Positions 1 through 64,000 of a stretch of DNA of 64,000 nt are shown piece after piece. The DNA lies in assembly GCF_020535245.1 (NCBI RefSeq), contig NZ_CP084911.1, positions 783,001 through 847,000 on the forward strand, given 5' to 3'. Source of the DNA: Asticcacaulis sp. AND118. GTDB lineage: Bacteria > Pseudomonadota > Alphaproteobacteria > Caulobacterales > Caulobacteraceae. Positions within the stretch are counted from its first letter, which is position 1; each line of letters opens with the position of its first letter. The notes under the pieces are model-generated. The model made no database searches. It was given only the letters and a program-made list of their open reading frames with translations, and was not told the DNA's origin. The position numbers were made by a program, and so were the translations under genes.

Positions 1-179
1 GTCGTTGACGGATAGATAGCCGTAACGATGGTGTTCCAGTAGTGTGCTTAGGTATAATTCAGCGTTGCTAAAATCGGAACGACGGTATCTCACCTTTACG
101 GCGTGACAGTTCCAGTCGCTAATTATATTACTTAAATCAGAAGCCAGACTGTCTCCAGACTGGCCGCCGTCAACAGGGG

Positions 180-3143
180 ATGCCCATGCCGACCTTCCAA
201 CCCGATCGCCGCACCTTCATCGCCCTGCTGGGGTCGGCTGCGGCCACGCCGACGGCGTTATATGCGGCGTCTTCGCCTGAAAGCCCGGCGCGCGAGGGGA
301 CGGTGTCTCTGGCCGGCAAGTGGCGCTTCGCGCTCGATCATAACGACATCGGGCTGGCCGATTACTGGTTCAACAAAACCATGCCGTCCGACCTGCAAAT
401 CCGCCTGCCGGGCATTTTGCAGACGCAGGGCTACGGCAATGAGATCGAGGCCGAGACGCAGTTCGTCGCCGCCCTGCCGCGCGACATGCGCTGGTATCTG
501 CTGCCGCAGTACAAACCCTATACTCAGCCCGGCAATATCAAGGTGCCCTATCTGTCGCAGCCGGTGCGGCACTATCTGGGCGTCGCCTGGTATCAGCGCG
601 ATATCGAAATCCCCGAAGCCTGGGCGGGCAAGCGCATCGCGCTGCATCTGGAGCGTACGCGCTGGCGCACCGACATCTATGTCGGCAATAAACTGGCCGG
701 CTCCAGCCGCTCACTGGTCGCGCCGCACGAGGCCGACCTGGGGATATTGAAGCCCGGCACGCACCGCCTGTCGCTGCGTATCGATAACCGGATGCAGGAG
801 CCGGTCTATCGCCCTGATGGCCATGCGGTGTCGGATGGCGAAGGCTCGACGTGGAACGGCGTGGTCGGGCGCATCGAACTGTCGGCGACGTCGCCCGTGT
901 GGATCGACGACGCGCAGGTCTTCCCTGATCTCACCAGAAAGTCGGCGCAGGTGCGCGTGAAGATCGGCAACCTGACCGGAAAGGCCGGATCGGGGACGCT
1001 GAGCGTCGGCAAGGTCTCGGTTCCGGTGACGTGGACCGTCGAGGGCGGTGTGGCGGCTATCGACGTGCCCATGCCGGACGCGAAACCGTGGTCGGAATTC
1101 ACCCCGGTCCTGCAAAAGCTCACCGTCGCGCTGATCGGTACGGACGCTGACAACAGGCGTGACCTGACCTTCGGTATGCGCGAGGTCCGCACCGAAGGCC
1201 GTCAGATTCTGATCAATGGCGAGCGCTTGGACTTTCGCGCCACCCATGACGGCGGCGGCTTCCCGCTGACCGGATATCCAGCCACCGATGTCGAGACGTG
1301 GAAGCGCATCATTGCGATCTGTAAGGACTGGGGCTTTAACGGGATGCGCTTCCATTCGTGGTGCCCGCCCGAAGCGGCCTTCACGGCGGCCGACGAACTG
1401 GGCTTCTACTTGCAACCCGAATGCGGCATGTGGAACAATTTCGATCCGGGCCGCAAGATGCTGGCCGTGCTGCATGACGAGACGGAACGCCTGCTCAAGG
1501 CCTATGGCAATCACCCGTCCTTCATCATGCTGGCGGCGTCGAACGAACCGGCCGGGCAATATCCGCAGCAACTGTCTGAATGGGATTTGAAGTGGCGCAA
1601 GGCCGATCCGCGCCGTCTCTATGCCGACGGCATCGGACGCTTTTCACCGCCGCCGGGCGGCCCCGGCACGCCCTATGCTTCGGATTTTCTGGGTACGATC
1701 CGCGGGCGCGGTCCCGGCGGCTGGTTCGGCGAGGACTACGAAAAGGCCCTGACCGACTCCACCGGCAATGCCGACATTCCGTGCATCGCGCACGAGGTCG
1801 GCCAATGGTGCGCCTATCCCGACTTCGGCATCATCGACAAGTTTTCGGGCAAGGGTAAATACGACGCCTTCCCGCAAGGCATAGGCTGGGGCGATCGCGC
1901 CTATATGGTGCCGGGCAATTACGAGATCATGCGCGATTCCGCGCAAGCGCACGGGCTTTTGAGCCTTAACAAAGAATTGGCCCACGCTTCCGGACGTTTT
2001 CAGGTCGCCTGCTATAAGGAAGAGATCGAGGCCAATTTGCGCACGCCCTCCTATTCGGGCTTTCACCTGCTCGACCTGCACGACTATCTGGGGCAGGGCG
2101 GGGCGCTGATGGGCCTGCTTGACGCCTTCTGGGAAGAAAAGGGCTACGTCACCGCCGAAGAGTTCCGCCAATTCTGCAACACCACCGTGCCGCTGGTGCG
2201 TCTTAAGGATCGCGTCTTCACTTCGGACAAGACGCTGAGCGCCGAGGCCGAACTGGCGCATTTCGGGCCCAAGGCTCTGGCATCGGTGACGCCGGTCTGG
2301 CGTATTTTAGATGCCGCCGGTAAGACGGTCCTGTCGGGCAGCCTGCCCAAGCGCGCCGCCCCGCGCGGCAAGAATCTGAAGCTCGGCACCATCACCGCCG
2401 ATCTGTCGAAGCTGAAAAGCCCGGCGGCCTACAGGCTGGTGCTGGAACTGAAAGGCACGACCTTCCGCAATCAGTGGCCCTTCTGGGTCTATCCGGCGAC
2501 GGTGAGCACCGCTACGCCGCCGGGCGTGATCGTCACCGCCGACTGGACCGAGGCCAAAAGCGCGCTGGCCAAGGGCGGGCGCGTGCTGTTCCTGTCCGGC
2601 AATCCGGCCAAACCCAATCCCGATCTGGGCCTGACCACCGTGCCGATCTTCTGGAACCGGCTGATGAACCCCAGCCGGGCGTGGATGCTGGGTCTTCTGT
2701 GCGATACGGCCCACCCGGCGCTGGCCGGCTTCCCGACGCAGGCCAATTGCGACTGGCAGTGGGTCGATCTGTTGGGCAAGACCACGGCGATGAATGTCGA
2801 GGCCCTGCCCGTGGACCTCAAGCCTGTCGTGCTGCCGATCAACGACTGGAACCGTAATCTGCGTCTGGCCATGCTGTTCGAGTGCAGGGTCGGTGATGGC
2901 CGCCTGATGGCCACGGCCTTCGACCTGACCGAGGCCGGGGTGGCGGGTCACGCCGGTGGGCCGTCGCTGCGCCAGTCGGTGCTGAACTATATGGCCTCGG
3001 AACGTTTTGCGCCTGAGACGACGCTGACGATCGAGTCGCTGGATGCGTGGATGGCCGGGCGCCATAGCGCACCGGCCACCGTCATCACGCCGCCGGCCAC
3101 AACCGATGTGGTCGATCCGGGGCAGATCAAGCCCAAAACTTAG
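180..3143 (+). CDS. Tat-exported glycoside hydrolase family 2-type protein
   Basis: 987 aa. The N-terminus has a twin-arginine motif (DRRTFIALL) followed by a hydrophobic stretch and an Ala-rich cleavage region, so export in folded form to the periplasm is expected. A jelly-roll sugar-binding domain (about residues 130-240, with YQRDIEIPEAW and NGVVGRIEL) precedes an immunoglobulin-like segment and a TIM barrel. The NEP signature gives a likely acid/base Glu456, and AHEVGQW a candidate nucleophile Glu539. This is the GH2 plan (beta-galactosidase, glucuronidase or mannosidase type); the substrate cannot be read from sequence. A second ATG two codons downstream (186) is also possible. It stands alone and ends in its own terminator. 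Confidence 0.85.
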   Translation: MPMPTFQPDRRTFIALLGSAAATPTALYAASSPESPAREGTVSLAGKWRFALDHNDIGLADYWFNKTMPSDLQIRLPGILQTQGYGNEIEAETQFVAALPRDMRWYLLPQYKPYTQPGNIKVPYLSQPVRHYLGVAWYQRDIEIPEAWAGKRIALHLERTRWRTDIYVGNKLAGSSRSLVAPHEADLGILKPGTHRLSLRIDNRMQEPVYRPDGHAVSDGEGSTWNGVVGRIELSATSPVWIDDAQVFPDLTRKSAQVRVKIGNLTGKAGSGTLSVGKVSVPVTWTVEGGVAAIDVPMPDAKPWSEFTPVLQKLTVALIGTDADNRRDLTFGMREVRTEGRQILINGERLDFRATHDGGGFPLTGYPATDVETWKRIIAICKDWGFNGMRFHSWCPPEAAFTAADELGFYLQPECGMWNNFDPGRKMLAVLHDETERLLKAYGNHPSFIMLAASNEPAGQYPQQLSEWDLKWRKADPRRLYADGIGRFSPPPGGPGTPYASDFLGTIRGRGPGGWFGEDYEKALTDSTGNADIPCIAHEVGQWCAYPDFGIIDKFSGKGKYDAFPQGIGWGDRAYMVPGNYEIMRDSAQAHGLLSLNKELAHASGRFQVACYKEEIEANLRTPSYSGFHLLDLHDYLGQGGALMGLLDAFWEEKGYVTAEEFRQFCNTTVPLVRLKDRVFTSDKTLSAEAELAHFGPKALASVTPVWRILDAAGKTVLSGSLPKRAAPRGKNLKLGTITADLSKLKSPAAYRLVLELKGTTFRNQWPFWVYPATVSTATPPGVIVTADWTEAKSALAKGGRVLFLSGNPAKPNPDLGLTTVPIFWNRLMNPSRAWMLGLLCDTAHPALAGFPTQANCDWQWVDLLGKTTAMNVEALPVDLKPVVLPINDWNRNLRLAMLFECRVGDGRLMATAFDLTEAGVAGHAGGPSLRQSVLNYMASERFAPETTLTIESLDAWMAGRHSAPATVITPPATTDVVDPGQIKPKT

Positions 3144-3153
3144 GAAAGCGTCT

Positions 3154-3190
3154 CTCCTCCCCATGCCTTCGGCACAGGGAGGAGTTTTTA
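3154..3190 (+). terminator. Rho-independent terminator after the GH2 gene
   Basis: Stem CTCCTCCC (3154-3161) pairs with GGGAGGAG (3177-3184), with an inner TGCC/GGCA stem, and is followed by TTTTTA. It lies just after the GH2 stop and runs into the 3' end of the convergent efflux operon. Confidence 0.75.
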
Positions 3191-4591
3191 GACCTGCCAC
3201 TCGCCGCCCAGAGCGCGGATCAGGCGCACCGTCGCCTGATACTGCTGGGCGCGGACCTGAAGATCCTGACGGCGGATGCGCAGATAGGAGCGCTGGGTAT
3301 CCAGCACTTCGAGCTGCGACACATAGCCGTGCCTGTAGCGCGATTCCGACAGATCCAGCGCGCGTCGCGCCGCCGCCAGAGCCGCGGCCTGGGTCTGGGC
3401 TTCGCCGTTTAGCCCGTCGATGTCCGACAGGGCGTTTTCGACGTCGCCAAAGGCCACCAGCACGCCCTGACGATACTGGGCGAAGGCGATGGCCAAATCG
3501 CCGCGCGCCAGTTCGACGCCGGCCTTGCGTTGACCGCCGTCGAAGATGGCCTGCGCCAGAATGCCGGTGAGAGACCAGTTTTTGGCCGCTTCGGAAAAGA
3601 CGTCCGACAGTTCGTTCGACGCGCCGCCCGCCGTGGTGGTCAGGTTGAGGCGCGGGAACCAGGCGGCCCTGGCGATGCCGACGCGCTTTTGCGCGGCTTC
3701 CATGGCCTTTTCGGCGGCGGCCACATCGGGACGGCGCGCCAGAAGCTCGGATGGCAGACCCGCCGGGATCAGGGGCACGGCTCCGGCCCACGGCTGAGCG
3801 TCCCATGCCTTGGCCTCGATGCGGAAGGTCGAGGGGAGGTCGCCGACCAGCAGGCTCAGGGCGTTTTCGACCTGCGCGCGCTGACGGTCGAGCGCCTTGA
3901 GTTCGGCTTCGGTCGTGGCGACCTCGGTCTGCAGGCGCACGACGTCCAGTTCGGCGACATCACCGGCCTCGTAGCGGCGCTGGGTGACGCCCAGCGTGCC
4001 CTGATAGGCCTCCAGCGTCTCGGCGACGATGGCGCGGTCCTCATCGAGGGCGCGCAGGGCGAAGTAGGTCTCCGCCACCGCACCCTGAACGAGCAGTTGC
4101 GCCCATTTGGCATTGTCCTCGGCGGCCGAGGCTTCGAGCTTGGCGGCCTGTGTTGCCTTCGACAGACGGCCCGACAGGTCGACTTCGTAACCGAGGTCGA
4201 GACCCGCCGCGTGCAGGGTCGACGCCTTTGGGTACTGGCCTGTTTCCGCCGCGCGCGACGATTGCAGCCCGGCATTGACCTGCGGCAGTTGCACGGCGCG
4301 GGCCTGACGGATCAGGGCGCGGGCCTGCTGCACGCGGGCGGCGGCGATGGCCACGTCCGTATTGCGGGTCATGGCGCGGGCTTCGAGATCGTCGAGCACC
4401 GGATCACCGAAGATCAGCCAGAAGGCGTCGGCCTTCTGGGCCAGAGGCGGCGCGGTGGTCTCGGTCGTCGACGGGGCCTTGAAGGCGGCCGGGGCGGTGA
4501 GCCCGGCATCCTTCGTCAGCGGTTCGGTGGCGCAGCCGGTCAGCAGAAGGGCGGCGAAGGTTAAGGGGATCAGGGGTTTAAAGTGAGACAT
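3188..4591 (-). CDS. RND efflux outer-membrane lipoprotein, NodT family
   Basis: 467 aa, TolC-like outer-membrane channel that completes the tripartite pump with the two genes upstream. The signal peptide ends in a lipobox (LLLTG-C20), so the mature protein is lipid-anchored. Long coiled-coil helices with the duplicated outer-membrane efflux repeat follow (ARALIRQARAVQLPQV in the first half, AEKAMEAAQKRVGIARAAWFP in the second). The start at 4591 was chosen because its ATG overlaps the pump's TAA by one base (TAATG), a translational-coupling arrangement, and because it gives the family length. A longer reading upstream is only overlap with the pump gene. Confidence 0.92.
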   Translation of the reverse strand: MSHFKPLIPLTFAALLLTGCATEPLTKDAGLTAPAAFKAPSTTETTAPPLAQKADAFWLIFGDPVLDDLEARAMTRNTDVAIAAARVQQARALIRQARAVQLPQVNAGLQSSRAAETGQYPKASTLHAAGLDLGYEVDLSGRLSKATQAAKLEASAAEDNAKWAQLLVQGAVAETYFALRALDEDRAIVAETLEAYQGTLGVTQRRYEAGDVAELDVVRLQTEVATTEAELKALDRQRAQVENALSLLVGDLPSTFRIEAKAWDAQPWAGAVPLIPAGLPSELLARRPDVAAAEKAMEAAQKRVGIARAAWFPRLNLTTTAGGASNELSDVFSEAAKNWSLTGILAQAIFDGGQRKAGVELARGDLAIAFAQYRQGVLVAFGDVENALSDIDGLNGEAQTQAAALAAARRALDLSESRYRHGYVSQLEVLDTQRSYLRIRRQDLQVRAQQYQATVRLIRALGGEWQV

Positions 4592-7500
4592 TAATGTGCC
4601 TCCGGGTTTGAGTTCAGCGTCGCGGTCGTCGGCGCGGTGCCGATGACTTCGTGGCCGGACTCGTCGGGGTGGGTATGAGCCTTGAGCGGACGGTTGCCGG
4701 TCAGGGCGCGCAGCGTGACGTAGAAGACGGGGGTCAGGAACAGGCCGAAGACGGTGGCTCCGATCATGCCGGCGAACACGGCCACGCCCATGGCGTGACG
4801 CATTTCCGCCCCGGCCCCGTGGGCCAGCACCAGGGGAAGAACGCCCATAATGAAAGCGATCGAGGTCATCAGGATCGGGCGCAGGCGCAAGCGGCTGGCC
4901 TCGATGGCGGCCTCCAGCGGTTTGCGACCGGCCAGTTCCAGTTCGCGGGCGAACTCCACGATCAGGATGGCGTTCTTGGCCGACAGCCCCACCAGAACGA
5001 ACAGGCCGATCTGGGTGAAGATATTGTTGTCGCCTCCTGAAATCCACACGCCGGTGATGGCGGCGAGCAGACCCATGGGAACGATCAGCAGGATCGAGAT
5101 GGGCAGGACCAGACTTTCATACTGCGCCGCCAGCACGAGGAAGACGAGCAGGATGACCAGCGGGAAGATGATGGCCGACGAGTCGCCCGCCAGAATCTGC
5201 TGATAGGTCAGGTCGGTCCATTCGTACTCGATGCCGGGGGGCAGGACTTCGGCGGCGATCCTGGCGGCGGCCGCTTCGGCCTGACCGGACGAGAATCCAG
5301 GCGCCGGTCCACCGTTGATGTCGGCGGCCAGATAGCCGTTATAGCGGGTGGCGTTCACCGGCCCGAAGGACGGCTCGACCTTGAGCAGGGCCGACAGCGG
5401 GATCATCTCGCCGGTGTTGGAGCGAACCTTGAGCTGACCGATGTCTTCCGGACGGGCGCGGTAGGGCGCGTCGGCCTGAAGGCGGACCGAATAGGTGCGG
5501 CCGAACTTGTTGAAGTCGTTGACGTACATCGAGCCGAGGTAGATCTGCATGGTGTCGAAGACATCCTGCACATTGACCCCGAGCTGACGGGCCTTGACGC
5601 GATCGATGTCGGTATAGACCTGGGGCACATTGATCTGATAGTTCGAGAAGACACCGGCCAGTTCCTTGGTCTGATAGGCCTTGGCGACGAAGGCCTTGGT
5701 GGCCTGATCGAGCGCCTCGGGCCCAAGCGCGCCGCGGTCCTGAAGCTGCAGCTTGAAGCCGCCCGTGGTGCCGAGGCCGAGGATCGGCGGCGGCGGGAAG
5801 ACGACGACATAGGCGTCGCCGATACCCATGAACTTCTGGTTCAGCGCACCGGCGATGGTGCCGGCGTCGAGGTGGTTCTTGCCGCGTTCCTCGAAGGAGT
5901 CGAGCGCCAGGAAGACGACGGCCGAGTTGGAGGCCAGGGTAAAGCCGTTGATCGACAGGCCGGGGAAGGAGAGGGCGTCTTTCACGCCGTCCTGCTTCAT
6001 GGCGATGTCGGTCATGGCGCGGGCGACGGCCTCGGTGCGGTCCAGCGTAGCCCCTTCGGGAAGCTGCACCATGCCGACCAGATACTGCTTGTCCTGCGCC
6101 GGGATGAAGCCGGTCGGGACGGTCTTGAACATGAACATGGTCGCGGCGACCAGCACGGCGTAGAGACCGAGCATGAGCGCCTTGCGCGAGATGATGCCGC
6201 CCAGACCCTTGCCATAGTTTTCCGACGAGCGGTTGAAGAAGCGGTTGAACAGGCGGAAGAAGCCGCCCAGCCACTTGTCCATGAAGCGCGTCAGGCCGTC
6301 CTTTTTGGCGTGATGGTCCTTGAGCAGGAGCGCCGCCAGGGCCGGAGAGAGGGTCAGCGAGTTGATCGCCGAAATCACCGTCGAAATGGCGATGGTCAGC
6401 GAGAACTGACGGTAGAACTGACCCGACAGGCCGGTGATGAAGGCCAGCGGCACGAAGACGGCGACCAGCACCAGCGCGATGGCGATGATGGGACCGGAGA
6501 CTTCGCGCATGGCCTGATAGGTGGCCTCCTTGGGCGACTTGCCGGCTTCGATATTGCGTTCGACGTTTTCGACGACGACGATGGCGTCATCGACGACGAT
6601 ACCGATGGCCAGAACGAGGCCGAACAGGGTGAGCGCGTTGATGGAGAAGCCGAAGGCGTGCATCACCGCGAAGGTGCCGATCACCGACACCGGCACGGCC
6701 AGCAGCGGGATGATCGAGGCGCGCCAGGTCTGAAGGAAGACGATGACGACGATGACGACGAGGATGATGGCTTCGAGCAGGGTGTGAATGACCGAGTCGA
6801 TCGATTCCTGCACATACTCGGTGGTGTCGTAGGCGATGCGGTATTCGACGCCTTCGGGCATGGTCTTTTGCAGTTCGGCCATCGCCTTCTTGACGTCGGC
6901 GGAGACCTTCAGCGAGTTGGCCCCGGCCTGTTCGAAGATGGGGATGCCGACGGCCTTCTGGTTGTTCAGCAGAGAGCGCAGCGAATAGTCGGCGGCCCCC
7001 AGCTCGATGCGCGCGATGTCGCCCAGATAGGTGACGGCGCCGCCTTCGGAGCGGACGATGATGTTGCGGAAGTCTTCTTCGGTCTTCAGGCGGCCCTGAG
7101 CGTTGACCGACATCTGAAGGGTGATGTCCGGCTGTCCGGGCGACGCGCCGACGATGCCGGCGGCGGCCTGCACGTTTTCACCGCGCACGGCATTGGCGAC
7201 GTCCGAAGCCGAAAGACCGCGCTCGGCAACCTTTTGCGGATCGAGCCAGATGCGCATGGAATATTCGCCGCCGCCGAACATCTGGATCGGGGCGACGCCT
7301 TCGATCTTCTGAAGGCGGTCCTTGACGTGGATCAGGGCGTAGTTGCGCAGATAGTTTTCGTCATAGCGACCGTTGGGCGAGACGAGGTGCACGACCAGCG
7401 GCAGGGAGGACTGGCTCTTCTGCGTGGTCACGCCCAGCGCGCGTACGTCGGCCGGCAGACGGGCTTCGGCCTGCGACACGCGGTTCTGGACCATCTGCTG

Positions 7501-7815
7501 GGCCAGGTCGGGATTGGTGCCGAGCTTGAAGGTCAGGGTGAGGGTCATCTGACCGTCGGAGGTCGAGGCCGAGGACATGTAGATCATGTCTTCGGTGCCG
7601 GTGATGGCTTCCTCGATCGGGGTGGCGACGGTTTCGGCGATGACGGCGGGGCTGGCGCCCGGATAGACGGCGCGCACCACCACCTGCGGCGGCACGACTT
7701 CGGGATATTCCGAGACGGGCAGGGTGCGCAGGCTGAGGAGCCCGAACACCACGATGAGCAGCGACAGGACACCGGCGAAGATCGGCCTGTCGATGAAGAA
7801 TTTTGAGAGGTTCAT
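4591..7815 (-). CDS. RND multidrug efflux pump, inner-membrane permease (HAE1/AcrB type)
   Basis: 1074 aa, proton-driven drug exporter of the hydrophobe/amphiphile efflux family. The duplicated RND plan is visible: a transmembrane helix at the N-terminus (SKFFIDRPIFAGVLSLLIVV), a periplasmic porter domain, a membrane block containing the proton-relay pair in GIVVDDAIVVVENVERN, then a second porter and membrane half ending with GVLPLVLAHGAG. It is the middle gene of a three-gene operon, coupled to the channel gene by a one-base overlap and separated from the adaptor gene by a palindromic repeat. The substrate is unknown. Confidence 0.95.
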   Translation of the reverse strand: MNLSKFFIDRPIFAGVLSLLIVVFGLLSLRTLPVSEYPEVVPPQVVVRAVYPGASPAVIAETVATPIEEAITGTEDMIYMSSASTSDGQMTLTLTFKLGTNPDLAQQMVQNRVSQAEARLPADVRALGVTTQKSQSSLPLVVHLVSPNGRYDENYLRNYALIHVKDRLQKIEGVAPIQMFGGGEYSMRIWLDPQKVAERGLSASDVANAVRGENVQAAAGIVGASPGQPDITLQMSVNAQGRLKTEEDFRNIIVRSEGGAVTYLGDIARIELGAADYSLRSLLNNQKAVGIPIFEQAGANSLKVSADVKKAMAELQKTMPEGVEYRIAYDTTEYVQESIDSVIHTLLEAIILVVIVVIVFLQTWRASIIPLLAVPVSVIGTFAVMHAFGFSINALTLFGLVLAIGIVVDDAIVVVENVERNIEAGKSPKEATYQAMREVSGPIIAIALVLVAVFVPLAFITGLSGQFYRQFSLTIAISTVISAINSLTLSPALAALLLKDHHAKKDGLTRFMDKWLGGFFRLFNRFFNRSSENYGKGLGGIISRKALMLGLYAVLVAATMFMFKTVPTGFIPAQDKQYLVGMVQLPEGATLDRTEAVARAMTDIAMKQDGVKDALSFPGLSINGFTLASNSAVVFLALDSFEERGKNHLDAGTIAGALNQKFMGIGDAYVVVFPPPPILGLGTTGGFKLQLQDRGALGPEALDQATKAFVAKAYQTKELAGVFSNYQINVPQVYTDIDRVKARQLGVNVQDVFDTMQIYLGSMYVNDFNKFGRTYSVRLQADAPYRARPEDIGQLKVRSNTGEMIPLSALLKVEPSFGPVNATRYNGYLAADINGGPAPGFSSGQAEAAAARIAAEVLPPGIEYEWTDLTYQQILAGDSSAIIFPLVILLVFLVLAAQYESLVLPISILLIVPMGLLAAITGVWISGGDNNIFTQIGLFVLVGLSAKNAILIVEFARELELAGRKPLEAAIEASRLRLRPILMTSIAFIMGVLPLVLAHGAGAEMRHAMGVAVFAGMIGATVFGLFLTPVFYVTLRALTGNRPLKAHTHPDESGHEVIGTAPTTATLNSNPEAH

Positions 7816-7853
7816 GGCATGGCCCTTTGGGCATCATGAGGGTTGAGCGACCC

Positions 7854-7990
7854 TCTCCTCCCTGCGAAGTGGGGAGGTGGCAGCCCGCAGGGCTGACGGA
7901 GGGGGTAGTTGAAATGGCCGAACGCGATGAAGCGGTGAAAATACCCCTCCACCGCTTCGCGGTCCCCCTCCCCACTACGTAGGGAGGAGA
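7854..7990. repeat. REP-like imperfect palindrome inside the efflux operon
   Basis: A 137-bp element whose ends are inverted copies: TCTCCTCCCTgCGaAGTGGGGAGG on the left against the reverse complement of the right end, which differs at only a few bases. It can fold into one long hairpin between the adaptor and pump genes. Shorter relatives of the CTCC/GGAG motif occur at 3154-3184 and 25443-25468. It could stabilise or attenuate the operon mRNA; that is inference. Confidence 0.7.
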
Positions 7991-7997
7991 CGTCGCG

Positions 7998-9200
7998 TTA
8001 CACGTTCGGCTTGGGCGTGGCGTCGATGACGGGTTTAAGCGCGACCAGTTGCGGCGCGACGACCGTGCCGGGACGCAGGGCCTGAAGCCCCGACATCACC
8101 ACGCGGTCACCGGGCTTGAGACCGGCGGTGACGACCTTCTGGCCGTCGATCGTGCCGCCGAGCTGGACTTCGCGGTATTCCACCGCATTGCCCTTGCCCA
8201 CCACATAGACGAAGCGCTTCGACTGATCGGTGCCGACGGCGACCTCGCTGATGAGAATGGCCGGCTTGGCGGCCGCCTCACCCAGCTTGACGCGGACGAA
8301 CTGACCGGGGATCAGCTTGCCATCGGCATTGGCGAAGACGGCGCGGGCGCGGACCGTGCCCGACTGGCTGTCGAACTGGTTGTCGATCAGTTGCAGATGA
8401 CCGTTCAGCGGCTCTGCGCCGTCATCCAGTTCCAGCTTCACCGGCACCTTTTCGAAATTGGCGCCGTTGAGGTCGGCCAGCGTGCGGTTGATCACCTCTT
8501 CATTGGCGTCGAAGCTGGCATAGATGGGCGACACCGACACCAGAGTGGTCAGGACCGCCGAACCGGGGCCCGAAGCGACGAGGTTGCCCTGGGTGACCTC
8601 GATGCGACCGACGCGGCCCGAAACCGGGGCGCGGACCTGCGTGTAGGAGAGGTTGAGATTGGCCGATTGCAACACGGCCTGAGCGGCGGCGAGGTCGGCT
8701 TCGGCGCTACGGAGACTGTTTATGCGGGTTTCAGCTTCGGATTGCGAGATGGCCCGCTCACTCAGGAGGCGCTCGGCGCGGGCGTTTTCCGAACGCGCCA
8801 GCGTCAGGCGGGCTTCGGCGGCCTGAACCTGAGCGCGGGCGCGGGCGACTTCGGCGGCGTAAGGGGCCGGGTCGATGGTCATCAGAAGTTGGCCTTCCTT
8901 GACGAAGGCGCCTTCGCGGAAGTGGATGGCCTTCACGGCGCCCGAAACGCGCGAGCGGATTTCGACGCGCTCGACGGCTTCGAGACGGCCGGAGAAGGAG
9001 TCCCAGCCGCTGACGGTCTGCTCTTCGACCAGAGCCACCTTGACCGGAATGGCCTGTGGCGCGGCCGGAGCCGCCTGTTCGGAGGCATTGGAGGTCACGG
9101 CGTAGATGCCGAACGCGCCGATGGCGAGCGTGGCGATGGCGGCGGCGGTAAGAAGGGTCTGGCGCGGGGCGCGCTTATAGATATCGGACGGAGTCAACAT
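7998..9200 (-). CDS. RND efflux periplasmic adaptor (membrane fusion protein)
   Basis: 400 aa, HlyD/AcrA-type adaptor bridging the inner-membrane pump and the outer-membrane channel. It has an N-terminal anchor (TLLTAAAIATLAIGAFGIYA), a beta-barrel/lipoyl region (VEIRSRVSGAVKAIHFREGAFVKEG), an alpha hairpin (about residues 110-180) and a C-terminal domain (GLKPGDRVVMSGLQALRPG). The start at 9200 was preferred over one at 9281 because GAAGGTG lies about eight bases upstream and the reading then begins directly before the membrane anchor. First gene of the operon. Confidence 0.92.
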   Translation of the reverse strand: MLTPSDIYKRAPRQTLLTAAAIATLAIGAFGIYAVTSNASEQAAPAAPQAIPVKVALVEEQTVSGWDSFSGRLEAVERVEIRSRVSGAVKAIHFREGAFVKEGQLLMTIDPAPYAAEVARARAQVQAAEARLTLARSENARAERLLSERAISQSEAETRINSLRSAEADLAAAQAVLQSANLNLSYTQVRAPVSGRVGRIEVTQGNLVASGPGSAVLTTLVSVSPIYASFDANEEVINRTLADLNGANFEKVPVKLELDDGAEPLNGHLQLIDNQFDSQSGTVRARAVFANADGKLIPGQFVRVKLGEAAAKPAILISEVAVGTDQSKRFVYVVGKGNAVEYREVQLGGTIDGQKVVTAGLKPGDRVVMSGLQALRPGTVVAPQLVALKPVIDATPKPNV

Positions 9201-9316
9201 GCGGGTCACCTTCGGGGAGAAAGGGATAAAAAGGGAAGCGGCGCCGGAAACAGCCCTTGAACCAGAGCCGCTGAGGTCCATTTATGTACTGTTTCGCAAA
9301 TTAATAGGGGCTAAGG

Positions 9317-9348
9317 CAAATTTTTGTGCGAATTGGTACAAAAATTTG
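9317..9348. promoter_or_regulatory. 11-bp inverted repeat upstream of the efflux operon
   Basis: CAAATTTTTGT (9317-9327) and ACAAAAATTTG (9338-9348) are perfect inverted repeats separated by ten bases, 117 bp before the adaptor start. The AT-rich arms and lack of a following T run favour an operator over a terminator. A TetR-family repressor is a plausible ligand by analogy with other RND operons. Confidence 0.6.
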
Positions 9349-9405
9349 TCAGCAGTCGTGAAAAGGTGGCGAAATCTTATTCCCTGACCGCTTAGATGGC
9401 GTGAG

Positions 9406-9426
9406 AGATATGACATCTGCGTGTCA
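9406..9426. repeat. attL, left attachment-site core
   Basis: The 21-bp sequence beginning AGATATGACA and ending GCGTGTCA is identical to 20561-20581. It contains the dyad TGACA-N6-TGTCA (9411-9426), extended to ATATGACA/TGTCATAT by element sequence on the right. The integrase stop codon lies 32 bp away. Confidence 0.85.
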
Positions 9427-9457
9427 TATTAAAGCGCGTCCGAATATCGTATATTAA

Positions 9458-10564
9458 TCAAGCTATTACTAAGCTTCTGTGTGCGGTATCCGTGTGCTCT
9501 GTGTCCCCGTTGTGTCCCTCGAAATTCTGCGTTTTGGCTTCAGAATTCACTCGCTCGAACGCGGCATCAAGGAATGAGGATGTGTCCACATAGATTTTGA
9601 GCATGGTCTCGACGGTGTCTTCTGACCATCCCACGATTGCAGCGATCTCCGAGTTTCGGTAGCCGCTCTTGTAGAAGTTGGTTACCGCCGTCCCTCTGAA
9701 GTCGTGGAAGTGCTTGCCGGAAATCCCTGCCATCTTCTTGAACCGATAGAAGCGAGACCCAAAACCGTTTGCGGTCCAGGGGTTCCCATAGCCGTTCAAG
9801 ACGACATACTCACTATGACCGGAATAGGTGGCACACTCTTGTAAAACCTTCCGGCATTCCTCGGTGATCGGTGGGAATGCGAAACGCTTTCGCTTGGAGG
9901 TTTTGATCGCCACCTTCGTTGCCCGAACGTTTTCCCATTTCAGGTTTAGGATGTCGCCCATCCGAAGACCGAGGTGACACGCCAGGTCCACAACGCGCAT
10001 GACGTTGGGAGGGGTCGAGTCCCGGAGAACTTCGATGTCTTCGGGCGTCCAGATGATGTGGGATCGATCCGCGCGGTGGATACTGGCTATCCCGCGGGTC
10101 GGCTGAGCATCACAGATGCCTCTTGCCAGAAGCCACTTAAAGAAGATCGACACAATCTGGATTTTGTCGTCTGCGGCTTTGGGAGTGTGTTGGGACTCGT
10201 CGCGCCATTCAGCGAGATCGACCTTGATGTCAAGGCGAGAGAACATCGGCAGAGTGTAGTGACCGAAGGCGTCAGTGAACTTCTTCAGCAGACGCGTATA
10301 GTTAGCTTGGGTCAGGATGTTCAGGTTGGTGAACTCCGGCGATGCTTTGTATCTCTCGACCAGAGTTGGGATGTCTTGCGTGTCGCTAACCGCACGCTTC
10401 ACAAGCTTTAAGGCAATTTCTTTGGTGCGACCGGTTGCCTTGTTGAGTAGTGAACCGCCTTTTTTGTCATACAGATAGGCGTCAAACTGGTTTTCATTTC
10501 GTTTTACAACTTTGTGATACACGGCGTGCATTCCTTGCTTGTTGGAACGCATCTTCATAATCAT
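9458..10564 (-). CDS. int: Tyrosine-type site-specific integrase
   Basis: 368 aa. A core-binding SAM-like domain (about residues 60-150) precedes a catalytic domain with Arg201 (LGLRMGD), a beta-hairpin Lys near 221-226, the HxxR box His287/Arg290 (HDFR), Trp313 (GWSEDT) and the nucleophile Tyr325 (KIYVD). It should integrate and excise the element at the 21-bp repeat. No clear Shine-Dalgarno precedes the ATG at 10564; in-frame ATGs at 10558, 10552 and 10531 are alternatives. It overlaps the small ORF upstream. No terminator lies between its stop and the chromosome. Confidence 0.93.
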   Translation of the reverse strand: MIMKMRSNKQGMHAVYHKVVKRNENQFDAYLYDKKGGSLLNKATGRTKEIALKLVKRAVSDTQDIPTLVERYKASPEFTNLNILTQANYTRLLKKFTDAFGHYTLPMFSRLDIKVDLAEWRDESQHTPKAADDKIQIVSIFFKWLLARGICDAQPTRGIASIHRADRSHIIWTPEDIEVLRDSTPPNVMRVVDLACHLGLRMGDILNLKWENVRATKVAIKTSKRKRFAFPPITEECRKVLQECATYSGHSEYVVLNGYGNPWTANGFGSRFYRFKKMAGISGKHFHDFRGTAVTNFYKSGYRNSEIAAIVGWSEDTVETMLKIYVDTSSFLDAAFERVNSEAKTQNFEGHNGDTEHTDTAHRSLVIA

Positions 10565-10685
10565 TAACCGGTGAGGAAGTCAATATTCTGAAACCGCCAT
10601 CATTATTGAATATTACTTCAGTAATGGGAATATTTGCTAGTTTCAGAATGTCTAGTGCTTTCGTGAGTGAGTATGCTCTGGCCAT
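10494..10685 (-). CDS. Small protein overlapping the integrase start
   Basis: 63 aa, starting at ATG 10685 with AGGGG upstream; a GTG at 10697 is also in frame. The sequence (MARAYSLTKALDILKLANIPITEV then a short acidic beta-like segment NNDGGFRIL) resembles the short helix-plus-beta proteins often encoded just before integrases in alphaproteobacterial elements. The reading overlaps the integrase N-terminus by about 70 bases, suggesting coupled translation. It could assist integrase or act as an excision factor, but it has no clear HTH and the role is unknown. Confidence 0.5.
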   Translation of the reverse strand: MARAYSLTKALDILKLANIPITEVIFNNDGGFRILTSSPVNDYEDAFQQARNARRVSQSCKTK

Positions 10686-10693
10686 GCGAATAG

Positions 10694-10721
10694 ACACCCC
10701 TCACTGGCTGGCGAGGGGTGT
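10694..10721 (-). terminator. Hairpin after the membrane coiled-coil gene
   Basis: ACACCCCTC (10694-10702) pairs perfectly with GAGGGGTGT (10713-10721), eight bases after the stop of the gene ending at 10729. No T run follows on the minus strand, so it may be a weak terminator or an attenuator before the small ORF and integrase. Confidence 0.5.
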
Positions 10722-10728
10722 TCCTTTG

Positions 10729-11121
10729 TTACGCTCGTACTTGCTGAAGGGTCTCGACCGCTTTCTTGATCTTCTCGGTCGGGACGGTGGCGTCATCGAC
10801 GCTCAGGAGGCGGTTGCCTTGTTGTTCGAGAGCGAGGGCGCCGGCGAACAGCTTCTCGACCTCGTAGTTGACCAGCTCGCCGATCTTGGTCTGGGTCTTG
10901 CTGGCCTTCTTCATCTGCTGAAGGTCGAGCAGTTCCCGGATTTTCAGGACCAGCTCTTCGACCCGGACTTCCAGCTTCCAGCACAGGTCTTCGAACTTGC
11001 TCTGGCTGGCCTTCAGGGACTTGATCTGGGTGAAGGAGTCGGTCGGTTTGGTGCGGAGAACCGCGACGCCCGCCAGGCCAGCGAAGATGATCGCTGCGAA
11101 CGGGAGTAGGGATGTGTTCAT
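10729..11121 (-). CDS. Membrane-anchored coiled-coil protein of unknown function
   Basis: 130 aa. One N-terminal transmembrane segment (LLPFAAIIFAGLAGVAVL) is followed by a charged, heptad-like helix (about residues 30-100) with Leu/Ile spacing typical of coiled coils. AGAGG lies seven bases before the ATG, the same Shine-Dalgarno seen at several genes of the element. An 18-bp element palindrome starts 34 bp upstream of the start codon. The topology suggests an inner-membrane protein with a long helix projecting from it, as in phage spanin-like or exclusion proteins, but nothing identifies it. Confidence 0.7.
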   Translation of the reverse strand: MNTSLLPFAAIIFAGLAGVAVLRTKPTDSFTQIKSLKASQSKFEDLCWKLEVRVEELVLKIRELLDLQQMKKASKTQTKIGELVNYEVEKLFAGALALEQQGNRLLSVDDATVPTEKIKKAVETLQQVRA

Positions 11122-11154
11122 GTATTGCCTCTGTTTTGATTGTCTCGCACGTTG

Positions 11155-11172
11155 TAAGTAAGTGCTGACTTA
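11155..11172. promoter_or_regulatory. Element palindrome, copy A
   Basis: TAAGTAAGTGCTGACTTA matches the TAAGTnAGnnCTnACTTA consensus at every fixed position and sits 34 bp before the start of the coiled-coil gene. Confidence 0.8.
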
Positions 11173-11226
11173 TAATTATCCTCAAAAGAGAACACCGTCA
11201 ACCGAAATTGAGCGGCGTTCCCTGGA

Positions 11227-11652
11227 TTAAAGCGAAGTGCCTGCTGGCTTTTTCGCTTTCATGGCGTTGAGCGTCCGATTGAAATCGGTGCTCAGGAACG
11301 CAGGGTGAGCGGAGCATAGCTCATTGGCGATGGCTCCGCATGTGATGTGGGCGACGATGCGATAGCGCCCATTCCCAAGCGGCTCCTTCAGGATGTTCGC
11401 TTGGATGCCGGAGTCGGCTGAATTGTAGGTCGAGATTTGAACGTCGGTCTTGGTCTGGATCTTGTAGCTGGCGTTCTTCACCACCCAGACCTCAGCCATC
11501 TCCCACATGTCCCGGCACTCGGTGGCGGTTTCACAGACCGGGATGGTGGTCTGGTATTCGGTCCACGCAGCGGCGCGGTCCTCTTGAAACTGGGCCGACA
11601 CGCAGCCGGCGAGGGGTATCAGCGCGGTCAGCGCCAGCAGTTGTTTTAACAT
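11227..11652 (-). CDS. Small lipoprotein of the integrated element
   Basis: 141 aa with a short signal peptide ending in a lipobox (IPLAG-C17), so it should be anchored in a membrane after processing. The mature part contains five further Cys residues, including CETATEC, and no domain I recognise. AGGTG precedes the ATG at a good distance. It is the only full-length gene of the element without the 18-bp palindrome in front, so it may be expressed in the integrated state. Surface lipoproteins of mobile elements sometimes block superinfection; that is only an analogy here. Confidence 0.7.
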   Translation of the reverse strand: MLKQLLALTALIPLAGCVSAQFQEDRAAAWTEYQTTIPVCETATECRDMWEMAEVWVVKNASYKIQTKTDVQISTYNSADSGIQANILKEPLGNGRYRIVAHITCGAIANELCSAHPAFLSTDFNRTLNAMKAKKPAGTSL

Positions 11653-11747
11653 TCATCACCTGATTTGGTTGTTGGTGAATGTTAACCGCGCGTTAAGACC
11701 CCAGCAAGCTCCATCCACAGCTGAAATTGTGGGTTATTTCTACCCGC

Positions 11748-12587
11748 CTACACAAGCGCTCCGGAGAGGTAGGATTGCTTGTTTAGTCTTCTGCGCATCT
11801 CATGCGCTAAACCGCGTTTATCCTTCTCTTCCTTGCCGTAATCGTAGCCTTTTCCGCCGTCCTTCAGGTTATAGAGGTCGAGCGACGTGAAGCCGATGAT
11901 CTCGTGCTTGATCTTCAGATTATCGAGAACCTGAGAGAAGCCCCAAGCGGACTCGATCGCCGTTCTGCATTTCTGGCCGTGCATGGAGCCGGAGAGGTCT
12001 ATCAGCAGCGTCACAGCCACAGCTTTGGACTCATGGACGTGTTTGCGGCGGAAGACACGATCGTCGCCGGTGGAGAGACGGTGCAGCGAAGGCGAACTCA
12101 AGCGACCGCTACGATGACCGGGGACATAGTAGGATTGCGAGCGGGCGGCCATGATCGCATCAGTTTCCTTCGCCCATACGTCCTTGATGAGGTAATCGCG
12201 CAGAGCGGCGAGGTTGATCGCAGCGCCACGGAATTCCTTCGACATCTGGATCTCGATCCGGCAGTCCTCGACGATATTCGTCATGACGTGATGGCGGTTG
12301 CGCTTCTTCGAGCGCGGGTCTTCCGGAGAGTGGTTCGACGTGGTGAAGAGAGCGTGGGCGACTTCGTGGTCGAGGAAGCCTTGCAGCGCGGTCATGAACT
12401 CCGGCGTCGGGTTGTCCGGGATGATCGGCAGGTTGATCAGGATCGGCTTACCGGTGACGAGGTCGAACCTGCAGTAGGCTTGCGAACCCCGCTGGGTGAC
12501 TTGGATGCTGTTCTTAGCGAGGAGACGGACGGTCTTTACGATCGCCTCTCTGATCTCCGCTGCTTTGAGCATGGTTTGGTGTGACAT
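11748..12587 (-). CDS. Shortened CobT-like VWA/metallopeptidase-motif protein
   Basis: 279 aa. An HEVAH motif (about residues 76-80) within LDHEVAHALF and a C-terminal von Willebrand A domain with the MIDAS motif DLSGS (near residue 194) match the CobT-like proteins of large phages, where they work with a CobS-like AAA+ partner. Those proteins are usually about twice as long. Here the linker between the two domains is very short, and the VWA domain stops soon after YLSGALV, before its usual end. No CobS partner is present. The start at 12587 has AGAGG upstream; the in-frame start at 12620 would abut the palindrome and is unlikely. Confidence 0.75.
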   Translation of the reverse strand: MSHQTMLKAAEIREAIVKTVRLLAKNSIQVTQRGSQAYCRFDLVTGKPILINLPIIPDNPTPEFMTALQGFLDHEVAHALFTTSNHSPEDPRSKKRNRHHVMTNIVEDCRIEIQMSKEFRGAAINLAALRDYLIKDVWAKETDAIMAARSQSYYVPGHRSGRLSSPSLHRLSTGDDRVFRRKHVHESKAVAVTLLIDLSGSMHGQKCRTAIESAWGFSQVLDNLKIKHEIIGFTSLDLYNLKDGGKGYDYGKEEKDKRGLAHEMRRRLNKQSYLSGALV

Positions 12588-12622
12588 AGTGAGCCTCTGT
12601 TTTGCGTGTCTTTGCGACATTA

Positions 12623-12640
12623 TAAGTCAGTGCTTACTTA
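12623..12640. promoter_or_regulatory. Element palindrome, copy B
   Basis: TAAGTCAGTGCTTACTTA, a full consensus match, 36 bp before the CobT-like start. Confidence 0.8.
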
Positions 12641-12700
12641 TTAGCAGAGCGCTAACACGCATTCAAGCGGCGTATCGAGAGGTATGTCAGGAAAATAAAA

Positions 12701-12727
12701 AAGCCACAGTCGCTGGGACTGTGGCTT
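12701..12727 (-). terminator. Rho-independent terminator after the HTH regulator
   Basis: AAGCCACAGTC (12701-12711) pairs with GACTGTGGCTT (12717-12727), and on the minus strand the stem is followed by TTTTTTATTTT. It isolates the regulator transcript from the CobT-like gene. Confidence 0.88.
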
Positions 12728-12762
12728 GAGGTTGGGTAAGCAACACTGTGTAGCGAAGGCTG

Positions 12763-13245
12763 TTACGCGGCTTGCGGAGCGGCTTTCAGCGCCGCATCAC
12801 GGGCGCCGGGGTGAGCAATGACGGCTGCGATGGCTTCGATCGTTTCGTCGTTGAGGTCGTCCGGGATGCTGCCTTTTGTGCGAACGGCGCGGATGAAGCT
12901 CAGTTCAGGACCACGGACCAGGCGCTCATTGAGTGTCTGCAGCACTCGGTTACCGTCTTCCTTCTCGCCCATGTATGCTTCGAACCAGAAACCCATCAGC
13001 ATGGCTATGTCGAGGTTTAGGACACGAGAGAAGTCCGGGATCTTTTCCAGAGGGATCTTCATCTTGCCCGTGCGGATCATCGACAAAACGTTGGAGGTCT
13101 TGAAACCGATGTCTTTGGCAATCCTGTCAATGGTCCGACCTTGAGCCAGATGATCCCAGTTCTTGTTCAGGAACTCGGCGAAGGCCATGCCGGCGCCGGT
13201 CTTTGGTGCGATTTGAGGGCGTCCTTTGGCGGAGGTATCGTTCAT
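12763..13245 (-). CDS. XRE-like HTH regulator, candidate master repressor of the element
   Basis: 160 aa. A helix-turn-helix is predicted around residues 38-75 (TIDRIAKDIGFKTSNVLSMIRTG), followed by a helical region and an acidic C-terminus. A variant palindrome with symmetrical changes in both arms (TCAGT/ACTGA) lies 40 bp upstream, the pattern expected for autoregulation with altered affinity. A strong terminator follows. It is the only stand-alone DNA-binding regulator in the element, so it is the best candidate to bind the ten palindromes. That link is inferred from position and count, not shown. Confidence 0.72.
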   Translation of the reverse strand: MNDTSAKGRPQIAPKTGAGMAFAEFLNKNWDHLAQGRTIDRIAKDIGFKTSNVLSMIRTGKMKIPLEKIPDFSRVLNLDIAMLMGFWFEAYMGEKEDGNRVLQTLNERLVRGPELSFIRAVRTKGSIPDDLNDETIEAIAAVIAHPGARDAALKAAPQAA

Positions 13246-13284
13246 TCTTATCTCTGTGAGTGCTGCTTTTTCTAGTGTGACAAA

Positions 13285-13302
13285 TCAGTCAGTCCTTACT
13301 GA
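13285..13302. promoter_or_regulatory. Element palindrome, copy C (variant, before the regulator)
   Basis: TCAGTCAGTCCTTACTGA: the second base of each arm is changed symmetrically (A to C, T to G) relative to the consensus. It lies 40 bp before the HTH gene. Confidence 0.72.
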
Positions 13303-13425
13303 CAAAGCGACATTACGTTTACGCGCACGGTATGTCAACCAAATGATCTCTGGCTTATCGAATAAGTAGCAGAAGCACGCTTTACCATTAACTGACGATT
13401 AACCTCAGTGAGTATTGGAAAGGTA

Positions 13426-13968
13426 TTAAAATACTCCCCAGTCGGCATCGGCAGCGTAGAATTCGGCTTTGAGCTTGTTCTCCGACTCTCTTTCCTCTGG
13501 GGAAAGTGTAATTTCGGGTTCATAACTCTCGGTTGCTTTACTCGCTCCGGCGATGAACTGGACCGTCGCATAGTTGCGGTGATTTCTTACCAGAAATGGG
13601 TTGCTGATCTTATCCTTTACCCATACGGGATATTGATATGCTTTTTCGATATGAGACCAGAGTTCTTGAGGCGTATCGCACTCGGAAATAAATGCGGCAA
13701 CACCGCCCCAAACGCCGCCGGTGACGGTCTTGGTGGGCGACTTCATGAACAACTCGACATCTTTAACGTCCCGAATTGCCTCGGCAAATTGGCGTGGGGT
13801 CCACATATTGCCGTTATCGTTGTCCCAGCGCTTTTCGAACGTCTTAGGACGAGTCGCATCCTGTTTCACATATCGAAGAGTCACTGCGCCCTGAAGCGCG
13901 TAAATGGCGATTACGATTTCGCCATCTCTATAGTAGACGTATACCGCCTTCTTTTCTTTGGTTTGCAC
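13426..13968 (-). CDS. Element protein of unknown function with C-terminal DxxWGxF
   Basis: 180 aa, mixed alpha/beta, with no recognised domain. It starts at a GTG whose first base is the last base of the upstream gene's TAG (TAGTG), so the two are translationally coupled. The last seven residues, DADWGVF, match the end of its upstream partner (DPTWGMF), and both are preceded by a charged helix. Shared C-terminal aromatic-acidic tips are often docking peptides for a common partner, as in SSB or clamp-binding proteins; the partner is unknown here. Confidence 0.65.
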   Translation of the reverse strand: MQTKEKKAVYVYYRDGEIVIAIYALQGAVTLRYVKQDATRPKTFEKRWDNDNGNMWTPRQFAEAIRDVKDVELFMKSPTKTVTGGVWGGVAAFISECDTPQELWSHIEKAYQYPVWVKDKISNPFLVRNHRNYATVQFIAGASKATESYEPEITLSPEERESENKLKAEFYAADADWGVF

Positions 13969-14468
13969 TAAAACATTCCCCAGGTCGGGTCAGATTGAAC
14001 GGAAGAGAGGTATGCCTCTCGCTCAGCGAGTTCCCGGCGGAACAGCTTATTTGTAAGCCTTTCGCTTTCAGTTTCGCCCCGTAGGGCATTCAGCATCTCG
14101 CCCGCCTTCGGGTCCGCAACGATCTTGTTGAAGACCTCCGGGGCGTGTCCGATGAACGGGATAAGATCTGACGAGACATAGGTGAGCTTTGCGGCGTCAG
14201 CCTTGTTCGTTTGTATCCAGTGGCGCTTGAAGATCGGGTGGTTCTGGACATTGGTCATGGCGTCGCTGCGCGAGCGTGACAGGTCCAGTCGATAGGTAAG
14301 GTCGGCTTCAGAACGGAGCTTGGTCAGCGGGGTCGGGTTCTTGGCCGGCACCTGAAAGAGAGCCATTCCGAAGGGTGTTGCGATCAAGAGATGGACGATT
14401 GCGGTCTGACCCATATGACTCTTCGTCGTGTAGATCAGGCTGTCGCCCCAGCTATGTTTCGTGCTCAT
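13968..14468 (-). CDS. Element protein of unknown function with C-terminal DxxWGxF
   Basis: 166 aa from ATG 14468. An in-frame start at 14549 exists, but its codons would run through the palindrome at 14527-14544, so the downstream ATG is preferred. The first half is beta-rich (SLIYTTKSHMGQTAIVHLL), the second half helical and charged (ESERLTNKLFRRELAERE), ending in DPTWGMF. It shares this tip with the next gene, with which it overlaps by one base. No domain recognised. Confidence 0.65.
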   Translation of the reverse strand: MSTKHSWGDSLIYTTKSHMGQTAIVHLLIATPFGMALFQVPAKNPTPLTKLRSEADLTYRLDLSRSRSDAMTNVQNHPIFKRHWIQTNKADAAKLTYVSSDLIPFIGHAPEVFNKIVADPKAGEMLNALRGETESERLTNKLFRRELAEREAYLSSVQSDPTWGMF

Positions 14469-14526
14469 GGTAGCCGCCAAGTTGTATTCGTGTCTTGCGG
14501 AACAATCCGCGTCTGTTTTGAGGATA

Positions 14527-14544
14527 TAAGTAAGCTCTGACTTA
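14527..14544. promoter_or_regulatory. Element palindrome, copy D
   Basis: TAAGTAAGCTCTGACTTA, a full consensus match, 59 bp before the two-gene unit ending at 13426. Confidence 0.8.
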
Positions 14545-14552
14545 CACAAGTC

Positions 14553-14978
14553 TCACTTGTATGGGTTGTTCTTCTTCAGCCGAAGCCCGGAGATGCGTGT
14601 GTACTGTGTCGCAGTCTTCAGTGCCGACAGGATGACGTGGGTGTCAGCTTCGCCGGGATCGACCTTGGGAGGCATCAGGGCGACGAAAGACTTGATCCCA
14701 AGGGCATGTGTGACCTCGGCTGCTTTCACCGCTTCGTCATAGGCTTCAGGTTCGCCGTCATAGAGATAGATGGCTTCTTCGACGCCATTGTTCCGGAGCT
14801 TCCTAAGCGCGAGCTTCTGGTCATCCCCCTCCTTAGTTTCGGACAAATGCTTATCCAGATCGAAGTAGTCCGGTTTCACCAGCCCTTCCACGCGGTTCAT
14901 AAATGGAGTGTCGCGCAGGGAAAGGGCGATAATTTTGGACTGGAAAGCAGAGTCGTAAGTTACTGGGGCAGTAGTCAT
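14553..14978 (-). CDS. Apparent chimera of helicase N-terminus and primase Toprim tail
   Basis: 141 aa. Residues 1-45 (AFQSKIIALSLRDTPFMNRV, GLVKPDYF) look like the extreme N-terminus of a phage DnaB-type replicative helicase. Residues about 58-141 (EEAIYLYDGEPEAYDEAVKA, then a PPKVDPGEADTH segment) look like part of a Toprim domain from a phage DNA primase. Neither half could work alone: the helicase lacks its ATPase and the primase lacks its zinc and catalytic N-terminus. A deletion joining two neighbouring phage genes is the simplest origin. AAGG precedes the ATG. The assignments come from motif memory, not a search. Confidence 0.55.
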   Translation of the reverse strand: MTTAPVTYDSAFQSKIIALSLRDTPFMNRVEGLVKPDYFDLDKHLSETKEGDDQKLALRKLRNNGVEEAIYLYDGEPEAYDEAVKAAEVTHALGIKSFVALMPPKVDPGEADTHVILSALKTATQYTRISGLRLKKNNPYK

Positions 14979-15028
14979 TGGAAACCTTGAAACGTTCCGT
15001 TCGTCTCTATATCAATACTGAGCAATTG

Positions 15029-15046
15029 TCAGTCAGTAATGACTTA
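15029..15046. promoter_or_regulatory. Element palindrome, copy E
   Basis: TCAGTCAGTAATGACTTA, two departures from the consensus, 51 bp before the helicase/primase chimera. Confidence 0.68.
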
Positions 15047-15049
15047 TAA

Positions 15050-15733
15050 TTATGATAACGCCATATCGACGATGTAATCGCCGAACTTGGCTCGTGCCTT
15101 GGCTTCGCTGATCAGCGGTTCGTGCCGGAGGAAGTTGCGGAGGGGTATTTCGGGGCGGGGACGACCAGCGATGATACTCATGAGCCAGTTTTGGCAGTCG
15201 TCTTGGTAGGCGTGGCCGGCGTAGTTCACAGCGAGATACCGAGGATCGAGCGGGACGGTCATCAGCGACTGCTGGTCGGCTTCCCACTTGGCCTTGATGA
15301 ACATCACCAGCTTGTCGCCGTACAGGTGGCCGGGAAGGGGCATCCGCTGCCAGTTGCACTGGAACGCATACTGGAATGACCACTCGACCCATTTATCGTA
15401 GGGGATGCCATAGTGGTCGGCGAACATCACTGCCCGGAGCCAGGCGGTGCGCGTTCGATCCGGGGTAAGGGAGTATTCGACCTTGCCTTGGTTGCGCTTG
15501 CAGCGCCATATGGGGTGGCGGATGTGGTCGAGCTTGAAGTAGGGGCTCACCCCGAACTTGGAGCGCCAGCGCTCTATCGCCTCGCCGTAGTAGTGGCAGA
15601 AGAGATAGACCGAATGACCCAGATGCAGGAAGCGGTAGTCGTACCACTTAGACGCAAAGAGCGACCTGGCATCCTCCAAGTCCTTCTGACCGAATGCGAA
15701 AGCCACAAGACCATCAAGTCGGTCGCGGGGCAT
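15050..15733 (-). CDS. Element protein of unknown function
   Basis: 227 aa from ATG 15733, which has GGA upstream; a TTG at 15775 would add 14 residues but lacks a ribosome site. The sequence is rich in Trp, Tyr and His (RFLHLGHSVYLFCHYYGEA, YGIPYDKWVEWSFQYAF) and looks like a compact soluble alpha-helical protein. I recognise no family. Palindrome F lies just upstream, and the stop codon is within a few bases of palindrome E, so the unit is a tightly packed single gene. Confidence 0.65.
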   Translation of the reverse strand: MPRDRLDGLVAFAFGQKDLEDARSLFASKWYDYRFLHLGHSVYLFCHYYGEAIERWRSKFGVSPYFKLDHIRHPIWRCKRNQGKVEYSLTPDRTRTAWLRAVMFADHYGIPYDKWVEWSFQYAFQCNWQRMPLPGHLYGDKLVMFIKAKWEADQQSLMTVPLDPRYLAVNYAGHAYQDDCQNWLMSIIAGRPRPEIPLRNFLRHEPLISEAKARAKFGDYIVDMALS

Positions 15734-15793
15734 ATCAATTCCGTCAAAGTGCGGGAGGTGCTGCAGGTCGCTCAATGTGGGGCTCGCTCGTTA

Positions 15794-15811
15794 TAAGTAA
15801 GTGCTGACTTA
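15794..15811. promoter_or_regulatory. Element palindrome, copy F
   Basis: TAAGTAAGTGCTGACTTA, identical to copy A, 61 bp before ATG 15733. Confidence 0.8.
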
Positions 15812-15832
15812 TAAATGCTGCGAAAAAGACCG

Positions 15833-16606
15833 TCAAGTAGCGTTTGTGATGAATTTCGGTAGGGGCGGGGAGTCTTCGCCTTCGTAGGCATCGACAATGG
15901 CGCGAGCGATACCGGAGCGAACCACGTCAGCGCGGGTGAAGGTCACTTGCGCGATACCGGGAATGCCTGACAGCTTCTCGATGGCATCGGCGAGACCATT
16001 CGGGCCGGGGATGTCGGATTGGTTCAGGTCGCCGTTGATCACCACTTTGGCGTCTTCACCGATGCGGGTGAGGAACATCTTCATCTGCCTGGGAGTAGCA
16101 TTCTGGGCTTCGTCGAGGATGACGAAGGCGCCGGAGAAGGTGCGACCGCGCATGTAGGCCAGCGGGACGAACTCGATCTGACCATGCTCCAAGGCGTATT
16201 TAACGCGGGACTTGCCGAGTCGGCGTTCGAGGACTTCGAGGACAGGAACGAAGTACGGGCCAATCTTGTCTTCCATCTCACCGGGGAGGAAACCGATGGC
16301 TTCGCCGGCTTCAATGGCAGGACGTGAGACGATTATTTTCGAGACTGCTCCCGCTTCGAACTGCTCCGCGGCATAGGACGACGCGAGGAAGGTCTTGCCC
16401 GTACCTGCTGGACCGAGACCCAGTGTGAGCGTCTGACCTGCCATCTTGGCAAGGTAGCGCTTCTGGTTGTCGTTCATACCCTTGATGGGTCGATTGTCGA
16501 TCTTGTTGGGGACTGGACGTTCGTCGTGATAAACAGGCTCGTCGTAGCGCTTGCGACGACCACGTTGGCTGTTTGATTGCGTATCCTTACGCACTCGATT
16601 ACCCAT
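15833..16606 (-). CDS. phoH: PhoH-like ATPase
   Basis: 257 aa. Walker A GPAGTGKT lies at about residues 62-70, and Walker B ILDEAQNAT with an adjacent helicase-like region (QMKMFLTRIG) follows. This is the PhoH fold (RecA-like NTPase, possible RNA helicase), very common in phage genomes. The N-terminus is basic (RGRRKRYDEP). The ATG at 16606 has GGAG upstream. Palindrome G lies 40 bp upstream. It is one of the clearest phage-type genes of the element. Confidence 0.88.
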   Translation of the reverse strand: MGNRVRKDTQSNSQRGRRKRYDEPVYHDERPVPNKIDNRPIKGMNDNQKRYLAKMAGQTLTLGLGPAGTGKTFLASSYAAEQFEAGAVSKIIVSRPAIEAGEAIGFLPGEMEDKIGPYFVPVLEVLERRLGKSRVKYALEHGQIEFVPLAYMRGRTFSGAFVILDEAQNATPRQMKMFLTRIGEDAKVVINGDLNQSDIPGPNGLADAIEKLSGIPGIAQVTFTRADVVRSGIARAIVDAYEGEDSPPLPKFITNAT

Positions 16607-16645
16607 TCATGTTACTCCATAGTGACAGGGTGTCGATCCATATTG

Positions 16646-16663
16646 TAAGTCAGAGCTTACTTA
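16646..16663. promoter_or_regulatory. Element palindrome, copy G
   Basis: TAAGTCAGAGCTTACTTA, a full consensus match, 40 bp before phoH. It overlaps the stop codon of the preceding metallophosphoesterase gene. Confidence 0.8.
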
Positions 16664-18018
16664 ATATCACTACTTGATTTTTGCAATCCTGCTTTTTCCA
16701 CAGGGATGTTCCAGGCGTTTCCGTGGAAGGTGATCATAACGCGATGGCCGTTCTGGTATTGCCAGACATCGGAGTGCGACCAGCTCGACATTCCGCCGTT
16801 GTAACCGAGATCGAGCTTCGATTTTGTGCCGGATTGCCAGACATCACCCAGTACGGCGCAAGAATGTGCGTGACCGAAGGTCGCCTTGATACCCGTGCGT
16901 CGGTAGCCGGCGATGGAGCCGCGGCTTCCGTTGACGCCCTCGTGGCCGTGCATACCGTTCTCGATGTCGTCGATGGTGTGCGACTGGTCGGGCGCGAGAG
17001 CGTTTTTGATGTTGTGGTGGTTGCGGGCGTAGAAGTCCGAAACGTCTTCGAACTGCTGGTATTCGGGGCGCATCGTGTCGATGACCGAACCGGGGATATT
17101 CTCGACCCAGACTCGGTGGCCGTTGGCGCGTCGGTTGGTCGGCATGATCCCGAAGCTGGCTGCGCAGACTTCAGGGTCGATCTGCTTCACATGGAGGTCG
17201 CCCCAGGTGATCGACTTCAGGTTATGGCCGGTGGTGACGACGCCATTGGAGATGCGACGGTCGAGGTCGTAGAAGCTGCCATCTTCTTCGGCGATCAGAT
17301 GTCGGCAGAAAAACTTCCCGATGTGATCAGTTTCGACCAGTACGGCAGATAGCGAGTGTTCCAGCTCAGCCTTGATGCCGGCGCGCAACGGGACGTAGTT
17401 GGTCCGGGTGACGCAGCCGGTGGACAGCAGGATCTTGGGTTGCTTCTGCTTATGGGTCGGGACGGATTTGATCTGAAGCTTAGCGTGCGGGAAGATACCC
17501 CAGCGGTCCTCGGTGAAGTTCTCACACCCATTGAGCGGATTGCTGGCGGTCGGACGGGTGTTCAGTTCAGCGCAGAAATCGACGACGCCATTGATGTTGA
17601 TGTGATCGAAGACGAGGTATTTCGTGAGGGAATGATGGAAGAGCCCGGAGCGTTTGGCGTGGTCTTCGAAGAGGCTCTTGTTGTAGGTGAAGCCGGCGAT
17701 CATGATGTCGCAGGGTGCGTCTTCGTTGAGCCATGCACAGTAGGCTTCCAGCTGCGCCAGGAAGCCCTCGTGGACCACGGTGCGGTCTTGGGCGCTGGTG
17801 AGGATAAAGCGGCGTACACCCTGGTCTACGCGCTCTTCTATGGGCTTCAGGACGGGGCGGTGGTTCCACTGCTCATCTCTTGCCTTCTTCAGGCGAGCTT
17901 GGAGGGTGGTTCGCGGAATGCCGTACTTGCGTTCGAAGGGTCGTTGACCGCCTACTTCTTTGACCAGTGCGATCAGCTCCGAGGCAGAGAGCGAGTTCAA
18001 GTCGAGTTGTTTGGGCAT
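16657..18018 (-). CDS. HTH-metallophosphoesterase fusion, phage T5 A1-like
   Basis: 453 aa. The N-terminus has a homeodomain-like HTH (RPFERKYGIPRTTLQARLKKA, about residues 25-50). The body carries calcineurin-type metal motifs: GDLH near 272, a NHHN element near 335, HGHEG, and GHAH near 380. This architecture matches phage proteins related to T5 A1, a pre-early protein needed for host DNA breakdown and second-step DNA transfer. The A1 relation is from memory of the family and should be treated as likely, not certain. Palindrome H lies 102 bp upstream, farther than usual. Confidence 0.65.
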   Translation of the reverse strand: MPKQLDLNSLSASELIALVKEVGGQRPFERKYGIPRTTLQARLKKARDEQWNHRPVLKPIEERVDQGVRRFILTSAQDRTVVHEGFLAQLEAYCAWLNEDAPCDIMIAGFTYNKSLFEDHAKRSGLFHHSLTKYLVFDHININGVVDFCAELNTRPTASNPLNGCENFTEDRWGIFPHAKLQIKSVPTHKQKQPKILLSTGCVTRTNYVPLRAGIKAELEHSLSAVLVETDHIGKFFCRHLIAEEDGSFYDLDRRISNGVVTTGHNLKSITWGDLHVKQIDPEVCAASFGIMPTNRRANGHRVWVENIPGSVIDTMRPEYQQFEDVSDFYARNHHNIKNALAPDQSHTIDDIENGMHGHEGVNGSRGSIAGYRRTGIKATFGHAHSCAVLGDVWQSGTKSKLDLGYNGGMSSWSHSDVWQYQNGHRVMITFHGNAWNIPVEKAGLQKSSSDIK

Positions 18019-18119
18019 AAAACTCTGGGATCAGAGTTGATAGAAAAGCCTAAGCTTTCGGTCTTAACCCCAAGCAGGAGTTAGATATTGCTTGATAATG
18101 ATAACAAGCTGCAAGAATA

Positions 18120-18137
18120 TAAGTCAATGCTGACTTA
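18120..18137. promoter_or_regulatory. Element palindrome, copy H
   Basis: TAAGTCAATGCTGACTTA, one departure from the consensus, upstream of the metallophosphoesterase gene and just after the tail-spike terminator. Confidence 0.75.
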
Positions 18138-18149
18138 TTAATCAAAGAA

Positions 18150-18175
18150 AAACCCCGAACCGAAGTCCGGGGTTT
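18150..18175 (-). terminator. Rho-independent terminator after the tail-spike gene
   Basis: AAACCCCG (18150-18157) and CGGGGTTT (18168-18175) form a stem followed on the minus strand by TTTTTCTTT, directly after the stop at 18182. Confidence 0.85.
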
Positions 18176-18181
18176 GTTGGC

Positions 18182-19693
18182 TTAGGCTGTGCCTGGTTTC
18201 CAGTTCAGATCCACTGTACCGGCGCCGCCCCAGGTCAGATCGCTGTCGGGGGCGAAGACTTTCACAATGGTTTGGGAAAGCGCTCTGATGTCTGCGAACG
18301 AACCGCCCTTCTTGAAGTAAGGGTACATGACGTAGATCAGTGTGCCGGCGCCATCGACTTGGATGTTGCAGCTTTCGACCGTACCGCCGTTCAGAACGTC
18401 CCCGCGATCGAAACCGAAGGTGTCGAACGCCGACAGACAGCGCGAGCCACCGATATTCCGGATATGACAGCCGCCGGAGGTGTCGTAGTCGTTACACAGG
18501 CTCATCCCGATACATTCCGGGGTGTCGTGCAGGGTGAGGCCCTGAGCCGACTGGGTGTTCTTTCGACCCATGTCGCGACTGAAGCCGTTGACGACGACCG
18601 TCAGGGATTGAGTCCCAGCGCGAACGATGTGCGAGTTGATCCAGTCCGAACCGGCGGAATATCCGCGACAGTCGAAGGCATAATGAAGACCATGCAGGCC
18701 ATCGGTAGCCAGACCACGGAAACCGTGTGCCGTCGTGACGCGGTGGGTGACAAGGCACTTCATTTGCTGGGGAAGAGCGCCGGACTGGACGGCATAAGCG
18801 ATCGACGCGCCGCCGTTTGCAGAAGCGTTGGGGCCGTTCGAGCCACCCATCATCAGCCAGCTATCGGTGCCGCTTTCGCAGAAGAAGCCGATATTCACGT
18901 CGGACTGCACTTCGAACAGCGGCACGGGACGCAGAATGCGAATGTCGTAATAGGAGACGCCGGGGATGACACCGTTCTTAACGTGCAGGCGTACTTTGCC
19001 GTTAGCTGTGTCGATAAAGAACGAGCCTTCGGCTTCATCCACCTGATCGATAGCGTCCACTTGCTCATATGCGCCCCAAGTGAAGCCGTACTTCTCAGAC
19101 GGCAGACGCTGGATGACCATGTGAGCGTTCGAAGTGGTCACGTCATAGACGCCTGGCTTGCCGGCGACCGGGACGAACGAGGCTGCGATTACGCTGTTAT
19201 TGTGCGTACTCAGGTCGATCTGACCACCACGGGCGACGAAGGCCATATCTACGGTGGCACGGACGATACCGGAGCCGCCGCCTGGACCATTCTCACGACC
19301 CCAGACCGACCCCGTGCCGGAGCGAATGATATACGCCTTACACGGCTGACCGGTGGCGTTGGCCAGGGTCTGCATCCGTGTCCAGCTCTTAACCGCGGCG
19401 CCAAGCGTCAGACCGTCGTTCGCATCGTTGCCGAGGACGCAGTCCACGTAATAGGTGCGGAACGGGGCGGTGAAGGCTGTGGAGAACGTATTAAAGACTG
19501 CTTCGGGCGTCATCGACGCTGCAGCGCGACGGGTGACCGGATTGACCTTGAAGGACAAGCCAGCCGGCATCGCGGGGTGATCTCGGATCAGGGGCGGCAG
19601 TGTCAGAGGCACGAGAAACGACGAGTAGCCGGGGATGCCGATTTCCGACCGTTGAACCAAGTCGAATTTGGCGATGTCGCCGGGAGTGAGCAT
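18182..19693 (-). CDS. Beta-helix tail-spike/appendage-like protein
   Basis: 503 aa. After an N-terminal segment (about residues 1-75) that could bind a tail or partner protein, the sequence begins the pattern YYVDCVLGNDANDGLT, typical of pectin-lyase-fold phage spikes. It continues with Gly/Asn-rich beta-helix turns and a closing Trp-Gly-rich tip (DLTWGGAGTVDLNW). No signal peptide. GAGAGG lies directly before the ATG, and palindrome I ends 15 bp upstream. A receptor-binding spike on an element with no capsid or tail genes is unusual and suggests it equips particles made by a helper. Confidence 0.68.
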   Translation of the reverse strand: MLTPGDIAKFDLVQRSEIGIPGYSSFLVPLTLPPLIRDHPAMPAGLSFKVNPVTRRAAASMTPEAVFNTFSTAFTAPFRTYYVDCVLGNDANDGLTLGAAVKSWTRMQTLANATGQPCKAYIIRSGTGSVWGRENGPGGGSGIVRATVDMAFVARGGQIDLSTHNNSVIAASFVPVAGKPGVYDVTTSNAHMVIQRLPSEKYGFTWGAYEQVDAIDQVDEAEGSFFIDTANGKVRLHVKNGVIPGVSYYDIRILRPVPLFEVQSDVNIGFFCESGTDSWLMMGGSNGPNASANGGASIAYAVQSGALPQQMKCLVTHRVTTAHGFRGLATDGLHGLHYAFDCRGYSAGSDWINSHIVRAGTQSLTVVVNGFSRDMGRKNTQSAQGLTLHDTPECIGMSLCNDYDTSGGCHIRNIGGSRCLSAFDTFGFDRGDVLNGGTVESCNIQVDGAGTLIYVMYPYFKKGGSFADIRALSQTIVKVFAPDSDLTWGGAGTVDLNWKPGTA

Positions 19694-19707
19694 TACCTCT
19701 CCAATTA

Positions 19708-19725
19708 TAAGTCAGTAGTTACTTA
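19708..19725. promoter_or_regulatory. Element palindrome, copy I
   Basis: TAAGTCAGTAGTTACTTA, one departure from the consensus, only 15 bp before the tail-spike start. Confidence 0.75.
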
Positions 19726-19734
19726 TGGAAATGT

Positions 19735-19766
19735 GCACGGCTATCCCGCGAAGGAGATAGCCGTGC
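19735..19766 (-). terminator. Hairpin after the beta-rich protein gene
   Basis: GCACGGCTATC (19735-19745) and GATAGCCGTGC (19756-19766) are perfect arms, directly after the stop at 19775. Only a short T stretch follows on the minus strand. Confidence 0.7.
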
Positions 19767-19774
19767 TTTGAGGG

Positions 19775-20311
19775 TTAAGATTGCAGCTTGATGTAGTCGA
19801 ACTGGCGGATGATCACCTGCGGGCGACCAGCGCCACTGACCTGGATGTTCAGACGCACCGTTGCGGCAGTCTGGTTACCGGTTGGGATCTCCGCGACCGG
19901 CGTGGTGATCACGTACTTCTTGTAGTTTTCGGGCAAAGGACCATCGGAAGCGGCGATCGTGTATCCCATCCCCACTGGGTTAGCGACGCCATCGGTCGTG
20001 GTGGTGAACATCAGTTCGATACCAGTCAGAACGGACGCACCGTCGAGGTTTCCCGATACGACATCGACTTCGACGACAGCGACATATTTGGCGCCTTGTT
20101 CGAGGGACGCCGTGTGAAGGAACTGAGCGGTGGCACCGGCAGTAGCAGTGAACGTGCAATTCAGTTGCCTACCCTTGGGGCTCATAAGCTTGAGCTTGGT
20201 CACGGCGACTGCAAACTCGATGCGCCCTTCCATCCTAAGCAGGTACTTAGTATCGAGGGTCCGCATAAGGAAACCAAGCGACGCGCGCTTGGTAGCGTCG
20301 AACTTACTCAT
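19775..20311 (-). CDS. Beta-rich element protein, possible appendage or carbohydrate-binding partner of the spike
   Basis: 178 aa, mostly short beta strands (RIEFAVAVTKLKLM, AKYVAVVEVDVV, TVRLNIQVSGAG, QVIIRQFDYIKL), consistent with a jelly-roll or carbohydrate-binding-like sandwich. No signal peptide or recognised family. It sits next to the tail-spike gene, so a role in particle adsorption is possible by context. The ATG at 20311 has the element's shared ACAGAGG ribosome site and a palindrome 34 bp upstream. Confidence 0.6.
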   Translation of the reverse strand: MSKFDATKRASLGFLMRTLDTKYLLRMEGRIEFAVAVTKLKLMSPKGRQLNCTFTATAGATAQFLHTASLEQGAKYVAVVEVDVVSGNLDGASVLTGIELMFTTTTDGVANPVGMGYTIAASDGPLPENYKKYVITTPVAEIPTGNQTAATVRLNIQVSGAGRPQVIIRQFDYIKLQS

Positions 20312-20344
20312 TAATGCCTCTGTCTTGTTATGTCGCTCACGTCA

Positions 20345-20362
20345 TAAGTAAGCGCTGACTTA
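20345..20362. promoter_or_regulatory. Element palindrome, copy J
   Basis: TAAGTAAGCGCTGACTTA, a full consensus match, 34 bp before the beta-rich protein start. Confidence 0.8.
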
Positions 20363-20437
20363 TAAATACCATAATGACGATCAGGATCAACAGGCAAATT
20401 TTATTATTTTCGGAGGCGCACATGTGGACAAAAGAAA

Positions 20438-20465
20438 TGCCGGTTCCATATAGGAGGAACCGGCA
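20438..20465 (-). terminator. Terminator at the right end of the element, facing attR
   Basis: TGCCGGTTCC (20438-20447) pairs with GGAACCGGCA (20456-20465), followed on the minus strand by TTTCTTTT. No gene lies between it and attR, but in an excised circle the minus-strand integrase would run across attP into it. Confidence 0.75.
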
Positions 20466-20560
20466 GACAATGTGTGCTACTTTGGCTGCACGAAACGACG
20501 CGAACCGCACTTCTGTGTCCCCATATTGCTAAAAGTGCAATTAATACAGTGGGATAGCGC

Positions 20561-20581
20561 AGATATGACATCTGCGTGTCA
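20561..20581. repeat. attR, right attachment-site core
   Basis: Exact copy of 9406-9426. On the element side it extends into a 7-bp inverted repeat, CGCAGAT (20558-20564) and ATCTGCG (20570-20576), around ATGAC. This is the layout of core-type integrase sites around a crossover region. Confidence 0.85.
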
Positions 20582-20644
20582 GGGACTGGCAGCAGGGGTG
20601 TGGACAGGCTACATAGGGGATAGTGCAAGGAGTAATGTGTTCCC

Positions 20645-21373
20645 ATGGCTCACCAGCCTTACGAGACGCTGATTCATAACGGCAAGGTCGCTGACGCAAC
20701 CGACGCCCTGATTCTCGACCTGCCCGCCGTCTGTGGCGATCAGGCGCTGGAGGCGTCAGCCTGCTGCAAGCGTCCGCGCGGCCGCCCGCGCGCCTACGAT
20801 CCGGATCTGGTGCTTGAAAAGGCCTTGCGCGTCTTCTGGGAAAAGGGCTTTGCCGCGACGTCGCTTGACGATCTGGTCGAGGCGACGGGCGTCAACCGCC
20901 CCAGCCTCTATGCCGGTTTTGGCGACAAGGAAGCGCTTTATCTCAAATCCATGCAGCGTTATCGTCGCCGTATCAGCGAGCAACTGGACACGGTGCTGAG
21001 TTGCAATGGCACGGGCGACAGCCTGCCGGTCATCGTGCGGCGCTATTTCGACATCATGATCGGCACCTATACCGGTCAGAGCGAACATCCGCTGGGCTGC
21101 GCCTTCATGTGTACGGCGCTCAACGAGGCCCCGCAGCACGAATCGATCCTCGAAATGCTGCAGAACACCATTGAGGAATTCGATGTGCGTTTCGAGCGCT
21201 TTTTCACAGACGCCCAAACCTATGGCTGTCTGAGCAACAATCATGATCCCAGGGTGCTGGCTCAGATGATCGGCGGCATTACCGCCAATCTGGGGGTGCG
21301 GGCGCGGGCCGGCGCCTCGGCGGCAGAACTGCGCGCCATTGCCGACAGCACGACGCGACTGCTGTTCGGCTAA
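20645..21373 (+). CDS. TetR/AcrR-family regulator, probably of the RND operon
   Basis: 242 aa. A TetR HTH (about residues 55-100, with LDDLVEATGVNRPSLYAGFGDKE) is followed by a helical ligand-binding domain. About 45 extra residues precede the usual RGRPR start of the HTH. A later start would lose the AAGGAG at 20627-20632, so the long form is kept, though spacing is 12 bases. Without the integrated element this gene would lie about 290 bp from, and divergent to, the RND adaptor gene, the classic acrR-acrAB arrangement. It is thus the probable repressor of that pump. Confidence 0.85.
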   Translation: MAHQPYETLIHNGKVADATDALILDLPAVCGDQALEASACCKRPRGRPRAYDPDLVLEKALRVFWEKGFAATSLDDLVEATGVNRPSLYAGFGDKEALYLKSMQRYRRRISEQLDTVLSCNGTGDSLPVIVRRYFDIMIGTYTGQSEHPLGCAFMCTALNEAPQHESILEMLQNTIEEFDVRFERFFTDAQTYGCLSNNHDPRVLAQMIGGITANLGVRARAGASAAELRAIADSTTRLLFG

Positions 21374-21484
21374 AGGCACCGGCATACCGATGTTCGATTT
21401 TTTACGGCGATGTCTCGCACGTAAAGGGACTTTTAACGCCTATTGCTCACCTTTCAGTTGTGTAAACTGAGTAAAGGGTATGTC

Positions 21485-22960
21485 ATGGGCCTGTTCCAAA
21501 AAACCGACAGCGGCGACGCTGCCATCCTTCAGGCGCTTCAACAGTCGCAGGCGGTGATCGAATTCACGCCAGACGGTATAATCCTTTCAGCCAATTCCAA
21601 TTTTCTCGACACGGTCGGCTACAGTCTCAGCGAGATCAAGGGCCAGCATCACCGCATCTTCTGCGATGCGATCTATGCCAACAGCGAAGCATACCGTCAC
21701 TTCTGGCAGCGGCTGGCCGCCGGCGAATTTGTCGCCGACAGCTTCAAGCGCTTTGCCAAGGGCGGGCGCTCCATCTGGCTTCAGGCCACCTACAATCCCG
21801 TTCGCGACAAGAATGGCAAGGTGGTGAAGGTCGTCAAATACGCCTCCGACATTACCGGTCAGATGCAGAAGGACATCGATTATCGCGGCAAGATCGAGGC
21901 GCTGGATCGCGCCCAGGCGGTGATCGAATTTACACCCGACGGCACCATTCTGACCGCCAATCCCAATTTCCTCGCCGCCGTCGGTTACGATCTCAGCGAG
22001 ATCAGGGGCCAGCACCATCGCATGTTCTGCGACCGGGACTACGCCAATAGCAGCGAATACCGCCGCTTCTGGCAGGACCTGGCCGCCGGTCATTATCAGG
22101 CCGCCGAATATCGCCGGTTGGGCAAGGGGGGGGGCGAGATCTATATTCAGGCGACCTATAACCCCGTACGTGACGATACGGGCGCGGTGGTCAAGGTGGT
22201 CAAGTTCGCCACCGACATCACTGCCGCCGTGCATCGTCGTCAGCGCACCGAGGCCCTTAATCAGGAACTGGGCGGGGTGATCGAACGCATTCTGGCCGTC
22301 AATGGCCGCACCGGTGAGATCGTTCAGGCGACCGACGACACCGGCGGCATGATCAACACGGTCGCGGCGGCTTCCGAAGAACTGAGCGCCAGCGTTGGCG
22401 AAATCTCGCTGGCCATGAATACGGCGCGCGTCGGCGTGCAGAACGTCTTTGAACAGACCCGTCAGGCGACCACTTCCGCCAGCCGGCTCGGGGAATCGGC
22501 GGAATCGATGACCCGCGTCGTCAGCCTGATTCAGGAAATCGCCGCCCAGATCAATCTATTGGCGCTGAACGCCACGATCGAGTCGGCACGCGCCGGCGAG
22601 GCCGGGCGCGGCTTTGCGGTCGTCGCCTCCGAGGTCAAGACGCTGGCCAATCAGGCCGGGCGTTCGACCCAGACCATCACCGATGAAATTACCCGCATGC
22701 AGGCGGCCACAGGTGAGGTGACGTCGACCCTGGGGCATATTTCGGACGCCATGACCGGCGTGCTGGACAATGTCGGTTCGGTTGCCGCGGCTCTGGAACA
22801 GCAGAACGCCGCCACCAACGCGATCAGCGCCGACATGCAGGGCGCGGTGAGTGCCGTCGGTCGCATCACCGAGTCGATCGAGGATATTTCGACCGCTTTC
22901 CTGCAGGTGGCCGATGCCTCCGAAGCCGTGCGCAAACAGATGGGTGAACTGGCAGCGTGA
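21485..22960 (+). CDS. Soluble methyl-accepting chemotaxis protein with two PAS domains
   Basis: 491 aa, no membrane segment, so a cytoplasmic receptor. Two tandem, closely similar PAS domains (about residues 15-130 and 140-255, each with [10 protein letters not shown], GQHHRxFC and ATYNPVRD) precede a signalling domain with the conserved tip ([20 protein letters not shown]). The PAS pair may bind heme or flavin and sense oxygen or redox state. The start at 21485 follows AAAGGG by eight bases; an upstream in-frame ATG at 21443 lacks this. Similarity between the PAS copies shows an internal duplication. Confidence 0.92.
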
Positions 22961-22990
22961 TTGAAAAAACCATCTCTAATCAAAGGATAG

Positions 22991-24112
22991 TCAGAATAAC
23001 TTCATCTGAGGGTCACCGCCGCGAAACTGCGTGCAATCGAGCGGCGTGCGCGGGGCATTGAGACCGTAGCGGCGCACGGCCAGTTCGTAGCGCTGTTTCA
23101 AAAGATCGGCTTCCAGCCCGGTGCCGGTCATGCGCGTCTTGAAATTCGGGTCGTTGAGCTTGCCCCCGCGCAGGGCGCGGATGCGGTTCAGCACCCGTTC
23201 GGCGCGGTCGGGGAAGTTGAGCCTCAGCCAGTCCTCGAACAGCAGTTTGATCTCGTGCGGCAGACGCACCGGGATATAGCCGCCGCGGATCGCACCGGCC
23301 TCAGCGCCGGCCTTGAGAATGTTTTCCAGTTCATGGCAGGTGAGGCCAGGGATCAGCGGCGCGGCCAGCACGCTGACGCGAATCCCGGCCCGGCTGAGCG
23401 CGCAGATGGTCTCGATGCGTTTTGAAGGCGTGGCGGCACGCGGCTCCATCACCCGCGCGATATTGCGGTCGAGCGTGGTCACCGAAAGAGTGGCCGAGAA
23501 CAGGTTGGCGGCGGCCATCGGCGCTAAGATGTCGAGGTCGCGCAGGATCAGGGCCGACTTGGTGACGATATGCACCGGGTGGCGGAACTCCCACAGCACT
23601 TCCAGCAGCCGTCGCGTCAGACGTTCCGAGCGTTCGATCGGCTGATAGGCGTCGGTATTGATGCCCAGCGCCAGAGGGGCGGCGCGATATTTCGGGTGCG
23701 ACAACTCCTCGCGCAGCCGTTCGGGGGCATCGGGCTTGCGGAAGATGCGCGTTTCAAAATCCAGCCCCGGCGACAGGTCGAGATAGGCGTGTGTCGGTCG
23801 CGCAAAGCAGTAGACGCAGCCGTGTTCGCAGCCCTTGTACGGATTGATCGAGCGGCTGGAGCCGACATCGGGCGAGTCGTTATAGCTGATGATCCTGCGC
23901 ACCGAATCGATGCCCAGCACGGTTTTGATGCGCTCGACGTCCTGAGCGTCTTCGATCTCCCAGCCGTCGGTAGCCTCGTAACGATCCGGTGCATCGAAAC
24001 GCCCGCTCAGCCGGTTGGACACCGCGCCGCGCCCCTTGCGCACGCGGTCGGGCAGGGCGGTCTCATCCCTAATCGGATCGGTGCGCAGGGTGGGGAGGGG
24101 TTTCGGCGGCAT
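22991..24112 (-). CDS. Radical SAM protein, PA0069/SPL-like family
   Basis: 373 aa. The radical SAM motif C-x3-C-x2-C (CEHGCVYC) lies near residue 98, after a conserved NPYKG. Surrounding motifs (YCFARPTHAYLDLSPGLDFE, NTDAYQPIER, HIVTKSALILRDLD) match the PA0069 family, distant relatives of spore photoproduct lyase. The reaction is not established; a role in DNA repair has been suggested for the wider family. It is a single gene between convergent and divergent neighbours. Confidence 0.88.
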   Translation of the reverse strand: MPPKPLPTLRTDPIRDETALPDRVRKGRGAVSNRLSGRFDAPDRYEATDGWEIEDAQDVERIKTVLGIDSVRRIISYNDSPDVGSSRSINPYKGCEHGCVYCFARPTHAYLDLSPGLDFETRIFRKPDAPERLREELSHPKYRAAPLALGINTDAYQPIERSERLTRRLLEVLWEFRHPVHIVTKSALILRDLDILAPMAAANLFSATLSVTTLDRNIARVMEPRAATPSKRIETICALSRAGIRVSVLAAPLIPGLTCHELENILKAGAEAGAIRGGYIPVRLPHEIKLLFEDWLRLNFPDRAERVLNRIRALRGGKLNDPNFKTRMTGTGLEADLLKQRYELAVRRYGLNAPRTPLDCTQFRGGDPQMKLF

Positions 24113-24194
24113 TGAGCGAAACTATCACTCGTTCGGAACAAATCAAGAACATTTTTGATTTGATCCTCAGCACCGAACGTGTAAAATTTTCTTG

Positions 24195-24208
24195 GGTAAA
24201 CGTTGTCA
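24195..24208. promoter_or_regulatory. LacI-type operator before the GFOR-like gene
   Basis: GGTAAACGTTGTCA is a dyad centred on ACGT, 60 bp before the start. It shares AACGTTGTCAC with the site before the lactonase gene at 26483-26496, read in each gene's direction. Confidence 0.6.
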
Positions 24209-24268
24209 CATCCTCATTTTGCGGGTTAGAGTGCCGCCGCACATAACCCGCAACAGAGGAAACACCCC

Positions 24269-25432
24269 ATGATGGACCGCCGACAGCTTTTGATGGGCGC
24301 CGGAGGCCTGCCGCTGGCCGCCAGCGCCGCGTCCGCGCAAACGACCGGCCAAGCCGCAGGCAAAGCCCTCGGCCAGCCCCTGCCTAACGGTGTCGATCTG
24401 CCTGAACCGCCGAAGAAACGTCTTGGCTGGGCCGTGGTCGGCCTCGGCAACTACGCCATCAATCAGGTGATCCCCGGTTTCTTGCAGGCCGACGAATCGC
24501 GCCTGACCGCCTTCGTCTCCGGCAATCCGGCCAAGGCCAAAGACCTCGCCGAACGCTACGGCGTGTCGACAATCTACAGCTATGACGATTTCGACAAGAT
24601 TTCTGCCGACAAGGATATCCACTGCGTCTACATCGTCCTGCCGGTCGGACTGCACGCCGAATACACCATCCGCGCGCTTAAGGCCGGCAAGCACGTGCTC
24701 TGCGAAAAGCCCATGGCGTCGACGGTCGAGGAATGCGAAGCCATGATCGCTGCCGCCAGGGCCGCCAACCGCCAGTTGGGCGTGGCCTATCGCGTACATT
24801 TCGAGCCGCTCAATATTGAGGTCAAACGCCGCTGCGAAAAAGGCGAGTTGGGCGCGCTGCGTTATGTCACGGGCGATGCCGGCTTCAATGCCGATCCGAA
24901 ATATCCGCCGATGAAGTGGCGTCTGGAAAAGCCGCTGGCCGGCGGCGGCTCGATGTACGACATCGGCGTCTATGCGCTGAACGGCGCGCTGATGCTGATC
25001 GATCAGACGCCGGATACGGTATCGGCCGTCTATGCCTATCCCAGGGATGACCCGCGCTTTGCCACCGTCGAAGGCGGGGTCAACTGGCGCATGACCTTCC
25101 CGTCGGGCGTCAGCGCGCAGGGCTCTTCCTCCTATTGCTACGCCGGCGGTTCGCGCCTCAAGGTGTTCGGGGCAGAGGCCTCTATCTCGATGGACCCGGC
25201 GTCCGACTATTACGACAACCGCGCCAACTTGCACCGCGGCTGGGACCCCGGCACGCCCGTGCGCGCCGCGCCGCCCTTTACGCAATTCGCGGCTCAGGTC
25301 GACGGCTTTTCCCAGGCCGCGCGCAGCAACACGCCGCATCGTACGCCGGGTGAGATGGGCCTGCGCGATATCCGCCTGATTCAGGCCATGTACAGAAGCG
25401 CCGATCAAGGCGGCGCTGTGGTGAAAGTTTAA
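24269..25432 (+). CDS. Exported Gfo/Idh/MocA oxidoreductase, glucose-fructose oxidoreductase-like
   Basis: 387 aa. A Tat signal (MDRRQLLMGAGG) precedes a Rossmann domain (WAVVGLGNYA, about residue 55) and the EKP motif (HVLCEKPMAS, near 150) with the catalytic Lys. The C-terminal domain matches glucose-fructose oxidoreductases, which keep NADP bound and turn sugars into lactones in the periplasm while reducing a second sugar. It converges on an exported SMP-30 lactonase, which would open the product. Both share a LacI-type operator. The exact sugars are unknown. Confidence 0.85.
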   Translation: MMDRRQLLMGAGGLPLAASAASAQTTGQAAGKALGQPLPNGVDLPEPPKKRLGWAVVGLGNYAINQVIPGFLQADESRLTAFVSGNPAKAKDLAERYGVSTIYSYDDFDKISADKDIHCVYIVLPVGLHAEYTIRALKAGKHVLCEKPMASTVEECEAMIAAARAANRQLGVAYRVHFEPLNIEVKRRCEKGELGALRYVTGDAGFNADPKYPPMKWRLEKPLAGGGSMYDIGVYALNGALMLIDQTPDTVSAVYAYPRDDPRFATVEGGVNWRMTFPSGVSAQGSSSYCYAGGSRLKVFGAEASISMDPASDYYDNRANLHRGWDPGTPVRAAPPFTQFAAQVDGFSQAARSNTPHRTPGEMGLRDIRLIQAMYRSADQGGAVVKV

Positions 25433-25442
25433 GCGTCTAAGC

Positions 25443-25468
25443 CCCTCTCCCCGCAGGCGGGGAGAGGG
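25443..25468. terminator. Bidirectional hairpin between convergent genes
   Basis: CCCTCTCCCC (25443-25452) and GGGGAGAGGG (25459-25468) form a perfect 10-bp stem between the GFOR-like stop and the lactonase stop. The same C/G-rich stem type recurs elsewhere in the window. Confidence 0.65.
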
Positions 25469-25485
25469 TTAGGGTGAGAGGCATT

Positions 25486-26433
25486 TTACCCCGCAAAAGG
25501 CGTCGCCGGCAGGCCCGCGTGTCCGCGCAGGCGGGCCGGGGAAACCTCGAACAGCGTTCCGGCGACGGCCTTGTCCGGCGCATTTTCGGGCAGGAATTGC
25601 GCCGCCGAGCTGATATAGAGGTGGTCGAGCGCCGCCCCACCGAAGACCAGACTGGTGATCTGGGTCGCGGGCAGCGCGATCGAGAAATCGAGCGTGCCGT
25701 CCGTTTTAAAGCGGCTGACGCGACCGCCGCCGTAATGGGCGATCCAAACACCGCCCTGCGCATCTGTGGTCATGCCGTCAGGCGAACCCATATCCCCGTC
25801 GAACTTTACGAACACCCGCTTGTTCGACAGCGCGCCGTCCGCCGCCACATCGAAGGCGAAGACCGTCTTGTCGTAGGTTTCGGCGTGCCACAGGGTGCGC
25901 CCGTCCGGGCTGAAGGTCGGACCGTTGGCGCACAGATAGGGGCTGTCGGCTCGGGTCACCTTCAGGTCGGCGTCAACGCGGTAGAAGGCTCCGACTTTTT
26001 CTTTCCACTTGGTGTCCATGGTCCCGGTCCACAGGCGGCCTTTCGCATCGACCTTGCCGTCATTGAGGCGGGTATCGTCGCGCGTTTCCGGTCGCACCAG
26101 CAGGGTGAAGGTGCCCGCCTTGGGGTCGAAGGCGTAAACCCCGTCGCTGAGGCCCGCGATCAGGCCGCCGGATTTACGATCGGCAAGGAAGCACACCGGT
26201 TTAGGTGTCTTCCATGTCTGGATGTCACCGCTCTTGAGGTCGAGCGCGTAGATGGTCTGGCCTGAAATATTGACCCACAGGAGGCGCTTCAGTGCGGGCG
26301 ACCAGTAGGGACCTTCACCCAGCGCGTCGCCCGCGCCGGCCAGCCCGCGAATACCCCCCTCAGCGGCGCGGGCCTGAAGCGGCAGGGTGAGGGCGGCAAG
26401 CGCGAATCCGAGTCCATGACGGCGGGTAATCAT
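25486..26433 (-). CDS. Exported SMP-30/gluconolactonase-family lactonase
   Basis: 315 aa. A twin-arginine-like signal (MITRRHGLGFALAALTLP) ends near ARAAE. The six-bladed propeller shows the metal ligands expected of the family: Glu in LGEGPYW, Asn in RLNDGKVD, Asn in CANGPTFS and Asp in GSPDGMT. It should hydrolyse sugar lactones in the periplasm, downstream of the convergent GFOR-like enzyme. A LacI-type operator sits 50 bp before the start. Confidence 0.87.
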   Translation of the reverse strand: MITRRHGLGFALAALTLPLQARAAEGGIRGLAGAGDALGEGPYWSPALKRLLWVNISGQTIYALDLKSGDIQTWKTPKPVCFLADRKSGGLIAGLSDGVYAFDPKAGTFTLLVRPETRDDTRLNDGKVDAKGRLWTGTMDTKWKEKVGAFYRVDADLKVTRADSPYLCANGPTFSPDGRTLWHAETYDKTVFAFDVAADGALSNKRVFVKFDGDMGSPDGMTTDAQGGVWIAHYGGGRVSRFKTDGTLDFSIALPATQITSLVFGGAALDHLYISSAAQFLPENAPDKAVAGTLFEVSPARLRGHAGLPATPFAG

Positions 26434-26482
26434 CGGCGGTTTCCTCTGTCGGGAGGGCGCGTGTCGCCCTGCATTCTGATGG

Positions 26483-26496
26483 TGACAACGTTATCA
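26483..26496. promoter_or_regulatory. LacI-type operator before the lactonase gene
   Basis: TGACAACGTTATCA, a near-perfect dyad, 50 bp upstream of the start. Its minus-strand reading TGATAACGTTGTCAC matches the GFOR-like site. Confidence 0.65.
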
Positions 26497-26666
26497 TGTC
26501 GAATGACTGGGGAACAGCCGAAATCGAGTTTGAGGCGGCCCGGACGCCCTATAGTGTCAGCGTAATCATAAGCGGCGGTCCTGTCGCGCCTGATGGATTT
26601 GAGCCGACGCTACGCAACATAAGGCTGGGGGTGTGGAAAAGGCGGCATCTCTGTTGATGCCGTGAT

Positions 26667-27233
26667 TTATCTTACCGCCACCGCCTCGCGCACCGTATCG
26701 AGGATGGCATCGGACAGGGTCTCATCGTTCACGGCACGGGCCAGCGTCATAGCACCGATCAGGGTCGAAAGCTGGAGGATAGCCGTCTTCGGCGCCTCTT
26801 CGCCTGCCCCGCCGAACAGACGTTCAAGTACGTCGAGATAGCTCTTGAATTCTCTCGTAAAGGCGCTGCGCACGCTGTCGGATTGACGCGCGATGTCCGC
26901 GCACAGGGCCGGGTAGAGGCAGGCCATGTCCGGATGGTCGCGGTAGCGTTTCGACAGGTAACGCGTCACATAGGCCTCGGCTTCGCCGGCCGGGTTGTGC
27001 ACGCGCTTCTCTTCCAGTGACTGCGTGCGTTCCTTAACCCATTCGGCGCAGGTCTCGCCGATCAGCGCCTCTTTCGACGCGAAATAGTTATAAAAACCGC
27101 CGTGGGTCAGGCCCGCCGCCTGCATCACCTCGGCCACCTTCACCCCCTCAAAGCCCTTGAGCCGGAATAGCTCCGACGCGGCCTTGAGGATCAGTTGGCG
27201 GTTTTGCTCGACCTGTGCGCGCGAGGTTTTCAT
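26667..27233 (-). CDS. TetR-family regulator divergent from an MFS transporter
   Basis: 188 aa. The N-terminal HTH (EVMQAAGLTHGGFYNYFASKEAL, about residues 33-57) is followed by a helical effector domain of the type with a TetR_C tail. It is divergently transcribed from the MFS gene with 86 bp between them, and a perfect 14-bp palindrome lies in that gap. Local repression of itself and the transporter is the likely role. Confidence 0.87.
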   Translation of the reverse strand: MKTSRAQVEQNRQLILKAASELFRLKGFEGVKVAEVMQAAGLTHGGFYNYFASKEALIGETCAEWVKERTQSLEEKRVHNPAGEAEAYVTRYLSKRYRDHPDMACLYPALCADIARQSDSVRSAFTREFKSYLDVLERLFGGAGEEAPKTAILQLSTLIGAMTLARAVNDETLSDAILDTVREAVAVR

Positions 27234-27289
27234 GAACGCTCCGTGAAACGGGACCTTGACTTTACATGATGGCTGTCATTAATGCAAAT

Positions 27290-27303
27290 ATGATGATCAT
27301 CAT
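27290..27303. promoter_or_regulatory. Perfect palindrome in the tetR-MFS intergenic region
   Basis: ATGATGATCATCAT is its own reverse complement and lies 17 bp before the MFS start. A looser ATGAT/GTCAT repeat lies just upstream. It is the probable operator for the divergent TetR protein. Confidence 0.65.
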
Positions 27304-27319
27304 GTAAAAGGAGCGCAGC

Positions 27320-28576
27320 ATGGTATCCTCGGCACTGGCGAAAGGCCTTGAGCGCCGCCATATCCATTATGGCTGGGTCGTCATGGTGGTGACCTTCCTG
27401 ACCATGCTGACCACAGCCTGCGCGCTGGGCGCGCCGGGCGTGCTGATGCCGCCTCTGGCCAGGGAGTTCGGCTGGACCACAGCGGAGATTTCCGGTGCGC
27501 TGGCCGTGCGGCTGGTGCTGTTCGGTCTGATCGCGCCCTTTGCCGCCGTCCTTATGCTGCGTTTCGGGCTCAAGCGCGTGGTCGGGTCGGCGCTGGTGCT
27601 GATCGTGGCCGGGCTCGGCCTGTCCCTGATGATGGGTGAACTGTGGCAGTTGCTGCTGCTGTGGGGGATCATGGTCGGCTGCGGCGCCGGCATGACCGCC
27701 ATGGTGCTGGGCGCGACCGTGGCCAGCCGCTGGTTCGTCGAGCGGCGCGGTTTGGTGGTCGGCATTCTGGCCGCCAGCAGCGCCACGGGGCAACTGGCCT
27801 TTCTGCCGGTCATCGCGGCCATATCCGAGGCGGCGGGCTGGCGTATGGCGCTGGTGCTGGTTTGCGCCCTGCTGGCCGTGGCGCTGATCATGGTCCTGGT
27901 CTTCATGCGCGACCGTCCCGACGATGTGGGGCTGCGCGCCTATGGTGAGACGGAGCCGGTCGCTGCGCCGCCCGCCGCTGCCGTGACGCCCTTCGGCGCG
28001 TTGCGCGAAGCCTCGCGCAGCGGCACCTTCTGGGTGCTGTTTCTGACCTTCTTCATCTGCGGCGCGTCGACCAACGGCCTGATCCAGACCCACTTCGTCT
28101 CCTTCTGCGGCGACTTCGGTATGACGGCGGTCACCGCGGCCTCGGTGCTGGCCCTGATGGGGGTGTTCGATCTGTTCGGCACGGTGGGCTCGGGCTGGCT
28201 GTCGGATCGTTACGACCCGCGCTGGCTGCTGTTCATCTATTACGGCCTGCGTGGCATCGCGCTGCTCTTCCTGCCGGAATCGACCTTCACTGTGATGGGG
28301 CTGACGCCGTTCGCCATCTTCTACGGACTCGACTGGATCGCCACGGTGCCGCCGACGCTCAAGCTGACGGCCCAGCGCTTCGGTCGGGAGAAGGCGGGGG
28401 TGGTCTTCGGCTGGATCTTCGCCGGGCACCAACTGGGCGCAGCCTCCATTGCCTTCTTCGCCGGTTGGGTGCGCACGGCCTATGACACCTATGTCTATGC
28501 CCTGCTGATCGCGGGCGGCCTGTGCCTGATTGCGGCCGCCCTATCGCTGATGGCGCAGAAACCGAAGCTCGCTTGA
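27320..28576 (+). CDS. MFS transporter, OxlT/monocarboxylate-like
   Basis: 418 aa with about 12 transmembrane helices and a central cytoplasmic loop (MRDRPDDVGLRAYGE). The DRPDDVGL motif after helix 6 and the RFGLKR loop after helix 2 are typical of the oxalate/formate and monocarboxylate antiporter branch. AAGGAG precedes the ATG. A divergent TetR gene suggests that the exported or imported compound induces it; the substrate is unknown. Confidence 0.88.
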   Translation: MVSSALAKGLERRHIHYGWVVMVVTFLTMLTTACALGAPGVLMPPLAREFGWTTAEISGALAVRLVLFGLIAPFAAVLMLRFGLKRVVGSALVLIVAGLGLSLMMGELWQLLLLWGIMVGCGAGMTAMVLGATVASRWFVERRGLVVGILAASSATGQLAFLPVIAAISEAAGWRMALVLVCALLAVALIMVLVFMRDRPDDVGLRAYGETEPVAAPPAAAVTPFGALREASRSGTFWVLFLTFFICGASTNGLIQTHFVSFCGDFGMTAVTAASVLALMGVFDLFGTVGSGWLSDRYDPRWLLFIYYGLRGIALLFLPESTFTVMGLTPFAIFYGLDWIATVPPTLKLTAQRFGREKAGVVFGWIFAGHQLGAASIAFFAGWVRTAYDTYVYALLIAGGLCLIAAALSLMAQKPKLA

Positions 28577-28592
28577 TTTAATAAAAACACGT

Positions 28593-28612
28593 TGCATATA
28601 TTTGTATATGCA
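28593..28612. terminator. AT-rich hairpin between convergent genes
   Basis: TGCATATA (28593-28600) and TATATGCA (28605-28612) are perfect arms, followed on the plus strand by GGTTCTTTTGTCTTT. It lies after the MFS stop and before the convergent autotransporter stop. Confidence 0.55.
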
Positions 28613-28654
28613 GGTTCTTTTGTCTTTATCTCGTGTGATGCGCGAGGTGGCGGA

Positions 28655-31600
28655 TCAGAATTTGAACCCGGTGCGAAGACTCAGTTTGTAATTGCTGTAT
28701 TCACTATATTTTTCGCCTTCAGCCTCAAGCGATAGGTAACCGTATTCGTTGCCGGCCAACATGCGCAGCCCGACGACCGGCGCGCCGCCTTTCAGGTCGC
28801 CGCCCGACAGCGTGAAGGCGTCGCCGCCGGTGAAGCGGGCCACCGTATCGTCGACCTTGACCGAGAAGTTGTTGCGGTAACCGACCCAGACTTCCGGCTG
28901 GAACAACGCCTTGCGGTCGCTGCGCCCCAGGCTCAGCAACGCCGAAGCCGTGGCGATATGGCTCTGGCGTTCATCGACGCTGAGGTCGAAGGCCGTACCG
29001 CCGCCGTCCTCGTCGCGTCCGTCTTCCTTGAGGCCGTAATAGTCGACCGAGACCAGCGGTTTGAGACTGACCGGACCGAGGGTGGCGCGGTACGACGCCC
29101 CGGTGCTGCCCGAAACGCTGTAGCCATTCCACTTGGCCTTGGCGGTGAGGGTGTTGGCCGAGCCGACCATCTGGCGCTCGCTTTTGAAAAACGCGCCACC
29201 GACCCCGCCGCTCAACCACGCGCGCAGGCCGCCACTTTCCAGACGCCAGTAGCCGCCGACGGTGAAGTCCGCCGCCGATGAGGTCTCGTAGGCCGTGGCG
29301 TAGGAGTCCTTTGGCGTGGCCGCCGTATAGCTGATGAACAGGCCCGTCGCCTGACCGTAGCCCAGGCCGCGCTCGATCCCGCCCCCGAAGCTGAAACCGG
29401 TGGCCTCGAAGCCCAGCGTCTGGCCGCGGTCGCGGCTCAACTGATAGCCTTCTTCCTGCAGCCAGTAGTGCGTTTCGCCCATACCGGGCAGGATCGACTG
29501 CTTCTCGATCGAGCGCGTCACGGCTTCGCGGCCGCGCGACAGGGACAGCAGGTTCTCGCCTGAAAAATCGGGCAGGAAGGCGGCGTAGGTGCTGACGAAG
29601 GTCGACTCGGTCGTCGCCGACAGCAGGGTCGAGGTCGTGTCGTCGTCGGTCGCCGCCGCCGTCAACACGGCCCCCAAGGCTCCGTATTCGTTGACGCTCA
29701 GGCCGGACTCGGACTGTGTACGCAGGCGGAAGTCGGCATAGAGGCCGTTATTGGCACTGCCGGTCGACAGGGTGGCCTTGTACAGCCACGGCACCTTCTC
29801 GTCCATGTCATTGAGGTCCAATGTCCCGTAGTCGATATTGGCGCCGGTGATCAGGGTGAAGCGCGTCGGCGTCTGGATGATCTTGTCGAGCGTCAGATAG
29901 ATGGCCGCACCATCGTCGAAGACGGTCGTCCCGTTATTGATCAGAAGCGCGCTGGTCGGATTGGCGGTGGACAGCCCCATATAAAGCTCGCCCTCGCTGC
30001 CCAGATGCAGGGAAGACAGGGTCACCTGCGTGCCGGTGGCTAGCGCCAGACGGCCGTTTTCGACATCGATGGCCACCGTGCCCGCGCCCGTCAGCTTGCC
30101 GATCACAATGCCTTCGTCGTCGATATTCAGGCTGTTGCTCCCCGCGCCGAAATCGATATTGCCGTAGATATAGCCGTTCGAGACGTTGATGACGTCATTG
30201 CCCGAACCGAGCTTGATGTCCCCGGAAATATAGGGGAGGGCATAGTCGTCATCGTCCAGGTGGGCGTTGACCAGATCGATCGTCGTCGCCACGCCGTTGG
30301 CGCTCAGATCGATGGCGACGGGCCGGTTGACGGCGGTGTCGGTCACGTCGTCTTCGTCCTCATCGCCTGGCGTGATGCCGGCCGAAATGCTGCCGTTGAT
30401 GACGAGGGAGGTCAGGGTGTTCGATGTGTCGCGCAGCGCCGTGGCATTGGCTGTGGTGCCGTAGCCGGCGGCTGACAGGGCACCGCCCGTTTCGATCTTC
30501 AGCGTGTTCAGCGTCGCGCCCCAGTCGATATCGAGGCCGTAAGCGGTGTCGGAATTGGTTGTGGTCGTGCTGGCCCCCAGAGAGCCGGACAGGTTCAGCG
30601 TGCCGACCTGCGCGCCGCTTTTGAGCGCCAGACCGGTGGCCGTACCCTCATAGGCGGTCGCGCCGACCGAGCCGGACAAGCCGATACCGTTGGTGACCAC
30701 GACATCGTAGCCGAGACCCGCGATCTGCACCGCCGTAGCGTTGACGCCTTCGTAGATGCCGTAGGCGGCGACCGAGCCGCGGATGTCGAGGCCATAGGTG
30801 CGGCTCGAATAGTCGTCAGTCGCGTTTTCGTTATAGCTGATGGCGCCCAGCGTGATGGCCTGGGTATCGGAGCCGATCAGGAGGGCCGGGGCCGCGCCGT
30901 ACTGGGCAATGGAGGCCGTGCCTTCCTCGGTGTCTTCGATGCCGTTGCCGTTCTCGTCGGTATTGTCGTCGTCCTCGCTGGTGACGGCGGCATTGAGCAG
31001 CACGCCGCCGGTGACGTTGTTGGAAATCTGCACCGCCGACTTCGCCTGATAGAGGTCGTCGGCGTCCAGCAGATCGAGATAGTCGTCGTCGAGGCTGGAA
31101 TAGCGGTAGCCGATAGTGGTGACGCTGGCGTCGAGGATCAGCGCGCCATCGATGCGACCGGACAGTTCGATGGCCTGCGCGTCCTTGCCCTGGGCCGATA
31201 CAGAGCCGCTGATATAGACCTGACCGGTCTGGGTGCCGCGCAGGGCGATGCCGCGCGCATCGTCGCCGAGCACGCTGATGGTGCCGTCGAACAGGAAGTC
31301 GCCGACATGGCCGTTTTCGAACAGGATGGCGGCGGATTGATTGCCTTCGACGGTGATGGCGGCGTCGATGTCCACCGCGCCGGTCAGCAGATCCGTGGCG
31401 CGGATGCCGTAGCGGTTGGTCCCTTCGGCGAAGACCCCGTCGACAATATCGTCGTCATTCGTGTCTTCGGCCGTGTAGTCGTCGGTGACGGTAATGGTGC
31501 CGGATATGTCGAGGTCGCTCGTGCGCGCGCCATCGATCAGAATGCCGGTCGAACCGCTGTCGGAAGACGACATGGTGATCACGCCGTTGAGGATCAGATC

Positions 31601-31810
31601 GTTGTCGGAATCGATGGTGATGGCCGTGCCGCTGGTCAGGGTGATCGTCGCGGCATCGGTTACGTCTATATCGTCCGCCGCGCCGTTATTGACCGTCGCG
31701 GTTTTCAGCGGTGTGGTCGTTGCCGTCGAGATCGTGGTGGTGGCCAGAGCCGGCGCGGCGGCTAAGATAAGGGCGAGGGCAGTGGCGGACAGGAGTAGAG
31801 AGCGGCGCAT
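28655..31810 (-). CDS. Autotransporter with beta-helix passenger
   Basis: 1051 aa, type V secretion. A Sec signal peptide ends at APALA (residue 23). A long Thr/Asp/Gly-rich passenger (about 25-720) shows repeated short beta rungs such as ITVDGTI- and GDIDFGAG-like units, with many Asp-rich turns (DDDDNTDENGNG) that could bind calcium. The C-terminal beta-barrel (about 780-1051) ends with the canonical aromatic residue (TGFKF). The function of the passenger is unknown; adhesion is common for this family. The ribosome site lies inside a stem-loop directly upstream. Confidence 0.88.
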   Translation of the reverse strand: MRRSLLLSATALALILAAAPALATTTISTATTTPLKTATVNNGAADDIDVTDAATITLTSGTAITIDSDNDLILNGVITMSSSDSGSTGILIDGARTSDLDISGTITVTDDYTAEDTNDDDIVDGVFAEGTNRYGIRATDLLTGAVDIDAAITVEGNQSAAILFENGHVGDFLFDGTISVLGDDARGIALRGTQTGQVYISGSVSAQGKDAQAIELSGRIDGALILDASVTTIGYRYSSLDDDYLDLLDADDLYQAKSAVQISNNVTGGVLLNAAVTSEDDDNTDENGNGIEDTEEGTASIAQYGAAPALLIGSDTQAITLGAISYNENATDDYSSRTYGLDIRGSVAAYGIYEGVNATAVQIAGLGYDVVVTNGIGLSGSVGATAYEGTATGLALKSGAQVGTLNLSGSLGASTTTTNSDTAYGLDIDWGATLNTLKIETGGALSAAGYGTTANATALRDTSNTLTSLVINGSISAGITPGDEDEDDVTDTAVNRPVAIDLSANGVATTIDLVNAHLDDDDYALPYISGDIKLGSGNDVINVSNGYIYGNIDFGAGSNSLNIDDEGIVIGKLTGAGTVAIDVENGRLALATGTQVTLSSLHLGSEGELYMGLSTANPTSALLINNGTTVFDDGAAIYLTLDKIIQTPTRFTLITGANIDYGTLDLNDMDEKVPWLYKATLSTGSANNGLYADFRLRTQSESGLSVNEYGALGAVLTAAATDDDTTSTLLSATTESTFVSTYAAFLPDFSGENLLSLSRGREAVTRSIEKQSILPGMGETHYWLQEEGYQLSRDRGQTLGFEATGFSFGGGIERGLGYGQATGLFISYTAATPKDSYATAYETSSAADFTVGGYWRLESGGLRAWLSGGVGGAFFKSERQMVGSANTLTAKAKWNGYSVSGSTGASYRATLGPVSLKPLVSVDYYGLKEDGRDEDGGGTAFDLSVDERQSHIATASALLSLGRSDRKALFQPEVWVGYRNNFSVKVDDTVARFTGGDAFTLSGGDLKGGAPVVGLRMLAGNEYGYLSLEAEGEKYSEYSNYKLSLRTGFKF

Positions 31811-31816
31811 GATCGA

Positions 31817-31844
31817 CCTTGGCGGGGAATGACAGTCGCCAAGG
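31817..31844 (-). promoter_or_regulatory. 5' UTR stem that hides the autotransporter ribosome site
   Basis: On the minus strand CCTTGGCG (31844-31837) pairs perfectly with CGCCAAGG (31824-31817). The AAGG at the end of the second arm is the Shine-Dalgarno, six bases before the ATG at 31810. Translation may need stem opening by temperature, a protein or an sRNA. Confidence 0.55.
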
Positions 31845-32119
31845 GCCTAAAGCGCCGCTGAGGCCGTAGCAGGGCCTTAAAATTGCGCGCAGGTCGCAAA
31901 GTGTCAGGTTTGCAATCGTCGGGACGCCACGCCCTGATTGCGGTGTGCCGCCGGTCTACGGCCTGAGGGACGGCCTGAACATGGAGACCGGGATGGTCCA
32001 ACCTGGGCGCAGGTAGAGGGTCAAAAAGCCACGGGCGTCTCAGACGGACTTCCCGCGTTCAGAAAACCGTCGCAACCGATTGATAGTGTCGCAAGATTGG
32101 GCGGTCAGGCGGGGCGGCG

Positions 32120-33745
32120 GTGATTTCGAGATTCTTCATCCTTCAGACGGTGTGGCTTTTGACGCTTGCCTGTGCGGCGGGCGGCTATTGGATCGACGCG
32201 CGGTTGTGGTGGGGCCTGACCACCCTGGCACCGCTGAGCCTGATCGGTCTGCGTGACCTGACCCAGACCTCGCACGCCATCTTGCGCAACTATCCGATTA
32301 TCGGACATGTGCGCTTCATCCTTGAGGCCGTGCGCCCGGAAATCCGTCAGTACCTGATCGAGGACGATCGCGACCCGGTGCCCTTCACCCGCGAGCAGCG
32401 GGCGCTGGTTTATCGGCGCGCCAAGAACGTCTCGGACAAGCTGCCCTTCGGCACCATCCGCGACGTCAATGCCGTGGGCTATGGCTGGATTTCGCATTCG
32501 CTGCGGCCGTCGAAGATCGCCTCCAGCGACTTCCGTATCGGCATCGGCGGACGCGACTGCGAAAAGCCCTACTTCGCCTCGGTGCTCAACATCTCAGGCA
32601 CCAGCTTCGGCGCGGTGTCGTCCAACGCCATCATGGCCTTCAACAAGGGAGCGAAGCTGGGCGGCTTTGCCCACAATACTGGTGAAGGGGCGATATCGAA
32701 ACACCACCGGAAATACGGCGGCGACCTGATCTGGCAGATCGCTTCCGGTTATTTCGGTTGTCGCACCCCGGATGGCGAGTTCGATCCGGACGCCTTTGCG
32801 CGCACCGCCGCCCTCGATCAGGTCAAGATGATCGAACTGAAGCTCAGCCAGGGGGCCAAGCCGGGCCACGGCGGCGTCCTGCCGCGCGCCAAGATTACCG
32901 GCGAAATCGCCCGCACCCGCCTGATCGACCGCACGCAGGACTGCGTTTCCCCTGCGGCCCATCCGGCCTTTTCGACGCCGCGCCAGATGATGCAGTTTGT
33001 CGCCGAATTGCGCCGCCTGTCGGGCGGCAAGCCGGTGGGTCTGAAGCTTGCCGTCGGCCATCGCTCGGAATTTCTGGCGCTGGTCAAGGCCATGCTGGCC
33101 ACGGGCATACTGCCGGACTTCATCGTGGTCGACGGCGGAGAGGGTGGCACCGGGGCCGCACCGGTTGAGTTGTCGAACCATGTCGGCCTGCCGCTGGTCG
33201 AAGGCTTGAGCTTCGTGCACAATGCGCTGGTGGGGGCCGGGCTGCGCGGTCATATCCGCATCGGCGCCTCGGGCAAGGTCGTCTCGGCCTTTGACTTTTG
33301 CCGCGTGCATGCGCTGGGGGCCGATTTCGTGATGGCGGCGCGTGCCTTCATGTTCGCCGCCGGCTGTATTCAGGCCCGCGCCTGCCACACCAACCACTGC
33401 CCGACCGGTGTGACGACGCAGTCGTGGTGGCGCAAGCGGGCGCTGGTGGTCAGGGACAAGGCTCCGCGCGTGCAGCAGTATCACCGCAACACCTTGAAAG
33501 CCCTGTCGGAAATGCTGGCGGCGGCGGGGCTCAGCCACCCGCGTGACCTCAAGCCGTGGCACCTGCACGTGCGCGCCACCAATGGCGAAGTGGTGCGCGG
33601 CGATGTGGCTTTCCCGCATGTCGAACCGGGCGCCATTCTCAATGGCACAGCGCGCGAAGGTCTGATGAAACAGTGGCACCGCGCCCAGATCGATACGTTC
33701 GAACCGCTGGACGAAGAAATCGTCGAGCAGATGCTGAAGGGTTAA
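32120..33745 (+). CDS. Membrane-anchored FMN-binding glutamate synthase-like protein
   Basis: 541 aa. Two hydrophobic segments at the N-terminus (about residues 5-50) precede a GltS-type FMN barrel: ISKHHRKYGGDLIWQI, then the FMN/product region VVDGGEGGTGAAP and a Cys-rich C-terminal stretch (CIQARACHTNHCPTGV) that could bind an iron-sulfur cluster as in GltB. It lacks the amidotransferase and GXGXG domains, so it is not a full glutamate synthase; its reaction is unknown. The start is a GTG; no in-frame ATG lies nearby. Confidence 0.82.
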   Translation: MISRFFILQTVWLLTLACAAGGYWIDARLWWGLTTLAPLSLIGLRDLTQTSHAILRNYPIIGHVRFILEAVRPEIRQYLIEDDRDPVPFTREQRALVYRRAKNVSDKLPFGTIRDVNAVGYGWISHSLRPSKIASSDFRIGIGGRDCEKPYFASVLNISGTSFGAVSSNAIMAFNKGAKLGGFAHNTGEGAISKHHRKYGGDLIWQIASGYFGCRTPDGEFDPDAFARTAALDQVKMIELKLSQGAKPGHGGVLPRAKITGEIARTRLIDRTQDCVSPAAHPAFSTPRQMMQFVAELRRLSGGKPVGLKLAVGHRSEFLALVKAMLATGILPDFIVVDGGEGGTGAAPVELSNHVGLPLVEGLSFVHNALVGAGLRGHIRIGASGKVVSAFDFCRVHALGADFVMAARAFMFAAGCIQARACHTNHCPTGVTTQSWWRKRALVVRDKAPRVQQYHRNTLKALSEMLAAAGLSHPRDLKPWHLHVRATNGEVVRGDVAFPHVEPGAILNGTAREGLMKQWHRAQIDTFEPLDEEIVEQMLKG

Positions 33746-34076
33746 TCGTCGGACTTTAGCGCCTCGGACATGACAGTGACCAATGCCGACACGTGCCGAT
33801 CTACGACGGTCTGGACGGTCAGGGGATCTATGTCGCCCAGATAGTTGTGGACCAGAATGTTGCGAAAGCCGCTGATATTCTTCCATTCGATGTCCGGGTA
33901 TCGCGTTTCAGATCGTCCGGCAGTCTCTGCGTCGCCTCGGCTAGTGTCTGCAAGTTACGCAAGGCCGCGTCGTACAGGATATCGTCTTCGACAATGCTGC
34001 CGCGCGCCGCGATGCGATCGAGCTTTCCAGCGCAGACGAGAATATGATGCGCGTAGGCGCGCCAGTCCCGGCTCAC
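33742..34076 (-). pseudogene. HepT-like (DUF86) toxin gene with a one-base frameshift
   Basis: The GTG start overlaps the antitoxin stop (GTGA). Residues up to LPDDLK are normal for HepT. One base appears to be missing near 33906-33908: the next frame continues RYPDIEWKNISGFRNILVHNY and runs to a stop at 33742. The family expects K-A-R-Y-P-D here, so a lost G in AAAGCG fits. The catalytic RX4HXY motif (RNILVHNY) lies beyond the shift, so the toxin would be dead as read. Its antitoxin gene is intact. Confidence 0.8.
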
Positions 34077-34363
34077 AGGGAGCGCGCCTCATCCAGCACG
34101 TGCTGTCGAATATGCGGGCTAAGCTCGTGCTCCGGGATCAGATCGACCCGTCGTCCCGTCAACTCCGACAGCTTGGCGGCCAATGGCAATCGTTGTGCGA
34201 ACAAATCGTAGCCTTCCGGAAAGTCGACCAGAAAGTCGATGTCGCTGTCCGGCGTCTCCTCCTGCCGCGCCACTGATCCAAACACACGAATACGACGGGC
34301 ACCGAATGTCTGTGCGGCCGTTTCGATGTCGTGTTTATGACTGTGCAGTGTGTCCAACAGCAT
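34073..34363 (-). CDS. MntA-type nucleotidyltransferase antitoxin
   Basis: 96 aa from ATG 34363; a TTG at 34399 gives a longer form. The minimal nucleotidyltransferase signature GSX10DXD is complete (GSVARQEETPDSDID). MntA proteins AMPylate their partner HepT, an RNase, and so silence it. The stop overlaps the HepT start by four bases, as in known MntA/HepT operons. Confidence 0.85.
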   Translation of the reverse strand: MLLDTLHSHKHDIETAAQTFGARRIRVFGSVARQEETPDSDIDFLVDFPEGYDLFAQRLPLAAKLSELTGRRVDLIPEHELSPHIRQHVLDEARSL

Positions 34364-34450
34364 GGGCACAGGATAAGGCAGGTGAGGATAAGAAGGCAAG
34401 GGTTCAAGCGGTTTCGCCTATACCTTGAACCTTGACATGCGTAACAAACA

Positions 34451-34477
34451 AAAACGACCCCGTTTCGGGGCCGTTTT
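34451..34477 (-). terminator. Rho-independent terminator after typA
   Basis: AAAACGaCCCCG (34451-34462) and CGGGGcCGTTTT (34466-34477) form a long stem, followed on the minus strand by TTTTTGTTTG. Confidence 0.85.
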
Positions 34478-34488
34478 CACAGGTCTGA

Positions 34489-36324
34489 CTAGTCTTCCTT
34501 CTGGCGCTTCTTGCGGAACGAGGGGTTCAGTTCCTTTTTGCGCAGCCGGATATTGAGCGGGGTCACTTCGACCAGTTCATCGTCCTCGATATAGGCAATG
34601 GCCTGCTCCAGCGTCGGGCGACGCGGCGGGGTGAGGCGGATCGCCTCGTCCTTGCCCGAAGCGCGGACGTTGGTCAGTTGCTTGGCCTTCATCGGGTTGA
34701 CGTCGAGGTCGTCGGCGCGAGAGTTTTCACCGATGATCATGCCCATATAGGTTTTTTCGCCGGCACCGACGAACATCACGCCGCGCTCTTCGAGGTTCCA
34801 CAGGGCGTAGGCCGCCGTTTCACCGTCCGAGTTCGACACCAGCACGCCCTTGCGCTGCTGATCGATCGGGCCCTTATAGGCTTCGTAGTGCGAGAAGACG
34901 CGGTTGAGCACGCCCGAACCGCGCGTGTCGGTCAGGAACTCGCCCTGATAGCCGATCAGCGAACGCGACGGCGACTTGAGCTGGATGCGGGTCTTGCCCG
35001 CGCCCGACGGCGCCATGTCCTTCAGTTCGGCCTTGCGCGCCGACAGCTTTTCGATGACCACGCCGGTGAACTCTTCGTCCACATCGATCATGACGTCTTC
35101 GATGGGCTCCATGCGCTCACCGGTTTCCGGATCGGTCTGATAAACCACGCGCGGACGCGAGATGGCGACTTCGAAGCCTTCGCGGCGCATGTTTTCGATC
35201 AGCACGCCCAGTTGCAGTTCGCCGCGGCCGGCGACTTCGAAGGCGTCCTTTTCACCCGACTCGGTGATGCGGATGGCGACGTTCGATTCGGCTTCCTTGA
35301 GCAGGCGGTCGCGAATGACGCGCGACTGAACCTTCGAGCCTTCGCGACCGGCCAGCGGCGAGTCGTTGACCGAAACGGTCATCGAAATGGTGGGCGGATC
35401 GATCGGCTGAGCCGGCAGGGCGGTGTCGAGGGACATGTCGCACAGGGTATCGGCGACGGTCGCCTTGGAAAGGCCCGCGATAGCGACGATGTCGCCCGCT
35501 TCCGAACCTTCGTCCAGCGGTTGACGCTTCAGGCCGCGGAAAGCCAGAACCTTGGTGATGCGGCCGCGTTCGATTTCCTGACCGTCTCTGTTGAGCGCCT
35601 TGATCGCCAGACCCGGCACGGCCTTGCCCTGCGAAATACGACCGGTGAGGATGCGGCCCAGGAACGGATCGGATTCGATCAGGACGGCCAGCATCTGGAA
35701 GGGCTCGTTGACCTTCGCCTGCACGGCGGGCGGCGGCACGTGATCGACGATCAGGTCGAACAGCGGGGCCAGATTGTCGGACGGCGTGTTGAGGTCCAGC
35801 GTCGCCCAGCCCGAACGGCCCGATGCATAGATGTGCGGGAAGTCGAGTTGCTCGTCCGTTGCGCCCATGGCGGCGAACAGGTCGAAGGCTTCGTTGTGCA
35901 CGCGGTCCGGATCGGCATGGGCGCGGTCGACCTTGTTGATGCAGAGGATCGGGCGCAGGCCCAGCTTCAACGCCTTGCCCAGAACGAACTTGGTTTGCGG
36001 CATGACGCCTTCTTCGGCGTCGACCAGGATGACGCAGCCGTCCACCATGCCGAGGATACGCTCGACTTCACCGCCGAAGTCGGCGTGGCCCGGCGTGTCG
36101 ATGATGTTGATGCGGGTTTCGCCGGCCTTGCCGTTCCACAGCACCGAGGTGCACTTGGCGAGGATGGTGATGCCACGCTCGCGCTCCTGATCGTTGGAGT
36201 CCATGGCGCGCTCGACGGTGGCTTCGTTGGCGCGGAAGACGCCCGACTGAGCCAGAAGGGCGTCCACGAGCGTCGTCTTGCCGTGGTCAACGTGGGCGAT
36301 GATGGCGATATTGCGAAGGTTCAT
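34489..36324 (-). CDS. typA: Ribosome-associated GTPase TypA/BipA
   Basis: 611 aa, translational GTPase of the EF-G family. The P-loop AHVDHGKTT lies at the N-terminus, with DTPGHADFGGEV (G3) and NKVDRAHAD (G4) following; the C-terminus has the BipA-specific domain (GVMFVGAGEKTYMGMIIGE). It assists ribosome assembly and stress or cold adaptation in other bacteria. The start at 36324 gives the family length; the longer reading to 36453 has no coding character. Confidence 0.95.
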   Translation of the reverse strand: MNLRNIAIIAHVDHGKTTLVDALLAQSGVFRANEATVERAMDSNDQERERGITILAKCTSVLWNGKAGETRINIIDTPGHADFGGEVERILGMVDGCVILVDAEEGVMPQTKFVLGKALKLGLRPILCINKVDRAHADPDRVHNEAFDLFAAMGATDEQLDFPHIYASGRSGWATLDLNTPSDNLAPLFDLIVDHVPPPAVQAKVNEPFQMLAVLIESDPFLGRILTGRISQGKAVPGLAIKALNRDGQEIERGRITKVLAFRGLKRQPLDEGSEAGDIVAIAGLSKATVADTLCDMSLDTALPAQPIDPPTISMTVSVNDSPLAGREGSKVQSRVIRDRLLKEAESNVAIRITESGEKDAFEVAGRGELQLGVLIENMRREGFEVAISRPRVVYQTDPETGERMEPIEDVMIDVDEEFTGVVIEKLSARKAELKDMAPSGAGKTRIQLKSPSRSLIGYQGEFLTDTRGSGVLNRVFSHYEAYKGPIDQQRKGVLVSNSDGETAAYALWNLEERGVMFVGAGEKTYMGMIIGENSRADDLDVNPMKAKQLTNVRASGKDEAIRLTPPRRPTLEQAIAYIEDDELVEVTPLNIRLRKKELNPSFRKKRQKED

Positions 36325-36795
36325 AAAGGACTCTGCTTTTACCTCGCCCTGTAAGGGGAGGGTGGCGCGCCGATCTATGAATCGGGGGCCGGGTGGGGGG
36401 CTTTTTCGCACGCACCCTGCGACGCTGTTCACGTACCGGGATGCGCTTGCCAACCCATAAAAAAGCCTCTCGCAGAAGTGTGTGAGAGGCCAAACCGGTT
36501 CGGCGCGCGTGATTTGGCGCGGTCTATAACCGAATCCGCGTCAAAGCGCCACCCCTGCACGGTGGATTATTTTCGCGGGTGCGAGAGGTTAAATGTCTAA
36601 CGCTGCAATTGTCACCACAATCCGACGTTTGCAAGTCTTATGGCTGTGTACGTAGGGGGTGCGTTAAATGAGTTCGACTGTGACTGTAGCGCGCTGGCTC
36701 CGATTTGCCGCGAGTTTCTGCTACGCTTTGTGTGGATGAGGAGTGGGCGCAGCATTTCATTGCCAAGTTCTCATTAGTTTAATAAATTTGTCCTT
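36325..36795. other. 471-bp intergenic region upstream of typA
   Basis: No protein gene. It contains a terminator facing the minus strand at 36465-36490 with no gene in front of it. The rest shows no tRNA, repeat or clear promoter beyond the expected typA promoter on the minus strand and the mntA leader at the right end. Confidence 0.5.
36465..36490 (-). terminator. Orphan minus-strand terminator upstream of typA
   Basis: GCCTCTC (36465-36471) and GAGAGGC (36484-36490) form a stem followed on the minus strand by TTTTTTATGGG. No minus-strand gene precedes it for at least 300 bp. It is either a leader attenuator of typA or the end of a small RNA. Confidence 0.65.
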
Positions 36796-37086
36796 ATGAA
36801 GCCGTCTGACGCCCTGAGCCAATATCGCGGAGATATCCGAAGCCTGACGCAGCGCTTCCGGCTGGAGAACCCGCGGGTGTTCGGTTCGGTGCTTAAGGGG
36901 ACGGATACCGAAGCCAGCGATCTCGATCTGCTGGTGGATGCCCCATCGGGGACAACTCTGTTCGACCTGTGCGGCTTGCAGGTCGACCTTGAGGAGCGAT
37001 TGGGCGTGCGGGTCGAAGTGCTGACGCCGCAGGATCTGCCTGCAAGGTTCCGTGACAAGGTCGTGCGGGAAGCCGCCGCCATATGA
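36796..37086 (+). CDS. MntA-type nucleotidyltransferase antitoxin (second module)
   Basis: 96 aa with the complete GSX10DXD signature (GSVLKGTDTEASDLD) and a C-terminal helix (DLPARFRDKVVREA). It lies 472 bp from the typA start, on the opposite strand. Its stop overlaps the next ATG (ATGA), the typical coupling with HepT. Confidence 0.87.
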   Translation: MKPSDALSQYRGDIRSLTQRFRLENPRVFGSVLKGTDTEASDLDLLVDAPSGTTLFDLCGLQVDLEERLGVRVEVLTPQDLPARFRDKVVREAAAI

Positions 37087-37444
37087 CGACTTCGCGAATA
37101 AGCGATTATCTCGGTCACATCATCGAAGCCATTGATTTGGCGACCGGCTATGTCCATGACGTAGCTCAGGCTGACTTCGAGGCCGATATTCGCACGCAGC
37201 AAGCCGTCAGTATGAACATCATTATTCTCGGCGAAGCGGCTGCCAACTGATCGCCGAGTCTCCGGAATGGGTTGCAGCTCACGATCAAGTGCCTTTGAAA
37301 GTGATGCGCGCCATGCGCAATCGCATCACGCATGGCTATTTCGACATTAATCTTGAAGTCATCTGGCACACGGTGACGCAAGATTTACCCGTTTTGCGCC
37401 CGCAAATTGCGGCTTTGCTTGTTCAGCAGCACGAGAAGGACTGA
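37083..37444 (+). pseudogene. HepT-like (DUF86) toxin gene with a one-base frameshift (second module)
   Basis: Starts MTTSRISDYLGHIIEAIDLA and reads normally to ILGEAAAN, then meets TGA at about 37248. The next frame continues LIAESPEWVAAHDQVPLKVM through RNRITHGYF (the RX4HXY catalytic motif) to a stop at 37444. The family expects A-A-K-L-I, so a lost G in CCAAGCTG explains the break. Its antitoxin is intact. The same type of single-base loss is seen in the other HepT gene of this window. Confidence 0.82.
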
Positions 37445-37548
37445 CACTTCACGTTCGTCTAATGGCTTGCGTATCTCCGCTTGGCGCTCATTGCCTGCGG
37501 TGCGGGTTTCAGTATCTTGATACGCAACCACGGTCAAGTAGTGCCGAT

Positions 37549-37586
37549 ATAGATCGTATCTATATTACTCGCGATGTTTCGTATTA
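37549..37586. promoter_or_regulatory. Duplicated LysR-type module, copy 1
   Basis: ATAGAT-cgt-ATCTATAT is followed 11 bases later by TTTCGTATTA, with exactly the same spacing as at 38700-38737. About 31 of 38 positions agree between copies. Confidence 0.65.
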
Positions 37587-37757
37587 TTCGTCTTGTTTTC
37601 AGCGTGCTAATTCTGTTCGGGATTGGAAGTCGCTTCTGTCAGACGGCCCTGACCTGTTTGGCGAGCGGCTTTCGATTACCTTCCCCGTTTCGGCACTCTC
37701 CCCGTTGTCCCATCAACACCCGAAACGTACCTTACAGGCGCGCAAGCGCCTGTTTTT
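37587..37757 (+). ncRNA. Candidate small RNA between the LysR-type module and a terminator
   Basis: A plus-strand transcript starting just after the module would run about 170 nt into ACAGGCGC-gcaa-GCGCCTGT (37734-37753) followed by TTTTTCTTT. A 74-codon reading (37574-37798) crosses the terminator and is not convincing. The 5' end is an estimate. Confidence 0.4.
37734..37757 (+). terminator. Strong plus-strand rho-independent terminator
   Basis: Perfect 8-bp stem ACAGGCGC/GCGCCTGT with a GCAA tetraloop and a T5 run. No annotated plus-strand protein gene ends before it, apart from the HepT pseudogene 290 bp upstream. Confidence 0.85.
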
Positions 37758-37770
37758 CTTTCCGATCCCT

Positions 37771-38688
37771 TCAATACGGGCTGCTTTCCAGATTGTAGGC
37801 CTTGGCGGCGCGACTGCGGACGTCCTCGATCAGCCTGATGACCTGCGGATCGCTGCTGCGTTCCTTCAATGAATAGACCCCCATCTGCACGGGGTCAGGC
37901 GCTTCACCCGGCGCAAGCTCGACCGGATGAAGACCAGATCGTGCGAAATCGTCCGCCAGAAGGTTGCCGTGTTGCAGGACCGCGTCCGTGCCCTTGGCGT
38001 AATCGATGCAGGCCTGCAGCGAGTTGGAGGTGAAGGCCTTGCCGACCGTGCCGCCGGTGAAGACCGAGCTGGACAGGCGTTGCTGATGGCTTTCGCGCGG
38101 AAAGGCGATGGTCGACGGGTAGGCCTTGATCTCGGCCTGCGTTCGCGGCGCAGCCAGCAGGGGGTGCCCCTCGCGCACGAAAAACCCGTCCTGCAGGCGG
38201 CCGACCGGCGCGAAGGTGGTGCCGAGATTGGGGTCCAGGTCGGGCACCTTATAGCCGACGAACATCAGAATATCGCCGGCGAGCAACTGATCCATCAGGC
38301 GCAGAACGTTGCTGAGGCTGACATTGATTGAGACGTGGGGATGCTTTTCGCGATAATCGAAGACGAGATCGCGCAGAAAGGCTTTCCAGGCGGTGTAGCC
38401 CGATCCGATGCTGATTCCGTGCTCAAGATCGTTTTTTTGCCGCTCGATCGACGCCATCGCATTGTCGTGCAGGCGCTTCATGATCAGCGCGTGCTCATAG
38501 AGCGTTTGACCGTACGGCGTCAGCCGCATACCCCGTGAGGTGCGGGAAAACAGGCTCACCCCTAACGTCCGCTCAAGCTTTTTCAGATTGAAGGTGAGGG
38601 TGGGCTGGGTGACGTGCAGCCTTTCGGCCGCCGTGCTGATCGATCCGGCCTCGGCGACGGACAGGAATTGCAGAAGCACGCGATCCAT
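37771..38688 (-). CDS. LysR-family transcriptional regulator
   Basis: 305 aa. The N-terminal winged HTH (FLSVAEAGSISTAAERLHVTQPTL, about residues 8-32) and linker helix are typical, with a periplasmic-binding-like effector domain from about residue 90. Its gene is flanked by two copies of an ATAGAT-N3-ATCTAT dyad module, one 12 bp before its own start. It is therefore likely to bind both and to control itself plus the divergent TonB-dependent receptor or the candidate sRNA. Confidence 0.9.
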   Translation of the reverse strand: MDRVLLQFLSVAEAGSISTAAERLHVTQPTLTFNLKKLERTLGVSLFSRTSRGMRLTPYGQTLYEHALIMKRLHDNAMASIERQKNDLEHGISIGSGYTAWKAFLRDLVFDYREKHPHVSINVSLSNVLRLMDQLLAGDILMFVGYKVPDLDPNLGTTFAPVGRLQDGFFVREGHPLLAAPRTQAEIKAYPSTIAFPRESHQQRLSSSVFTGGTVGKAFTSNSLQACIDYAKGTDAVLQHGNLLADDFARSGLHPVELAPGEAPDPVQMGVYSLKERSSDPQVIRLIEDVRSRAAKAYNLESSPY

Positions 38689-39091
38689 AAGGCTCTCCCA
38701 TAGATTTTATCTATATATCGCACGATATTTCGTATTACCCAGCGGAAATGCGCCGTGATAGGTGTTCCGCATAATCACAGGAAACGATCAGGATCAAGAG
38801 TGGCCAAGAGCGATCTGGCTTAATTTTCTTCCTGAAAAGCAGTAATTTGAATGTTTTCGCGAACTCGATCCGCCGTGTCGGATGCGAGTTGTTTCCATTT
38901 GATAAATAATCATATCTGCTTATTTAAGTGATTGTTTCAAACTATGATGTAATTGTGCCGCAGGTGACTGATTAATGTCATTTTTGCTATTGAATGTCTT
39001 CATTTCATCATCTACGATCATTTTCAATCACTGTTATTCGAGTGACAGGGCCTTTCCGGGTCTCAACGAAGATAAATAAGGGAGCAGTCTC
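38689..39091. other. 403-bp leader between LysR and the TonB-dependent receptor
   Basis: AT-rich, with the LysR-type module at the left end and GGGAG before the receptor start. No gene or strong hairpin is seen. Confidence 0.5.
38700..38737. promoter_or_regulatory. Duplicated LysR-type module, copy 2
   Basis: ATAGAT-ttt-ATCTATAT followed by CAC-GATA-TTTCGTATTA, 12 bp before the LysR start. Same spacing as copy 1. Confidence 0.68.
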
Positions 39092-41830
39092 ATGAAAAAT
39101 GCCACATGGCGCAGCCATGCGTCCGTCGTCGCGCTTGCCGTCGCTCTGAGTGGCGCTGGCGGCGTCGTTTACGCTCAGGAGGCTCCGGCCGCGACGACCG
39201 CCGCAGAGCCGGAGGTCGTGGTGGTGCGCGGCATCCGCAATTCGCTGCGTTCGTCCATGAACGTGAAGCGTGAAGCCGTCACCGTGGTCGACGCCATCAC
39301 CGCCGAAGACATCGGGCAGTTTCCGGACAAGAACCTCGGCGAAGCGCTCCAGCGCGTCACCGGCGTGCAGATCAGCCGTCAGGACGGCGAAGGCCGCGGC
39401 GTCTCGATCCGCGGCGGCGACCCGAACCAGACCCGCGTCGAAGTCAACGGCTCGACCGCCATGTCGCTGACCGTCGGGGCCGGCGACCGCGCCGTCGATT
39501 TCCGCGACCTGCCTGTCGAATTCATCTCGCGTCTCGAAGTCGTCAAGTCGGTCACGCCGGACATGAGCGAAGGCGGCGTCGGCGGCACGGTGCGCATCGT
39601 CACCCGTCGCCCGTTCGACAGCCGCAAGCCCTTCTTTGCGGCGTCGGCTCAAGGCGTCTATTCAAACCTGGCCGAAGAATGGGACCCCAAGGTGTCGGTC
39701 ATCGGTTCCAAGCTGTTCGCCGATGACACGATGGGCGTGCTTTTGAGCGCCACCTTCGAAGACCGTAACCTCAACTCCAACAATGCCCGCACGACCGGCT
39801 GGCTGCGCACACGCGACGCCAGCGGCGACGGCGTCAACGACTGGGTGCCGGAAATCCCGCGTCTGATCATTGACCGACGTCAGACGAAGCGCTCGGCCCT
39901 GAACGGCGTGTTCGAGTGGCGTCCGAACGCCGACCTCAACCTCTATGCCGAGACCACCTACGCCACGGCCAAGGAATGGGTGAACAGCCAGTTCCTGCAA
40001 CTAGGGGCCGCCTCCGGCGTCATCGATCAGAGCAAGACGGTCATGGGCGCCGACAACACCGTCGCCCATGTCGAACTGACCAGCGGCACGGGTGCGGGCA
40101 TGGACCTCGCCTATCGCAATATCCTCGGCAGCCTGACCCGCACGCAGTACACCAGCGCCATCGGCGGGAAGTGGAATGTCGGCGAATGGACCTTTGACGG
40201 TCGTCTGTCCTACTCCAAGGGCGATGTCCACAACGATGAAATGAACTCGACGGCCTATGTGTTCGGCGTGCCGCGCGCGGTTATCGACTACACCGGTTCG
40301 CAGGGATCGCCGAAATTCAGCTTCCCCGGTCTCGATGTGAAGACAGGGCAGGGCGTCAACCAGATCGATGCGGTTTACAACCCGCGCGACAATGTCGCCG
40401 ACGAAACCGCGTTGAAGTTGAACGCCAACTGGTCGCCGCAGGATCATCTGTGGATCACCCACGTCAAATTCGGCGTCGCCCGCACCGATGTCAGCAATGA
40501 GAGCGTGCTTTATCAGCGCACTATCCGCCTGGCCAACCGTCCGTCGCAGCCGCCCAGCGCCGGCGCTACCAATGTCTATCTGGTGCCGGCGGCCACGCTT
40601 CAGTCGATCGTGAACGTCAATTCCACCGTCAATGACATTCCGTTCTTCAAAACGGGCGATCTGGGCTATTCGGACGGCGTGCGTCAGTGGGTCAACAACA
40701 CCTACGCCACCTATTGGTCCACCGTTGCGGCCAGCGGCGCGACTATGGATGTTCACGCGACCAACCCCAATATCAACACCGGGGGCAGCTATCAGAACTT
40801 CCTCGACACCTGGACGGTTGAGGAAACCACCAATGCCGCCTATATCCAGTTGGGCTTCCGCTTCGACGACAGCCTGCCGTTCCCGATCGATGGGGTCATC
40901 GGCGGCCGCCTGATCGATACCGACACCAAGTCGAGCGGCTATAACAGTGTGCGGACCGGAACGCCTGCCAATCCGATTATTACGTTTGTGCCTGGCGTCC
41001 GCGAAGGCGGGTATTCCGAGTTCCTGCCGTCGTTCAACATGCGCATGAAGTTCGTGCCCAACAAATGGGTCGGTCGCTTCACCGCAACCAAGGTCATGTC
41101 CCGCGCCGCACCGGGTCAACTGGCCCTGCGCCAGTCGACCGATGTCGCGGGCCCCAGTGGTTCGCGCGGTAATCCAGACCTGTTGCCTTTCGTGGCCGCT
41201 CAGTTCGACCTCGGCCTTGAGCACTATATCAATGCCGACAGCTTCTGGTCGGTGACGCTGTTCCGTAAGGACATTTCGCGCTTCATCGTCAATCAGGCGT
41301 CGATCGAAAACATTGACGGCACGAACTACAATATTACTCGACCGGTCAACGACAATTCACCGGTCAAGATCACCGGCATCGAAGCCGGGATTCAGTATGC
41401 GCTTGACTTCCTGCCGGCGCCGTTCAATGGCTTGGGTGTGATGGCCAATGTCACCATGCAGGAAGATAAGGGCTATAAGGGGCAAAATGCCATTACCAAG
41501 GAAGCCTTGCCTTATCCCGGCCTGTCGAAGACCAGCTACAACGGCTCGGTCTACTATGAAAATGACAAGGTCAGCGCGCGTCTGTCCTACAACTGGCGGG
41601 ACAAGTGGCTGATCACCCCGACCGGTCGCGGCAGCCTGCCGGAGTTCAACAAGGCCTACGGTTCGCTGGATGCGGCGTTCAACTACAACGTCACCCCTAA
41701 TTGGACGGTCTTTGTCGAAGGCGTCAACCTGACCGACGAAGTGCGTGTGGAATACAATGCCGACGCCCGCATCATCGGCAACGAAACCTTCGGGAGCCGC
41801 GTCTTCATGGGCGTGCGCTTCAAGAACTAA
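39092..41830 (+). CDS. TonB-dependent receptor (Caulobacter/Xanthomonas nutrient type)
   Basis: 912 aa. A signal peptide ends near VYAQE, followed by a short TonB-box-like segment (EVVVVRGIRNSLRSSM), a plug domain (about 55-170, with DKNLGEALQRVTGVQI and RGGDPNQTRVEVNG) and a 22-strand barrel ending FMGVRFKN. The family takes up carbohydrates and other nutrients rather than siderophores. The adjacent LysR gene and its shared module suggest substrate-linked control. It ends in its own terminator. Confidence 0.9.
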   Translation: MKNATWRSHASVVALAVALSGAGGVVYAQEAPAATTAAEPEVVVVRGIRNSLRSSMNVKREAVTVVDAITAEDIGQFPDKNLGEALQRVTGVQISRQDGEGRGVSIRGGDPNQTRVEVNGSTAMSLTVGAGDRAVDFRDLPVEFISRLEVVKSVTPDMSEGGVGGTVRIVTRRPFDSRKPFFAASAQGVYSNLAEEWDPKVSVIGSKLFADDTMGVLLSATFEDRNLNSNNARTTGWLRTRDASGDGVNDWVPEIPRLIIDRRQTKRSALNGVFEWRPNADLNLYAETTYATAKEWVNSQFLQLGAASGVIDQSKTVMGADNTVAHVELTSGTGAGMDLAYRNILGSLTRTQYTSAIGGKWNVGEWTFDGRLSYSKGDVHNDEMNSTAYVFGVPRAVIDYTGSQGSPKFSFPGLDVKTGQGVNQIDAVYNPRDNVADETALKLNANWSPQDHLWITHVKFGVARTDVSNESVLYQRTIRLANRPSQPPSAGATNVYLVPAATLQSIVNVNSTVNDIPFFKTGDLGYSDGVRQWVNNTYATYWSTVAASGATMDVHATNPNINTGGSYQNFLDTWTVEETTNAAYIQLGFRFDDSLPFPIDGVIGGRLIDTDTKSSGYNSVRTGTPANPIITFVPGVREGGYSEFLPSFNMRMKFVPNKWVGRFTATKVMSRAAPGQLALRQSTDVAGPSGSRGNPDLLPFVAAQFDLGLEHYINADSFWSVTLFRKDISRFIVNQASIENIDGTNYNITRPVNDNSPVKITGIEAGIQYALDFLPAPFNGLGVMANVTMQEDKGYKGQNAITKEALPYPGLSKTSYNGSVYYENDKVSARLSYNWRDKWLITPTGRGSLPEFNKAYGSLDAAFNYNVTPNWTVFVEGVNLTDEVRVEYNADARIIGNETFGSRVFMGVRFKN

Positions 41831-41849
41831 GCTTCCCGTGACCCTTTAA

Positions 41850-41881
41850 TGGCCCTGCCTTTCTGGCGGGGCCATTTTTTT
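41850..41881 (+). terminator. Rho-independent terminator after the receptor
   Basis: TGGCCCTGCC (41850-41859) pairs with GGCGGGGCCA (41865-41874) and is followed by a T7 run. Confidence 0.88.
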
Positions 41882-41907
41882 ATGGGCCGAAAGGTGAAGG
41901 CTTAGGC

Positions 41908-44592
41908 TTATGCCTGACCCGGTGACAATGCCTTGCGTATGGCGGCCTGAAGCTGCATGGGATTGAACGGCTTGGCGACATAATTATCCATGCCCGCCGC
42001 CAGACAACGTTCGCGATCGCCTTCAAGGGCGTGAGCGGTCATGCCGATGATCGGCACATGTTTGACGTTTTCCATTTCACGGATACGGCGGGTCGCCTCA
42101 AGACCGTCCATTTCCGGCATCTGTACATCCATAAGGATCAGGTCGAAGCCGCCGGCTGAGGCCGTTTCCACCGCTTCACGGCCGTTGCGCGCCACCTCTA
42201 CCTGAAACCCCTGATCTTCCAGCATGGCCTGAGCGACGATGATATTGCCTTCATAGTCTTCGGCCAGCAGCACCCGGCCGAGCGCCTGGGCCGGGGACGG
42301 CGTCTTGAGCGCGGCGATGACGGTGGCGGCGGGCAACGCTGTGTTTTGCACGGCCTGGGCGGGAATGCTGACCGAAAAGCGGCTGCCCATGCCTTCGCGG
42401 CTCTGCACGACGATGCGCCCACCCATCAGTTCGGCGAGTTGTCGCGTGATGGCCAGACCCAGCCCCGTGCCGCCGAAGCGCCGTGAAATGCTGGGGTCGG
42501 CCTGTGTGAATTTTTCGAAGATCTTGTCGACCTGCTTGACCGACATGCCGATGCCGGAATCGACCACGTCGATGCCGATTTCACGCTGGCCGTCGGGCAG
42601 GGGGCTCGACTTGACGAGGATGTTGACGAAGCCCTCATCGGTGAATTTGACGGCGTTGCTGACCAGATTGGTGATGACCTGCTGCAACCGCAGAGCGTCG
42701 CCGTGGATGCCCAGTTCTTCACGCGGCGCGGTCTTGATATTGAGCATGATGTCTTTTTCGGCGGCGCGCACGCTCATCATCGAGCCGACCTCGGCGACGA
42801 TGTCGGCGATATTGATGGGCCGGGATTCGAGCACCAGTTCATGGCTCTCGATCTTGGCCACATCCAGCAGGTCGTTGATCAGGTTGAGCAGGGAATCCGA
42901 AGACAGCCGCAGCACGCTGAGCAGCTTCATCTGCTTTTCGTCGAGCGCCGACCCCCGCTCCAGAAGAGAGACGATGCCGATGATGGCGTTCATCGGCGTG
43001 CGCAGTTCGTGGCTCATATTGGCCAGAAACTCGCTCTTGGCGACATTGGCGTGCTCGGCCGACAGACGTTCGCCTTCCAGCACGACCTGCACGATGTTCT
43101 GCGCCGTCTCGACATCGTCGCGCGTCCACGGCTTGCAGCGGTGCTGGACGGTTTCCTTCCACAGCTCGAACGACGAGCGCGGCATCAGGCGGTAACCGGC
43201 CCTGGTCTCGACCGCTGTCTTTTCCGGCGTGCCGGCCCAGCTCACCTGCTGCTGCTCGGAGCCGCGGAACCAGATGATGTAGTCCTTTTTCGTGGTGCTG
43301 ATCGGTGCCGCGAGGAAGCCGCCTTTCAGATGACAGAGGGCCGGCACATCGGCGCAGACCTTGTCGGCTTCCTGCGTCGAATAGATGCCGTTGGTCTGGT
43401 CCTGAATCCAGTCGGCCAGCGCGTGGATCGCCGCCTCGTCCGGCGTGTCGCCGAAACGCAGCAGACGCTTGCGCGTCATCACCGCCATGCCGGTGGCGCC
43501 GAGCGCGCCCAGCGCCAGGGTCTGACGCCCCTTGAGCAGTTCTTCGAGATTGAAATCGCTTTTCAGTCCGGCGGTCAGGCGCTCGACGATCAGGTTGCGC
43601 TTTTCCTGTTCCTGACGGTCGCGCAAGCCCTCCATCGACGACAGTTGCGCCGAGAAGATATGGCCCATGATCTCCGACACCATGCGCACGCGATAGGGCA
43701 CGTGGTAGCCGACATTATGATGGCAGGCGACGAGGCCCCACAGCTTGCCGTCCTGAATGATCGAGATCGACATCGAGGCCGCCACGCCCATATTCGCCAG
43801 ATACTGTACGTGAATGGGCGAGACCGAGCGCAGGACGCTTAAGGACATGTCGAGCGGCTGATCCGTGTCGGGGTGCAAGGGCGGCACGATCGGCACCGGC
43901 GCATAGCTTACATCTGCGATCTGACGGATATAGTTGGTCATGTAGAGCTTGCGCGCCTGTTCCGGAATGTCCGAGGCCGGGAAGTGCAGCCCGCGATAGC
44001 TGGGCATATATTCGGCCTTGGACTCGCCGACGACCTCACCGTTCCAGTTCTCATCGAACTGATACAGCTTCACGCGGTCGAAGCCGGTGATTTCACGGAT
44101 CTTGGTCGTCACAAAATCGAACAGGTCGGGCAGGGTGGTGGCGTTGCGCAGGCCCACGGCGAAATCGCGTAGTTCGTCGTAGAAGAAGTCGCGCGCCATC
44201 GCCTTTTTGTCGTCGACGATTTCCAGCTCGACCACAATATTGTCGCCGGCCTTATGCGCCACGGCATCGAACCACACATCATCCACCTTGATGATGGTCG
44301 ATTGCAGCGGCATCAGGCTGCGCTCGACGATGATGTGATTGATCTGCTCGGCCTGTTCTCTGCCGATAATGTCTTCCAGCCTTCGGTTCAGCACGTCCTC
44401 GGCGGTCGTCTGGGGGAACCAGGTCTGGACGTTGCTCGACACCTGAATGACGCGGTGATCCTCGCCTTCGAGGACGAACAGCATGCCGTAGGGCTGGATC
44501 GAGCCGGGGATGTGGATGGGCTCGCGGGCGCATTCCTTTAGAGCCTCTTCAAGCTCCGCTTCGGTGAGTTCGGCGCGGGGCTCAAGCTTCAT
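41908..44592 (-). CDS. Bacteriophytochrome hybrid histidine kinase
   Basis: 894 aa. The biliverdin-binding Cys21 (KECAREPIHIPGSIQPYG) precedes a PAS-GAF-PHY photosensory module with the PASDIP motif (near residue 196). HisKA (SHELRTPMN), a HATPase and a C-terminal receiver (LMDVQMPEMDG) follow. It is a red/far-red light sensor that autophosphorylates and passes phosphate to its own receiver. The start at 44592 was chosen because upstream residues have no family match. It is divergent from a GAF histidine kinase. Confidence 0.93.
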   Translation of the reverse strand: MKLEPRAELTEAELEEALKECAREPIHIPGSIQPYGMLFVLEGEDHRVIQVSSNVQTWFPQTTAEDVLNRRLEDIIGREQAEQINHIIVERSLMPLQSTIIKVDDVWFDAVAHKAGDNIVVELEIVDDKKAMARDFFYDELRDFAVGLRNATTLPDLFDFVTTKIREITGFDRVKLYQFDENWNGEVVGESKAEYMPSYRGLHFPASDIPEQARKLYMTNYIRQIADVSYAPVPIVPPLHPDTDQPLDMSLSVLRSVSPIHVQYLANMGVAASMSISIIQDGKLWGLVACHHNVGYHVPYRVRMVSEIMGHIFSAQLSSMEGLRDRQEQEKRNLIVERLTAGLKSDFNLEELLKGRQTLALGALGATGMAVMTRKRLLRFGDTPDEAAIHALADWIQDQTNGIYSTQEADKVCADVPALCHLKGGFLAAPISTTKKDYIIWFRGSEQQQVSWAGTPEKTAVETRAGYRLMPRSSFELWKETVQHRCKPWTRDDVETAQNIVQVVLEGERLSAEHANVAKSEFLANMSHELRTPMNAIIGIVSLLERGSALDEKQMKLLSVLRLSSDSLLNLINDLLDVAKIESHELVLESRPINIADIVAEVGSMMSVRAAEKDIMLNIKTAPREELGIHGDALRLQQVITNLVSNAVKFTDEGFVNILVKSSPLPDGQREIGIDVVDSGIGMSVKQVDKIFEKFTQADPSISRRFGGTGLGLAITRQLAELMGGRIVVQSREGMGSRFSVSIPAQAVQNTALPAATVIAALKTPSPAQALGRVLLAEDYEGNIIVAQAMLEDQGFQVEVARNGREAVETASAGGFDLILMDVQMPEMDGLEATRRIREMENVKHVPIIGMTAHALEGDRERCLAAGMDNYVAKPFNPMQLQAAIRKALSPGQA

Positions 44593-44820
44593 AAGGCGTC
44601 TCGGTAATCGGGCATGCAAGCTCAGTAACTGTAGGATACCGAGAACAGCGCACTGCGCCCGGCCGAATGGATATGGTATAAGATTATGGCGCGATAAATA
44701 TAAAGGGAAAATGTGGCTTTGGGCGCCAGGGCTGAGGTGTTCACGAACCTTTTAGGTTTTCGTAAACGCAATCTATAGTAGCCTCAGGCTTGTCAAATAA
44801 ACCCGACCCCAAAAGACCCA

Positions 44821-46575
44821 GTGAGCGTGCATATGATCAGTTTGTCGACTACGCCTGAACCGAGGGGGGTGGCATCTATCGGACCGTCGCCCTGGTATAC
44901 GCGCGCCATGGAGCACCTGATCGAAGTGGTGCAGGCGCTTTCGCAGGCGCGCGATATCGCGACCGTGGCCGCCATCACCCGCGACGCGGCGCGCGAACTG
45001 ACCGGCGCGGACGGGGCGACCTTCGTCCTGCGCGACGGCGACAAATGCTTCTATGCCGACGAAAACGCCATCGCGCCGCTATGGAAGGGCAAGCGTTTCC
45101 CGATGGAAATATGCATTTCCGGCTGGGTCATGCTGCATGCCGAACCGGTAACGATCGAAGACATCTACGCCGATCCGCGCATTCCGGCCGAAGCCTATCG
45201 CCCGACCTTCGTCAGGAGCCTGGCCATGGTGCCGATCCGCAAGGACGCGCCGATCGGCGCCATCGGCAACTACTGGGCCCATAACCATCAGCCGACCGCC
45301 GAGCAGGTCAGCATATTGCAGGCGCTGGCCAACACCACCGCTGTGGCGCTGGAAAACGTGCGCCTGATCGACGAATTGCGCGAGAAGGTCGATACTCTGG
45401 AGGTCCAGCAGGCCCGCATCAAGGAACAGCATGACTCGCTGGAGGTCTTCACCCACGCGCTGGCGCATGACCTGAAAGAGCCGGTGCGCACGGTGCGCGC
45501 CTTCTCCGACCTGATCGTTCACAACAAAAGCGGCCAGTCGAACGAAACCTATTTCGACTTCATCCGCGCCGCTGCCGAGCGCATGGCCATGATGGTCGAC
45601 ACCGTGTTCGACTATACGCAACTCCACGACCCGGCGCGCACGGTCAAGAGCGACTGTCCGATGAACGAGGCGCTGATCAACGCCACGGAAAACCTGCGCC
45701 AACTGATCACCGAGCGCCGTGCTTCGATAAGGACGGGACCGCTGCCTATGGTCAGCGCCCAGCCCAGCCACATGATGCAGGTGCTGCAAAACCTGATCGC
45801 CAACGCCGTGAAGCATTCGCCGGACGGCGTGAAGATCGAGGTGTCGGCCGAGGACAAAGGCCATTGCTGGCAGTTCTGCGTCAGCGACAACGGTCCCGGC
45901 ATCGACGGGCCGGACCTGAAGCGCATCTTCGAGCCTTTCCGCCGCCTGCGTCAGAACGAAGAGGGCGCGGGTCTGGGTCTCGCCATCTGCCATAAGATCG
46001 TTACCCTGCACGGGGGCCGCCTGTGGTGCGAGTCCGAACCGGGCGAGGGCGCCCGTTTCCTGTTCACCCTGCCCAAGGCGGAGAGCGCCGGCATGTCCGA
46101 AGACGAAACCCAGGCGGCTCCGTTGGAGAAGGTTACCGGCGACGGATTGGCGCGCGTGCTGCTGGTCGACGACCGCGAGGCCGATCTGGAACTGACGCGC
46201 ATCCTGCTGCGCGAACGCGACAAGGTCGAATGGAACCTGTCGGTGGCGCGGTCGGGCAAGGAGGCCCTGAGCCTGTTGACGCAGGCGCGCGAAGCCGGTG
46301 TGCCGTTCGACCTGGTCCTGTTGGACATCAATATGCCGGGCATGAGCGGTTTTGACATGCTGCGGGCGTTGCGCGCCGAAGCCGACGACACGGCGGTGAT
46401 CATGTGCACCGGTTCGACCTATGACGGCGATATCCAAGAGGCGCGCGAACTGGGGGCGCAGGGCTATATGGTCAAGCCGCCGTCGCTGGCGCAACTGCGG
46501 CCGATGGTGGACGACATCCCGGAACTGAGCTGGCAGGACGAAGGCGTCACTGCCCGGCTGATGCGCGCCGCCTGA
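44821..46575 (+). CDS. GAF-domain hybrid histidine kinase
   Basis: 584 aa, soluble. A GAF domain (about residues 35-190, with GWVMLHAEPVTIEDIYADPR and MVPIRKDAPIGAIGNYWA) leads into HisKA (ALAHDLKEPVRTVRAF), HATPase (VSDNGPGIDG, GLGLAICHKI) and a receiver (VLLDINMPGMSG). The start is GTG 44821 or ATG 44833; neither has a clear ribosome site. Divergence from the phytochrome gene suggests a shared light-response circuit, but the GAF domain here lacks phytochrome chromophore motifs. Confidence 0.88.
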   Translation: MSVHMISLSTTPEPRGVASIGPSPWYTRAMEHLIEVVQALSQARDIATVAAITRDAARELTGADGATFVLRDGDKCFYADENAIAPLWKGKRFPMEICISGWVMLHAEPVTIEDIYADPRIPAEAYRPTFVRSLAMVPIRKDAPIGAIGNYWAHNHQPTAEQVSILQALANTTAVALENVRLIDELREKVDTLEVQQARIKEQHDSLEVFTHALAHDLKEPVRTVRAFSDLIVHNKSGQSNETYFDFIRAAAERMAMMVDTVFDYTQLHDPARTVKSDCPMNEALINATENLRQLITERRASIRTGPLPMVSAQPSHMMQVLQNLIANAVKHSPDGVKIEVSAEDKGHCWQFCVSDNGPGIDGPDLKRIFEPFRRLRQNEEGAGLGLAICHKIVTLHGGRLWCESEPGEGARFLFTLPKAESAGMSEDETQAAPLEKVTGDGLARVLLVDDREADLELTRILLRERDKVEWNLSVARSGKEALSLLTQAREAGVPFDLVLLDINMPGMSGFDMLRALRAEADDTAVIMCTGSTYDGDIQEARELGAQGYMVKPPSLAQLRPMVDDIPELSWQDEGVTARLMRAA

Positions 46576-46622
46576 CCCTGCAACGCTTTGCCTCATCTCG
46601 CCATAAGGCTCGGGCACGGCAA

Positions 46623-46637
46623 TGAGAATTGTTTTCA
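46623..46637. promoter_or_regulatory. Fur-box-like site before tonB
   Basis: TGAGAATTGTTTTCA resembles the 7-1-7 Fur pattern with two mismatches in the right arm; a second TTGCGAATGAG follows. It lies about 115 bp before the tonB start. Confidence 0.5.
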
Positions 46638-46752
46638 ACGCTCTTGCGAATGAGTTGCAGGAGTGCTAGTCAGCGATCTGCGCCGGATCGTTGGGGTTCG
46701 GCCTGTTTTCTCTGGCTTCGGACGAATGAGCGTTCAGGGTATCACCTCCGAT

Positions 46753-47577
46753 ATGACCGACACGACGGCGCGCGCCAAAAGCGCGGCTGCCAAACCGCCG
46801 CGCCGCAAGGCCAGGGGCAGCGGGACGTCGGTGGCCATCGGCATCTCTCTGGCCGTCCACGCTGCTATTGCCGCCTATGTCGTGACAACCCAGTTTACCC
46901 TCAAGGCGCCTGAGATCAAGGAGACCGATCCGGTGCTGGTCGAGATGGTCCCGCTGCGCAAAAGCCCGCCGCCCAGGCCCGCCGTGACGTCCGATCAGCC
47001 CAAACCTGAAACGCCTGTGGTCGAGCCCAAGCCCGTGATCCAGCCGCGCGAAACGCCGCCGCCGGTCACTCAGCCGCTCGCGCCGCTCAACATGGCGCCG
47101 GTCAAAACGGCTCAGCCGCAACCCCCGGTGGCTGCCCCTGCCGCCGCCAAGGCCGCACCCGCCGCGACGCCTCAGCCGCGCAACGACTTTGTCGGCGTCG
47201 ATGTCGACATGGCGCTCAGCAACAATCCGCCGCCGCCTTACCCGCCGCAGGCCAAGGCCCGTCACGAAGAAGGCACAGTGCAACTGCGTCTTCAGGTGCG
47301 CGCCGACGGCAGCGTCGGCGAGGTGCAGGTGCAGTCGTCCAGCGGTTCGATGCGCCTTGATCGCGCCGCCATAGACGCGGTGAAACGCTGGAAGTTCCGT
47401 GCGGCGACCAAGGGCGGTCAACCGGTCGATTCCTGGGCCGTCGTGCCCATTACCTTCGGCTTCAAGCGCGGCGACGGTGGCCGCGGCCGGGACCATCATG
47501 GCGATCGCCGCGGCCGCCCAGGTGGCCACCCAGACAGACCTTTCGATTCAGAACAGACCTCCGGAGACACTCAATGA
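46753..47577 (+). CDS. tonB: TonB energy-transducing protein
   Basis: 274 aa. One transmembrane anchor (VAIGISLAVHAAIAAYVV), a Pro-rich periplasmic spacer (VEPKPVIQPRETPPPV) and a TonB C-terminal domain (YPPQAKARHEEGTVQLRL, DAVKRWKFRAAT). After the normal end it has an unusual tail of about 35 residues rich in Gly, Arg, Asp and His (RGRDHHGDRRGRPGG). Its stop overlaps the next ATG (ATGA). Starts upstream at 46726 and 46663 are possible; 46753 begins the basic cytoplasmic tail typical of TonB. It would energise the iron receptors nearby. Confidence 0.87.
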   Translation: MTDTTARAKSAAAKPPRRKARGSGTSVAIGISLAVHAAIAAYVVTTQFTLKAPEIKETDPVLVEMVPLRKSPPPRPAVTSDQPKPETPVVEPKPVIQPRETPPPVTQPLAPLNMAPVKTAQPQPPVAAPAAAKAAPAATPQPRNDFVGVDVDMALSNNPPPPYPPQAKARHEEGTVQLRLQVRADGSVGEVQVQSSSGSMRLDRAAIDAVKRWKFRAATKGGQPVDSWAVVPITFGFKRGDGGRGRDHHGDRRGRPGGHPDRPFDSEQTSGDTQ

Positions 47578-48557
47578 CCCTGATCCAGCGCCTTCTGGCC
47601 GGCACCGCCGCTCTGGGCCTGATGGCCGTAGCCCCCGTGGCTCTGGCGCACAGCCAATGGCTGCTGCCCTCGGCTACTCAGGTCGAGGCCTCGACCAACC
47701 CGCAGCGCCCGACCTATGTGACGGTGGATGCGGCGTCGTCGAACGGCCTGTTCTATGCCGACCACAACGCCATGCGCCTGACCGGCCTGCAGATCAGCGC
47801 CCCGGACGGTTCGCTGATCGAGGCGGAGAACGCTTCGACGGGCAAGTTGCGCTCGACCTTCGACGTCAAGCTGGAGAAGGAAGGCACGTACCGCATCGCT
47901 TCGGTCAGCAAGTCGGTCATCGCCACCTATAAGGCCGGTGAAGAAACCAAGGTCTTCCGCGGCAGCGAAGAAGACTTCGCCAAGCAGGTTCCCGCCAATG
48001 CGCCGGAACTGAAGATCGGCCGCAGCTACGGTCGTATCGAAACCTTCGTCACTTCGGGCAAGCCGTCGGAAATCAAGCCAGTGGGGCAGGGGCTGGAGCT
48101 TTTCCCGCTGCAACCGACGACCGATCTCGTGGTCGGTGAAAAGGCGAAATTCCGTGTCCTGCTCGACGGCAAGCCGGTGCCGGGCCTGAAGGTCAAGGTC
48201 GTGCCGGGCGGCGTGCGCTTCCGCGGCGAACTGGGCGACCAGACGGTCACCGCCGACGCCGAGGGCACGGTCGCTGTCGACTGGAAGTTCGGCGGTCAGT
48301 ACTACCTTAATGCCTCCTATCCGCCGCGCCCGGAAGCCGATGACGACGACCATGGTCCGGCCCAGGGTGGCGCTCAGGGCGGTCAGCGTCCGCAGGGCGC
48401 GCCGCAAGGTCAGACGTCTCAGGGTCAGGCGTCTCAAGGTCAGGGCCCGCAAGGTCAGGCTGGCCAAGGTGGAATGGGTGGCCGTATGGGCGTGCCACGC
48501 GATCTGCCGCCGGTGAGCGCGCGTTACGCCGTGACGGTCGAAGTCCTCCCCTTCTAA
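47574..48557 (+). CDS. DUF4198 periplasmic protein
   Basis: 327 aa. A signal peptide ends at ALA-HSQWLLPS, the usual start of DUF4198 proteins, which are linked to metal uptake in several bacteria. The body is beta-rich (FPLQPTTDLVVGEKAKFRVL). Residues about 255-305 form a Gln/Gly repeat (QGGAQGGQRPQG, then QGQTSQGQASQGQ), a low-complexity insertion not expected of the family. It overlaps tonB by four bases, so the two are co-translated and probably work together in metal import. Confidence 0.82.
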   Translation: MTLIQRLLAGTAALGLMAVAPVALAHSQWLLPSATQVEASTNPQRPTYVTVDAASSNGLFYADHNAMRLTGLQISAPDGSLIEAENASTGKLRSTFDVKLEKEGTYRIASVSKSVIATYKAGEETKVFRGSEEDFAKQVPANAPELKIGRSYGRIETFVTSGKPSEIKPVGQGLELFPLQPTTDLVVGEKAKFRVLLDGKPVPGLKVKVVPGGVRFRGELGDQTVTADAEGTVAVDWKFGGQYYLNASYPPRPEADDDDHGPAQGGAQGGQRPQGAPQGQTSQGQASQGQGPQGQAGQGGMGGRMGVPRDLPPVSARYAVTVEVLPF

Positions 48558-48676
48558 GGGCGGCCATCTAAAAATCATGCGTTATCCCGCCTGGCGGGAA
48601 CGAGGGCCGGAGACGCGGGTGTGGGACCACGGCTCCGGCTCTTGGTTATTTTGGACTCTGGTTATTTCCCATCCGT

Positions 48677-48780
48677 TAGAGCGAGATGATTTAAAGTGGA
48701 AACTTCATCTCGCTCTCAGTTTTTGAGTGATCGCGCAATTTTTCCGAAAAGTGGTGCCCACTTTATCGGATTGCGCTCTA
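48677..48780. repeat. 104-bp MITE-like element
   Basis: Ends in TAGAGCG (48677-48683) and CGCTCTA (48774-48780). An internal stem AGAGCGAGATGA/TCATCTCGCTCT (48678-48689 and 48705-48716) followed by CAGTTTTTG could act as a terminator for the upstream operon. A GAAAAGTGG/CCACTTTATC region forms a second partial stem. This type of sequence recurs in alphaproteobacterial intergenic DNA. Confidence 0.68.
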
Positions 48781-49631
48781 GGTTGTGGTGACATTTTAGG
48801 GATTCACGAGATTAACGAACTCTGATTCAACGCTATCTTTTGGAGGTTGGCGTGGAAGGCGAGATACTTCGTGATGATCAGTGGGATCGACTGCGTGATT
48901 TTGTTCCGGGCGGTCGCAAAGGTAAGCGTGGTCCCCGCAGTGATGGTCGCCGTTTTCTGAATGCGTTGCTGTGGCTGGCCCGTTCAGGTGGTCGGTGGCG
49001 TGACCTGCCTGAACGGTTTGGTCCGTATCAAACCGCTAAGCGCCGCTATTATCGGTGGATTGAGCAAGGGGTGATCGACCGGATATTCGAGGCTGTGTCG
49101 AACGATCCCGACATCGAGTGGCTGGCCATAGACGCGACGGTGATCCGGGCTCAGGCGCAAGCGGGCGGTGCGCCGAGAAAAAGGGGGGATCGCAAGCCCA
49201 GGCTCTTGGCCGCTCGCGCGGCGGGTTCGGAACCAAAATCCATGCCGTAGTCGACGCGCTTGGTCTTCCGGTGCGTTTTGAGCTTGGGCCGGGCCAGCAG
49301 AATGATATGGCCCCGGTTTGTGATCTGATGCGCGGATTACGCGCTGGAAAAGTCCTCGCTGATCGCGCTTACGATGCCGATAGTCTGCACGACCTCATTC
49401 TTGAACAAGGCGGTGAGCCCGTCATTCCACCGCGACGTCATCGCAAATACCAGCACCGTTACGACCGCATCGCTTACAAACAGCGCTGGGGCATCGAAGG
49501 CTTCTTTGCCAAACTCAAGCAATGGCGGCGAATTGCCACGCGCTATGACAAACTCGCCGTCAACTTTCTTGGCTTCATCAAAATCGCCAGCATCATGCTA
49601 TGGCTTAAATGATTAATTCGTCACCACAGCC
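48781..49631 (+). mobile_element. IS5-family insertion sequence (IS427-like)
   Basis: 851 bp with ends GGTTGTGGTGAC and GTCACCACAGCC (11 of 12 bases match as inverted repeats) and a TA target duplication at 48779-48780 and 49632-49633. The transposase is split over two frames, as in the IS427 group. Confidence 0.88.
48852..49612 (+). CDS. IS5-family transposase, read by a -1 frameshift
   Basis: The first frame begins at GTG 48852 (GGAGG upstream; a TTG at 48840 is also in frame) and carries the N-terminal domain (RFLNALLWLARSGGRWRDLP) and the first catalytic Asp (LAIDATVIRAQ). The second frame carries the second Asp (VLADRAYDAD) and the Glu (RWGIEGFFAKLKQ). They join at A5G6 (49178-49188), a classic slippery run, by a -1 shift. 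All three DDE residues are present, so it may be active. Confidence 0.85.
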
Positions 49632-49749
49632 TAGCGCCAATATGCAAGTGGTTGTTGATTTTGCGACACACTTGCAATAATTGGCGCAATCCAATCGAAA
49701 ATTTCCAATTTAATGGTTTGCATTTGCGAAACACTGGGCTATCTGCCTC

Positions 49750-49764
49750 TGACAATAATTCGCA
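49750..49764. promoter_or_regulatory. Fur box before the siderophore receptor
   Basis: TGACAATAATTCGCA fits the TGnnAAT-n-ATTnnCA 7-1-7 Fur pattern, about 85 bp before the receptor start. Confidence 0.68.
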
Positions 49765-49849
49765 ATTTCACCGAGCGGTGACTCTCGCAGACCGGATTTC
49801 GGTCATCCTCCCCGCGTCAGACGGAAAACCGCGACGCCTCATTTAAAAG

Positions 49850-52078
49850 ATGTTGATGCACATGTCTCACATTCGCAATCGCAAGCACGCCTCCAACCGT
49901 TATCTGACGACCGCCCTGATGGCTGCCGCTGCGGTTCCGGCCCTGTCCACCGCCGCTTTCGCTCAGGACAAGACGCTGGAAGGCGTCACCGTCACCGCCG
50001 AAGACAACACCTACAAGGCCGACGTTGTGTCGTCGCCGAAGCAGACCCAGGCCCTGATCGACACCCCGAAGACCGTTCAGGTCATCAAGAAGGAAGTCAT
50101 TCAGGAGCAGCAGGCCACGACCCTGCTCGAAGCCCTGCGCAACACGCCGGGCATCACCCTGCAGATGGGTGAAAACGGCAACACGTCTTCGGGCGATACC
50201 TTCCAGATGCGCGGCTTCGACATGTCGAACTCGCTTCTGGTCGACGGCCTGCGCGATCGTGGCGTGGCGACGCGCGACACCTTCAATATCGAACAGATCG
50301 AAGTCGTGAAGGGCGCCGGCGGCGCCGACACCGGGCGCGGCGCTTCGGCGGGCTATATCAACGTCTCGACCAAGCAGGCGTCGCTCGATGACGCCGCTTC
50401 GGCTTTGGTCGCGGCCTACAGCCAGGGCGGCGCGCGCGCTACGGTCGATGTCAACAAGGCCATCGGCGAAACCAGCGCCCTGCGTCTGAACCTGATGTCG
50501 CAGGACATCGACACGGCGGGTCGCGACTATGTGAACCGTACCGGCTACGGCGTCGCCGTCGCCTACGGGGTCGGTCTGGAAACCGCCACCCGCTTCCACC
50601 TGTCGGGTCAGTACCTGAACAACGACAATGTGCCGGACGGTGGCATCTCGTCGATCGGCTGGGAGGGCTTCTACAACGCCACCGCCGAAGTGCGTAACGG
50701 TGCGAAGGTCCGTTCGGAAAACTTCTACGGTAGCGTCAACGACTTCGAAAAGCAGGAGCAGGGCTCCGTCACGGCCAAATTCGAGCACGACTTCGCTGCC
50801 GGTATCTATTTCACCAACGTCGCGCGCTGGTCGAACACCTCGCTGGAACGCGTCCTGACGGGTGTCAACGGTATCACGGCCGCCACGCCGTCAAACCCAT
50901 CCACCTGGACTCTGGCGCGTTCGCGTCAGCGCGTAGGCCAGAAGTCGGAGACCTTCAACAACGTCTCGAACTTCGTCACCAGCTTCGACACGGGGGCTCT
51001 GAAGCACGATCTGGTCTTCGGCTTCGAATATTCGGACGAAAAGACCAATATCGGCACCTACACCGCGCAGGGCACCACGAATCCGGCGAACCTGTACAAT
51101 CCGAACCCTAACGATGTCATGGCCTCGCTGCCCCTCGCGGCGGCCACGGCCACTACAACGGCCTGGACGATCAGCGACACGCAGGTTTCGTCGATCTACG
51201 TGTTCGACACTATTGCACTGGGCGACAAGTGGATCGTGAATCTGGGGGTGCGCTCGGACTCCTATCGCGTCGAATATTCGACCTACGCCAGCAACAACAC
51301 GCGCACGGCGGACCTGAAGGCCAACAAGTCGATCAGCGCCTACAAAGCCGGTCTGCTCTACAAGCCGACACTCAACAGCTCGGTCTATGTCTCCTACGCC
51401 ACCTCGGTGACGCCTCCGGGCAGCGCGGGTACGCTGAGCGCCACCGGCGTCAATATCAACAACGCCAATGTCGATCCATCCGAGACCGAAAACCTCGAAG
51501 CCGGCGTCAAGTGGGACCTTTTCGAGGGGCATCTGGGCCTGACCGGTGCGTGGTACAAGACCAACTACACCAACCAGTTCGTTCAGGACACCGATCTGGA
51601 CGGCTTCGCCGAAAACTACGGCGACCGCGAAATCACCGGCTTCGAGTTCGGCCTGACCGGCAAGATCACCGACAAGTGGGAAATCACCGCCGGTATTCAG
51701 ACCATGGACGACGAGCAGAAGGAAGGCGGCACGGTCGGTTCGACCAGCCGCTGGTCGCCGGAACTGTCGGCTTCGTTCTGGAGCACCTATGCGCTCTCCG
51801 ACAAGATCAGGCTGGGCGGTGGCGCGCGCTATATGGGCGAACAGAAGCGCGATCTGGCCGTGACCGGTCCGGCCGCGACGTCTAACATGCCGTCGATCCC
51901 GGAATACTGGGTCGTCGACGCCTATGCGTCCTACGCGCTGACCCCGAAGGCTTCGCTGCAACTGAACGTCTACAATCTGGCGGACGAAGACTATATCGCG
52001 CAACTGAACAACGGCGGTTCGCGTCTGTCGCCGGGCGCGCCCCGGTCGGCCACGGTGACCCTGAACTACCGGTTCTGA
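49850..52078 (+). CDS. TonB-dependent siderophore receptor, Fiu/PiuA-like
   Basis: 742 aa. The signal peptide ends at AFAQD, followed by a TonB-box region (LEGVTVTAED), a plug (about 45-155, with TLLEALRNTPGITLQMGENG and RGFDMSNSLLVDG) and a barrel ending TVTLNYRF. The plug motifs are those of catecholate-type receptors. Directly downstream lies piuC, a partner seen with this receptor type. A Fur box precedes it. Starts at 49850, 49856 and 49862 are all in frame. Confidence 0.92.
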   Translation: MLMHMSHIRNRKHASNRYLTTALMAAAAVPALSTAAFAQDKTLEGVTVTAEDNTYKADVVSSPKQTQALIDTPKTVQVIKKEVIQEQQATTLLEALRNTPGITLQMGENGNTSSGDTFQMRGFDMSNSLLVDGLRDRGVATRDTFNIEQIEVVKGAGGADTGRGASAGYINVSTKQASLDDAASALVAAYSQGGARATVDVNKAIGETSALRLNLMSQDIDTAGRDYVNRTGYGVAVAYGVGLETATRFHLSGQYLNNDNVPDGGISSIGWEGFYNATAEVRNGAKVRSENFYGSVNDFEKQEQGSVTAKFEHDFAAGIYFTNVARWSNTSLERVLTGVNGITAATPSNPSTWTLARSRQRVGQKSETFNNVSNFVTSFDTGALKHDLVFGFEYSDEKTNIGTYTAQGTTNPANLYNPNPNDVMASLPLAAATATTTAWTISDTQVSSIYVFDTIALGDKWIVNLGVRSDSYRVEYSTYASNNTRTADLKANKSISAYKAGLLYKPTLNSSVYVSYATSVTPPGSAGTLSATGVNINNANVDPSETENLEAGVKWDLFEGHLGLTGAWYKTNYTNQFVQDTDLDGFAENYGDREITGFEFGLTGKITDKWEITAGIQTMDDEQKEGGTVGSTSRWSPELSASFWSTYALSDKIRLGGGARYMGEQKRDLAVTGPAATSNMPSIPEYWVVDAYASYALTPKASLQLNVYNLADEDYIAQLNNGGSRLSPGAPRSATVTLNYRF

Positions 52079-52159
52079 TATCGGGGCTGTTGAGGGACTG
52101 CGGCAATATATCCCCGCTGCCGTCCCTTGACCTTTCCTCAAGGACTTTCATGATCTACT

Positions 52160-52193
52160 GGCTCCGACCGTTCCGGTCGGAGCCTTTTCTTTT
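52160..52193 (+). terminator. Terminator between receptor and piuC
   Basis: GGCTCCGACC (52160-52169) and GGTCGGAGCC (52175-52184) form a perfect stem followed by TTTTCTTTT, only 20 bp before the piuC start. Read-through or an internal promoter is needed for piuC. Confidence 0.85.
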
Positions 52194-52204
52194 CCGAGAT
52201 TTTG

Positions 52205-52885
52205 ATGCTGCTCCACTTGCCCGAAGTTCTGACCCGCGATGATCTCGCCGAGATCCGTTCGGCGCTGACGCAGGCGCGCTGGGCCGACGGTGCGGCCTCT
52301 GCCGGCCCGCAGGCGCAGAAGGTCAAGCAGAACCGTCAACTGCCCACCGATGCGCCTGAGGCGCGTCTTCTGGGTGAGCGCGTCGAGACGGCGCTGCGCC
52401 GGCACCCGCTGTTTCAGTCAGCCGCCCTGCCGCGCATCATCCTGACGCCGCGCTTCAACGCCTATGAAGGCGGCGGGCATTACGGCAATCATGTCGACAG
52501 CGCCATCCATTCCGATCCGTTCAAGGGGCTGACCGTACGCACGGACGTGTCGACCACGGTCTTCCTCAACGATCCCGAAGAGTACGAAGGTGGCGAACTG
52601 ATCGTCGAGGACACCTACGGCGCGCATGAGGTCAAGCTGCCCGCCGGCGACGCCATTCTTTACCCCTCAACCTCGCTGCACCGCGTCGAACCGGTGACCG
52701 AGGGCGTACGGCTGGCCTCTTTTCTGTGGACGCAGAGCCTGATCCGGGACACCGAGCGGCGGCGCATGTTGTTTGAACTCGACATGACCATATTGCGTCT
52801 TCGCACCCAATTGGGCGACAGTGAGGAAGTGGTCGGCCTGACGGCGCACTATCACAACCTCATCCGGCAATGGGCGGAGGCCTGA
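52205..52885 (+). CDS. piuC: PKHD-type Fe(II)/2-oxoglutarate dioxygenase PiuC
   Basis: 226 aa, the family length. The 2-His-1-Asp iron site is visible (HVDSAIH near residue 97 and the distal His in [10 protein letters not shown]). The PiuC/YbiX family is regularly found beside siderophore receptors and is needed for efficient use of some siderophores. Its stop overlaps the next ATG (TGATG), giving tight coupling to the hydroxy-acid oxidase gene. Confidence 0.9.
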
Positions 52886-53979
52886 TGCACAAGGCGCCGA
52901 TGGCGGTCATTCCGCCCCATATCGTTTCACTGGCCGACTACGAGCCCTGCGCGCGTGAGCGCATGACCGACGTGGCGTGGACCTATCTGCAGTCGGGCGC
53001 AGCGGACGAGATCACCCTGCGCCGCAATATCGAGGCCTTTCAGGACCTGCATCTCAGGGGCCGCGTGCTGGGCGAGGTGACGGGCGGCCATACGCGCCTC
53101 AACCTGTTCGGTCATATCTACGACCATCCGATCTTTCTTGCGCCTCTGGCCTATCAGAAGCTGTTCCACACCGAAGGCGAGCGCGCCACGGCGCTGGGGG
53201 CCGCGGTTACGCAGACGCTGATGATCCTGTCGACCCTGTCGACCGTCTCGCTGGAAGAGGTGGCGCAGGCCGAGACCGCGCCGCCTCTGTGGTTTCAGCT
53301 CTATCTTCAAGCCGATCACGGCGTGTCGCTGGACCTGATCCACCGCGCCGAGCGCGAAGGTTATCGCGCGCTGGTCATCACGGTGGACGCGGCCCTGGCC
53401 GGCATCCGCAACCGCGAGCAGCGGGCGGGTTTTCACCTGCCGCCGCACCTGACGGCGGTCAATCTCGCCAACGCCCCCGCCAAGCCGCCACCCGCGCCGG
53501 GGCAAAGTCTTGTCTTCGACAGCCTGATGAAGACCGCGCCGGGTTGGTCCGATATCGAGTGGGTGCTGTCCGAAGCGCGCCTGCCGGTCATCCTTAAGGG
53601 CATCGTCGCGCCTGAAGACGCCGATCACGCCTGCCGCATGGGCGTGCATGGCATTATCGTCTCCAATCACGGGGGCCGGGTGCTCGATACGCTGCCCGCG
53701 GCCATCGATGCCCTGCCGGCTGTGGTGGCGGCGGTGGCGGGGCGGGTGCCGGTGTTGCTGGATGGCGGCGTGCGGCGCGGCACGGACGTGTTCAAGGCGC
53801 TGGCGCTGGGGGCTTCGGCGGTATTGATAGGCCGCCCCTACATCCACGCCCTGGCCGCGGCCGGCCCCTTGGGTGTGGCCCACGCGGTCCGCACGCTGAG
53901 GGAGGAACTGGAAATCGTCATGGCCCTGTCGGGAACGCCGACCCTGGACCGTATAAGGCCGGAGCATCTCTTTATCTGA
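52885..53979 (+). CDS. FMN-dependent alpha-hydroxy-acid oxidase/dehydrogenase
   Basis: 364 aa from ATG 52885, with GGAGG directly upstream. The FMN barrel shows the catalytic His in GIIVSNHGGR, Lys in VILKGIVAPED and the FMN phosphate site LLDGGVRRGTDVFKA/GRPYIHA. It belongs to the lactate/glycolate oxidase family. Co-translation with piuC puts it in the iron-uptake block; whether its substrate is lactate or a siderophore-derived hydroxy acid is unknown. Confidence 0.88.
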   Translation: MHKAPMAVIPPHIVSLADYEPCARERMTDVAWTYLQSGAADEITLRRNIEAFQDLHLRGRVLGEVTGGHTRLNLFGHIYDHPIFLAPLAYQKLFHTEGERATALGAAVTQTLMILSTLSTVSLEEVAQAETAPPLWFQLYLQADHGVSLDLIHRAEREGYRALVITVDAALAGIRNREQRAGFHLPPHLTAVNLANAPAKPPPAPGQSLVFDSLMKTAPGWSDIEWVLSEARLPVILKGIVAPEDADHACRMGVHGIIVSNHGGRVLDTLPAAIDALPAVVAAVAGRVPVLLDGGVRRGTDVFKALALGASAVLIGRPYIHALAAAGPLGVAHAVRTLREELEIVMALSGTPTLDRIRPEHLFI

Positions 53980-54024
53980 GTGATATTTCCCCATTTTGCT
54001 GCCTTGCAAAAGGAAGGAGGGCTT

Positions 54025-54043
54025 GATAATGAGAATGATTATT
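54025..54043. promoter_or_regulatory. Fur box before the PepSY operon
   Basis: GATAATGAGAATGATTATT matches about 16 of 19 positions of the classical Fur consensus and lies 19 bp before the start of the PepSY gene. Confidence 0.82.
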
Positions 54044-54061
54044 AGATAGAGCCGCTCAACA

Positions 54062-54682
54062 ATGCCGATCGCTTTCAAACCGTCTCCGTCCTTCTGGCGC
54101 AATCAGTTGCGTCAGTGGCACTGGATATCGTCCGCCCTGTGTCTGGTGGGCATGATCCTGTTTTCGGTGACCGGCTTCACGCTCAATCACGCCAGCCTCA
54201 TCGAGGCGAAGCCCGAAATCACGACCTGGGAAAAGGATCTTAGCGAAGCGACCATCGCACTCCTGCCCAAGGCCGAGGACAAGAAGCTTCTGCCCGTTGA
54301 TGTGGCCGGCGCGCTGAAAGCCGAAACGGGCGTCGACGTGTCGAAGATCGTCCCGGAAGTGTCGGAGACCGAGCTTTACTTCGCCATGCCGGGGCCCGGC
54401 TTCGACGAATGGATGAGCGTCGAACGCGACACTGGCTACGTCTCCTACGAAAAGAGCCATCGCGGCGTCATCGCCGTGCTCAACGACCTGCACAAGGGCC
54501 GCAATGCCGGGCCGGCATGGAGCCTGTTCATCGACATCATCGCCATCGCTTCGGTCATCTTCTGCCTGACGGGGCTGGGCCTTTTGTGGATCTACGCCAG
54601 AGGGCGGCGCATCACCTGGCCGCTGATCGGTCTCGGCGCCATCGTGCCGTTCATTCTGTTCCTTCTTTTCATTCATGCGTGA
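54062..54682 (+). CDS. PepSY-associated membrane protein
   Basis: 206 aa. One transmembrane helix near the N-terminus (WISSALCLVGMILFSVTGF), a periplasmic PepSY-like domain (about 45-145), and two C-terminal helices (SLFIDIIAIASVIFCLTGLG, LIGLGAIVPFILFLLFI). Such proteins form part of membrane ferric-reductase systems with ApbE and flavoreductases, as the downstream genes show. First gene of a Fur-controlled four-gene operon. Confidence 0.85.
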   Translation: MPIAFKPSPSFWRNQLRQWHWISSALCLVGMILFSVTGFTLNHASLIEAKPEITTWEKDLSEATIALLPKAEDKKLLPVDVAGALKAETGVDVSKIVPEVSETELYFAMPGPGFDEWMSVERDTGYVSYEKSHRGVIAVLNDLHKGRNAGPAWSLFIDIIAIASVIFCLTGLGLLWIYARGRRITWPLIGLGAIVPFILFLLFIHA

Positions 54683-54690
54683 GGTTTATC

Positions 54691-55215
54691 ATGTTCGCTA
54701 AAACAGCCGTCTGGACGACGGTTCTGGGCGTAGGCGCGCTGTCTTCAGCTCATGGGGGCGCCGCCCATGCCGGCACCGTCACCGTCGATGTCGAAATCCC
54801 TCGCCTGAGCGTGGCCGAATATCATAAGCCCTATGTGGCGGCGTGGATCGAGGACGGCGCAGGTGCGCACAAGTCGAACCTGTTCGTATGGTATCAGGTC
54901 GGTAAGGGCGACAAGTGGCTGAAAGATCTGCGCGCCTGGTGGCGCAAGTCGGGCCGTGATCTCAGCGCCCCGGCCGTCAGCGGCCTGTCATCGGCGACCA
55001 AGGCGCCGGGGCGTCAGTCGGCGAAGATCGATTCCGTGGTGGCCTTCAAAGGCCTGACGCCGGGTGAATATGTGCTCAATGTCGAAGCCTCACGCGAAGG
55101 CGGCGGTCGCGAAGTAGTGAAAGCGCCGTTCAAGTGGGACGGCAGGAAGGCCTTCGCGGTTTCGGCCAAGGGTGCGACCGAGCTGGGCGCGGTGGCGTTC
55201 AACTTCAAGCCTTAA
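54691..55215 (+). CDS. DUF2271 periplasmic protein
   Basis: 174 aa from ATG 54691 with GAGG upstream. The signal peptide ends near AHAGT. The domain (RPYVAAWIEDGAG-like KPYVAAWIED, WLKDLRAWWRKSGR, FKGLTPGEYVLNVEA) matches DUF2271, which accompanies PepSY and ApbE proteins in iron-regulated operons. No catalytic residue is evident; it may be a partner subunit that receives the covalently bound flavin or binds the reductase. Confidence 0.85.
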   Translation: MFAKTAVWTTVLGVGALSSAHGGAAHAGTVTVDVEIPRLSVAEYHKPYVAAWIEDGAGAHKSNLFVWYQVGKGDKWLKDLRAWWRKSGRDLSAPAVSGLSSATKAPGRQSAKIDSVVAFKGLTPGEYVLNVEASREGGGREVVKAPFKWDGRKAFAVSAKGATELGAVAFNFKP

Positions 55216-55254
55216 GGCTGAGTTCCTCCCCTGATCTCAGGGGCGGCGCTATGG

Positions 55255-56256
55255 ATGCAGGCCTTGCTCAACTCCCCCTCAACCGACCGGCGCGTGCTGG
55301 TTCCGGCGCTGACGCAAGCGCCGGAAGACGTATCGGCGTGCCTGCCCTGCGAGGTGTCGGGCAAGGCTTTCGCGACGACGTGGCAGGTGCGGCTGCACAC
55401 GGACGGGCCGATCGACCGGCAGGGATTATCGGCGCGGATTCAGGCTCTTCTCGACCGTATTGATGCGGAAATGTCGCCCTACCGCGCCGATTCCGACCTG
55501 ACGCGCTTCAATGAAGCGCCAACGGGCGCGTTCGTCGCTTTGCCGCCCCTGCTGATGCAGGTTATCGCCCACGCGCTCGACATCGCCCGTCTCAGCGACG
55601 GGGCCTTCGATCCGGCCCTGCTGGAGGCGGTCGAACTGTGGGGTTTCGGGGCCAAAATCGTCGCCGAAGGCCTGCCCGCGCCGCAAGCTCAGGCAGCGCT
55701 GAAGCAGCGTCAGGACTGGCGCGCGTTGAACTGGCAGTCCGACGGACTGACCAAGCCCGAAGGCGTCAAGCTCGATCTCTGCGGCATCGCCAAGGGCTAT
55801 GCGGTGGACATGGTGACGCAGATGCTGAAAGAGACGCCCGGCGTACGTTCGGCTCTGGTCGAAATCGGCGGCGAACTGAAAGGCTTCGGCATCCACCGCG
55901 ACGGTCAGCCGTGGTGGGTCGAGATCGAGTCCGCCCCAACGGGTTTGGAGACACTCGTGGCCCTGCTGGATATGGCGGTGGCGACGTCCGGCGACACCAA
56001 ACGTTTCTTTATCCATGACGGCGTGCGCCTGTCGCACACCATCGATGCCGCCACCGCCGCCCCGGTGCGGAGCGGCATCAGTCAGGTCAGCGTCTTCGAT
56101 GCCGATTGCTGGCGCGCCGACGCCCTGGCCACGGCGCTGATGGTGATGGGCGAAGCGCGTGCCATGCAATTCGCACAAACCCATGCTATTCCTTGTCTGA
56201 TAAGGCTGAGTGACGGGCGCGAAATGCTGAGCCCCGTCCTTGAGGACTGGTTATGA
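55255..56256 (+). CDS. apbE: FAD:protein FMN transferase ApbE
   Basis: 333 aa. Family motifs are present: DSDLTRFNE, LDLCGIAKGYAVD, VEIGGELKGFG and DAATAAPV near the C-terminus. ApbE links FMN covalently to Thr/Ser of flavoproteins, usually outside the cytoplasm; no obvious signal peptide is seen in this copy. Its stop overlaps the reductase start (ATGA). The modified target is probably another member of this operon. Confidence 0.9.
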   Translation: MQALLNSPSTDRRVLVPALTQAPEDVSACLPCEVSGKAFATTWQVRLHTDGPIDRQGLSARIQALLDRIDAEMSPYRADSDLTRFNEAPTGAFVALPPLLMQVIAHALDIARLSDGAFDPALLEAVELWGFGAKIVAEGLPAPQAQAALKQRQDWRALNWQSDGLTKPEGVKLDLCGIAKGYAVDMVTQMLKETPGVRSALVEIGGELKGFGIHRDGQPWWVEIESAPTGLETLVALLDMAVATSGDTKRFFIHDGVRLSHTIDAATAAPVRSGISQVSVFDADCWRADALATALMVMGEARAMQFAQTHAIPCLIRLSDGREMLSPVLEDWL

Positions 56257-57566
56257 TCGAACTCGTCAACACCGACCCGTTGCGCATGGGGCTGGCCGCC
56301 GGGGCCGGCGTGCTGTGGATGCTGATGAGCGGCGTCATGCTGACGCGCGGCCGCGCCAGGTCGGCGGCGGTGGCGGTCGACGCTCTGATCCTGTCGGCGT
56401 CGCAGACCGGTCAGGCCGAGGAACTGGCGCGCCATACGCACAAGGCGTTAGGTGCGGGTGGCCTGAAGACCCGCCTGCTGAGCGTGGACAAGGTCAGCGC
56501 CGAAGACCTGCAACAGGCGAAGCTCGTTCTGGCGGTCGCCTCGACCACGGGCGTCGGCGATGCGCCGGACGACGGGCGCGCCTTCGAAGGCGGGGTGATG
56601 AAGGCGCGCCCCGACCTGTCGGCCCAGAGCTTTGCCGTTCTGGCCTTGGGCGATCGTTCCTATGACGATTTCTGTGCCTTCGGTCATCGCCTTCACGACT
56701 GGTTCACTGCGTGCGGCGCGACGGCGAAAAAGCCGGTGACCGAGGTCGACGATCTCGATCCGGCGGCGCTGAAACACTGGGAAGATTATCTGAAGGAGTG
56801 GGGCGGGGCCTCGGTGCAGGAGGCCAATCCCTTCTCGCCCGCACGCCTGATCGCGCGCGAACGGCTCAATCCGAACAGCGAGGCGGCGGGCCTTTACCGT
56901 ATCGACCTCGCCATTCCCGAAGGCGCGTCGTGGGTCGCCGGCGACCTGGCCGAAATCCTGACGCCGTCCGGTCACCGCCGCGACTATTCCATCGCCTCGT
57001 TGCCGGAGGAGGGCGTGGTGTGCCTGTTCGTGCGTGAGGTGATCAAGGCCGACGGTTCGCGCGGCGAAGGATCGGGGCTTCTGACGGCCCTGCCGGAAGG
57101 CGACGCCGTGCCGCTGCGCCTGAAGTCGCACAAGAATTTCCACACGCCGGAAGGCAACGGGCCGGTGCTGCTGATCGCCGCCGGTTCGGGGCTGGCCGGT
57201 CTGAGGCCCCATCTCATCGACCTCGCGGCGCGCGGCCGCCCGACCTGGTTGATCTATGGCGAGCGCCATCCGCAGAAGGATGGCGGTCTGGCCGATCAGA
57301 TGCGCGGCTGGCGGGAAGGCGGACGTATGCGCCGGCTCGATCTGGCCTTCTCGCGTCCGGACCATGGCGCGAAAGCCTATGTGCAGGATGTGGTGGCGCT
57401 AAAGGCCGGCGAGGTGCGCGACTGGTTGGGGCAGGGCGGCCATGTGCTGGTCTGTGGCGGGCTCGACATGGGGCGCGGCGTCGAAGCGGCGCTGAAAGCG
57501 GCCATGGGCGCGGACTGGCTCGATGCGGCGCTCAGGGACGGTCGCTACCGGCGCGATTTGTACTGA
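56253..57566 (+). CDS. Membrane-anchored flavodoxin/FAD-NADPH reductase (sulfite-reductase-flavoprotein-like)
   Basis: 437 aa. An N-terminal membrane helix (MGLAAGAGVLWMLMSGVML) is followed by a flavodoxin domain (SASQTGQAEELA, STTGVGDAPDD), an FAD domain (RRDYSIAS) and an NADPH domain (GSGLAGLRPH, YGERHPQKD), ending RYRRDLY. This is the electron-input module of the PepSY ferric reductase: NADPH to FAD to FMN to the membrane. Confidence 0.9.
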   Translation: MIELVNTDPLRMGLAAGAGVLWMLMSGVMLTRGRARSAAVAVDALILSASQTGQAEELARHTHKALGAGGLKTRLLSVDKVSAEDLQQAKLVLAVASTTGVGDAPDDGRAFEGGVMKARPDLSAQSFAVLALGDRSYDDFCAFGHRLHDWFTACGATAKKPVTEVDDLDPAALKHWEDYLKEWGGASVQEANPFSPARLIARERLNPNSEAAGLYRIDLAIPEGASWVAGDLAEILTPSGHRRDYSIASLPEEGVVCLFVREVIKADGSRGEGSGLLTALPEGDAVPLRLKSHKNFHTPEGNGPVLLIAAGSGLAGLRPHLIDLAARGRPTWLIYGERHPQKDGGLADQMRGWREGGRMRRLDLAFSRPDHGAKAYVQDVVALKAGEVRDWLGQGGHVLVCGGLDMGRGVEAALKAAMGADWLDAALRDGRYRRDLY

Positions 57567-57570
57567 CGCG

Positions 57571-57718
57571 ACTGCCCGGACCGATTCATGGTGATCCGGC
57601 GGATCGTCTCATCGTCGCCACGGCGCGACACGAGGGCGCGTGCCTGATCACCGAGGATCAGGCGATTCTGAATTACGCTGCCCTAGGTCATGTTCAGGCC
57701 CTTCGCGCTGGTCTTTAA
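57571..57718 (+). pseudogene. C-terminal remnant of a VapC-like PIN-domain toxin
   Basis: Directly after the reductase, one frame reads LPGPIHGDPADRLIVATARH then ITEDQAILNYAALGHV to a stop at 57718. This is the last third of a type II PIN toxin (DPADR, then the terminal Asp). The upstream two thirds and any VapB are missing; the frame simply runs back into the reductase gene. Confidence 0.7.
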
Positions 57719-57720
57719 TT

Positions 57721-57750
57721 AAAAAAAACCCGCCTCAACGCGGAGGCGGG
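57721..57750 (-). terminator. Strong minus-strand terminator
   Basis: Stem CCCGCCTC (57729-57736) with GAGGCGGG (57743-57750), T8 on the minus strand. It has no minus-strand protein gene upstream. Confidence 0.87.
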
Positions 57751-57868
57751 CTTAAGTGCACCGAGGATAATTGAGCGACGAAGAGCCACTCAGGGGAAGC
57801 GCCGGAAGGGGAGGCTGTCCGGTTCCGAGCGCCTGAGACCATGTAGCCCTTCAACGGTGAGTCGTCAA
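57721..57868 (-). ncRNA. Candidate Fur-regulated small RNA
   Basis: On the minus strand a perfect Fur palindrome (57869-57883) overlaps the likely -10 region, preceded by TTGGAC as a possible -35. About 145 nt later a perfect stem CCCGCCTC/GAGGCGGG is followed by a T8 run (57728-57721). No protein gene fits between. The transcript would contain pyrimidine-rich stretches (CCTCCCCTTCC) able to pair with ribosome sites. It is placed beside the iron operon. The start site is an estimate. Confidence 0.5.
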
Positions 57869-57883
57869 TGAGAATTATTCTCA
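57869..57883. promoter_or_regulatory. Perfect Fur box
   Basis: TGAGAATTATTCTCA is a perfect 7-1-7 Fur palindrome. It could control the minus-strand sRNA candidate, the plus-strand small secreted protein gene, or both. Confidence 0.82.
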
Positions 57884-58010
57884 ATATCTTATAAAAAGGT
57901 GTCCAAGGTTTCCGTTCACGGAAATGCGAATAGGCGCGGAGGCGTTTTCCGCTAGTATCCGCCATTAACGCATCACAAAAAGAAGGTCGGGATATGGGGA
58001 CGCAGAACGG

Positions 58011-58412
58011 ATGAAGGGGGTGGTGAGTGTAGGTTTTGCGGCCATGGCGGTCGTGATGATGGCCGGGACGGCGTCGGCGCAGCCGTGCGAGCGGACGATC
58101 ACGCTCGACATCCGCACGATCGATTACAAGTCCAAACCCTATGACCCGATGCTCAAACCCTTGCTGGACAAGGTCGATCCGCAGATCGGCCGTATCGAAC
58201 TGACCTTCGCCTCGGCGCGTGTGCATCCCGACATCGCCGATCTTCAGGCGGCCGGCGTGAAATATGTGCAGTCCAGGATCACGCTTCAGGGCTATGACCC
58301 GGCCCTGATTGCGCGGCAGGAGGTCATGCTGCCCAAGAGCTTCGCGGGCAAGGACGAGCTTTACCGCCTCATTGTGACCTACGGCCCGAAAGACCCGGCG
58401 CCCGCCTGCTGA
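58011..58412 (+). CDS. Small secreted protein of unknown function
   Basis: 133 aa. A signal peptide ends at ASAQP. The mature part has a Cys near its start (QPCERT) and a C-terminal Cys (PAPAC), which could form a disulfide joining both ends. No family recognised. A Fur box lies 130 bp upstream, so iron control is possible. Confidence 0.7.
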   Translation: MKGVVSVGFAAMAVVMMAGTASAQPCERTITLDIRTIDYKSKPYDPMLKPLLDKVDPQIGRIELTFASARVHPDIADLQAAGVKYVQSRITLQGYDPALIARQEVMLPKSFAGKDELYRLIVTYGPKDPAPAC

Positions 58413-58443
58413 ACCGACGGGCGTCGGTCATCGTATCTCGAAC

Positions 58444-59964
58444 ATGTCCAGTATCAGGCTTGTTCTTGCAGATCAGTTATCGGCGCGGCTGGCCATCCGG
58501 AGTCGGGCCGACAAGGACGCCGATGTCTTCCTGATGGCCGAAGTGTCCGAAGAAGCGACCTATGCCCGGCATCATGTCAAAAAAATCGCCTTTCTGTTCG
58601 CCGCCATGCGTCACTATGCCGAGGCGCTGAAAGCGGCGGGATATCGCGTGCGATATGTACGTTTTGATGATCCTGACAACAGCCACAGCCTGCCAGGCGA
58701 GATCGAACGGGCGCGCCGCGACCTGGGCATTCGGGAGGTGCAGATCACAGAACCGGGCGAATGGCGGCTGAAGCAGGTCTTCGACGCCATGGACGACGTC
58801 ACCCTGCTGGAAGACGATCGGTTTCTCTGTTCGACCCGATGGTTCTCGCGCTGGGCGGAGGGACGTAAGCAACTGCGCATGGAATATTTTTACCGCGAAA
58901 TGCGCCGCGCCCACGGCATACTGATGGACGGGCGCCAACCGTGCGGTGGCGAATGGAACTATGACGCCGAAAACCGCTCCCCTCCGCGTGAGGGTCTCGC
59001 TATACCCCGCCGCCTCAGTTTCCGCAAAGACGCTATAACGCGCGAAGTCCTCGATATGGTCGCCAAAGCCTTTCCGGACAATCCCGGTCAATTGGAGCCG
59101 TTCCATTTTGCCGTCACCCGGTCTCAGGCCCTGAAGGAACTCGATCACTTCGTCGCCCACATCCTGCCGCAGTTCGGGACCTGGCAGGACGCCATGCTGG
59201 GCGCCGAACCCTACATGTATCACTCGCTGCTGTCGGCCTACCTCAATGCCGGACTGCTCTACCCGCTGGAGATCTGTCAGGCCGCCGAGCGCGCCTATCG
59301 GGACGGGACGGCACCGCTCAACGCCGTCGAAGGCTTTATCCGTCAGATTCTGGGGTGGCGCGAATATGTCCGCGGCCTCTACTGGCGATATATGCCGGAT
59401 TATGCGGCGATGAACGCCCTTGAGGCGCACGAGGATCTGCCGTGGTTTTACTGGTCAGGCGAGACGCAGATGAACTGTGTGCGTACGGCGGTGATCCATA
59501 CGCTCGAACATGCCTATTCCCACCATATCCAGCGGCTTATGATTACCGGCAACTTCGCCCTGCTCGCGGGCATAGATCCTCGGCAGGTACATGACTGGTA
59601 TCTGGGCGTTTATGCCGATGCTTATGAATGGGTGGAACTGCCCAATACGTTCGGCATGGCGCTGCACGCCGACGGTGGACTGATGGCCTCAAAACCCTAT
59701 GCCGCCTCCGGTGCCTATATCAATCGCATGAGTGATTTCTGTAAGGACTGCCACTACAGATTTGACGTTCCGGTCGGCGAAAACGCCTGTCCCTTCAATG
59801 CGCTGTACTGGGATTTTATGGCGCGTCACGAAGCGCGTTTCCGCAAAAATCCACGCCTGTCCTACGTCTATGCCAACTGGGCGCGCATGGACGATGAGCG
59901 GCAGGCGGCCTTCAGGACACAGGCTCAGGCGCATCTTCAGGCCATGCGCGACGGGCGTCTGTGA
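58444..59964 (+). CDS. FeS-type (6-4) photolyase/cryptochrome-related protein
   Basis: 506 aa. The N-terminal alpha/beta domain ([12 protein letters not shown]) and the C-terminal FAD domain match the FeS-BCP group (PhrB/CryB). The four cluster cysteines are present: one in MNCVRTAV, two in FCKDCHYR and one in NACPFNALY. The active-site region [22 protein letters not shown] is intact. It repairs (6-4) photoproducts in relatives, or serves as a blue-light sensor. The next gene, DUF2256, overlaps its stop (TGATG). Confidence 0.92.
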
Positions 59965-60116
59965 TGCCGCGCGGTGTGAAAAAATCCGACCTGCCGCAAA
60001 AGACCTGTCAGACCTGCGGCCTGCCCTTCACCTGGCGCAAAAAGTGGGCGAAGATGTGGGAAGAGGTGCGCTATTGCTCGGACAGATGCCGCCGGACTAA
60101 GAAACTTGCCCGATAG
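59964..60116 (+). CDS. DUF2256 zinc-ribbon-like small protein
   Basis: 50 aa. Four cysteines in two pairs (CQTCG and CSDRC), a conserved [15 protein letters not shown] core and a basic C-terminus match DUF2256. The ATG overlaps the photolyase stop. DUF2256 genes are regularly coupled to this photolyase type; the role is unknown. Confidence 0.88.
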
Positions 60117-60142
60117 ACGGCTCGACAGACGGAAAACCATTC

Positions 60143-61318
60143 ATGACCTTGCCGCCGCTCAATCCGGTCTATGCCGGGCTTGGCACGACCATCTTCACCA
60201 CCATGTCGGCGCTGGCCATGGAGACCGGGGCCATCAACCTGGGGCAGGGCTTTCCGGAAACGGACGGCTTCCCGGAGGTGCGCGAAGCCGCCGCCCGCGC
60301 GCTGATGCAGGCCTCTAACCAGTACGCGCCGATGAAGGGGCAGGGGGCGCTGCTGGAGGCCGTCGCGGACTTCTATGGCCGTACGCAGAGCCTTACGCTC
60401 GATCCCGCCAAAAATGTCCTGATCACTTCCGGCGCGACCGAAGCGCTGGCGGCGGCGGTGTTCTCGCTGATCGCTCCGGGCGACGAAGTCATCGTCTTCG
60501 AGCCGCATTACGACGCCTATGCGCCGCTGATCGCGCGCGCAGGGGGCGTGGTGGTACGCGTGCGTCTTAATCCACCGGACTGGCGTTTCAGCGAGGCGCA
60601 ACTGGCCGAGGCCTTTTCGCCGCGCACCCGCATGGTCATGGTGACGACGCCGAACAACCCCACCACGCGGCTCATTCCGCCGGAAGACTGGGCGCTTCTG
60701 GCGCGCTTCTGCGTGGCGCATCAGGCCTGTGTGGTGTCGGACGAGGTGTGGGAGCAGGTGGTGTTCGACGGCGCGCGGCATCACGGCGTGCTCAATGCGC
60801 CTGAGCTTGCCGAACTGGGCGTCAAGATCGGCTCGGCGGGCAAGCTGTTTGCGCTCACCGGCTGGAAGGTCGGCTTTGTCTGCGCGTCGGAGCGCCTCGT
60901 CACCCAGATGGCCAAGGCGCACCAGTTCCTCACCTTCGCCACGCCACCCATGCTGCAAACGGCGGTCGCTTTCGGACTGCGCCTGCCCGACAGCCGTTTC
61001 GCCGAAGAGGCGGCCGCGCTTCAACGCTCGCGCGATCTGCTGCGCGCAGGGCTTGAGACCGAAGGATTCCAGACCCTGCCGTCGGAAGGCACCTACTTCC
61101 TCAATATCGATCTCCCGAGGTCGGGCATCGCGCTGGATGGTCAGTCTTTTGCCCTGCGCGCCGTGCAGGAAGCCGGGGTCGCCACCATTCCTCTGGAGGC
61201 CTTCTGCGCGCCCGGCGGCGAGCCTCTGCCCGTGATAAGATTATGCTTCGCCAAAAGCGACGCGACGCTCAACCGGGGCATCGACCGTCTGCGCACCGCG
61301 CGGCGGCTGTTGACCTAG
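60143..61318 (+). CDS. PLP-dependent class I/II aminotransferase
   Basis: 391 aa, fold type I. The PLP Lys lies in SAGKLFALTGWKVGF, the substrate-carboxylate Arg in VIRLCFAK, and the NP motif in TTPNNPTTRL. It is closest in motif to the kynurenine/methionine aminotransferase group (start NLGQGFPETDGF). It lies just after DUF2256 with a 26-bp gap and may share its transcript. Confidence 0.88.
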   Translation: MTLPPLNPVYAGLGTTIFTTMSALAMETGAINLGQGFPETDGFPEVREAAARALMQASNQYAPMKGQGALLEAVADFYGRTQSLTLDPAKNVLITSGATEALAAAVFSLIAPGDEVIVFEPHYDAYAPLIARAGGVVVRVRLNPPDWRFSEAQLAEAFSPRTRMVMVTTPNNPTTRLIPPEDWALLARFCVAHQACVVSDEVWEQVVFDGARHHGVLNAPELAELGVKIGSAGKLFALTGWKVGFVCASERLVTQMAKAHQFLTFATPPMLQTAVAFGLRLPDSRFAEEAAALQRSRDLLRAGLETEGFQTLPSEGTYFLNIDLPRSGIALDGQSFALRAVQEAGVATIPLEAFCAPGGEPLPVIRLCFAKSDATLNRGIDRLRTARRLLT

Positions 61319-61544
61319 ACGGCTTACGGAAAATTTGCAGTGCAGCAAAATGGCCACAGTTTCATTTGTGACGAAGCTGTTGATATTGTTCCGATTCATT
61401 TACTGACAAGGCGTTTCTAAAATCGCGTTCATGTTGTGCAGCCTTATTGCAGGGCACAAAAAACTGTGTGACGCTTTTATGATCCAGACAGGATGAGCGA
61501 CCGGCCCTCCCGCACCTCCGGCGCTCTGCACAAGGGGATCATAT

Positions 61545-63923
61545 ATGTCGAACACATCCAGGTCGAACACGGGGCGCCGTTTCGGATCGAAGGGCTTTTA
61601 TCGTTTTGCGGGCGTTTCCGCCCTGGCGCTGTTGAGCGCCGGAGCGGCCTTTGCCGAGGATGTGCCGGCCCCCGATCCTGATACCGCGGCCGAGGTGACC
61701 GACGTCGTGGTGACGGCGACCCGCCGCGCCACCAATGTGCAGAAAATCCCTTACAATATCTCCGCCGTCGGCGCCGCCGAAGCCGAGCGCGTCGGCATAG
61801 TCGAAATCGCCGATCTGGCGCGCATCACGCCGGGCCTGAGCTTCCGCGATGTCGGCGCGCGCGATAACGGATCGGTCATCCTGCGCGGTCTTTCGGTCGA
61901 TCCGCTGCGCGTCTCCACCGGCGGCGATAACGGTTCGGTGGCGCAGTATATCAACGAAACCCCGGTCACCAATCAGCCGCGCGTCTTCGATATAGACCAT
62001 ATCGAAGTGCTGCGCGGCCCGCAGGGCACGCTTTATGGTTCCGGGTCGCTGGGCGGCGCTATCCGCTACATCGTCAACGACCCGAAAATGTATTACGACG
62101 CCTCGCTGGGCGCCGAGGTCTACAAGATCGGCGAAGCCGAAGAGGGCTCGTACAAGCTGACCGGCATGATCAACCTGCCGCTGGTCGACAACAAGCTGGC
62201 CCTGCGCGTGGCCTTGCAGCACCTCGATGACTCGGGTTTCACCGACTATCCGATGGTTATCAGCGGGCCGAAGACCGACCTCGACTTTGAAAAGCGCACG
62301 ACGGGGCGCGCCTCGCTCTTGTGGCAGCCGACCGAAGCCTTCTCGGCCACGGCCAGCGTCTATTACGACAATGCCAAGGCCGGCGGCCGCACCGGCTCCA
62401 ATTCCGGCTTCACCATCAAGCCCGCCTATGACGGCGTATCGGACAATTCCGACCCGACGCAATGGTCCTATCCGGCCTCCAACTACCGTCCGTATACCCT
62501 GGGCAAGTACGAGATCGGTCAGCGCTTCGAGGAGCCGGAATCGAACCACTACCTGCTGTCGGCGCTGGAGTTGAAATACGATTTCGGCTTCGCAGAACTG
62601 ACATCCTCGACCTCCTACACGAAGGAAAACCTGCTGGGGCACCGCGATCAGACCGATCTGCTGCTGGGTCTCGGCTTCGGTTACGAAAACTATCCCGACT
62701 TCCGTGCCTTCACCACGGAGGAGGAAGACTTCGAAGCCACGGTGCAGGAACTGCGCCTTGTGTCGAAAAGCGGCGGGGCGTTCGACTACGTCGCCGGCCT
62801 CTACTACACCAAGGAAAAGGGCTATGGCACGTCGAAGGAATTCACGCCGGGGCTGGCGCAGTTCTGGGGCCTGGGCCGCACCGACGATCTGGAGTATTTC
62901 TCGACCGATGACTCCGAATATACCGAAGTCGCGGCCTTCGGCGAACTGACCTGGCACGTCAGCGACCTGTGGCAAATTACCGGCGGCCTGCGCACTTTCG
63001 AACTGAAGGACGACGTGATCTCGTGCACCGCCCTGCCGTTGTATGACGATCCCTTCTCGGACGACATCACCTTCTCCTGCGCCGACGGGTCGTCCAAGGT
63101 CAGCAAGACCATCTACAAGGCCAATACCTCGTATCAGTTGACGCCCGACATGATGCTTTACGGCACCTTCTCACAGGGCTTCCGCCGCGGCGGCGTCAAC
63201 ACCCTGCCCGACGGGGCGCAGTTCGGTGGCATCACCGAAGCCCAGCGCAAATATATCCCCGATACGGTCGATAATTTCGAGCTGGGTGTCCGGTCGCAGT
63301 GGTTCGACCGCACCTTGACGCTGAACGCCGCCCTGTTCCATATCGACTGGCAGGACGTGCAACTGGCCTCACTGGCACCGGGCAACCTGCCCATCATCGC
63401 CAATGCCGGCAAGGCGACCTCCGATGGCGTGGAAATCGAATCCGAATGGAAGGCGACCGACGCCCTGTCCTTCAGCTTCGGCTACGCCTACACCAAGGCC
63501 GAAATCGCCGAAGACTATTTCAACCGCAATGAGGACGGCGACATCCTCAACACCTTCCTGAAAGGCACGGCGCTGCCCGGCACGCCGGAGCATCAGGTCA
63601 GTCTGGCGGTGGATTATGACTTCCCGGCCCTGCCGGTCGGCGATCTCAGCGTCCATGCCGATGTCAGCCATTCGTCGAAGGTCACGACTTCGGCGGAACT
63701 GGATAGCCTCGATTACCGCACGCTGGACGGCTTTACCGAGGTCAATGCCTCGGCCATGCTGCTCCCGTCCGACGGCGTCAAGGTCCGGCTTTACGTCACC
63801 AACCTGACCAACGAATACGCCTTCGTCGCGTCGCAGGGACCGGCAACCTATGGTCTGCAGGGGCAGTTCCTGATCCCCGTTCGTCCACGCACCATCGGCC
63901 TGTCTATCTCCAAGAACTTCTGA
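61545..63923 (+). CDS. TonB-dependent receptor
   Basis: 792 aa. A longer N-terminus (FGSKGFYRFAGVSALALLSAGAA) carries the signal peptide, ending near AFAED. A TonB box (VTDVVVTATRR), plug (IADLARITPGLSF, VLRGPQGTLYGSGSLGGAIR) and barrel ending IGLSISKNF follow. A TPR-like gene begins at the next base, an arrangement common for receptors in this family that work with sulfotransferase/TPR proteins. The substrate is unknown. Confidence 0.9.
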   Translation: MSNTSRSNTGRRFGSKGFYRFAGVSALALLSAGAAFAEDVPAPDPDTAAEVTDVVVTATRRATNVQKIPYNISAVGAAEAERVGIVEIADLARITPGLSFRDVGARDNGSVILRGLSVDPLRVSTGGDNGSVAQYINETPVTNQPRVFDIDHIEVLRGPQGTLYGSGSLGGAIRYIVNDPKMYYDASLGAEVYKIGEAEEGSYKLTGMINLPLVDNKLALRVALQHLDDSGFTDYPMVISGPKTDLDFEKRTTGRASLLWQPTEAFSATASVYYDNAKAGGRTGSNSGFTIKPAYDGVSDNSDPTQWSYPASNYRPYTLGKYEIGQRFEEPESNHYLLSALELKYDFGFAELTSSTSYTKENLLGHRDQTDLLLGLGFGYENYPDFRAFTTEEEDFEATVQELRLVSKSGGAFDYVAGLYYTKEKGYGTSKEFTPGLAQFWGLGRTDDLEYFSTDDSEYTEVAAFGELTWHVSDLWQITGGLRTFELKDDVISCTALPLYDDPFSDDITFSCADGSSKVSKTIYKANTSYQLTPDMMLYGTFSQGFRRGGVNTLPDGAQFGGITEAQRKYIPDTVDNFELGVRSQWFDRTLTLNAALFHIDWQDVQLASLAPGNLPIIANAGKATSDGVEIESEWKATDALSFSFGYAYTKAEIAEDYFNRNEDGDILNTFLKGTALPGTPEHQVSLAVDYDFPALPVGDLSVHADVSHSSKVTTSAELDSLDYRTLDGFTEVNASAMLLPSDGVKVRLYVTNLTNEYAFVASQGPATYGLQGQFLIPVRPRTIGLSISKNF

Positions 63924-64000
63924 GTGTTACGCGCAGATCCTGATGTGCTGCTCGCCGAGGCCCTGCGGCTTCGGCGGGCGGGGCGTCTCACGGATGCCAT
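63924..64000 (+). CDS. Start of a TPR-type protein, cut by the window end
   Basis: A GTG directly after the receptor's TGA opens a frame reading LRADPDVLLAEALRLRRAGR, the helix pattern of a first TPR. In Caulobacteraceae and sphingomonads such genes after a TonB-dependent receptor often encode TPR-sulfotransferase proteins. Only 25 codons are visible. Confidence 0.5.
   Translation, partial: MLRADPDVLLAEALRLRRAGRLTDA

Follow-up and report, generated by a model that had tools for sequence, protein, structure and literature searches.

The operators of phage lambda lie in two clustered regions, and the stoperators of mycobacteriophages are asymmetric, oriented sites that stop elongation. In cluster A mycobacteriophages one immunity repressor acts on many sites throughout the genome (PMC9283540), and in P1, a large plasmid-forming phage, many units are silenced separately by the C1 repressor through 22 dispersed operators (PMC8546580). 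For the SSU5-like phage-plasmids, the lysogen transcriptome of Cyrano lists the HTH protein CYRAN_45 as a putative repressor, expressed 10-fold above background, and the available portion of that report mentions no operators (PMC9928086). A 2024 review of phage-plasmids treats the regulators of VP882, AimR, LexA-type regulators and N15, and in the part available notes none for the SSU5-like or related group (PMC11652158). The words repressor and operator are absent from the available main text of PMC9600943, and the available part of PMC12977533 holds no relevant passage. In the literature searched we found no description of the operator-repressor system of this phage group, although work on phage D6 and circular plasmid prophages (PMC5800970) may contain one.

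Here we describe an 11.2-kb integrated element that carries ten copies of an 18-bp palindrome and a gene for a 160-aa HTH protein. We consider it highly probable that the HTH protein is a prophage immunity repressor with the palindromes as its operators, and that the element is a shortened relative of phage-plasmids with the same system. With one putative repressor and dispersed operators, it has a closer analogue in P1 C1 than in the stoperator systems, although the P1 operator is 17 bp long and asymmetric (PMC8546580) and the repressor is a different one.

Ten palindromes in an integrated element

The element (9406-20581, 11.2 kb between att copies) is bounded by a 21-bp perfect direct repeat on the plus strand, AGATATGACATCTGCGTGTCA, with its left copy at 9406-9426 and its right copy at 20561-20581. 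Only these two copies occur in the genome when up to three mismatches are allowed, and five genomes of the same genus have the empty site, with a single att copy identical at 20 of 21 positions.

A preliminary description had placed the palindrome at 11155, 12623, 13285, 14527, 15029, 15794, 16646, 18120, 19708 and 20345, and all ten sites were confirmed. A search of the window (the whole stretch of DNA analysed, 64 kb) with up to three mismatches returned exactly these ten, compared with a mean of 0.33 and a maximum of 2 in 100 dinucleotide shuffles. Six sites match the pattern stated earlier exactly, two (18120 and 19708) have one mismatch and two (13285 and 15029) have two. In the whole genome (4.05 Mb), 28 places match with up to three mismatches, ten of which are the sites of the element; all six exact places and two of the three one-mismatch places lie inside it. 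Because the reversed pattern, used as a control, gives 53 places in the same search, the loose matches outside the element are background. Many matches elsewhere in the host chromosome would have counted against the earlier claim, but exact sites are confined to the element.

The genes of the element are all read on the minus strand. The tyrosine integrase (9458-10564, 368 aa; Pfam Phage_integrase 4.6e-16, phrog_1 2.5e-31) has no operator of its own. Operator 1 (11155-11172, exact) lies 33 bp before an ORF for a 130-aa protein with no family match of weight (10729-11121). A putative lipoprotein-like protein of 141 aa, named from its visible N-terminus (11227-11652; phrog_16082, 2e-12), also lacks an operator. 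The next gene encodes a relative of phage CobT (11748-12587, 279 aa from the ATG), as judged by Pfam and PHROG matches and by alignments; operator 2 (12623-12640, exact) is 35 bp before it, with a terminator-like hairpin just upstream on the minus strand (12727-12701, from a terminator scan). The gene directly before cobT encodes the HTH protein, the proposed immunity repressor (13245-12763, 160 aa), which has weak matches to HTH_3 and phrog_8. Operator 3 (13285-13302), 39 bp before this gene, is the variant TCAGT...ACTGA with two symmetric mismatches, and the earlier observation that this copy carries symmetrical changes was borne out, both outer arms being altered symmetrically. A pair of ORFs without family assignment follows: the second gene of the pair (13426-13968, 180 aa) has no site of its own, and the other (13968-14468 from its ATG; longest ORF 193 aa from a TTG at 14549) is preceded at 58 bp by operator 4 (14527-14544, exact).

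Beyond this pair, a 141-aa ORF (14553-14978) joins a helicase N-terminus in frame to a primase TOPRIM end, as seen in alignments to relatives, with operator 5 (15029-15046, two mismatches) 50 bp before it. A 241-aa protein of phrog_2500 (15050-15775; 7.4e-25) has operator 6 (15794-15811, exact) at 18 bp, and here TTGACG, a 17-nt spacing and TATAAG on the gene strand end within the operator arm. Operator 7 (16646-16663, exact) is 39 bp before the gene for a PhoH-like ATPase (15833-16606, 257 aa; Pfam PhoH 1.3e-74), and operator 8 (18120-18137, one mismatch) is 101 bp before the gene for a T5 A1-like 'DNA transfer' protein (16657-18018, 453 aa; phrog_1745, 1.1e-120) and has a terminator-like hairpin just upstream (18175-18150, from the same scan). 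A hydrolase-like protein of 503 aa (18182-19693; phrog_16653, 2.2e-43) has operator 9 (19708-19725, one mismatch) at 14 bp, and a 178-aa ORF without family match (19775-20311) has operator 10 (20345-20362, exact) at 33 bp.

Ten of the 13 genes counted thus have a site, in agreement with the claim of a palindrome before nearly every transcription unit, and the operators are dispersed before many units. The statement that all sites are intergenic holds with two qualifications. The 453-aa gene ends at 16657 and shares its last bases with site 16646-16663, and the 193-aa ORF in its longest form includes 14527, although this site is upstream of the ATG at 14468. From the ten measured distances (14-101 bp), a spacing of 34-40 bp before the start codon, described as frequent, holds for about half of the sites. 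Promoter-like matches in the element number only 10, compared with 5.6 ± 2.1 in shuffles.

A shortened relative of CobT-carrying phage-plasmids

By the sequence comparisons, the element is related to the CobT/PhoH-carrying temperate phages and phage-plasmids of ∼105-120 kb, being collinear with them but shortened. Its gene order follows that of RHEph10 (A1-like, phoH, phrog_2500, helicase, primase, HTH, cobT), with helicase and primase reduced to the fusion. Residues 8-39 of the fusion align to residues 22-53 of the helicase, and residues 43-140 to residues 267-365 of the primase, of a M. oryzae plasmid, and the same pattern was obtained against four other relatives. Aligned in two pieces to each of seven phage CobT proteins (640-904 aa), the CobT relative lacks ∼400 residues from the middle as well as the C-terminal part. 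The A1-like protein lacks 107 internal residues; its residues 339 and 341 correspond to residues 363 and 471 of CcrBL10. Although the jumbo Caulobacter phages CcrBL10 and Bajun give the best A1 matches, they were rejected as a source of the palindromes, with no site in ∼26-kb stretches of either.

The element shares with the SSU5-like phage-plasmids, such as Cyrano, a related HTH gene beside cobT, the palindrome, CobT and phrog_2500. In contrast to those phages, which are ∼105-110 kb long and carry virion and replication genes, it is 11.2 kb long and integrated, and no virion, terminase or plasmid replication gene was found among its ORFs with Pfam and PHROGs. Rhizobial phage-plasmids of the RHEph10/pLM21S1 type have the same operator core but replicate as plasmids with RepC, whereas the element uses integrase-based integration. 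A phrog_2500 search of 385 genomes of the class returned the own genome only, and a scan of viral contigs with the phrog_2500 protein found nothing.

An alternative to a shortened prophage relative is that the element is a maintained satellite or domesticated island, which keeps shortened phage proteins under a related phage's operators, is switched on together with that phage and interferes with it. The features of a satellite are present (integrase, regulator, precise att sites with an empty site, small size), the integrase and the HTH protein are of full length, and every ORF is open despite three independent in-frame deletions or fusions. In addition, ten operators have been kept in about 9 kb, where relatives have roughly 16-18 in 40 kb. 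However, three in-frame events would occur by chance about once in 27, which is not strong, and of 390 genomes in the family only one was found to have the A1-like gene. Neither a partner phage nor a packaging gene was identified, and a capsid query (P-P capsid) of the own genome, for which there was no positive control, was empty. Among ten proteins scanned with PADLOC there were only weak ATPase-type matches, to PhoH. We regard a satellite or island as unlikely. It is likewise quite unlikely that the element is a functional interference satellite, in which a phage that lifts repression on arriving or awakening would switch on its own inhibitors; these could be shortened, possibly dominant-negative versions of its proteins, namely the A1-like protein without the stretch bearing the ESNHD motif, the fused helicase and primase ends and the shortened CobT, each under a copy of the phage's own operator.

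The palindrome and the HTH gene in other phages

For a search of other genomes we used a weight matrix learned from the ten sites of the element alone, with permuted matrices as controls. At a score of at least 10, there were 7 and 8 sites in two Cyrano pieces, 8 in pJN2-26, 7 in PhiR41, 14 in SSU5 and 13 in RHEph10, where permuted matrices gave means of 0.41-0.60 and none of 200 reached the real count. The matrix also found 18 sites in each of two Shinella pieces, 17 in pLM21S1, 16 in each of two Methylobacterium plasmids and 10 in Acinetobacter (permuted means 0.27-0.70; the real count was reached by 1 of 200 permuted matrices for pLM21S1 and by none of 200 for the others). The carriers are cobT-carrying temperate phages and phage-plasmids of ∼110 kb, including plasmids of Shinella, Sinorhizobium, Methylobacterium and Acinetobacter. 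Across 83 related loci, some of them duplicates, 337 sites score at least 12, compared with a permuted mean of about 6, and 69 of these loci have two or more.

In the element, as in the SSU5/RHEph10-like CobT phage-plasmids, many 18-bp TAAGTnAGnnCTnACTTA-like palindromes stand before genes. In five enteric stretches, 44 of 49 sites are intergenic although only 8-18% of the sequence is, and in RHEph10, where the outer arms of the operator 3 variant (TCAGT...ACTGA) dominate, 12 of 15 sites fall in the 6% that is intergenic. CTATA occurs within 16 nt upstream of 8 of 13 palindromes in pLM21S1. When viral contigs were scanned blindly with the palindrome alone, 20 of the at least 80 stretches among the matches listed had three or more sites; among the same listed matches, proteins of this family of phages were encoded in 18 of these 20, compared with 6 of 45 with one site. 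The palindrome thus recurs in many phages, together with related HTH genes. The idea that separate silencing is peculiar to so small an element was not supported, given that the same operators are scattered over relatives of ∼110 kb.

Recurrence is not universal. Neither the HTH gene nor sites were found in the stretches read of nickie and ANB28, and in SSU5, which has sites, no HTH gene was detectable. Three loci with HTH relatives (L182, L205 and L230) have no site at a score of 12, and in L182 and L205 no clear alternative operator emerged from a de novo search for palindromes; 20-kb stretches around two chromosomal HTH relatives (G272 and G146) contain no convincing site. L230 has a repeated AAAAC-GTTTT motif, and another locus, L232, a palindrome variant with changed outer arms. 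In Cyrano, none of the 16 first genes preceded by an operator belongs to the lysogen-expressed genes, where 1.8 would be expected by chance (P 0.12).

The HTH protein is predicted to form a lambda/434-like helix bundle (mean pLDDT 82.9), an N-terminal fold of the same general type as in lambda/434 CI and Cro. In a fold search, the 434 repressor (2or1) gave a TM score of 0.74 on the target, and with Foldseek E-values of 0.04 or worse and no match at 0.001 or better, the likeness is to the general HTH fold only. Profile matches include 434 Cro and the immunity repressor 8bny. A phmmer search with the single sequence gave nothing relevant, and in a scan of genome contigs 112 stretches fitted a pattern, none of which was confirmed. 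Identities among the HTH relatives are low (about 20-30%); RHEph10 gp041, annotated hypothetical, is 31% identical over 85 aa (pairwise E 7e-13). In all 29 loci that have both genes in the stretch, the HTH relative lies about 0.4-1.1 kb from the cobT start.

Because the palindrome and a related repressor gene recur together in a large family of plasmid-living phages, they very probably constitute a shared off-switch for dormancy, and the repressor that acts on the sites is most likely the HTH protein. A repressor dimer would bind each palindrome, overlapping or adjoining the promoter of the next gene, so that each transcription unit would be silenced separately while the element is dormant, and operator 3, the variant ahead of the HTH gene, may tune that gene's own expression. 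In the phage-plasmids, the same operator and the related repressor beside cobT would control the whole phage genome. The earlier picture of a single repressor that acts on separate units and has an altered operator before the gene encoding it is thus supported by the specificity of the sites and their recurrence with HTH genes, from which we infer repression.

It could be argued that the sites belong to another regulator, such as a host factor, the regulator of a superinfecting phage or the TetR-family neighbour (20645-21373). The element does have a TetR-type gene at its border, operators of TetR proteins are frequently palindromes, and SSU5 has sites without a detectable HTH gene. However, the TetR gene is present in 24 of 25 genomes of the same genus, and all 19 TetR loci examined have the same adjoining membrane-fusion gene and no element; the gene is therefore host flank, and we rejected it as the regulator. 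More generally, sites and HTH family occur together in hosts that are unrelated and belong to several proteobacterial classes, and the exact sites of the own genome are within the element only, which makes another regulator very improbable. That the palindromes are stoperators or terminators that stop or pause transcription inside transcribed regions is more improbable still: they are numerous per genome, as in the cluster A phages with their single repressor, palindromes can fold in RNA and a terminator scan listed one site (13303-13288), but the comparison with stoperators, made in the preliminary description, fits poorly because the sites are symmetric, lie 14-101 bp ahead of start codons, at or close to promoter-like sequences, and are mostly intergenic in relatives, and separate G+C-rich terminator-like hairpins stand just upstream of some of them.

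A phrog_2500 query matched 922 of 72,556 plasmid records, a count by which the SSU5-like and related phage-plasmids are widespread. If the proposed repressor-operator switch is correct, the repressor gene would be identified where several records annotate a hypothetical protein, and homoimmunity between very distant phages would become testable. SSU5, with operators and no detected repressor, may then be a natural virulent derivative, and a single matrix would predict, across several proteobacterial classes, which genes make up the immunity regulons of hundreds of these elements.

Ten palindromes in an integrated element

The preliminary description had placed ten copies of an 18-bp palindrome in the window (11155, 12623, 13285, 14527, 15029, 15794, 16646, 18120, 19708 and 20345), and a pattern scan allowing ≤3 mismatches found exactly those ten in the 64 kb, compared to a shuffle mean of 0.33 places. 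Of these, six match the pattern exactly, two differ from it at one position and two at two positions. The same scan of the 4.05-Mb host genome gave 28 places, 10 of them the window sites, and a reversed control pattern gave 53 loose places in this genome. In agreement with the earlier proposal that the palindromes belong to one small element, 6 of 6 exact and 2 of 3 one-mismatch places lie inside it. Every one of the ten sites precedes a minus-strand gene, at 14 to 101 bp from the start codon. The claim that all sites are intergenic held for most of them; one site runs into the final bases of the gene before it. The operator at 13285 is a variant with outer arms TCAGT/ACTGA, which are the norm in the Rhizobium phage RHEph10. 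We conclude that the feature is real.

A perfect 21-bp direct repeat (9406-9426 and 20561-20581) brackets all genes of the element, including a tyrosine integrase, and has no third copy in the genome at ≤3 mismatches. The flanking TetR gene is present in 24 of 25 same-genus genomes, with the same membrane-fusion gene beside it in all 19 of the TetR loci examined. A single core copy (20 of 21 bases) was found in five same-genus loci, to which the joined flanks of the element aligned in one piece across the junction in three cases and in two pieces in two; the att core was not recognisable in the other 14 same-genus loci (best match ≥8 mismatches). We therefore conclude that the element integrated site-specifically, with an att-to-att period of 11,155 bp. 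A lipoprotein-like gene (11227-11652) has no operator of its own and is a candidate for expression during dormancy.

Relatives and shortened genes

Matches of the element's genes include an A1-like DNA transfer protein, PhoH, phrog_2500, CobT (11748-12587) and the HTH protein (12763-13245, minus strand), whose few phage matches were, in Escherichia phage Cyrano, a putative repressor and, in Klebsiella phages, proteins that are hypothetical or lack an annotation. In Cyrano, the HTH gene sits between the integrase gene and cobT. The element is collinear with RHEph10, in which the order is A1-like, phoH, phrog_2500, helicase, primase and, further along, HTH and cobT, and in which gp041, annotated as hypothetical, matches the HTH protein at 31% over 85 aa (E 7e-13 in a two-sequence comparison). 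The same organisation was observed in ∼116-119 kb plasmid records of Shinella, Sinorhizobium and Methylobacterium; the pAMS5a stretch covers the region only up to before HTH-cobT. The phage matches suggest Caulobacterales as the host group.

PhoH, a 241-aa protein, the HTH protein and the integrase are apparently full length. The window CobT aligned in two pieces with seven phage CobT proteins (640-904 aa), with ∼400 residues missing between the pieces in most, and ends early relative to them. Compared with its CcrBL10 and Bajun counterparts, the A1-like protein is missing 107 residues, and it is missing a similar stretch relative to RHEph10; within the missing stretch is an ESNHD motif, presumably part of a metallophosphoesterase active site. 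A 141-aa ORF (14553-14978) joins the helicase start in frame to the primase end and has kept its own operator. Because three in-frame events have a chance of ∼1 in 27, decay under selection and maintained function are both possible.

Putative operators across the phage-plasmid family

Scoring used a weight matrix trained on nothing but the ten window sites, with a threshold of ≥10 and 200 column-permuted matrices as control. At this score, which counts overlapping placements (non-overlapping numbers are somewhat lower; SSU5, 12 at score 8), we found 7 and 8 sites in two 50-kb pieces of Cyrano, 8 in pJN2-26, 7 in PhiR41, 14 in SSU5, 13 in RHEph10 and none in the scanned stretches of nickie and ANB28. 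Permuted means were 0.14-0.60, and the count was reached by 0 of 200 matrices in every site-bearing stretch. Similarly, there were 18 and 18 sites in Shinella, 17 in pLM21S1, 16 in pAMS5a, 16 in M. oryzae and 10 in Acinetobacter (permuted means 0.27-0.70; count reached by 1 of 200 for pLM21S1, otherwise 0 of 200). The matrix found no sites in the CcrBL10, Bajun and G272 stretches and one weak site in that of G146. Chromosomal HTH relatives in G272 (L132) and G146 (L133), of the same bacterial family, had no convincing operators nearby. Sites were intergenic in 44 of 49 cases in five enteric stretches, where intergenic sequence makes up 8-18%, and in 12 of 15 cases in RHEph10, compared to 6%.

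We then had 83 loci (76 from a scan of viral contigs with a phrog_2500 alignment and 7 from a scan of genome contigs with a CobT alignment), some of which duplicate each other or phages already used and are not independent. Their 1.34 Mb contained 337 sites at score ≥12 (∼6 with permuted matrices), with at least two in 69 loci, at least three in 55 and none in 8. Of the 83 stretches, many of which stop short of the cobT region, 36 yielded an HTH relative, and 30 of these 36 have at least three sites. In all 29 stretches holding both genes, HTH lies 0.4-1.1 kb from the CobT start; L232 has CobT without HTH, in a stretch that starts only ∼0.6 kb before CobT. This locus, from a Betaproteobacteria MAG, has palindromes that resemble the operators but differ in their outer arms, TCTAGTAAG...CTAGA. 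Because L182, L205 and L230 carry an HTH relative without a site at score ≥12, either these three loci probably have an altered operator specificity or the operator-HTH rule fails. In L230 (Paracoccus litorisediminis, 4611-5035), four GAAAACGAGGTTTTCGGGG-like repeats lie near the HTH relative, which lacks the usual operators. In a blind, palindrome-only search of all viral contigs, among the matches listed (at most 120 stretches, giving 80 loci), 18 of 20 loci with at least three matrix sites encode at least two regions similar to the phage family, as do 6 of 45 single-site loci.

Candidate repressor and proposed mode of action

The HTH protein model (mean pLDDT 82.9; helical bundle at residues 20-90 well predicted) shows the general 434/lambda fold, with all Foldseek matches short of E 0.001. 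A profile of ten HTH relatives matched 434 Cro (E 0.016) and the solved structure 8bny, an 'immunity repressor protein' (E 8.7e-6). For an E. coli LF82 lysogen, PMC9928086 gives the Cyrano relative CYRAN_45 as a putative repressor with expression 10-fold above background; 0 of 16 genes directly behind Cyrano operators are among the lysogen-expressed genes listed in that paper (chance alone gives P 0.12). In SSU5, which has kept its operators, no HTH relative was found, either in the whole record with the Cyrano protein as query or by profile in the fetched 40 kb; it is possibly a natural virulent derivative. Where relatives carry integrase and HTH, SSU5 has no annotated gene (L141, 19004-19753), and operator-like sites remain.

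A second dispersed palindrome, AAACAANTTGTTT, occurs in Cyrano 1-100000 (L136 and L137; 9 exact copies and 18 at ≤1 mismatch in 100 kb), with 2-3 exact copies in the pJN2-26, PhiR41 and SSU5 stretches, no exact copy in the alphaproteobacterial and Acinetobacter stretches tested and none in the window. It probably belongs to another regulator of enteric phage-plasmids.

A likely -10 element next to the operator, CTATA, lies ≤16 nt upstream of 8 of 13 palindromes in pLM21S1. Of the nine promoter-like matches on the minus strand of the window, four overlap a palindrome, and the total of ten matches is only a modest excess over the shuffle mean of 5.6. Terminator-like hairpins upstream of sites 12623, 18120 and 20345 are consistent with separate transcription units. 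The simplest reading of the putative operators is that a dimeric repressor would occlude promoters.

In the literature searched, no set of operators is described for these phages, an absence that is not proof. The best explanation of the palindromes and HTH protein is an immunity system with dispersed operators, of which P1 is the known example and the window system would be a new variant. On this reading, the system is conserved over a large phage-plasmid family, and the small integrated element is a relative that has retained it.
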